A program made the position numbers and the translations under genes. The notes below the pieces were generated by a model that was not told where the DNA came from, made no database searches, and worked only from the letters and a program-made list of their open reading frames with translations. This document shows positions 1-28,200 of a stretch of 28,200 nucleotides of DNA, one piece after another. Positions within the stretch are counted from its first letter, which is position 1; the number at the start of each line of letters is the position of its first letter. Source of the stretch: a virus; the IMG/VR virus record IMGVR_UViG_3300017756_000075, positions 1 to 28,200 of that record; one strand, written 5' to 3'.

Positions 1-3000
1 CACCCATTTCATATTTGTATACGGGTGTTCCTACAACATAATTTTTAGAATTAGATCCTCTAGTAATACCACTAATTGTTCCGGTAGATGTGTCAGTGTA
101 AGTAAGAATTTCATCACCAATTTTTACATAACCAGCAGTTGTCGTTCCAACACCAATATTCTCAAATGTGCTAAACTCCGAAGAGTTTTCTACAAGAAGG
201 TCAGCAGTTGAATCTGCACTATATGGTGAGGTTAATTTAGTTGGTACGACATCACTCTCTACACCAGATATTGTAACTCTATTATTTTCATGGTACATAC
301 CATGGTTCTTATGGTCAACAATAAGGTGAAGACCATCGTTATTACCAACTGCTCTAATTTCTGTTGGTGTTACATTACCGTTAGCGCCATTCAATGTTAC
401 TAAAGAACCAGAACTATTTGTAAACTGTAGAGTTTTACCTACGCCAACTTCAAAATCTCCCTGAACATTATCAAATATAATTTCGTTTGTGCTAGCAAGT
501 GATACAAGAGAGAATCTTGCATTTCTACCTGCTGGATTGTTACCAAGACTACTAATGCCAAGAACATCACCGACAACATAACCAGAACCACCGTTAACAA
601 CGGTTGCTCCAACAGCAACGCCATTATTAACTGAAATATTAGCAGTTAGATTCTGACCAGATCCAGTAATACTCGTCAAAGCAACTCCGGTATAAGTCAG
701 TGCGCCGGAACTTGGAGTGTAACCAATTCCTGCATTTGTAATTGTCAATGCGCCAGTTCCAGATCCAGCTGATCCCACAAAGTTACCGGTTGCATTTGAT
801 CCCTGCTGTGAGAAAGTATTTCCAATTTCAAGAGCATTACTTCCAAAAACAGTTGTTCCTAAACCAACTCTAATTTTCTTAGAACTGATATTGATGGAGT
901 CAGGTTGGAGAGTTGGAATCTGTCCATTACCTTCTCCAAGAATTGGGTTATAAACCTCAAGTGAACCATTCTGCACAAAATCTGCGCGACGTATGGTGAA
1001 CTTAAGATCCTCCCATTGACTTGGTTCCCATGTAGAAGCATTCTGTGATTTAAACAGAGATCCAAGGTATGGTTGGTTGGAGATGAATTCATCAGTCAAA
1101 AGATCAGATTCTCCAACTCTAGAAATAAACACTCTATATTTTGTAGACCAAGAGGCAAGTGTTATTGCATATTCTCCACCACCCTCAAGGTAAACCGGTG
1201 CTTTAAAATTAAATGTAGTTGGTACTGTTCCATCAGCAGAAATATTGATTTGATCTGGTGTTAAAATAATTTCAGAGAAGGGAAGAATCTTCTGAGTTGG
1301 AACACCATTTTGCATGGTACGAATTTGGAATGTCATGGGAATATCCATGTCATCCTTGGTCTGGAAGAATACATCGCAACTTGTAACAAATACACCAGTC
1401 TCATCTAAGACTTGGAATGATTGCGCTAAGGGATCATACCACTCAGTGACGGTAGTTTCGGTGGTCACTGAATCAATTACAGTGCTTGCTTTTGATGAAC
1501 CAAAAAAGTCTCTTCTTGCTTTGCTTTCAGTTTCATGTCTAATTTGAATCTCAGCATTTCTAACAGAAACAATTTGCTCTTGAACAGTTTCAAGTGTTCC
1601 TTTTGCAGTATATTTTTGCTCACCAATGGTAGATGCAACATTCTGATCATTATTAGAATCATCAACTAATGTGAAAGTTTTATCTCCAGTTTCAAACTTG
1701 GGATTCCCTCCAATATTTGGATCTGGAATATAAAAACTTCCTATCAAAGTTGAACCCAAGTCTGACATCAATCTTAGACTTGAAATGGTTGCTTGTGCTC
1801 CACTGGTCTGACCAACGAGAACCATGTCTTTAGCGACATATCCAAAGTATTCACCTTGTGCTTGCAAAGAAAGTGCATAAGTATCAACATTCAGAACTGA
1901 TGATGTTGAAGAATATGTTTCGGGTAACACATTTCCTTGACCTGGAACTTGAACTTGACCAGGAGTTCCTAAGAATGTTTCAACTGCAGTTGGAGAAACT
2001 TGGGACAGATATGGATTATTTCTATAGACTTGAGTAGGAGCATTGAATGGACCTTCTTTATGATTGGCTTGAGCAACTCTAAATCTAATTGCAGGTGTTT
2101 TAGATCCTCTGTTTCCTAAACCAGTGCCCTCCATTTTACCAAAAACTGTCTCTCCAACCTGAAATACACCAGAAGTCATTGTAATTTCTAACAACTTTGG
2201 AACACAATACTTACTTACATCTCTAGAGTCAAAGAATGGATATATTCTAGTAAGAGGTCTTACTTTATTAGCGACAAATTGTATGTTTCTAGAGCGCATT
2301 AATGCGATGAGATCTCTACTAATAACTCTGTCACCCATTGAAGTTTGATCGAATCTCTCAGTAATAAGAGTTTTCTGACCTCTTCTATTATCGGTTCCAA
2401 TTCTGAATGTATCAGTTATGGTGTCTTGGAAAGTTGTGGTTGTGGAAGATTCAGTCCAAGTGCGAGTCAACCTTCTTCCTCCACGTCCTTGTTGATGACG
2501 TTCTCTAACAACAGTTCTTGCTCCTCCACCACCAGGACGAGTCTCTGTTCTAGTTCCACCATCTCTTTGAGTTTGCTCTGTTCCAGTCCATGTGGTTTGC
2601 CAAGAATTCCATTGAACAGGGAAGAATCCAGTTTGTGGATCAGCTTCACCAAATCGTCTTGTGGCTTTTGCCATTTCTTCTGCATAATTACCCTCAGTTT
2701 GGACAATTTTTGCTTCAACTCTTGCAGTATCAACCCATGTATCTGATGAAGGACTTAGTTCAACAGATGCTTGCCAAAAACTAACTAAGAAAGGTGTTAT
2801 ACTTTCAGTTCTTGTGGCAAAGTTTTGCTTCAACCACTCAATTTCTGTATAATCTAGGGTAATAATATCAGAAGAACGCTTAATATTTTCTCCATCAGGT
2901 GCCGTAAATCCAAGATCAGTTTGTGTAGTGACACCCTCTACAGGTTCAACTGTTAAGTCAATAGAGTTTGTAAAGTGCCTTGGACGCAATTCTCTGCTTT

Positions 3001-6000
3001 GAACGTCTAAAGAATTGTTTATTGGAGCATTGGTCTCTTGTGGTAAAAGAGTGGTAAAATCATCAACAAAGAAACCAGACTTAAATCTGTTTAACCCCTC
3101 AGAGTCAGCGACAAATAAACTCTCAGTATTAACCTCTAATAAAGATAAAGTGGTATAGTATTCTAAACTTCTAATTCTATCCTCAAGTTTTTTGATATCG
3201 GACATGCGATATCTCTTATGCTCTAAGAAAGATACGGTTGCATCCTCTGTAGAGAGAAGATATGGTTGTAATTTTACTGTAGCAATTTCTAATGCGTCAT
3301 CTAGTGGAACTGGTCTTTCAAAGTTTTCTGATGGAGCACCTTGTTGAACCTGAAGTCTTCCATTTTTTGTCATGAAGATTCTATCATATCTTCCAAGATA
3401 GAATGAAAAATCAAGGTTAATTGATTCATCAGACGCTAAAATATTTGCTACAGAATTACCACTACCATTGTATGATCTTCCTAAGAATTCCAATGGAGAT
3501 CTAGAACTCTCTGAAACTGTATAATCAGAAACTCTTGGTCTAATATCAATTAGATCAGTATTTCTTTCTCCATTGACAGTTTGAATCTCAAGATCATAAT
3601 CGAATGATTCATAAGAATTTTTGGTGATTAAATCTCCATCATCAGTGTCCTCGAAATATGCATTAGCAAAATATACTTTTAATTGTCTAGTTGGTGGTCT
3701 CGCATTAGACTTTCTTTTTAAGAAACCTTGACCATAGATAGATGATTTCTGTCCAGTATTAAATTCAAAGTGATTTGAAATTGCTCTACTAAGAGTGTTT
3801 AATGTCGTCAGAGTTGCAGTGATATTTGACTCAGAAAAGACTATTGTTTCTCCCTCAGTGAAGTTTATATCAGTTCTGGGAACATATGTAATTTGACTAT
3901 CAGTTAGTTTTTCTGTATATACTGCTCTAGCGCCAGATGATTGACCTACTATAAACTCACCAACAATTAAATCTGAAGTTTTACCTGTAAAACCGCTTAT
4001 AGCAGATAATGTTGCTTGGGGTGCAGATGCTGCAGATGTATTTGTAGATTCATAAACACCAAGTATTCTGATAATATCTGGTTTGTTCAGAGAAATTCTT
4101 TCATCTTCAACTCTAGTACCAAACGGGAAATTACCAAAAGTCAAACCATTGTTTAAAGTTGTGCTTCCTGTTCCTGCACCAGAATTGATTGATTTGTCAA
4201 CAACTAAAGTGTTTACTCTATTCTGTCTTTTAATTTTTTCTTTTAAACTAGACTTTCTTAAAGTTACAAAAAGAGTTGCTCCAGTATCATTAGCACCTAA
4301 GTTATTAATCTGAAGTTCTTTTCCACCATTAGTGAATGAGAATCTATCTGCGGTTAATTCCTCAGTTGCACCATTAGATCTGATTAATGTATATCTTTCT
4401 TCATCAAACGCCAAGAACGTTTCATTTGCACCTGCAGTAACTACAGCAGAAAGTTTGTTGGTTGCAATATTGACAGTGAATGTTTTTCTAATTATAATAT
4501 TAGAAGAAATTAAATCAACATCAGATATAAACTGCTTTGGCATTGTTGTGTACAGTGCATTTGCATCAAGATCCTCAGCAGATGCTGATAATTTTGTACC
4601 AACAATTTTTAAATCATTAATTGTTCTAGCAGTTGGTGGGAGATCTCCGTCTAAAACTCCAGTAACTGTAGTAACACCAGTGACAGTAACATCACCGGCA
4701 TTAACACTAGTAACTCTTGCACCAATTGGAGTAGCAGAATCAGTAGTTGTGAACTTTAAAATACTTCCAACTTTTACTTTAGATAAAAAATTAGAAGCGG
4801 CAGCTGCGGTAATTTTAGGAGAACCAGCACCAACTGTCGCTGTAATTGAAGATACTCCAACATTTACTAAGGTATCCAGTACAGTATCAGCAGTAAATGT
4901 TACCGCAGCACCAATGCCTCCAGGTAAACTTGGACCACCGTAGACTGATTTGATATCAGATATTCCAGCAGATGTTATTGCAATAGCAACCCTAGAGTTT
5001 TCAATACCATCAAAAATTAGTGGTTCATTGAGTACAAAATCACCACTTCTTTCATATACTGTTAAAGCTGCTCCAACAGAAACATTTTCTCTTAAAAATG
5101 CAGTCGCTCCACTATATTTTCCTTTGACATGAACCGGAACCGTTAATGTAATTGGTTCATTCAGTGTCATATGAGAGAATGTTTGAATATCATATAGTTG
5201 AAGATCCCACTGATTAACATCCGCATTAGTAGCACTGTATGATCCACTTTCCAGTGCAAAATCATACACTCTAGCTAGACCAATTTCTTTTCCAGATAAA
5301 GTCTCTGAACTAGATCCAACTCTCCTATCTCTTAAACTTAAAATATAAGTATTACCAATTCCTGTTGTCGGTGCACCGAAAACTTTATTTGTTTTAAAAG
5401 TTGCTCCAGTATTAAAAATAATTTCTTGTTTTTCTAGTTTTTTAGTTGTTCTTGGTTTTGATACATCAAGATATGTGGTATTAATTGTTTCTACTTCATA
5501 TCCTTTTACGAAAGCTTTACCTGGAGAAATTTCATACAGAGCAAGATCCTCAGATGCTAAAGATCCACCCTGAGTAAATCTTCCTTCTGTATATACCCCA
5601 TTAGTGCTAACGCCATCGTCTAACGAGTCTCTAACAGTCACATCAAACGGCATGACGGTATAATCACCAGACTCTGCATATGTTCTGCGTGCTAGTTCAT
5701 CAGCAATAATGCTATATTCTGTATTTTTTACTTGAGAATCAAGCACACCATCTCTAATGGTTGCTAATTCTATGAAGTCAGAATCATTAAAATCATCTAA
5801 AGACTTAATTGTTAAAGAACAACTAATTTTTAAACGGTCTGCTCCAGGAGAAGCAAAATTATTAAATCCTTTTGAATTATCTGTAAGATTTTCATCAGTA
5901 TCTGAGTTTACAATTTCCTCTAAAACCTTAAGACCAACTCTACCACTTGCATTATTTTGATATTGAGATAAAATTAAAGTTTCGTCAGAGACATTTACAA

Positions 6001-6598
6001 AATTACCTCTAATAAAATAAACACCATTTGAAATTGAGAACGCTGACCCAGTTGATGTTGCATTCGTGGAAATTGTCGAACAGAAAGATTCTCCAATAGG
6101 AATGAATGGATTATTTAATGGACCAGAAATTATATCAACGTCAGTAGCTAAGAGTTCACCATCTAAAAATGTTTTTATTTCAGAATCTTGAACACCAGAG
6201 GACAAATATGAAAGGTAAAGAGTTAAATTGCCTCTCTCAGAATTTTCAGACTTTAATATATTTTTTACGTATGCTGTTACACCAGAAGTTAAACCAATTA
6301 CTTTTCTATCTACTAGTTGATCAATATAAAAATCAACAGGAACACCCAAGTGAGTATTATTTAACTCAACTGCTTGATATGACCTAGAATACGCAGTGTT
6401 TCCAGGAATAACCTTTGCACCTTCTTTGAAAAAGTGCTGACCAAATCTTTCAATTTGATTTTGAAGAATAGATTGTAGACCAGTTAGTTCTCTTGCTTGA
6501 ACTGGATATCCTGGTTTAAACAAGACTCTATGATAATTATCATTAGGGTCAAAATCATCAAAATATGGAGATACATTGAGATTGGTTTGTTGAGCCAT
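1..6598 (-). CDS. DUF4815-type giant virion structural protein (partial, C-terminus outside window)
   Basis: The reading frame is open for 2199 codons from the ATG at 6598 to the left edge, with no stop, so the protein is longer than that. The N-terminus (residues about 8-40, NVSPYFDDFDPNDNYHRVLF followed by KPGYPVQARELTGLQSILQN) matches what I know of DUF4815, a domain of large phage virion proteins. The remainder is Ser/Thr/Gly-rich beta-type sequence. Around residues 1330-1380 there is an Arg/Gly-rich segment containing RPGGGGARTVV and GRGGRR. Near residues 1953-2015 two Gly-x-Gly-Tyr units occur (AGIGYTPSS and GGSGYVVGD), like those in the neighbouring gp7 and gp8. The start is 6 bp after the gp8 stop with no clear Shine-Dalgarno, which suggests translational coupling. 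It sits where T4 encodes gp9/gp10, so a peripheral baseplate or fibre-attachment role is inferred. Family assignment is confident; function is not. Confidence 0.85.
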   Translation of the reverse strand, partial: MAQQTNLNVSPYFDDFDPNDNYHRVLFKPGYPVQARELTGLQSILQNQIERFGQHFFKEGAKVIPGNTAYSRSYQAVELNNTHLGVPVDFYIDQLVDRKVIGLTSGVTAYVKNILKSENSERGNLTLYLSYLSSGVQDSEIKTFLDGELLATDVDIISGPLNNPFIPIGESFCSTISTNATSTGSAFSISNGVYFIRGNFVNVSDETLILSQYQNNASGRVGLKVLEEIVNSDTDENLTDNSKGFNNFASPGADRLKISCSLTIKSLDDFNDSDFIELATIRDGVLDSQVKNTEYSIIADELARRTYAESGDYTVMPFDVTVRDSLDDGVSTNGVYTEGRFTQGGSLASEDLALYEISPGKAFVKGYEVETINTTYLDVSKPRTTKKLEKQEIIFNTGATFKTNKVFGAPTTGIGNTYILSLRDRRVGSSSETLSGKEIGLARVYDFALESGSYSATNADVNQWDLQLYDIQTFSHMTLNEPITLTVPVHVKGKYSGATAFLRENVSVGAALTVYERSGDFVLNEPLIFDGIENSRVAIAITSAGISDIKSVYGGPSLPGGIGAAVTFTADTVLDTLVNVGVSSITATVGAGSPKITAAAASNFLSKVKVGSILKFTTTDSATPIGARVTSVNAGDVTVTGVTTVTGVLDGDLPPTARTINDLKIVGTKLSASAEDLDANALYTTMPKQFISDVDLISSNIIIRKTFTVNIATNKLSAVVTAGANETFLAFDEERYTLIRSNGATEELTADRFSFTNGGKELQINNLGANDTGATLFVTLRKSSLKEKIKRQNRVNTLVVDKSINSGAGTGSTTLNNGLTFGNFPFGTRVEDERISLNKPDIIRILGVYESTNTSAASAPQATLSAISGFTGKTSDLIVGEFIVGQSSGARAVYTEKLTDSQITYVPRTDINFTEGETIVFSESNITATLTTLNTLSRAISNHFEFNTGQKSSIYGQGFLKRKSNARPPTRQLKVYFANAYFEDTDDGDLITKNSYESFDYDLEIQTVNGERNTDLIDIRPRVSDYTVSESSRSPLEFLGRSYNGSGNSVANILASDESINLDFSFYLGRYDRIFMTKNGRLQVQQGAPSENFERPVPLDDALEIATVKLQPYLLSTEDATVSFLEHKRYRMSDIKKLEDRIRSLEYYTTLSLLEVNTESLFVADSEGLNRFKSGFFVDDFTTLLPQETNAPINNSLDVQSRELRPRHFTNSIDLTVEPVEGVTTQTDLGFTAPDGENIKRSSDIITLDYTEIEWLKQNFATRTESITPFLVSFWQASVELSPSSDTWVDTARVEAKIVQTEGNYAEEMAKATRRFGEADPQTGFFPVQWNSWQTTWTGTEQTQRDGGTRTETRPGGGGARTVVRERHQQGRGGRRLTRTWTESSTTTTFQDTITDTFRIGTDNRRGQKTLITERFDQTSMGDRVISRDLIALMRSRNIQFVANKVRPLTRIYPFFDSRDVSKYCVPKLLEITMTSGVFQVGETVFGKMEGTGLGNRGSKTPAIRFRVAQANHKEGPFNAPTQVYRNNPYLSQVSPTAVETFLGTPGQVQVPGQGNVLPETYSSTSSVLNVDTYALSLQAQGEYFGYVAKDMVLVGQTSGAQATISSLRLMSDLGSTLIGSFYIPDPNIGGNPKFETGDKTFTLVDDSNNDQNVASTIGEQKYTAKGTLETVQEQIVSVRNAEIQIRHETESKARRDFFGSSKASTVIDSVTTETTVTEWYDPLAQSFQVLDETGVFVTSCDVFFQTKDDMDIPMTFQIRTMQNGVPTQKILPFSEIILTPDQINISADGTVPTTFNFKAPVYLEGGGEYAITLASWSTKYRVFISRVGESDLLTDEFISNQPYLGSLFKSQNASTWEPSQWEDLKFTIRRADFVQNGSLEVYNPILGEGNGQIPTLQPDSINISSKKIRVGLGTTVFGSNALEIGNTFSQQGSNATGNFVGSAGSGTGALTITNAGIGYTPSSGALTYTGVALTSITGSGQNLTANISVNNGVAVGATVVNGGSGYVVGDVLGISSLGNNPAGRNARFSLVSLASTNEIIFDNVQGDFEVGVGKTLQFTNSSGSLVTLNGANGNVTPTEIRAVGNNDGLHLIVDHKNHGMYHENNRVTISGVESDVVPTKLTSPYSADSTADLLVENSSEFSTFENIGVGTTTAGYVKIGDEILTYTDTSTGTISGITRGSNSKNYVVGTPVYKYEMG

Positions 6599-6604
6599 GG
6601 TTGA

Positions 6605-8152
6605 TTAGAATTGCAATATGATTTTGATATCTTCCTTCTGGTTTGAAGATCTTGTTATGGCAGGTCTGTTGTCAGTGTAGATTATTTCACCTGAAAATTG
6701 TTTAACCTCAGGAGTAGATACTCCTCTATTAAAAGTTTGACCCAGATAATATGTCCTATTATTTATGACCGTTGACAGACCTGAGAAGTCGTCCAGGGTG
6801 AGACTTACGCTTCCTCCAGTAATTGTCAATGCACCGCCAGTATCTGGTGAACCAGAAAATCTGTTTAGATTATAACCAAATGAGGGATTAGTTTGTGCAA
6901 CTCCAACAGTAGTAAATCCTGCAAAAGTTCTCTCTTGCCATAGTTTTAAAACACCAGTAACTTGATCATAACTAACAACTTTACCTATGGCAGTAACACC
7001 AGTACCAATTGTCTGTTGAACAACAGTATCCTCTGTAAAAATTGCTGAACTATAACCAACTCCAGTTAATCTGAGAGCATAGACTCCACTTGCTTTATCT
7101 AGTGTTAAAATTTGATTACTACCAAATGCCAAAGGATTTTCTACAATTCCAATTCTAGCAATTTCATTACCCGTGATGAAATCTGGATTTTCCACATCAT
7201 TCTCAACCCTTGAATATAAAAGAACATTTGTTGCACCAAGTTCTCTATTGATATCCGCACCATGTCCACCTTTAGGAGGAATAATTACATTTAAAACAGG
7301 AAACTCATTAGGAGAGGGAACACCTCCTGCAATTAAATCTACATTACCAAAAGTATAACCAGATCCCTGATTTGAAACTACAATACCACCTATTTTTGAA
7401 TCGTTATTAATTGTTACTGTACACTCTGCCCCAGAACCATCACCTTTAATGGGAACTTTGGTATAAGTTCTATTTGCAGTTCCTATTCCAACTCCACGAT
7501 TTTCGATAATTACAGTTTTAAGTCCACCATCAACAGCGTTATCTCTTACAGCAGCATCATCACTGCTAGTCTCCCAATTTGAGGGAACTGGCATGTAATC
7601 AGTGCTGTCAAATCTAACAATGTCTGATGGTTTGATAGTATACAAATATTTCCAAATATATCCATCACCACTGGTTCCTGCAGCTCTTGGTTCTAAATCA
7701 GTAAACCTTGGTTCATCCAGTGATGGTCTTCCATTTACATTTTCTGGGTCAGTTCCATTCTGAAGACAGATGTAAACTCTATAATCGCTATTTAAAACAA
7801 AATAACTTGAGGAATATAATGAAGTTCCGTTAGAGTTTTTAGGAGTATTGTTTATGCTATAATCATGTCTATAATAATCATAAGTTCTACCAGACGCCCA
7901 GACATTTTTTGATACTACTTGTTTAGCATCATCTGAGGTAATTTTCTTAAGTGCAATTATAGTATCCCATGTTGAATTTTCATTGGCAAAATTGTCAATA
8001 GGTGCCGGAGGATCATTATTCCAATCAGCATTAATTATCGTTGGATTTGGAAGTCCGACGAAACTATAATATGCTTTTCCAACCGTATTGAATCCGGCTA
8101 CAAAATTCTTAGCATTCAATATCCTTATCTGATCAGTTATAATGGCAGACAT
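6605..8152 (-). CDS. 8: Baseplate wedge subunit gp8
   Basis: This 515-residue protein is a homologue of T4 gp8, a dimeric outer baseplate wedge protein. The assignment rests on blocks recalled from T4 gp8: residues 162-171 GDGYIWKYLY (T4 GDGYVWEYLF) followed by a STDYMPVP segment, and the C-terminal end from residue 487, SGEIIYTDNRP (T4 SGEMIYMENRP), closing on a hydrophobic ILQF (T4 ILFTF). T4 gp8 is 334 residues. The excess here lies mainly between about residues 205 and 480 and contains a Gly-x-Gly-Tyr unit (GSGYTF, 263-268) of the type repeated in gp7. The gene begins 23 bp after gp7 and ends 6 bp before the DUF4815 gene. No Shine-Dalgarno is visible. An AATAAATA octamer just upstream could be an internal late promoter. 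Confidence 0.93.
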   Translation of the reverse strand: MSAIITDQIRILNAKNFVAGFNTVGKAYYSFVGLPNPTIINADWNNDPPAPIDNFANENSTWDTIIALKKITSDDAKQVVSKNVWASGRTYDYYRHDYSINNTPKNSNGTSLYSSSYFVLNSDYRVYICLQNGTDPENVNGRPSLDEPRFTDLEPRAAGTSGDGYIWKYLYTIKPSDIVRFDSTDYMPVPSNWETSSDDAAVRDNAVDGGLKTVIIENRGVGIGTANRTYTKVPIKGDGSGAECTVTINNDSKIGGIVVSNQGSGYTFGNVDLIAGGVPSPNEFPVLNVIIPPKGGHGADINRELGATNVLLYSRVENDVENPDFITGNEIARIGIVENPLAFGSNQILTLDKASGVYALRLTGVGYSSAIFTEDTVVQQTIGTGVTAIGKVVSYDQVTGVLKLWQERTFAGFTTVGVAQTNPSFGYNLNRFSGSPDTGGALTITGGSVSLTLDDFSGLSTVINNRTYYLGQTFNRGVSTPEVKQFSGEIIYTDNRPAITRSSNQKEDIKIILQF

Positions 8153-8169
8153 TTTTGTAATTTTTTAGT

Positions 8170-8177
8170 TATTTATT
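8170..8177 (-). promoter_or_regulatory. Possible internal late promoter before gp8
   Basis: On the minus strand this reads AATAAATA, one mismatch from the T4 late promoter octamer TATAAATA and matching the looser NATAAATA form reported for cyanomyoviruses. It overlaps the gp7 stop codon and ends 17 bases before the gp8 ATG. A start 5-7 bases downstream would give a leader of only about 10 bases. AT-rich sequence produces this motif by chance, so support is modest. Confidence 0.35.
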
Positions 8178-11100
8178 AGGTTACAAACCCAATCGACTTG
8201 TATGCGGTTTGTCTTATAATGTATGGTCCAGTCTTAATTCCAACCACACCATTAGAAGTAATGGCATCATAGGACTTAAATCCAGTTCTCTCACTGAATA
8301 AAAGTTTACCCCAACTATATCTTCCATAGAAACTGCTAATCGCTAAACCAGCAGCGGTAAATCCATTGTAATGTGCAATACTAACAGTGACTCTAGCAAC
8401 GTTAGTAGTTCCAATTCCAATTGAAGATGTATTGGCAATAGAGACATCAGCAACTCTGTAGATATTATCTAGGAAAGAATTTCCAACACCAATTGTATTG
8501 CCACTTTCATCAAGGGCAGTCACTCCACTTCCAACATTAGACTCATAGACAATAAAGTAATCACCAGTTGCTATTCCACTAGTTGTTGTTTGTACAGTAA
8601 CACCTGTATTATCTCTCAATGGAGAATTTGCTTCAATCAGTAAGTCGAACACAATTGCGGTAGATGCGATACCAACGGAAGTGGTGCTGATTCCAGTAAT
8701 AACTCCAAAGTCACCACTATATGTGGTTATGGTGTTATTCTCTGTTTCTGGTCCTGCTGGAGGTCCAATCAGAACGACTGGAGGATTAGTGAAGGTGTAT
8801 CCGGTTCCAGGTGCAGTAATAGTTACACCAGTAACAACATCAGCAGTAAGGGATGCAACTGCAGTTGCTCTTAACGTGCTTCCTAATCCAACAGGATTCC
8901 CTATGGTCACGTCTGGAGTTGTTGAATATCCAACACCACCATTGGACAATGCAATAGATGTTATTGTTCCAGCAGCAGAAACGTTAGCAGTTGCGGCAGC
9001 ACCCACTGGTACGTTATAATTAAATATGGAAACTTTATTTTGGAATGCTACTGAGAGTTGAGACTCATTAATTGGATTGAAAGCAGGTCTTACATTATCA
9101 ACATATATCGTTGTTGAACCAACACCAACAGATTTGATAATATACGCTGTTGGGAAAATGTTTGGTTCATACAGACCACGCGACTTATCAATGACCTTTC
9201 CATTGATTAATACATCATTTCTTTGTCTACACCATGTTATAGGTCTTTCTGCTTTTTCATTTTTAGCTAATCCTGGTCCAGGATAAACATTTGTATTTAC
9301 AGAACTTGCAGAAATAATTGTAGAAACTGATCTCTTATTTTGATTTTGTTCAAAATTACCACTCTTAAATTGTAGTGTGTCGCCAACCTTAACAGTTTCT
9401 GTTACATCAACGTCATTAACGTCAATTTCTCCAGTTCCTTTGTATAGTAAGATTTTAACTGAGTCACCTGCTTTCGGTGCCTCATTGAATCTAATTGAAC
9501 TACCACCTAAGAATTCATAAGACTCTCCAGGGACTTGTATAACATCATTGATAAAGATAAGAAGATTATCTTGGATATTGATGTTTGAACCCTTAGCAGC
9601 AACAATAGATAAGAACTCACCCTCAGATTTAATTGGGAATACTACTCTTTGTCCATTAAAAAGTGAAGAGAATTCATCTAAAAATTGGAACTCACCAACA
9701 GACCATGCGTTAAATGAATCTCCATCAACCCTTTCCACTTTTATTTCAAAATCACTAAGAGTTTTTGTTGGATCTGTTGGAATTCCGACAGTTCCGCTAG
9801 TACCAATAGTTAATGTCTGTCCAACTTTATATCCAAATCCTGTATTGGAAATATTAAATTCAATTATACTAGATCCTTGTCCAACAACAATGTCAACTTT
9901 ACCTCCTGTTCCAACGCCAATCGAATTTGATGCATAAACAAGTGGTATATTTTCATATGATAAAGGTTGATCAATAATAACTTCAGGTGGATTAGTTGAA
10001 GTGTATCCTGTGCCTGGGTTAGTAACAGCGATACTAACAATATGACCACCACTTATTGCAGCAGTTCCGATAAACTCTAAAATTGGAGTTCCTGTTGAAG
10101 ATGATGCAACAGCAACATTAACTGTTGTTTGAATTCCACTTCTATATCCAGAACCACTATTACCAATAGAAATAGCGGAGACAGTTCCTCCAGCAGAGAT
10201 AGTAACAGTCGCACCAGCGGCAACAAGTGGTTGATAACCAAATCCAGTGGTTGATCCGACAGAAAGGAGAACACCACCAACAGGAATATTTGCATTGTTA
10301 ACATCATAAGATACAGAACTTGCAGTTCCAGTAAAACTTATTGAAGTAATACCTGTGGTTTCAGATACTGTGTAATTAGAATTTTCACCCAATCCTTGAA
10401 AAATGCCGTTAACAAGAATTAATGTAGAGGTAGTGATACCAGTCAGATTTTGTTTGTCAGAGGTTAGAATAAATTCTCTGGTCAAACCATCAAATCCTTG
10501 AGAAATATCATCATAGATGTGATTCTTAGCATAAGTCTCAACAGTTGAACCTGGAGGTCCACTTCTCATAAATGATCTTCCGAAGAAAGTAGATGATGTT
10601 GTTATACCTGTCCAATCTCTGAATGATGGTGGATCAGTGACAGATCCTATTGGAATATTACCGTAAGGTGCCTCTGCAAAGTTAATTGTATTATCAATAA
10701 TATTATAATTGCCTTCAATCTTTGTAACCAAGGTGTCCTTAGCATGTGCTCCTAGTCCTGTTCCAAACCAGTTACGACGAACCTTGACAGCATTCGTTGT
10801 TCCTATTCCAATAGAAATAATTTTGACAATTTCATCATCATCCTCGGTTCCAAGTTTTACATAATCTCCGGCAAAGAATGAAGTTATACCAGTGAAGAAT
10901 ATAATATCCTTACCTGGAGTTGCTGAAGTCGATAATCCAGTGGTTACTGAAGTTGCAACAATAGGAGATTGAATCATGTTGTCAATAGACACTATGACTT
11001 TGGAGTTTGCATCTTTTGCAGTAAGAGTATGATCAACACCTGCTGAAACACCAGTAAATGCAACAGAGACTGGATTTCTCTTAAGAGCATTTGCTGCACT

Positions 11101-14100
11101 TGTAGCAAGTTTTACTTTGTCCTCACTAACTTTGATGCAGAATACATTTCTAGGTAGAGTCGTAGTCGTTCCAACACCAACAAAACCGTCAGTTGATGCA
11201 ATCGAGATAAAGTCAGTTTTGATTCCTAAGGTGCTATCATATATCAATTCTTGTCCGCTTACAAAGAAGTGATTAGGTAAGAATAATGTATTATTAGTTA
11301 AATTGACAACATTACTGTCCGATGCATTAAACTCTTTGGTGAAGATCGTATCATTCTTGTGAGTTAATGGGAAATCCCTTCTAACAGTAATTTCAGTTCC
11401 TGTATAAGTATCAAAGTTAGATTTTAATAATGCACAGTTTAAATCCTTATCGAATTGATCTACATTGTCAAACCTTTCAATAGACATTTTATTGATGAAG
11501 GTTTTAACATGAACATTAATACTTGGATTTGGAGTAAAGTTAATCAGCGTTGTATTGCCTGATCTAGTTGCACCCAAGGTTCCTAATCCAACTGGAGATG
11601 GAGCACCTGAGGTATCAACATTTGCAAATTCAGTTAAAGATATATTTGTATCATCATCAACAATAGTGAATTCAAACATTTCATGGATATTATTTGTTTT
11701 ATCAGAGACAACAGCGATTCCGTATGCAGCATCAACATCGGTGTCTGTGGGATTACCATATCTACCAACATTAGTCGCTGTTGGACTTCCTGACGACGCG
11801 ATATCAACACCCTCTGCTGATAATTTTGTAAAGGCATATGCATCAGTTCCAACTCCAAGGTAACCCTCAGAGGAGAATCCTACGGCAAGAACATTGACAA
11901 AGGTAGTCGTAACTCCTGCAATTGGAGTATAACTTACAACTATATCTTTGCCCGATAGACTTGCTCCAATTGTTCCCAATCCGGTAGAACCGCTTTGTGA
12001 ATCGAGGGTGTGATTTGTTAATTGATTGTATTCTAGTATCTCCACAGATGAATCATTATGAATAATACTAATCTCTTCAAACTCTGTCTTGTCATTGGAG
12101 TTTTCAATACTTACAAGAAGTTTTGCAGCTCTTGTGTTAGAAGACTCTGTTCCTATTCCTCCAAGAGTAATCAAATTGGTTGCTGTGGTGCCAGATATAA
12201 GAATATTTGAACTTGCAACACTAACTAAAGATCCAGGGAAACTAGATGCAGTAGAAACACCAATATTTTCTGTTCCAAGACCAATAGATTCTGTATTCAA
12301 TCCTAATCTATCTAAACTGTAACTAAAGACAGATAGAGCATATCGATTTAATTTAAACTTGGTTGGGAAGAATTGCAGAACTCCTTCACCACCCTCAATA
12401 CCATAGTCATAGGATCCTAAGTCTAATACAGTATCAACATCTCCATATTGACTAATCATTGACTGACCATTAACTCTACTGTTTACTACAGTAACGAGTG
12501 ACATTTGTCTCTCTGAGGTAAATATAGTATCTTTAACAAGACATAAGAATTTAACTGCTTGACCATCTACTAAAGATAGTCTTGATACCACTTCAAATGG
12601 AGTTGATCTTCTATTACTGTTAAACAATCCACTAATATCATCTATACTCAAAACTCTGTTGCTAACAGACTCAGAAAAATCAGTAATAAGTCTAGTTTTA
12701 AATGATATTTCATCAGAGAACTCAATATCACCCTGTAAGAAGTTTTCTGTTGCAAAATCAAAATTATTAACACATTCTAAATCACCAACACTTATCATAT
12801 CAATTTCGATAGTGGTGGCATCTACGGGTTGTATATCTAAAGAATCTCTTTCTTCACCAACGAGAGTGGATTCTACCTGAAGATCTCCAAATTTTTTAAA
12901 CCCAGTAGTATGAAGTAAAGTACTTACAACATCATTCCAGTCATCAAAAGGAACTTTTGATTTAATAGAATATGAGAAGTTTTGATAATAATCATTGTCA
13001 GGTATCTTCTGATCAAACTTGTTTAAGAATCCAATACTTGTTTGCCAACCATTATCTACGATAGAATAATAATCTAAGTTATATTCTGTATCAAAATCAA
13101 AGTTATTGGTGATAGTTGCTTTAGAACCGGTTACTAGTTCTTCAATTACGCTTCCAACTATAAAATTATCAGCACTTTCAACTATAAGCGTCAAGTTAAC
13201 TTCATCCCAGTTAGAGATAACTCCTTCTGAATCTCCAGATATAACAGTATTTCCTACTTGGAAATTATTAGATACTAAATCAAAATCAAATATTGGGAAA
13301 TATTTCTCTGGTGTCAAAGTTATTGAAGAGTTGATAGTATCAAGTTTTCCCATCGTATCAGTATCACCAAGTTTATCAAATCTATAAGTGACAACACCAA
13401 CGTTTCCACCAAGACTCTCATGCACTCCTATAATTTCAAATGTCTCATAATCATAATCTGCTGAATTAAATCCTTTCGCAGTGGTTCCAACTCCAACACT
13501 TGCATGTTCTATAAGAACCTTATCGCCTATGGAAAGAGGGAAGTTTTCACTATATTCCTCTGTCATAGTAGCAGTTACAGTTTTGTCAGAAGCATCATAC
13601 ACTAAATTACTAACTCTAATTCCATTTGGATTATCCAAAGGAAGAATGATTGGATTGGCGTTGTTTAACGACTGAGAATTTTTAAGAATACTGACATTTG
13701 TGTCACCTAAATTGTATCTTATATCAATATCAGAAATTTTCTTTTTAGTAGTTCCATCTAAAACAATTAAAGCAGGAGGAACTGTATATCCCTGACCAAA
13801 TGAGGTGATTCCAATTCTGTTAAATTTAAGGAAGGTGCTCACCTCTAAAATTTGAGGAAGTTGTGCCTCCGGTGCCAAAGTTGGATCAGAGGGATAATTG
13901 AATCCAATATTCTTTAAATCAGTTCTAGTAACCTTTCCTATTGTATTACTAGACGGTTTTAGAACAGCATTTCTTCCCAACGATGAGGTTATTGAACTGA
14001 TTCCAGGTAGTTTTGAATATCCCTTTCTTATATCGTTAGAATCAATTTCTGCAATGGGTCCATATACTGATGGTGAATTAGTAGTGTATGATAATGCAGA

Positions 14101-17100
14101 TGATGATGTACTAGCATAAGAAACAGACTCGGGGAAAGTTTCTAAAGAATACTTAAAGGTATTCGTTGTCACACCACTGACTATATGCTGTCCAGTATAA
14201 AGACTTTCAAATACTTCTATTTGATTGTGATCTTTTACCTCTTCACTTATGACAGCTTCTAAATTAACTGTTAAGTTTCCGGCAACTCTTAGTGGTTCTA
14301 ATCTGTAATAAAGAACTTTGGGAGTATTTCCAGTTATATCTAAGTCTATCCTTGCATTTGAAGTTCCTAATGTACCAAACTGTCTAACTGCAAAATCTGA
14401 ATCTTTTCCTTCAGTGACATATTCTCGTACATAATTAGAATCGGTGTAAAATTTAAATGTAAACGCAGGTAATACAGTTGTATTTTGAACGTAAGATAAA
14501 GATGAATCACTAACATCAAATCTAACGCTGGTGTCTTTATAGAATTTAAGGGGAGGATTTACTGGTAACAAAGAACCTGAAGAATCATTTGATATATCTA
14601 CAAATTTTGGATTTGGTTGTTTTGTTTGGTATGTTGATTCACATAATTTGACGTTATTAGTGTCAACAACATATGCATAGTATTCTTGGTTATTAAGTAA
14701 ACCAGTAGCGGGTGCTGTAGCACTATGGATAACTTTTTGTCCAGTAATCAGTCCATGGTCAGATATATTAAGTGATGAGTCTGAACTAATACCAGCGAGG
14801 GTAAAAGATAATTCACCAATTACTGTCTTTCTATTATGAGTGTTATATCTAACCTGTTGAGTTTTCGTTATAATTGGATCTACATCAACAAAAACAGTTT
14901 CATTCCTAGAAAGACCATGAGTTCCTGCTACAGAAACAGTTACTTCATTTCTATCAATTTGACCTTTAACAACATTCTTATGATTAGTTTGTAAACTATG
15001 ATTTACTCCTGTTCCGACTCCAACAAAATACAGTAATCCACAATGAGATGTCGTGTCTGCTATGCCAACAAAAGTTCCTATGGTTCCTAATCCAACTCTG
15101 ACTGAGGATAAACCAATAAAGTCGCTTCCCAAATTAGCAACGAATACTTTTGTTCCATCAGTTATGATGCCAACACCAGCAGTAGCCTCTGTCTGAACTC
15201 CGATAGGAGATCCACCATTAAGTTGATAAGAAACTTCGTCACCTGTAATCAACCCATGATTGGGTAAGTATAAATGTTGTGCTAAAATAAACTTGGAAGT
15301 AGAACCAGATCCAGGATTTACAAAAACGATTGTTGATCCTGCACCAGTTGCTGTAGATGAACTGATTCCCAAGGACTCGGCGGGATTGAAGTAGTATTCT
15401 CTATTTCTTCTGCCACTGTAAGTTGTCTTGTAACCTACGTTAATTGTAAATCTTCTAGGATCTTCCTTAATGGCAGTGGTTATTGTGTGCGATACACCAA
15501 CCACTCCATTTTGAGATCTTAAAACTCTTAATCTAGAAGATTCTTTATCAATATTCAAAACTTTGACCGTTTCAGTTCCAATTGTTAAAATATCATTCTC
15601 TTGAATTTGAGGATATTCAAAACTTCTTGTTGAAACATCAATAAAAGTTACAATTCCTGTAGAATTAACAGTGCCAATAAATTTAGAGACTGTTAAAGTA
15701 TTTGTAGTAACTCCTACTTGATAATTTCCAGCAAGTCTTGCTGAGGTTGTTGAAATACCAGATAAATTTACGATATCATCATCTTTAAGATTGTGAGAAG
15801 CACTAGCGATACCTATGAAGGAATCATTGCCTACAGGATAAAATTCGATATTAGATATACTAGTTTTAGCAGCACTCACTAAAGTTACATTTTTACCTCT
15901 AACTTTGGATACCCTAGATGCAGAGAAAAATTCTGTTCCACTTTCCTTTTCAAAAATAATACGATCATTAACTTGATAATTAATTCCACCGCTTTGTATG
16001 CCAACTGAAGTAATATATCCTTTTTCAGCACTTTTTATAGTTGAATCTGAATCAACAAAATCAAATGGTTTTTGTAAGTAATCATATCCACTATTCTTTT
16101 TATTCATTGAATATGGATAAGTATTTCTCCTCCAACCATGCTGTCTTACATCATAATTTTTCTGATTTGAATTATTATCATAATTAAATTCGTTTGGTTT
16201 AGAGTTAAATGACTCTCCTATCAAATATGGAAATATTGGTCTCTTAAATCCTTTGAATAAACCATCAGAAGACGCAGTAGTGTCTATCGTTGCAAAGTAT
16301 GCATAAGTTCCATTCGGAAAATCTGGAGTCACACAGAATCTTCCATTATTTCTATCTAAACTTGAATCGCTAGTTGACTCAACCCAAGTAAAATCTTCAA
16401 TGAAAAATTCTTGGGGGAAAGCACTTAATGGGGGTCTGTTATCTTTTAAATCTAGAACATAACCGGACTTTAACTGAACTATGTTTCCACCAGTCGCATT
16501 TTCGTATCCATAAGGACCATAAATTGGATGACCATCATATGCCCAACCAAGTATTCCCGAGTGATCAGTATTTGTTGTTTCTTCACCGTTAACTAATTTA
16601 AGATCTTTTTTACCATAAAGGGTAGATCCCCCAGAATCAACTGAATAGATAATTTTTCTCAAAGATCTAGGTGCATAAGCATAAGATACTTGTAAGTCGT
16701 CAGTTGCATTGCTAGAATCCATTAAGAATGCATCATCAGAATTTAAATTATTCTGATTTTTCTTAACGTTATTAATCGTCCAAGTTTGTATTTCAGTGGT
16801 AAACTGAGCATCTTTACCAGCAGGTACAATTTGAATGGTTGTTGTAGATGATCCATAACCAACACCAGCACTAATAATTTCAACTCCAGTAATTGTTCCA
16901 TTAGAAAGTCTTGGAGTTAGTTTTGCTCCCTGACCAACTCCATTTACAATAAGTTCTGGTGGGGAATTATATTCCTGCCCAGGTCTATTAATAACTACAT
17001 CTGATATCTGCCCGTTTGCAGAAATAACCGTTTCTAACTGTGCACCAGTTCCAGATCTTAATGTTATTCTAGGATCTCTCTTAAAGTTAATTACATCAGA

Positions 17101-20100
17101 CACTCCATATCCAACTCCAGTGCTTGTTAGTTTAATTGAAGTTATTTGACCTCGGAATACTGGTTGAACAACTGCCTTAAAATCACGTCCTCCAGTAGAG
17201 GCAAGACCGACATTGCCAAGAACTTCTACTGAAATTGGTTGATAGTTGAAATTATGAGTTCCTACACCAATACTAGAGAGTGTTTGGTATTGATTTGTAT
17301 TGAAGTAAAAATCTTTTGCAGTGGAACCTATGCCAATTGAACTTAATCTAAAAGAATCATTATCAATCTCTGTTACATAATAATCTGTTTCTGCTGAGAG
17401 TCCACCAATTGAAGTCCCTTGAACTGTATAATTAATGATCTCTCCAGTTTTGTAACCATGATTAGAAATATTAATTAAATTGAGTGCTGTATTAATACCT
17501 GCAGGAGCGCACGTTCTCTGCTTGTTCTGGTACCCTGTACCAGGGTCTACGATGCTTATTGACCCAATCGCTGATTTAGCGTTTAAACATCTAAGTTGAT
17601 GTGTCCCATCACCAAAACTGCCAAGAGTAATGGTTCCAACCCCAGCAACAGCATCACTTAAATTATTGTGTAATTTTATTTGATATGGAGACAAAACTCC
17701 TGCATAATAAGTGGCATCTGTTGATAATCCACCTATTGCTTTTTTGCCAAAAGTTTTATAAACAACTCTCTCTCCATTTTTAAATCTATGATGAGTTGTA
17801 AACCCAATAATAGAAACTGTTGTTCCAATACCAACGTCTCCTATTCCCGTTGTGGTTGTAGAAATACCAGAAGCATTAAAAGAATTTGCAGTATGAACTG
17901 GAATCATGTTTACTTCAGCTTTGGCACCTACTCCATTACCTCCAGTAATTTTTATTTTTGGAATCTCTACATAATCAAAACCTGAATCTATAATTCTAAT
18001 TTCTTTAAGACTACCACTAACATCACAAATACCGGTTGCACCTGATCCAACAGAATCTTCAATATGAACAATAGGAGGATTTACCACATCATAGTTCAAT
18101 CCACCAGAAGTTACTTCAATAGAATTTAATCTTCCATGATAAATGAAGTCATTTGATTTATAATTTAATATTTCAACTCCATTAATAAAAATACCAGAAT
18201 ATTTTAAATTATTTTTAGGAGTAAAAGAATCTGTTACTGGCGTGGATATTTCCCTATACAATCTGGTTGCGCTAAGATCTTTTCCCCTATTATCTGCTCT
18301 TTCTACAATATTACTAGTAATTACAGTAGAATCAGCACCGCCAGGAGGAGTTATAGATTCAAATTTACCAGCGTACAAATTTGATGCACTTTTTGCAATT
18401 TTAATATTATTTTCATCAATTCTTTGTACAATATATCTACCCTCTATAAAAAGAAAACTACCAATTTGTTCACTAATAATTACATTACCATCTGGTTGAG
18501 TGATTTCTGTAGTGGTTTTTTCTGGGGTATAATAGATAATATCCCCAGTAAAGAAATTATGGTCAATACCATCGGTAAGTTTAATAGTTTCGTCACCTAA
18601 ACGATACGTTCCACTAACAAAGAATCTTTGATTTCTAGGATTTACTTTAGAATCCAAATAAGATGGTAAAGAATTAGTTGAAACTAAGACTTTATCATCT
18701 TTAACATATACGTTATTAATATTTGCATTATATGTAGATACACTTGAATATAAATCAGATTTGAATTTTGTTATTCTCTTTGATGCCTTTACCTGCCTCG
18801 TTGTATCACCAACTCCACTTCCTCTTATCAGAAGTTGCTTTGCACTAAAAACATCAGTAACAACTAAATCATTGGGTGATTTTAAATTACTACGATCTGT
18901 CAACTCTATAAGATCACCTATTCTAAAAACATGATCGTCTTTAGTTGTTAACTTATAGATATCGTTATTAGCATCCTCTAAAGTTAAAGACTCTATATCA
19001 TAATACTGTGCAGTATTAAAGAACCAATTATTCGACTTTAAACCTGAGGGAATTTTTCCCAGAGATTTGATTTTAATTTTTGTATTCTCTAATTGATAAT
19101 ATGCATCTGTTGGTTTTTGGAGATCACGTAAAACTGATCTAATTTTTACTTTAATACCATCATCTTCTTGGGTCTCTGGATCATATCCATATGCAAATAC
19201 ATTCTGGTCAATGATAGTTTTATCTTGAATTATCCTTGTTATACTACTTGTGCTGATACCTAAAAACTGAGTATTAATCTTATCTGTATATGTTACTATA
19301 CCACTGGTTCCATCTTCAAATTTAACTAAGAGAGAACCAGAATCTTCAAACCCTATTGTTGAATCAACATCAATATAAGTTTGTCCCACGGCAACAGAAT
19401 CTATTGCAGATGTCTTAGCATGAACAGTGAAATCACCATACAAAAGATTTGATGCTCCATCAAATCCACTGAATGAACTATCTAAACTTACTTTATAATA
19501 TGAATCAGTAAGAACACCAACATAAACTTTCTCAACGTTAGATATTGGAGCATATGCCATATTAATTGAACCAGTTGGATCCTGGAATAAAGTGGCATTG
19601 AGTAAATTTTCTGGGTTACCCTCTTGTGCTTCTACAATTAAATCTCTTGTTAATCGATATTGTGCATTTGATGGACTAATTAAATTATCTTGGGGTCTTA
19701 TTAATTCTATCTCATCATTATATAATGCTTTAAATAAAATTTTAAAGGAAGACTCTGTTCCTCTTGTGGAATATAAATCGCGAGATTGTCTTATAAATTG
19801 AGCTTGATTTAAATTATCAGTTAACTTTTCTGTTTGAAGCCCAGGTAATAGTTGACCTTTTACTCTTCTTAAAAACTCTTGTAAAAATAAAACACTAAGA
19901 TTTTTTACCGAAGTTTGAAACTTGTGACTATCTGCTGAAGTTTCACTAAATGTTAGTTCTTCAGAATTATTAGATTTATCATAAGAAGATACACCAGTAA
20001 ATCCTCTTTGGCAAAATAGTAATCTATTACCAACTCTTGTTTGATATACAATGATTTCATCATCTATTTGAACAATTCCCAATTGATCTGGAAATCCATC

Positions 20101-20355
20101 TGCATTATAAACATCAATAAAATTTTGAGTATCATCAATATCAGCTGCTAATTGAGATTCACTGACAGTATTAGCATTCTCACTTAATTTTAAGTAAGAA
20201 TCAATATTATTGATTAAATCTAAAGTTCCACCTTGAAAATCTAAACCATTATAATACTGCTGGAAAAATTCATCAATTAGAGGAAATTCATCTTTAATAT
20301 ATGATGCTAATTGACTCCCAACTAGGTGGCGAATTTTTACGGTATTTTTCGACAT
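8176..20355 (-). CDS. 7: Giant gp7-like baseplate wedge protein with YHYH domain
   Basis: This 4059-residue protein occupies the gp7 position between gp6 and gp8. Residues 195-213 (YSTRGTESSFKILFKALYN) match a segment recalled from the C-terminal third of T4 gp7 (YSTKGIEASYKFLFKVLYN), and residues about 17-35 resemble the T4 segment shortly before it. T4 gp7 is 1032 residues, so this is nearly four times longer and carries the conserved block at its N-terminus. Around residues 1269-1355 lies a YHYH-type domain (GWAYDGHPIYGPYGY, then FPNGTYAYFAT). Many Gly-x-Gly-Tyr units and many 'HxLxTGDxVxY' units are scattered through it. About residues 3560-3660 hold a 'LLIFINDVIQVPG' type segment seen in phage fibre proteins. 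The C-terminus (GRYSWGKL) resembles cyanophage structural proteins. The ATG lies 22 bp after gp6, preceded by a weak AAGAGAA. No frameshift is seen. Confidence 0.88.
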   Translation of the reverse strand: MSKNTVKIRHLVGSQLASYIKDEFPLIDEFFQQYYNGLDFQGGTLDLINNIDSYLKLSENANTVSESQLAADIDDTQNFIDVYNADGFPDQLGIVQIDDEIIVYQTRVGNRLLFCQRGFTGVSSYDKSNNSEELTFSETSADSHKFQTSVKNLSVLFLQEFLRRVKGQLLPGLQTEKLTDNLNQAQFIRQSRDLYSTRGTESSFKILFKALYNDEIELIRPQDNLISPSNAQYRLTRDLIVEAQEGNPENLLNATLFQDPTGSINMAYAPISNVEKVYVGVLTDSYYKVSLDSSFSGFDGASNLLYGDFTVHAKTSAIDSVAVGQTYIDVDSTIGFEDSGSLLVKFEDGTSGIVTYTDKINTQFLGISTSSITRIIQDKTIIDQNVFAYGYDPETQEDDGIKVKIRSVLRDLQKPTDAYYQLENTKIKIKSLGKIPSGLKSNNWFFNTAQYYDIESLTLEDANNDIYKLTTKDDHVFRIGDLIELTDRSNLKSPNDLVVTDVFSAKQLLIRGSGVGDTTRQVKASKRITKFKSDLYSSVSTYNANINNVYVKDDKVLVSTNSLPSYLDSKVNPRNQRFFVSGTYRLGDETIKLTDGIDHNFFTGDIIYYTPEKTTTEITQPDGNVIISEQIGSFLFIEGRYIVQRIDENNIKIAKSASNLYAGKFESITPPGGADSTVITSNIVERADNRGKDLSATRLYREISTPVTDSFTPKNNLKYSGIFINGVEILNYKSNDFIYHGRLNSIEVTSGGLNYDVVNPPIVHIEDSVGSGATGICDVSGSLKEIRIIDSGFDYVEIPKIKITGGNGVGAKAEVNMIPVHTANSFNASGISTTTTGIGDVGIGTTVSIIGFTTHHRFKNGERVVYKTFGKKAIGGLSTDATYYAGVLSPYQIKLHNNLSDAVAGVGTITLGSFGDGTHQLRCLNAKSAIGSISIVDPGTGYQNKQRTCAPAGINTALNLINISNHGYKTGEIINYTVQGTSIGGLSAETDYYVTEIDNDSFRLSSIGIGSTAKDFYFNTNQYQTLSSIGVGTHNFNYQPISVEVLGNVGLASTGGRDFKAVVQPVFRGQITSIKLTSTGVGYGVSDVINFKRDPRITLRSGTGAQLETVISANGQISDVVINRPGQEYNSPPELIVNGVGQGAKLTPRLSNGTITGVEIISAGVGYGSSTTTIQIVPAGKDAQFTTEIQTWTINNVKKNQNNLNSDDAFLMDSSNATDDLQVSYAYAPRSLRKIIYSVDSGGSTLYGKKDLKLVNGEETTNTDHSGILGWAYDGHPIYGPYGYENATGGNIVQLKSGYVLDLKDNRPPLSAFPQEFFIEDFTWVESTSDSSLDRNNGRFCVTPDFPNGTYAYFATIDTTASSDGLFKGFKRPIFPYLIGESFNSKPNEFNYDNNSNQKNYDVRQHGWRRNTYPYSMNKKNSGYDYLQKPFDFVDSDSTIKSAEKGYITSVGIQSGGINYQVNDRIIFEKESGTEFFSASRVSKVRGKNVTLVSAAKTSISNIEFYPVGNDSFIGIASASHNLKDDDIVNLSGISTTSARLAGNYQVGVTTNTLTVSKFIGTVNSTGIVTFIDVSTRSFEYPQIQENDILTIGTETVKVLNIDKESSRLRVLRSQNGVVGVSHTITTAIKEDPRRFTINVGYKTTYSGRRNREYYFNPAESLGISSSTATGAGSTIVFVNPGSGSTSKFILAQHLYLPNHGLITGDEVSYQLNGGSPIGVQTEATAGVGIITDGTKVFVANLGSDFIGLSSVRVGLGTIGTFVGIADTTSHCGLLYFVGVGTGVNHSLQTNHKNVVKGQIDRNEVTVSVAGTHGLSRNETVFVDVDPIITKTQQVRYNTHNRKTVIGELSFTLAGISSDSSLNISDHGLITGQKVIHSATAPATGLLNNQEYYAYVVDTNNVKLCESTYQTKQPNPKFVDISNDSSGSLLPVNPPLKFYKDTSVRFDVSDSSLSYVQNTTVLPAFTFKFYTDSNYVREYVTEGKDSDFAVRQFGTLGTSNARIDLDITGNTPKVLYYRLEPLRVAGNLTVNLEAVISEEVKDHNQIEVFESLYTGQHIVSGVTTNTFKYSLETFPESVSYASTSSSALSYTTNSPSVYGPIAEIDSNDIRKGYSKLPGISSITSSLGRNAVLKPSSNTIGKVTRTDLKNIGFNYPSDPTLAPEAQLPQILEVSTFLKFNRIGITSFGQGYTVPPALIVLDGTTKKKISDIDIRYNLGDTNVSILKNSQSLNNANPIILPLDNPNGIRVSNLVYDASDKTVTATMTEEYSENFPLSIGDKVLIEHASVGVGTTAKGFNSADYDYETFEIIGVHESLGGNVGVVTYRFDKLGDTDTMGKLDTINSSITLTPEKYFPIFDFDLVSNNFQVGNTVISGDSEGVISNWDEVNLTLIVESADNFIVGSVIEELVTGSKATITNNFDFDTEYNLDYYSIVDNGWQTSIGFLNKFDQKIPDNDYYQNFSYSIKSKVPFDDWNDVVSTLLHTTGFKKFGDLQVESTLVGEERDSLDIQPVDATTIEIDMISVGDLECVNNFDFATENFLQGDIEFSDEISFKTRLITDFSESVSNRVLSIDDISGLFNSNRRSTPFEVVSRLSLVDGQAVKFLCLVKDTIFTSERQMSLVTVVNSRVNGQSMISQYGDVDTVLDLGSYDYGIEGGEGVLQFFPTKFKLNRYALSVFSYSLDRLGLNTESIGLGTENIGVSTASSFPGSLVSVASSNILISGTTATNLITLGGIGTESSNTRAAKLLVSIENSNDKTEFEEISIIHNDSSVEILEYNQLTNHTLDSQSGSTGLGTIGASLSGKDIVVSYTPIAGVTTTFVNVLAVGFSSEGYLGVGTDAYAFTKLSAEGVDIASSGSPTATNVGRYGNPTDTDVDAAYGIAVVSDKTNNIHEMFEFTIVDDDTNISLTEFANVDTSGAPSPVGLGTLGATRSGNTTLINFTPNPSINVHVKTFINKMSIERFDNVDQFDKDLNCALLKSNFDTYTGTEITVRRDFPLTHKNDTIFTKEFNASDSNVVNLTNNTLFLPNHFFVSGQELIYDSTLGIKTDFISIASTDGFVGVGTTTTLPRNVFCIKVSEDKVKLATSAANALKRNPVSVAFTGVSAGVDHTLTAKDANSKVIVSIDNMIQSPIVATSVTTGLSTSATPGKDIIFFTGITSFFAGDYVKLGTEDDDEIVKIISIGIGTTNAVKVRRNWFGTGLGAHAKDTLVTKIEGNYNIIDNTINFAEAPYGNIPIGSVTDPPSFRDWTGITTSSTFFGRSFMRSGPPGSTVETYAKNHIYDDISQGFDGLTREFILTSDKQNLTGITTSTLILVNGIFQGLGENSNYTVSETTGITSISFTGTASSVSYDVNNANIPVGGVLLSVGSTTGFGYQPLVAAGATVTISAGGTVSAISIGNSGSGYRSGIQTTVNVAVASSSTGTPILEFIGTAAISGGHIVSIAVTNPGTGYTSTNPPEVIIDQPLSYENIPLVYASNSIGVGTGGKVDIVVGQGSSIIEFNISNTGFGYKVGQTLTIGTSGTVGIPTDPTKTLSDFEIKVERVDGDSFNAWSVGEFQFLDEFSSLFNGQRVVFPIKSEGEFLSIVAAKGSNINIQDNLLIFINDVIQVPGESYEFLGGSSIRFNEAPKAGDSVKILLYKGTGEIDVNDVDVTETVKVGDTLQFKSGNFEQNQNKRSVSTIISASSVNTNVYPGPGLAKNEKAERPITWCRQRNDVLINGKVIDKSRGLYEPNIFPTAYIIKSVGVGSTTIYVDNVRPAFNPINESQLSVAFQNKVSIFNYNVPVGAAATANVSAAGTITSIALSNGGVGYSTTPDVTIGNPVGLGSTLRATAVASLTADVVTGVTITAPGTGYTFTNPPVVLIGPPAGPETENNTITTYSGDFGVITGISTTSVGIASTAIVFDLLIEANSPLRDNTGVTVQTTTSGIATGDYFIVYESNVGSGVTALDESGNTIGVGNSFLDNIYRVADVSIANTSSIGIGTTNVARVTVSIAHYNGFTAAGLAISSFYGRYSWGKLLFSERTGFKSYDAITSNGVVGIKTGPYIIRQTAYKSIGFVT

Positions 20356-20377
20356 TTGATTCTCTTACAAAAATTTA

Positions 20378-22312
20378 TTAATATGGGTTATTATTAACAT
20401 TGACATAGCTTGATGAACTTCTATATGTTGAACCTGAGGGATCAGAACCAGAAGAAATGTCATCAATAATCATTTGAACATTGGAACTATCTAATTGTAA
20501 ATAAAGATCCTGTAAACCAATTACATCGTTTGAATGTGGAACTGCAAATATTTCCATAATTTGTAGTCCATCTTTGTTTTTACCGGAGGTGATGTTGATT
20601 GGATTTAAAGTTATACGTCCTGTCATGTAATCAATTGCACCAACATTTCTTCGTTTTACCACAGGAGTTGTTGATCCTGGTGCTTGCAAAGAATATAATG
20701 ATATTATTCCAGTTTTTGTATCATTGGGTTCGTCAAAAAGATAAACATCATCTGTTATATCTAGCACTCTAAAAGGACTCGATTTTATGTTGTAACCATT
20801 TAAAGATTGAACATGCATATGATTACCAAAATCGATTGCATACTCTGCAAACTGATTAGTCGCAAGTCTCAAATCTCTTCTCATTTGTATAGAAGTTAAA
20901 TTAGAGGTAATTGACTGATGACTCTGATCAATAATTCCTAAAAACTTACTATATTTGAATCTCGTACCATATTTATTCAACTCAGAGGAATCTGCATATG
21001 CTTGAATATTGTTTTGAATTGTCGTGGAAACAGCAGCAACATCTGTGATTGCTCTTGAGTTGTAATAGACTTTACTATCAGTAACAATATGGAGATATTT
21101 TAAATCTAGTATTTCAGGTACAATACCAGTTACAGAATATTTTCTTAATTGTCTTTTTATATTTTCTTTAATTCCTTGAGAGATGAAATCTCCGTTTCTG
21201 GGTTTGATACTAATAAAAACTTTTCCAAATCTAGGGGGAACTAACTCTTCCCCTCCAAAAACTGATATTGACTCTGCTTCTGGGTAAATTTTATTTGGAA
21301 TAAGAATTTCATAGTCATTTGCAGTTATTGCACGATCTTGAGTTCCATATACCTGGGGTGCATACTTTTTAATTGAAGCAACACTCTCAATAGCAGCACC
21401 ACCTGTAGAGGGTGTTTGAGATGAAATAAGGGAGATTCCACTAGTGACTGTATTTTCTATGGAATCTTGCAAATAAACTAATCTACCGCTAAAATTAAAA
21501 TCACTAATCCTATTGGAATTAGCACCATCACAAACTAAGTAAGAAATCTCTACAACGTTTCCATCTTCAAGTGCTCTCCCAAATACACCATCACCAAAAA
21601 TAACCTCATACCTTTCATCCTCTATTTCTTGTAAAAAGAAGACTGTAGATGATCCATTTATGACATCATTAACTTTTGAATCAATTAAACTATTTGTTAA
21701 ATCATATTTTAGTTTTATTGTTGAAGTATTTGACGGTTTTACCACGACCAATATTGTATCGGTATCAATTCCAGGATTATTCAGTGTAAACCGTTGATTT
21801 GGATTTTGTGAAGAATATGTATAACTTTGAGTTATTTTTGTTCCTTCAATAACTTCTAAATTTTCAAATATCGCTCTTCTATCAAATACAGAGACTGTTG
21901 TATCCTCTAAAACATTAAAAACATATGACTGTCCGCCAAATTGATTTGAAGTTGCAGCTACTGGTCCTGCTTTTAATGTAACAGATGGTGGTGATGTTGA
22001 CAGTTCATCGAGGTCAACAAAGAAGTCAACAACACACCTAGATGCTTTCCTTGATTTTGGGGTGTATCCAATATTTCTTGCCAGTGCAACAACATTCTCT
22101 CTTAAGGTTGCACTATCAATGAATACCTCATTTGCAACCATGTTTGCATTATATGAGTTGATATAAGTGTTATAAGCAAGCAGATCAATAATGCTTGATA
22201 GGTTTGACCCCTCAAAGTCGTAATCCGTAAAATCGGTATTTGTTCTAAGAACTTCTCTTAGTGTGCTTTTAATCTGGTCAAAGTCCAGAGTGCTGAAGTT
22301 TAGGAGTGGCAT
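20378..22312 (-). CDS. 6: Baseplate wedge subunit gp6 (baseplate J-like)
   Basis: This 644-residue protein is close in length to T4 gp6 (660 residues), the wedge protein that forms the continuous ring of the inner baseplate. The N-terminus (LLNFSTLDFDQIKSTLREVL, then SNLSSIIDLLAYNTYINSYN and a NEVFIDSATLRENVVALARN segment) is typical of gp6/baseplate J-like proteins of T4-type phages. Around residues 300-337 there is a characteristic baseplate-J stretch, TGGAAIESVASIKKYAP followed by RAITANDYEILI. The ATG directly abuts the gp25 TAA with no spacer. An AAGG in the last gp25 codons serves as Shine-Dalgarno, so the two genes are almost certainly translationally coupled. A 22-bp gap separates it from gp7. 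Confidence 0.95.
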   Translation of the reverse strand: MPLLNFSTLDFDQIKSTLREVLRTNTDFTDYDFEGSNLSSIIDLLAYNTYINSYNANMVANEVFIDSATLRENVVALARNIGYTPKSRKASRCVVDFFVDLDELSTSPPSVTLKAGPVAATSNQFGGQSYVFNVLEDTTVSVFDRRAIFENLEVIEGTKITQSYTYSSQNPNQRFTLNNPGIDTDTILVVVKPSNTSTIKLKYDLTNSLIDSKVNDVINGSSTVFFLQEIEDERYEVIFGDGVFGRALEDGNVVEISYLVCDGANSNRISDFNFSGRLVYLQDSIENTVTSGISLISSQTPSTGGAAIESVASIKKYAPQVYGTQDRAITANDYEILIPNKIYPEAESISVFGGEELVPPRFGKVFISIKPRNGDFISQGIKENIKRQLRKYSVTGIVPEILDLKYLHIVTDSKVYYNSRAITDVAAVSTTIQNNIQAYADSSELNKYGTRFKYSKFLGIIDQSHQSITSNLTSIQMRRDLRLATNQFAEYAIDFGNHMHVQSLNGYNIKSSPFRVLDITDDVYLFDEPNDTKTGIISLYSLQAPGSTTPVVKRRNVGAIDYMTGRITLNPINITSGKNKDGLQIMEIFAVPHSNDVIGLQDLYLQLDSSNVQMIIDDISSGSDPSGSTYRSSSSYVNVNNNPY

Positions 22313-22714
22313 TTACCTTGTTGGTTGCAAAACGAATTCTAGTTGTTGCTCTGAGATATCCGCACCAATAATTTGGTATGTAATGACAATATCATATTGA
22401 TTGCCATCAAAATCTGGGTTCACTTGGACAGATTTTAGATCTACTCTTGGTTCAAATCTTCTAATTGAATTTTCAATTTCATCACGGATTGTAAGTGAAG
22501 TTATTTCATCCATGTTCTCAAAAAGCATTTGAGAAACTCTTGATCCGAATGTTGGTTGAAAAAACTTTTCTCCAGGTGTTGTAAACACAATATTACGAAC
22601 TGAGCGAGAAATCGCAGTAGCATTTTTTAATGCAATCAAGTCATTATTCAAAGGATTAACCTTAAATGACATGCTTACATCTTTAAAACCGCGACTAATT
22701 CGCTCTAAAGGCAT
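22313..22714 (-). CDS. 25: Baseplate wedge subunit gp25 (GPW/gp25 family)
   Basis: This 133-residue protein has the length and signature of the gp25/GPW family, small lysozyme-fold-like proteins that join the wedge to the first ring of the tail sheath. Family hallmarks are GEKFFQPTFGSRVSQMLFE in the middle and the RFEPRV motif that follows, where the 'EPR' triad lies at about residues 91-93. It is the first gene of the late baseplate operon: a late promoter octamer lies 29-36 bases upstream, and gp6 starts at the very next base after its stop. There is no strong Shine-Dalgarno before the ATG. Gene order gp25-gp6-gp7-gp8 fits marine T4-like phages, whereas in T4 itself gene 25 is separate from 6-7-8. 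Confidence 0.96.
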   Translation of the reverse strand: MPLERISRGFKDVSMSFKVNPLNNDLIALKNATAISRSVRNIVFTTPGEKFFQPTFGSRVSQMLFENMDEITSLTIRDEIENSIRRFEPRVDLKSVQVNPDFDGNQYDIVITYQIIGADISEQQLEFVLQPTR

Positions 22715-22742
22715 GGACCAACGTTGTATTAGAATTATATTT

Positions 22743-22750
22743 TATTTATG
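22743..22750 (-). promoter_or_regulatory. Late promoter for the baseplate operon
   Basis: The minus strand reads CATAAATA, matching the T4-type late promoter octamer (TATAAATA) at seven of eight positions. Late promoters of this type are used by RNA polymerase carrying the phage sigma factor gp55 with the gp33 and sliding-clamp coactivators. It lies in the only real gap (22715-22762) before gp25. A start 5-7 bases downstream would give a leader of about 23 bases. Position and match together make this the best late promoter candidate in the window. Confidence 0.65.
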
Positions 22751-22762
22751 TCACATTTCTAA

Positions 22763-22942
22763 CTAAAATTCATTAAGATTTACTTGCTTAAGAGTCATAA
22801 TTTCTTCATTTTCATCAAAAATTTCAGTTTCTTTCAAAGAATCCGTCTTTTTTGGTGTTTGATCGTCATTTGCGATCTCACGGAGCATCTTTTGATGTTG
22901 ATGATTCGCTAAATTGTCTAAAAAATCGTGATTTGTGGTCAT
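22763..22942 (-). CDS. Small acidic protein of unknown function
   Basis: This 59-residue protein begins MTTNHDFLDNLANHQHQKML and ends NLNEF. I do not recognise a family. It is hydrophilic and charged, likely helical, with no membrane segment. The start is set by context: its ATG overlaps the stop of the upstream 224-residue gene as ATGA, and GAGGA lies five bases before it, a good Shine-Dalgarno. A longer in-frame version starting at 22990 exists but would lie inside the upstream gene, so I reject it. It is the last gene before the late baseplate promoter. Confidence 0.75.
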   Translation of the reverse strand: MTTNHDFLDNLANHQHQKMLREIANDDQTPKKTDSLKETEIFDENEEIMTLKQVNLNEF

Positions 22943-23613
22943 TTTTCCTCTTTTTCGGGTAAATTTTCGCGTTCTTTGGCAGTTTTCCAAAAATATTCAT
23001 CCTCACGTCCCATTCCAAGGCGTTCATAACCGTTTTCAACACTATAATACTGTGTAGAGACCTTAAAATCGGGCATTTTAGGGTCAACAGGTGTTAAACT
23101 ATTGTCAAAAATACGCATTCTATTATTTGGGTACAGTGCATACTGTCCATTATCTAGTTCAATCAAGTTTGATGACTTATGTTCAGCAGGATTCTCACTT
23201 GTTGCATAATCAACGACATCAGGGTCTTGGTGATAATTGTCCAGGGTACACACGTAGGTGCCCTTCTGAGTGCCGAAATCGCGTGTGTATAGTTCATAGT
23301 CCATAGACCCAATAAATTGCTTCTGAACGGCAACTACGCCATAGTCCATGCAGTTCCAAAACTGTAAGTTAGGTAGGTCCATATCAGGTTCTGGTGTCTT
23401 TGGCTCCGAGACGAACGCGCTGATTGGCAGTTTATCATACATTGCAGCATATTCAGGTAAATACGTCTCAAAATAAAAAGCGCGTCCAGGAATCGACTTT
23501 GCCGAAACCCAAACGCCCTTTACAAATTCACCGTGACCACTTTGATGGTCAGTTAAGTATTCTTTACGTACCCATACCTCAACAGAGGGAAGGTTGCATA
23601 TAAGTGCAGCCAT
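22939..23613 (-). CDS. Conserved phage protein of unknown function
   Basis: This 224-residue protein has no function I can assign. Characteristic stretches are VEVWVRKEYLTDHQSGHGEF, KGVWVSAKSIPGRAFYFETY and LPEYAAMYDKLPISAFV. These resemble a protein I recall from T4-like cyanophages, though I cannot confirm that here. It has no signal peptide or membrane segment. The C-terminal 25 residues are highly charged (KTAKERENLPEKEEK). The stop overlaps the start of the next gene by four bases. The whole 25-bp gap from the preceding gene is an AT-rich inverted repeat that reaches the first base of its start codon, and no Shine-Dalgarno is visible. It belongs to the operon that starts at the glycosyltransferase. 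Confidence 0.85.
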   Translation of the reverse strand: MAALICNLPSVEVWVRKEYLTDHQSGHGEFVKGVWVSAKSIPGRAFYFETYLPEYAAMYDKLPISAFVSEPKTPEPDMDLPNLQFWNCMDYGVVAVQKQFIGSMDYELYTRDFGTQKGTYVCTLDNYHQDPDVVDYATSENPAEHKSSNLIELDNGQYALYPNNRMRIFDNSLTPVDPKMPDFKVSTQYYSVENGYERLGMGREDEYFWKTAKERENLPEKEEK

Positions 23614-23637
23614 AGTAAAATTAATATATCTTTACTA
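23613..23637. repeat. Inverted repeat covering a start region
   Basis: TAGTAAA (23613-23619) and TTTACTA (23631-23637) form a perfect 7-bp inverted repeat around an 11-base AT-only-but-one loop. It fills the gap between the 43-residue gene (stop at 23639) and the 224-residue gene (ATG at 23613-23611), ending on the first base of that ATG. It could form a weak hairpin controlling initiation. Confidence 0.5.
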
Positions 23638-23638
23638 T

Positions 23639-23770
23639 CTAGCGACCTTGACCTTTATAACGTTTTTTCTTTCCATTCCGAGAGGTTGCCGAGAGAAGCG
23701 TGCGTTTTCCACTACCCTGACGAGTTTTCTTGGGCTTGCCCTTAATATAGCTGCCACCTTTCATGATCAT
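23639..23770 (-). CDS. Small, very basic protein
   Basis: This 43-residue protein begins MIMKGGSYIKGKPKKTRQGS and ends KKKRYKGQGR. It is extremely rich in Lys, Arg, Gly and Ser, with no acidic residue and no membrane segment, so nucleic-acid binding or packaging with DNA is a reasonable but unproven guess. The ATG overlaps the stop of the preceding gene as ATGA, and GGAGG lies ten bases upstream. A second in-frame ATG at 23764 is also possible. I recall short basic proteins of this kind in cyanomyovirus genomes but know of no function. Confidence 0.75.
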   Translation of the reverse strand: MIMKGGSYIKGKPKKTRQGSGKRTLLSATSRNGKKKRYKGQGR

Positions 23771-23943
23771 AACCGAGTTTCCTCCAGTGTAATTAAATTA
23801 ACATCAAGTTCTTTACCCTCTGAAGCACTTTCATAATAGTCCTCAGAGTATTTCTGTAAAAGATCTGCACACTCCTCAGGGGAAAGGTCTGTGTGAATCC
23901 TCTCCCCCTTGTAGAGTACATTAAATAATACGAGTCTTTTCAT
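23767..23943 (-). CDS. Small acidic protein of unknown function
   Basis: This 58-residue protein begins MKRLVLFNVLYKGERIHTDL and continues SPEECADLLQKYSEDYYESA. It is acidic and probably helical, with no family I can name. It starts 20 bases inside the end of the glycosyltransferase gene in another frame, right after AGGAC, and its stop overlaps the start of the next gene as ATGA. The 'SPEEC..LL..YSEDYYE' pattern resembles small proteins that cyanophages carry in their early gene banks. The tight overlaps on both sides are the main evidence that it is real. Confidence 0.75.
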   Translation of the reverse strand: MKRLVLFNVLYKGERIHTDLSPEECADLLQKYSEDYYESASEGKELDVNLITLEETRL

Positions 23944-24688
23944 GTCCTACACGAATGCGAGGGTCACACCAGATATCGAAACCTGCTTCTTTTGCATCAA
24001 GACAGAATGAGACATCCTCACCACACATATCTTGTACATTGCCAGATTCAAAGACTTGCATCTTCGGAGCAAACCAAGGATATTCTAGGTTCTCAAAGAC
24101 GCCATTCTTAATCATCACCCAACCGAAACCAGTGTAATCTACCGTGAATGGTTTCTTACGTTTTGACATCGTTTCAGTAGTCTCGTGATTCATCACTCCA
24201 CCATTCTTACGGAAGTCATCTTCTTCCAACCAGTGTGCTACTGAGGTAGTATGTCCATCTTCAGTAGCATACCAACCAGCAGTAATCTCCTTCTCTTCAC
24301 CATCTGCATTTACTGCAAGATCACATAGTTGCCAAAACTTAGTGGTATCAAAAACAATATCACTATCAATCCACAATTGGTAATCATACTGCAACTTACC
24401 GTCCCATGGGATCTGCTTAGGTCCACGGAGTACGTTAGCACCCAAGCACTTGCAACGTGCAAAGTTTACCATTGAAGAGTAATCCTGACTGATCTGAATA
24501 CTCATACCGTTCTGAACCATGTCGAAACACAGTTGAACAAAATTCTTTAAAAATGTGAAAGAACACCCACGACCTGGAAGACAAAATACAATTGCCTTAC
24601 CTCGCATTCTTTCTTTGATTGCTTCAATGTCCCACTCTTCTTTCTTCTTAGTGGGCGCATTTGCTTTTACAGTAAATCCTTTAGCCAT
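23921..24688 (-). CDS. Probable GT-A fold glycosyltransferase
   Basis: This 255-residue protein shows the hallmarks of family 2-like, GT-A fold glycosyltransferases. A DSD at residues 108-110, within YDYQLWIDSDIVF, fits the metal- and nucleotide-sugar-binding DxD motif. The C-terminus, GEDVSFCLDAKEAGF from residue 223 and then DIWCDPRIRVGHE, fits the usual acceptor-side 'ED..FC..A..AGF.IW..P' block. There is no membrane segment, so it is probably cytoplasmic. Donor and acceptor cannot be read from sequence; phage DNA, a virion protein or a host surface sugar are all possible. It is the first gene after a sigma-70-like promoter and is followed by four coupled small genes. GAAGG lies about 13 bases before the ATG, further away than usual. 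Confidence 0.75.
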   Translation of the reverse strand: MAKGFTVKANAPTKKKEEWDIEAIKERMRGKAIVFCLPGRGCSFTFLKNFVQLCFDMVQNGMSIQISQDYSSMVNFARCKCLGANVLRGPKQIPWDGKLQYDYQLWIDSDIVFDTTKFWQLCDLAVNADGEEKEITAGWYATEDGHTTSVAHWLEEDDFRKNGGVMNHETTETMSKRKKPFTVDYTGFGWVMIKNGVFENLEYPWFAPKMQVFESGNVQDMCGEDVSFCLDAKEAGFDIWCDPRIRVGHEKTRII

Positions 24689-24711
24689 AGTTTGAATTAA
24701 CCTTCAGATCA

Positions 24712-24740
24712 ATTATATCGTAGTATGTATGCAAAGTCAA
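24712..24740 (-). promoter_or_regulatory. Sigma-70 promoter for the glycosyltransferase operon
   Basis: On the minus strand TTGACT (24740-24735) and TATAAT (24717-24712) are separated by exactly 17 bases, eleven of twelve positions matching the bacterial consensus. The start would fall near 24705, giving a leader of about 17 bases before the glycosyltransferase ATG. The -35 hexamer overlaps the stop codon of the preceding 68-residue gene. Host polymerase would read this directly, so early expression is expected. Confidence 0.85.
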
Positions 24741-24943
24741 TAAGATGGGTCCTCAGTGTTATATGGAGATTTCTCAACCTCCTCATATGACAAATCCTCA
24801 ATGGAATAATCAGTCTGCATTAGACCAACTATACCCTTGAGGGTGTTCCAGGTTACACCGAATTCTTCCTCTTTAACACTATGAAATAAACATTTATTCT
24901 TTGCGTATATGTGAAAAATTTTTTCCTGCTCCTTTGGAGTCAT
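24737..24943 (-). CDS. Small protein of unknown function
   Basis: This 68-residue protein begins MTPKEQEKIFHIYAKNKCLF and has an acidic tail (SIEDLSYEEVEKSPYNTEDP). No family is recognised. It is soluble and probably helical at the N-terminus. AGGA lies a few bases before the ATG within a run of adenines, a credible ribosome binding site. It has a leader of about 160 bases if transcribed from the promoter at 25112-25140. Its stop codon lies within the -35 element of the next promoter, so it belongs to a separate upstream unit that reads through into the glycosyltransferase operon. Confidence 0.7.
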   Translation of the reverse strand: MTPKEQEKIFHIYAKNKCLFHSVKEEEFGVTWNTLKGIVGLMQTDYSIEDLSYEEVEKSPYNTEDPSY

Positions 24944-25160
24944 TTTTTTCCTGGGGAATTTTTTTTATCTATTTTGAAATGAAAATCCGAATAATATATG
25001 TCTCTCGAATTGTCACCTCTGTAGGTTAGGGTAGTTAGCGTTTTTTATATCACGCCGCCCGCAACGCAACAACAACGCCCCCATAAACACTGTCATTTCA
25101 CTGATACTCCCAGTCTACCATATACGGGGCAGAGTGTCAACAACTGCCCCTCACTAAGTA
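24944..25160. other. Intergenic leader region
   Basis: No convincing gene lies between the 91-residue and 68-residue genes. The region contains a promoter-like element and nested inverted repeats at its right end, then a GC-rich island near 25046-25084 that contrasts with the AT-rich surroundings, then an AT-rich tract before the next ATG. A 27-codon ORF on the minus strand (from 25099) has no ribosome binding site and is not called. The long leader suggests a structured 5' untranslated region. Confidence 0.5.
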
Positions 25161-25164
25161 TCAG
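25101..25164. repeat. Nested inverted repeats around a promoter and a stop codon
   Basis: An inner 7-bp perfect repeat, GGGGCAG (25126-25132) and CTGCCCC (25144-25150), has an 11-base loop. An outer 8-bp perfect repeat, CTGATACT (25101-25108) and AGTATCAG (25157-25164), encloses it. The right outer arm covers the TGA of the 91-residue gene. No T tract follows on either strand, so it is not a standard rho-independent terminator. Confidence 0.6.
25112..25140 (-). promoter_or_regulatory. Sigma-70-like promoter TTGACA-17-TAGACT
   Basis: On the minus strand TTGACA (25140-25135) is a perfect -35 and TAGACT (25117-25112) a 4/6 -10, with 17 bases between. The -35 lies in the loop of the inner inverted repeat and the spacer covers one of its arms. 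It would drive the 68-residue gene with a leader of about 160 bases. The same pair of hexamers with the same spacing occurs on the plus strand at 25799-25827. Confidence 0.6.
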
Positions 25165-25436
25165 ACACCGAAGTAACAATCAGAATTGATCTCAACGGTG
25201 TTCACTTTAGGGTCTCTGTAGTTAACACCGTCAGGGGTCGATAAGTCATTGAGATCACACCCTTCGAGTGCATCTACAAATTCTTCGTAGTTACCTGCGG
25301 CACCTGCTAGTTGATACAAACCCTCATCATTACCAATCCAGAGTGCAACATTCCAGGTCTCATAATTCGTCCAACCGTTATACGTGGTATCAGTGAGATT
25401 TGTCTGAAAGGTTGCGGTCATAGAGGTTCGAGTCAT
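25161..25436 (-). CDS. Small 'GWTNYETWNVALWI' protein
   Basis: This 91-residue protein contains NGWTNYETWNVALWIGNDEG at about residues 20-39. A 'WTNYETW.V.LW..N' motif is typical of a small domain common in phage and plasmid accessory proteins; I believe it corresponds to a DUF (possibly DUF7249) with no known function. The rest is acidic. No signal peptide or membrane segment is present. The ATG lies just six bases after the -10 of the upstream promoter repeat, so the mRNA would be leaderless or nearly so from this start. An alternative ATG at 25421 (residue 6) keeps the domain intact and would have a short leader, but has no Shine-Dalgarno. Confidence 0.85.
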   Translation of the reverse strand: MTRTSMTATFQTNLTDTTYNGWTNYETWNVALWIGNDEGLYQLAGAAGNYEEFVDALEGCDLNDLSTPDGVNYRDPKVNTVEINSDCYFGV

Positions 25437-25474
25437 GCTTACACTATAGGGACACTTTAGAGGTGAGTAACATT
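25437..25474 (-). promoter_or_regulatory. Promoter repeat, copy 1
   Basis: This is one of four near-identical intergenic elements. On the minus strand it holds TTACTC (25470-25465), a conserved 16-base spacer with CCTCTAAAGTGTC, and TATAGT (25448-25443) as a -10. It lies wholly between the stop of the 58-residue gene and the start of the 91-residue gene. Confidence 0.75.
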
Positions 25475-25488
25475 AATATCCACACACT

Positions 25489-25665
25489 TTACCACCGCGA
25501 CGGTGCACTTAGATCCTCCACGTAACTATCGATAACCTTCTCTGATCCTTCCAATTCAAATAACTCCTCCCAGTTAATATTGTGAGGATTAAAGTCTTCT
25601 AAGGTCTCCAATTCCAACGTAATACGATAACGCTGCTTCTGTGCTTGTTGATACGTGACTGACAT
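25489..25665 (-). CDS. Small protein of unknown function
   Basis: This 58-residue protein begins MSVTYQQAQKQRYRITLELE and ends VEDLSAPSRW. It is acidic in its second half and probably helical; no family is recognised. Similar 'R..ITLELE...DF.P..I.WE.LF.LE..E' patterns occur in small cyanophage proteins I remember without a function. It is the first gene after the consensus sigma-70 promoter at 25695-25723, with a leader of about 23 bases. No good Shine-Dalgarno is present; GACCTCC precedes the ATG instead. The next gene, 52 bases downstream, has its own promoter repeat. Confidence 0.7.
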   Translation of the reverse strand: MSVTYQQAQKQRYRITLELETLEDFNPHNINWEELFELEGSEKVIDSYVEDLSAPSRW

Positions 25666-25694
25666 GATTGGAGGTCCGTAAGTGTTACTGTACT

Positions 25695-25723
25695 ATTATA
25701 GAATCTAGGAGAAATATTGTCAA
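25695..25723 (-). promoter_or_regulatory. Perfect-consensus sigma-70 promoter
   Basis: On the minus strand TTGACA (25723-25718) and TATAAT (25700-25695) match the bacterial consensus at all twelve positions with the ideal 17-base spacer. Transcription would begin near 25688 and read the 58-residue gene and those beyond. Such a promoter is expected to be used by the host enzyme immediately after infection. Confidence 0.9.
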
Positions 25724-25735
25724 TCTGCCTGCCCA

Positions 25736-25743
25736 TATTTATA
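25736..25743 (-). promoter_or_regulatory. Late promoter octamer
   Basis: The minus strand reads TATAAATA, an exact match to the T4 late promoter, 13 bases upstream of the -35 of the consensus sigma-70 promoter. It points at the 58-residue gene. The two together could allow both early and late transcription of the same genes. Confidence 0.5.
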
Positions 25744-25798
25744 AGGATTACTGATAGTTTTTGACTGTCAATCCCTCAAAAAACTTATGAGCGGGTCG

Positions 25799-25827
25799 TT
25801 GACATTTTGCGGCGTTCGTGTTAGACT
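25799..25827 (+). promoter_or_regulatory. Plus-strand sigma-70-like promoter TTGACA-17-TAGACT
   Basis: TTGACA (25799-25804) and TAGACT (25822-25827) are separated by 17 bases on the plus strand. Transcription would start near 25834 and run against all known genes. No ATG occurs on the plus strand for about 270 bases downstream, so a product would be untranslated RNA or antisense RNA. Confidence 0.5.
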
Positions 25828-25907
25828 GCTCGCTAAGATCACAAGACCTAGACACATTTATCAGAACGTAATCACGGTGACCTGAGCACATTTAATCACA
25901 CACAAAT

Positions 25908-25938
25908 ATACTCCACAGATACTCCACAGATACTACAG
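25908..25938. repeat. Short tandem repeat (11-bp unit)
   Basis: ATACTCCACAG occurs twice in direct succession (25908-25918, 25919-25929), followed by a shortened copy ATACTACAG (25930-25938). The repeat spans three helical turns, consistent with a protein-binding array, but no binding protein can be named. Confidence 0.75.
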
Positions 25939-25978
25939 ATATACCACTAAGTTACTCTTACCATAAAAAACGAAAACA

Positions 25979-25986
25979 TATTTATA
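25979..25986 (-). promoter_or_regulatory. Late promoter octamer
   Basis: The minus strand reads TATAAATA, an exact match to the T4 late promoter. It lies in AT-rich DNA about 320 bases upstream of the nearest gene downstream, the 58-residue gene. The AT content raises the chance of a fortuitous match. Confidence 0.4.
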
Positions 25987-25997
25987 ATATCATTTTT

Positions 25998-26028
25998 AAT
26001 TGATTTTTTAATACTTTTTGTATCAATT
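25998..26028. repeat. AT-rich nested inverted repeat
   Basis: AATTG (25998-26002) pairs with CAATT (26024-26028), and inside it ATAC (26011-26014) pairs with GTAT (26020-26023) around a TTTTT loop, leaving an 8-base A/T bulge on one side. It is within the most AT-rich part of the window. Function is unknown. Confidence 0.35.
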
Positions 26029-26069
26029 TATACTAATTAGTGTTAGTAACCGTTCTTTGCTATCTCTAT

Positions 26070-26096
26070 AAAAAAGACCCCTAAACTAGGAGTCTT
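26070..26096 (-). terminator. Rho-independent terminator
   Basis: On the minus strand AAGAC (26096-26092) pairs with GTCTT (26078-26074), followed after one mismatch by CCTA pairing with TAGG, around a 3-base loop, and the stem runs straight into a T tract of six. It ends the bank of small genes on the right. The TAG of the 43-residue membrane peptide is inside the hairpin. Confidence 0.85.
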
Positions 26097-26217
26097 GGTA
26101 TAACCTTTCGATGGTGTTTTTTCTCTCTTGCATCATATCTACTAGGTTGGAGTCAAGTAGATTTATCAGAAGATTTGCACCTATGATAATAACAAGAGAA
26201 GAGAGAATAATACGCAT
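26086..26217 (-). CDS. Small membrane peptide
   Basis: This 43-residue peptide begins MRIILSSLVIIIGANLLINL. Residues 3-20 form one hydrophobic membrane segment with a single preceding Arg, followed by a charged tail (MMQERKNTIERLYQDS), so a single-pass inner-membrane protein or small secreted peptide is likely. No family is recognised. It starts 20 bases after the 107-residue gene and is preceded by TAACACAAACCAA, the same 13 bases that precede the start of that gene. The stop lies in the terminator loop region, which makes it the last gene of its transcript. Confidence 0.65.
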   Translation of the reverse strand: MRIILSSLVIIIGANLLINLLDSNLVDMMQERKNTIERLYQDS

Positions 26218-26237
26218 TGGTTTGTGTTAACAAAGGA

Positions 26238-26561
26238 TCAGGCAAAGATGTAACCTTGCTCCCAATCTCGGGTAACTTTGTTGTCATTAATAAACCATTG
26301 ATAATCCTTCTGAAAGACACCATCAGTCAGTGAATCACAGAACCGATTGATAAGCGCATTAAGACGACTTTTGGTTGTAACTGATTGCCAACCACCATCA
26401 AAGATTTGAAGATAGTTGTCACCAACCTCAGCGATCTTATTGCCATGAAGACGAACAACAGAAACACCATTCTCTTCATTGTAGTGAACAGAAGTATTAG
26501 CGGATTGCCAATCTTTGTTGTTAGCAATGGCGTCATTCATTTGCTTTTCGATCTTACGCAT
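26238..26561 (-). CDS. Conserved small phage protein ('LHGN..A / GGWQS.TTKSRLNAL')
   Basis: This 107-residue protein has the pattern 'DWQSANTSV', 'VVRLHGNKIAEV', then DGGWQSVTTKSRLNALINRF. I recall this combination from many cyanophage and marine phage small proteins of unknown function, where it forms one compact domain. It is soluble, with no signal peptide. Its promoter is repeat copy 2, whose -10 ends 42 bases before the ATG. The leader carries TAACACAAACCAA just ahead of the start instead of a Shine-Dalgarno. The ATG is the first in frame and starts the known-looking MRKIEKQM. Confidence 0.88.
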   Translation of the reverse strand: MRKIEKQMNDAIANNKDWQSANTSVHYNEENGVSVVRLHGNKIAEVGDNYLQIFDGGWQSVTTKSRLNALINRFCDSLTDGVFQKDYQWFINDNKVTRDWEQGYIFA

Positions 26562-26600
26562 GTTTGGTTTGTGTTAGTTTGGTGTGAGGTGGGGAGCGCC

Positions 26601-26641
26601 TACACTATAAGGACACTTTACTGGTGAGTAACATTTACATC
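26601..26641 (-). promoter_or_regulatory. Promoter repeat, copy 2
   Basis: On the minus strand TTACTC (26631-26626), a 16-base spacer and TATAGT (26609-26604) repeat the architecture of the other copies. It is the most diverged copy (CCAGTAAAGTGTC in the spacer). Its upstream edge overlaps the TGA of the preceding gene, and it drives the 107-residue gene. Confidence 0.72.
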
Positions 26642-26879
26642 AAACAATCTGAAAGGTATTAAGATCATTGCGATTGTCGCAACTTTCCCAGGTATTATAG
26701 AAACTATCCCATGCAATCTTATTATCAACAAAGGAGACAATATTCATCATTTCACATACCCAATCATATGCCATATCTACATCGGCATTTGTATCATTTA
26801 CAAAGGCAACCATTTGTCCCATGATATCATCCCAATTTTCAATAATATCTGGGGTGAGAGAGAAAGAGTTGTAAGACAT
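26640..26879 (-). CDS. Small acidic protein of unknown function
   Basis: The protein from this start is 79 residues, beginning MSYNSFSLTPDIIENWDDIM and rich in Asp, Asn and Trp. No family is recognised; it looks like a soluble helical domain. An in-frame ATG at 26912, three bases after the previous stop, would add 11 residues. I prefer 26879 because ACAAACAAATG there resembles the leader before two other starts in this bank, but the choice is uncertain and neither has a Shine-Dalgarno. The TGA forms the edge of promoter repeat copy 2. Confidence 0.7.
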   Translation of the reverse strand: MSYNSFSLTPDIIENWDDIMGQMVAFVNDTNADVDMAYDWVCEMMNIVSFVDNKIAWDSFYNTWESCDNRNDLNTFQIV

Positions 26880-26915
26880 TTGTTTGTAAAGATGTTGTTT
26901 AATAAGTGACATAAA

Positions 26916-27188
26916 TCACCCCACACATGCCATTGGACGATATACATTAGCAGGACACTTTTCGGTGTGATAGTCAGTAACCTCAGCACCTCCAGCAATA
27001 CGCTCTGCCCACTCATTTCGTGCGGTAAGTGCTGTTACTGTGGAATAAGATTTTTGTCCATTAGCACAAAAGGTGACACACTTGACAAAACGTTTGACAA
27101 CGACTTTCATGCCTTTGATATCATCAGCCTCAGCAATGAATGCCTCAGGGAAGAAATCAACAATACAGACGGAATTTGAGAGTTGCAT
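26916..27188 (-). CDS. Small protein of unknown function
   Basis: This 90-residue protein begins MQLSNSVCIVDFFPEAFIAE. It contains KGMKVVVKRFVKCVTFCANG and ARNEWAERIAGG, and four cysteines. No family is recognised, and there is no signal peptide or membrane segment. It is the first gene after promoter repeat copy 3 and is followed three bases later by the next possible start. The leader is about 25 bases and pyrimidine-rich, lacking a Shine-Dalgarno. Placement directly behind a promoter repeat is the best evidence that it is real. Confidence 0.75.
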   Translation of the reverse strand: MQLSNSVCIVDFFPEAFIAEADDIKGMKVVVKRFVKCVTFCANGQKSYSTVTALTARNEWAERIAGGAEVTDYHTEKCPANVYRPMACVG

Positions 27189-27210
27189 GTTAGAAAGAAA
27201 GAATTGAACG

Positions 27211-27257
27211 GTGCTTACACTATAGAGACACTTTAGAGGTGAGTAACATTTACATCA
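27211..27257 (-). promoter_or_regulatory. Promoter repeat, copy 3
   Basis: On the minus strand TTACTC (27246-27241), a 16-base spacer and TATAGT (27224-27219) are followed by GTAAGCAC. Its upstream edge overlaps the TGA of the 93-residue gene. It is almost identical to copy 4 and drives the 90-residue gene. Confidence 0.78.
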
Positions 27258-27536
27258 GACTAACTCGTGTTGATATGCCATCCATTGCTCTTCTACGACT
27301 TCATCCACACTCTCTTGAATCACCTGATAGATGTAATCAATGTTGCCTACATCATTAAAAATACGTCTAACCAACTCAGGATCTTCTATGTTGTTATCAT
27401 AATCAATCTCACCATTTTCATCCTTCATATGACAATCTTCCTTGGTATAAATCCATGCGGCACATTCTGCATCTTCTCCTAATTCCTTGATCATACTTGA
27501 TACACGGTCTTGAAGTTGCTTGAGAGTGTAATTCAT
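27255..27536 (-). CDS. Conserved small phage protein
   Basis: This 93-residue protein begins MNYTLKQLQDRVSSMIKELG and continues EDAECAAWIYTKEDCHMKDE. I recall a cyanophage small-protein family with this pattern: 'LKQLQDRV..MI...G..A..AAWI.TKED', a short Asp/Glu-rich middle, then 'VGN.DYIY..I...VDE'. The function is unknown. It is strongly acidic, soluble and probably helical at both ends. It starts four bases after the 54-residue gene, so it is expressed from promoter repeat copy 4. Its stop marks the edge of repeat copy 3. Confidence 0.85.
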   Translation of the reverse strand: MNYTLKQLQDRVSSMIKELGEDAECAAWIYTKEDCHMKDENGEIDYDNNIEDPELVRRIFNDVGNIDYIYQVIQESVDEVVEEQWMAYQHELV

Positions 27537-27540
27537 TTAA

Positions 27541-27705
27541 TCAACCTCCGAACATGTCGTCGAATAACTGTTGAGAACTGACTTTCAATTCCTCACGATG
27601 TTCTTGTGCCCAACGTTGCTCATCTTCCATACGTTTGATAGCAAGTTCACGAGGCAATCCTTCGTGCATAATAACATTTCCGTTTGGTAGTTTGTGCATG
27701 AACAT
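27541..27705 (-). CDS. Small protein of unknown function
   Basis: This 54-residue protein begins MFMHKLPNGNVIMHEGLPRE and is charged and helical in its second half (RMEDEQRWAQEHREELKVSS). No family is recognised. The frame is open further up to 27786, but that part covers promoter repeat copy 4 and would overlap the preceding gene, so the start is placed downstream of the -10. The ATG at 27699 (MHKL) is an equally good alternative. No clear Shine-Dalgarno is present. The next gene follows after four bases, so the two form one operon. Confidence 0.72.
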   Translation of the reverse strand: MFMHKLPNGNVIMHEGLPRELAIKRMEDEQRWAQEHREELKVSSQQLFDDMFGG

Positions 27706-27720
27706 AGAGAAGAAAAGAAT

Positions 27721-27763
27721 GGTGCTTACACTATAGAGACACTTTAGAGGTGAGTAACATTTA
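27721..27763 (-). promoter_or_regulatory. Promoter repeat, copy 4
   Basis: On the minus strand TTACTC (27757-27752), a 16-base spacer and TATAGT (27735-27730) are followed by GTAAGCACC. Its upstream edge contains the TAA of the 48-residue gene. It drives the 54- and 93-residue genes. Confidence 0.78.
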
Positions 27764-27907
27764 CTCTTTGAATGTAGGGTTGACACCTATCACCGTTGCC
27801 TTAGGATTACGTGCCAGTGCTGTTTCCTTTGCATCTTCATTATTGACGGCATGAACAGTTTCGGTGAAAACTTTACCGCCAACATACAACTTAACTTCGT
27901 ATTTCAT
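27761..27907 (-). CDS. Small conserved-looking protein
   Basis: This 48-residue protein begins MKYEVKLYVGGKVFTETVHA and ends VNPTFKE. The pattern 'Y.V.LYV.G..F.E.V.A.N..DAK..A...NP.A.V...NP' suggests a small beta-alpha fold like many short phage proteins; I cannot name a function. The frame and length fit well, and its TAA is the edge of promoter repeat copy 4. The ATG follows the preceding stop by two bases with no Shine-Dalgarno, indicating translational coupling. It is too short to be found with a 60-residue cut-off but has good coding character. Confidence 0.75.
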   Translation of the reverse strand: MKYEVKLYVGGKVFTETVHAVNNEDAKETALARNPKATVIGVNPTFKE

Positions 27908-27909
27908 GA

Positions 27910-28077
27910 TCAAAAAATGTGTGTGAAACGTTTGTGAGTTGCCTTGGCCATTCTACCTTCATTCAACATGTTATCGCACACGTTGATAAAGATTTGAAAC
28001 TTTTCCTCTCTTGTGAGAGTATCTGCCCGGTCGCAATTCTTCATCACTTCGAGCATCATTTTCTTGGATGTGATCAT
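27910..28077 (-). CDS. Small protein of unknown function
   Basis: This 55-residue protein begins MITSKKMMLEVMKNCDRADT and continues REEKFQIFINVCDNMLNEGR, ending ATHKRFTHIF. The C-terminal pattern 'F.NVC..ML..GR...A.HKR.T..F' resembles small cyanophage proteins I remember, function unknown. An in-frame stop 24 bases upstream makes this ATG the first possible one. A different frame is also open across much of it (27971-28135), which weakens confidence slightly. It is coupled to the next gene two bases downstream. Confidence 0.7.
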   Translation of the reverse strand: MITSKKMMLEVMKNCDRADTLTREEKFQIFINVCDNMLNEGRMAKATHKRFTHIF

Positions 28078-28131
28078 AATGAATGACAGTAAGTTTGTCT
28101 AGTTGTTGTTGTAAATCAGGGAAGAAATCGT

Positions 28132-28200
28132 TCACAGGTACAAATATCCTCCTGCCCAATCTGCATTTTCCAGCAACCATTCACGTTGCTCAATCAATCG
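28132..28200 (-). CDS. C-terminal end of an unidentified gene (partial)
   Basis: The frame is open from the right edge to a TGA at 28132 and gives the end RLIEQREWLLENADWAGGYLYL reading through the edge. Only 22 residues are visible, too few to name a family. It runs in the same direction as its neighbours and ends 54 bases before the next ATG, in line with the compact spacing here. The coding look (charged helix with aromatic end) is the only support. Confidence 0.45.
   Translation of the reverse strand, partial: RLIEQREWLLENADWAGGYLYL

What the first reader, a model, noticed from the sequence alone, without database searches (positions are those of the whole stretch)
25437..27763. Four-copy intergenic promoter repeat with fixed architecture
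Near-identical elements at 25437-25474, 26601-26641, 27211-27257 and 27721-27763 all read, on the minus strand, TTACTC, a 16-base largely conserved spacer containing CTCTAAAGTGTC or a close variant, then TATAGT. Three overlap the stop codon of the preceding gene and all end before the next start. Sigma-70 needs no conserved spacer, so conservation of the spacer suggests either recent duplication of a gene-plus-promoter cassette or recognition by a phage-specific regulator (a MotA-like or novel early/middle activator). The encoded proteins are unrelated, so only the promoter was copied or kept.
Basis: partly seen in the sequence, partly recalled or inferred. Interest (0 to 1): 0.78.

Follow-up and report, generated by a model that had tools for sequence, protein, structure and literature searches.

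The report
Phage promoter cassettes with private address
In T4-like viruses of marine Synechococcus, a promoter-like DNA element of about 40 bases is repeated between small early-region genes; its second half is nearly the same in many of these viruses, but a nine-base 'address' in its first half is the same at all copies in one virus and differs between viruses, as if each virus read its own gene set with its own unidentified protein.

Summary
The four copies are real (0 matches in 100 shuffles). The window is a Kyanoviridae (T4-like cyanophage) fragment related to SynMITS9220M01. Copies sit between small genes of the variable region before gp25, on the coding strand. It is modular: a shared 3' module (AAAGTGTCC-CTATAGT-RTRAGCA) plus a 9-bp 5' box, TTACTCACC here. 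The box follows the genome, not the gene. Different genes on one contig share the box cluster in 94% of pairs; orthologs in other contigs share it 23-41% of the time (chance 31%). At least 27 boxes occur. Close relatives can differ in the box alone. No box resembles a sigma-70 -35 element, although the same phages carry perfect TTGACA-17-TATAAT promoters elsewhere. Best reading: activator-dependent promoter cassettes whose -35 is replaced by a genome-private box read by an unidentified factor. They resemble T4 MotA middle promoters in geometry, but MotA and AsiA are absent. Unresolved: in about 17% of copies the only start codon lies inside the -10-like sequence, which weakens the promoter reading. 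No transcription data were available.

The parts
25437..25476 (-). Element copy 1 (40-nt core); box TTACTCACC at 25462-25470; abuts the ORF 25161-25436
26598..26637 (-). Element copy 2, diverged (CACCAGTAAAGTGTCCTTATAGTGTAGGC); box 26623-26631; upstream of gene 26238-26561
27213..27252 (-). Element copy 3; box 27238-27246; upstream of gene 26916-27188
27724..27763 (-). Element copy 4; box 27749-27757; overlaps the stop codon of the upstream ORF (27761-27763); upstream of gene 27541-27705
25161..25436 (-). Gene after copy 1 (phrog_871, unknown); the PHROG match starts at residue 7, which fits a true start at the second Met (25421)
26238..26561 (-). Gene after copy 2 (phrog_554, unknown)
26916..27188 (-). 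Gene after copy 3 (phrog_500, unknown)
27541..27705 (-). Gene after copy 4 (phrog_2575, unknown; scanned as 27541-27699)
25695..25723 (-). Perfect sigma-70 promoter TTGACA-17-TATAAT before gene 25489-25665, for contrast: the phage also has canonical promoters
26074..26096 (-). Terminator-like hairpin with T tail after gene 26238-26561 (scan finds 2 against 1.7 expected)

Best explanation
The element is an activator-dependent promoter cassette of T4-like cyanophages. Shown: it lies on the coding strand between a stop codon and the next start, and has a strictly spaced 9-bp box, AAAGTGTCC and TAGTRT (-10-like). The 3' module is shared between phages; the box is uniform within a genome and differs between genomes. 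Inferred: host RNA polymerase reads the -10-like hexamer, and a trans-acting factor (phage-encoded, or brought in) binds the box plus AAAGTG where the -35 would be. This switches on a regulon of 10-15 small host-takeover genes after the canonical sigma-70 early promoters have fired. The box co-evolves with that factor, so all copies in a genome change together. Also inferred: the shared 3' module and the placement make the cassette a recombination joint by which gene modules are exchanged.
For: Placement: 883 of 1054 mapped copies have an ORF start within 120 nt, 16 are on the opposite strand and 42 inside an ORF. In the nearly complete genomes the box 9-mer is confined to one block, apart from a few strays: SynMITS9220M01 10/10, S-SM2 12/12, G2 10/10. 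Private box: 94.3% same-box for different genes of one locus against 23-41% for orthologs of 20-89% protein identity in other loci, random 30.6%. In loci fetched without using the box, exact 9-mer identity within a locus is 70.6% against 5.6% shuffled, maximum 7.7%. Only the box is homogenised: modal 9-mer fraction 0.88 for the box against 0.53 for the adjacent 3' module. Near-identical flanks with only the box swapped, e.g. L131/L146. Spacing box to AAASYGT is 12 nt in 361 of 361. No -35 similarity although TTGACA-17-TATAAT sites of at least 11/12 are 2.6-3.6 times enriched in the three complete relatives. -10-like TAGTRT and A/T-rich upstream positions. Folds no better than shuffles. Box and core phylogeny disagree: SynMITS9220M01 is nearer S-SM2 (69%) than S-B05 (59%) yet shares its box with S-B05.
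Against: No transcript 5' ends. No trans-factor found: no protein family was present in the type-A genomes compared and missing from Syn9 and Bellamy, and early-region proteins show no convincing DNA-binding regulator. In about 17% of copies (56 of 331) the only start codon, ATG at core position 34, would lie upstream of the expected transcription start; those genes would need read-through transcripts.
Confidence: 0.5

Rival explanations
1. Operator or roadblock sites (stoperator-like): the box binds a cognate phage repressor or roadblock protein that damps transcription through each gene junction, and the 3' module is mainly a promoter or translation start.
For: Asymmetric, one-orientation, intergenic, genome-private sites are what mycobacteriophage stoperators look like (PMC6550527). 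Private box and strict orientation here.
Against: The cyanophages in which it occurs are not known to be temperate; the box is locked to a -10-like hexamer and a start codon at fixed spacing.
Confidence: 0.15
2. RNA-level element: a leader motif for translation, mRNA processing or protein binding, transcribed from upstream promoters.
For: In 134 of 149 copies with ATG at position 34 it is in frame with the gene, and in 56 it is the only start. Leaders are A/C-rich and nearly lack Shine-Dalgarno sites.
Against: No structure beyond shuffles; no Rfam match in the window stretch; no antisense copy of the box in SynMITS9220M01, S-SM2 or G2. In-frame bias may only reflect selection against out-of-frame upstream starts on read-through RNA.
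Confidence: 0.17
3. Plain host sigma-70 early promoter spread by duplication and kept uniform by gene conversion; no special factor.
For: -10-like hexamer, A/T-rich upstream positions; dispersed repeats can recombine.
Against: Boxes have no -35 character; conversion should homogenise the neighbouring 3' module too, but only the box is uniform; canonical promoters occur separately.
Confidence: 0.13
4. Chiefly a recombination joint (PeSL-like mobile regulatory cassette) with little role for the box in transcription.
For: The upstream neighbour of orthologous genes is conserved less often at element junctions (e.g. 13% against 29% at 50-60% identity). S-B05 carries two relocated genes that still have the element.
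Against: Recombination in the shared module should mix boxes within a genome, but 94% of pairs match; no stem-loop in the element.
Confidence: 0.05

Closest known systems
T4 MotA/AsiA-dependent middle promoters
   Same: Activator box where the -35 would be, then a -10; box lies 13-15 nt from the -10-like hexamer here against 11-13 in T4 (PMC1524935)
   Different: Box sequences unrelated to TGCTTTA; MotA C-domain and AsiA absent from these phages (T4 control positive); box differs from phage to phage
PeSL mobile regulatory cassettes of T4-like phages (Arbiol 2010, Comeau 2014; known here only through PMC4503421)
   Same: Repeated promoter-like cassettes between genes of hyperplastic regions, linked to gene shuffling
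   Different: No stem-loop in this element; genome-private box
Mycobacteriophage cluster A stoperators
   Same: Many asymmetric sites, one orientation, consensus differs between phages and co-varies with its binding protein (PMC6550527)
   Different: No repressor known here; sites carry a -10-like hexamer and start codon; phages not known to be temperate
Halovirus HF2 intergenic repeats (PMC8707807)
   Same: Repeated intergenic sequences carrying promoters, proven by reporters
   Different: Archaeal virus; no genome-private box reported in the abstract read here

Membership tests
Host sigma-70 (SigA-type) early promoter | -35 TTGACA-like hexamer at 15-19 bp | tested here: not met
   Box types score 2.0-3.0 of 6, random 2.98; none of the four copies is in the sigma-70 scan list
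Host sigma-70 (SigA-type) early promoter | -10 hexamer with T-12, A-11, T-7 | tested here: met
   TAGTRT at core 30-35: T 0.99, A 0.92, T 0.90
Host sigma-70 (SigA-type) early promoter | Transcript start 5-9 nt after the -10 | not testable with these tools
   No RNA data
T4 MotA middle promoter | MotA box TGCTTTA 11-13 nt before -10 | tested here: not met
   Boxes TTACTCACC, GGGGGGTCG, TCTGGGGCC and others; a TGCTTA lies only on the opposite strand of window copies 1, 3 and 4
T4 MotA middle promoter | MotA and AsiA encoded | tested here: not met
   PF09158 and PF09010: T4 control E 7e-71 and 2e-43; SynMITS9220M01, S-B05, S-SM2, G001 and G003 none
PeSL cassette | Repeated between genes of a hyperplastic region | tested here: met
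PeSL cassette | Stem-loop (terminator) joined to the promoter | tested here: not met
   Folding z from -0.9 to +1.0; the one terminator-like hairpin on this strand is elsewhere
Stoperator | Asymmetric sites in one orientation with genome-specific consensus | tested here: met
Stoperator | Cognate repressor encoded by the phage | tested here: inconclusive
   No candidate by presence or phylogenetic discordance
T7-type single-subunit RNA polymerase promoter (considered for CTCAC..TAAAG resemblance) | Phage-encoded T7-type RNA polymerase | tested here: inconclusive
   PF00940 gave no match in four phages, but no control rang either

The most novel reading that the evidence does not exclude
A genome-private promoter code: each phage lineage addresses its own 10-15 host-takeover genes through a 9-bp box read by a fast-diversifying factor of a new kind (at least 27 specificities seen). 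This would replace MotA/AsiA in cyanophages and insulate each phage's regulon from co-infecting relatives.
Probability: 0.45. Interest if true: 0.87.

Novelty: new variant of a known kind. Interest (0 to 1): 0.74.

Why it matters
How early and middle transcription is controlled in T4-like cyanophages, which lack MotA and AsiA, is described as unclear in a 2010 review (PMC2984593). A coherent, genome-wide, sequence-defined regulon with a private box gives a direct handle: the box can be used as bait for the factor, and phages with different boxes form natural swap experiments. It would also be a clear natural case of a regulatory code that diversifies in all its copies together, and it offers orthogonal phage promoters for cyanobacterial work.

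Tried and rejected
Sigma-70 reading with TTACTC as -35: rejected. -10 at TATAGT exactly: rejected in favour of TAGTRT. RNA hairpin with CAC/GTG pairing: seen by eye in the S-SM2 version, but outer pairs vary between copies and energies equal shuffles. Guide or antisense RNA: no reverse-complement 9-mer in SynMITS9220M01, S-SM2 or G2; the strays in S-B05 and G1 are two true elements and chance matches. MotA/AsiA: absent with a positive control. T7-type polymerase: no hit, but control silent. Trans-factor hunt by box-correlated identity, discordant phylogeny, type-A-only families and Pfam/PHROGs of early-region proteins: no candidate. The Syn9 transcriptome paper and both PeSL papers were not held, so prior description of these repeats there cannot be excluded.

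Full report
1. What the window is. The 28.2-kb window is a Kyanoviridae (T4-like cyanophage) fragment. Its best relative in the phage collection is Synechococcus phage SynMITS9220M01 (MT408532), 59% covered at 81% identity over window 20001-28200. The elements lie among small genes on the minus strand, upstream of purM-gp25-gp6-gp7. This is the variable block between tail-fibre genes and gp25 in other cyanomyoviruses.

2. The observation. All four copies are present and not due to chance. Only copy 4 strictly overlaps the upstream stop codon; copies 2 and 3 abut it. The genes after the copies belong to unrelated PHROGs of unknown function.

3. The family. A scan of IMG/VR with the exact 20-mer gave 70 stretches. 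An iterated matrix found 392 copies in these loci and isolate phages, including S-B05 and SynMITS9220M01. The frequency profile is uneven: TTACTCACC and AAA are near 99%, interrupted by variable bases, and there are A/T-rich positions upstream. The hexamer with -12/-11/-7 conservation is TAGTRT, not TATAGT.

4. The element is modular. De-novo motif search in S-SM2 found 11 copies of AAGGGGGGTCGCC-TAAAGCGTCCCTATAGTGT: the same 3' half with a different 5' half. Pooling all loci gives 1058 matches to the 3' module at up to 3 mismatches. In the loci fetched by the 3' pattern, matches with 0-2 mismatches have no counterpart in simulated sequence, while about half of the 3-mismatch class is chance. 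The 5' box takes at least 27 modal 9-mers: TTACTCACC, GGGGGGTCG, GGGGGGACG, ACTGGGCCC, TTAGTAACC, TCTGGGGCC, ACTGAGCCA and others.

5. The box follows the genome. Different genes on one locus share the box cluster in 94.3% of 2473 pairs. Orthologous genes in different loci share it in 23-41% of pairs (66% above 90% protein identity), against 30.6% for random pairs. Restricting to loci fetched without using the box, exact identity is 70.6% against 5.6% after shuffling, maximum 7.7% in 500. The adjacent 3' module is not homogenised (modal fraction 0.53 against 0.88), so whole-element gene conversion does not explain it. Pairs of loci with near-identical flanking genes differ in the box alone (L131/L146, L022/L149, L048/L164). 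Box type and core phylogeny disagree: SynMITS9220M01 is closer to S-SM2, and G1 to G3, than to the phages that share their box. A few loci hold a minority box, as expected of recent imports.

6. Promoter reading. For: orientation and placement; fixed spacing; -10-like hexamer; A/T-rich upstream positions; A/C-rich leader without Shine-Dalgarno. No box type looks like TTGACA, while strong TTGACA-17-TATAAT sites are 2.6-3.6 times enriched in the three complete relatives; one perfect site stands at window 25723-25695. This suggests two classes: canonical host promoters and box-dependent ones. With a start near core position 42, the box is centred near -31, as the MotA box is near -30 (T4 values from PMC1524935). 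MotA and AsiA are absent. Against: in 56 of 331 copies the sole start codon is at core position 34, upstream of the expected transcript start. Those genes would need read-through transcription, or the transcript starts earlier than assumed. This is the main reason confidence stays near 0.5.

7. Wider context. Cyanophages without this element have other repeats in the same region. ACG-2014f has 25 copies of CAGTTGnnnAAGTGGCACA followed by TTGGCA-17-TATACT. P-RSM4 has TGTGACAGTTnnnnTAGTGTCACA. S-RIM2, S-MbCM6 and Syn9 have versions ending in an ATACTATAAGAGTCAAAGG- or TATTCTATAAGAGTCAAAGG-type start region. S-PM2 has 11 copies of TATAATGACTTCAGTTCAAACGAAAC. AAGTG(T/G)C seems shared with the present element, so the two may be related; this is an inference.

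8. Gene shuffling. Upstream neighbours of orthologous genes are conserved less often at element junctions than elsewhere (for example 13% against 29% at 50-60% identity). Gene calls were simple ORF calls and pairs are not independent, so this is suggestive only.

9. Verdict. A real, widespread and strongly patterned regulatory element. The genome-private box is shown; its reader and the promoter activity are inferred. Kind: phage repeat-promoter cassette, new variant. Prior description cannot be excluded because the key papers were not held.

Noticed in passing
S-B05 (MK799832) 156039 and 156967, + strand: Two further true elements outside the main block, before orthologs of the ...THIEHP... 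gene and the helicase that have moved elsewhere and kept the cassette.
   Followed up: partly
L083 (ACG-2014f) 1-22700: 25 copies of an about 80-bp repeat with a clear -35 (TTGGCA), 17-bp spacer and extended -10 (TGCTATACT) plus an upstream CAGTTG..AAGTGGCACA site.
   Followed up: partly
L085 (P-RSM4) 3400-20900: Early-region repeat with an inverted repeat TGTGACAGTT-N4-TAGTGTCACA, which looks like a dimer binding site.
   Followed up: no
L090 (S-PM2) 21535-24610: 11 copies of TATAATGACTTCAGTTCAAACGAAAC directly before start codons.
   Followed up: no
L081 (Bellamy), e.g. locus positions around 35001 on the - strand: Repeat that joins an AGTGGCACA site, a terminator-like hairpin and a -10-like TATAGT, resembling a PeSL.
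   Followed up: no
window 26944-26961, - strand: Three-mismatch match to the 3' module inside gene 26916-27188, without a box; decayed copy or chance.
   Followed up: no
window 25695-25723, - strand: Perfect TTGACA-17-TATAAT promoter before gene 25489-25665.
   Followed up: partly
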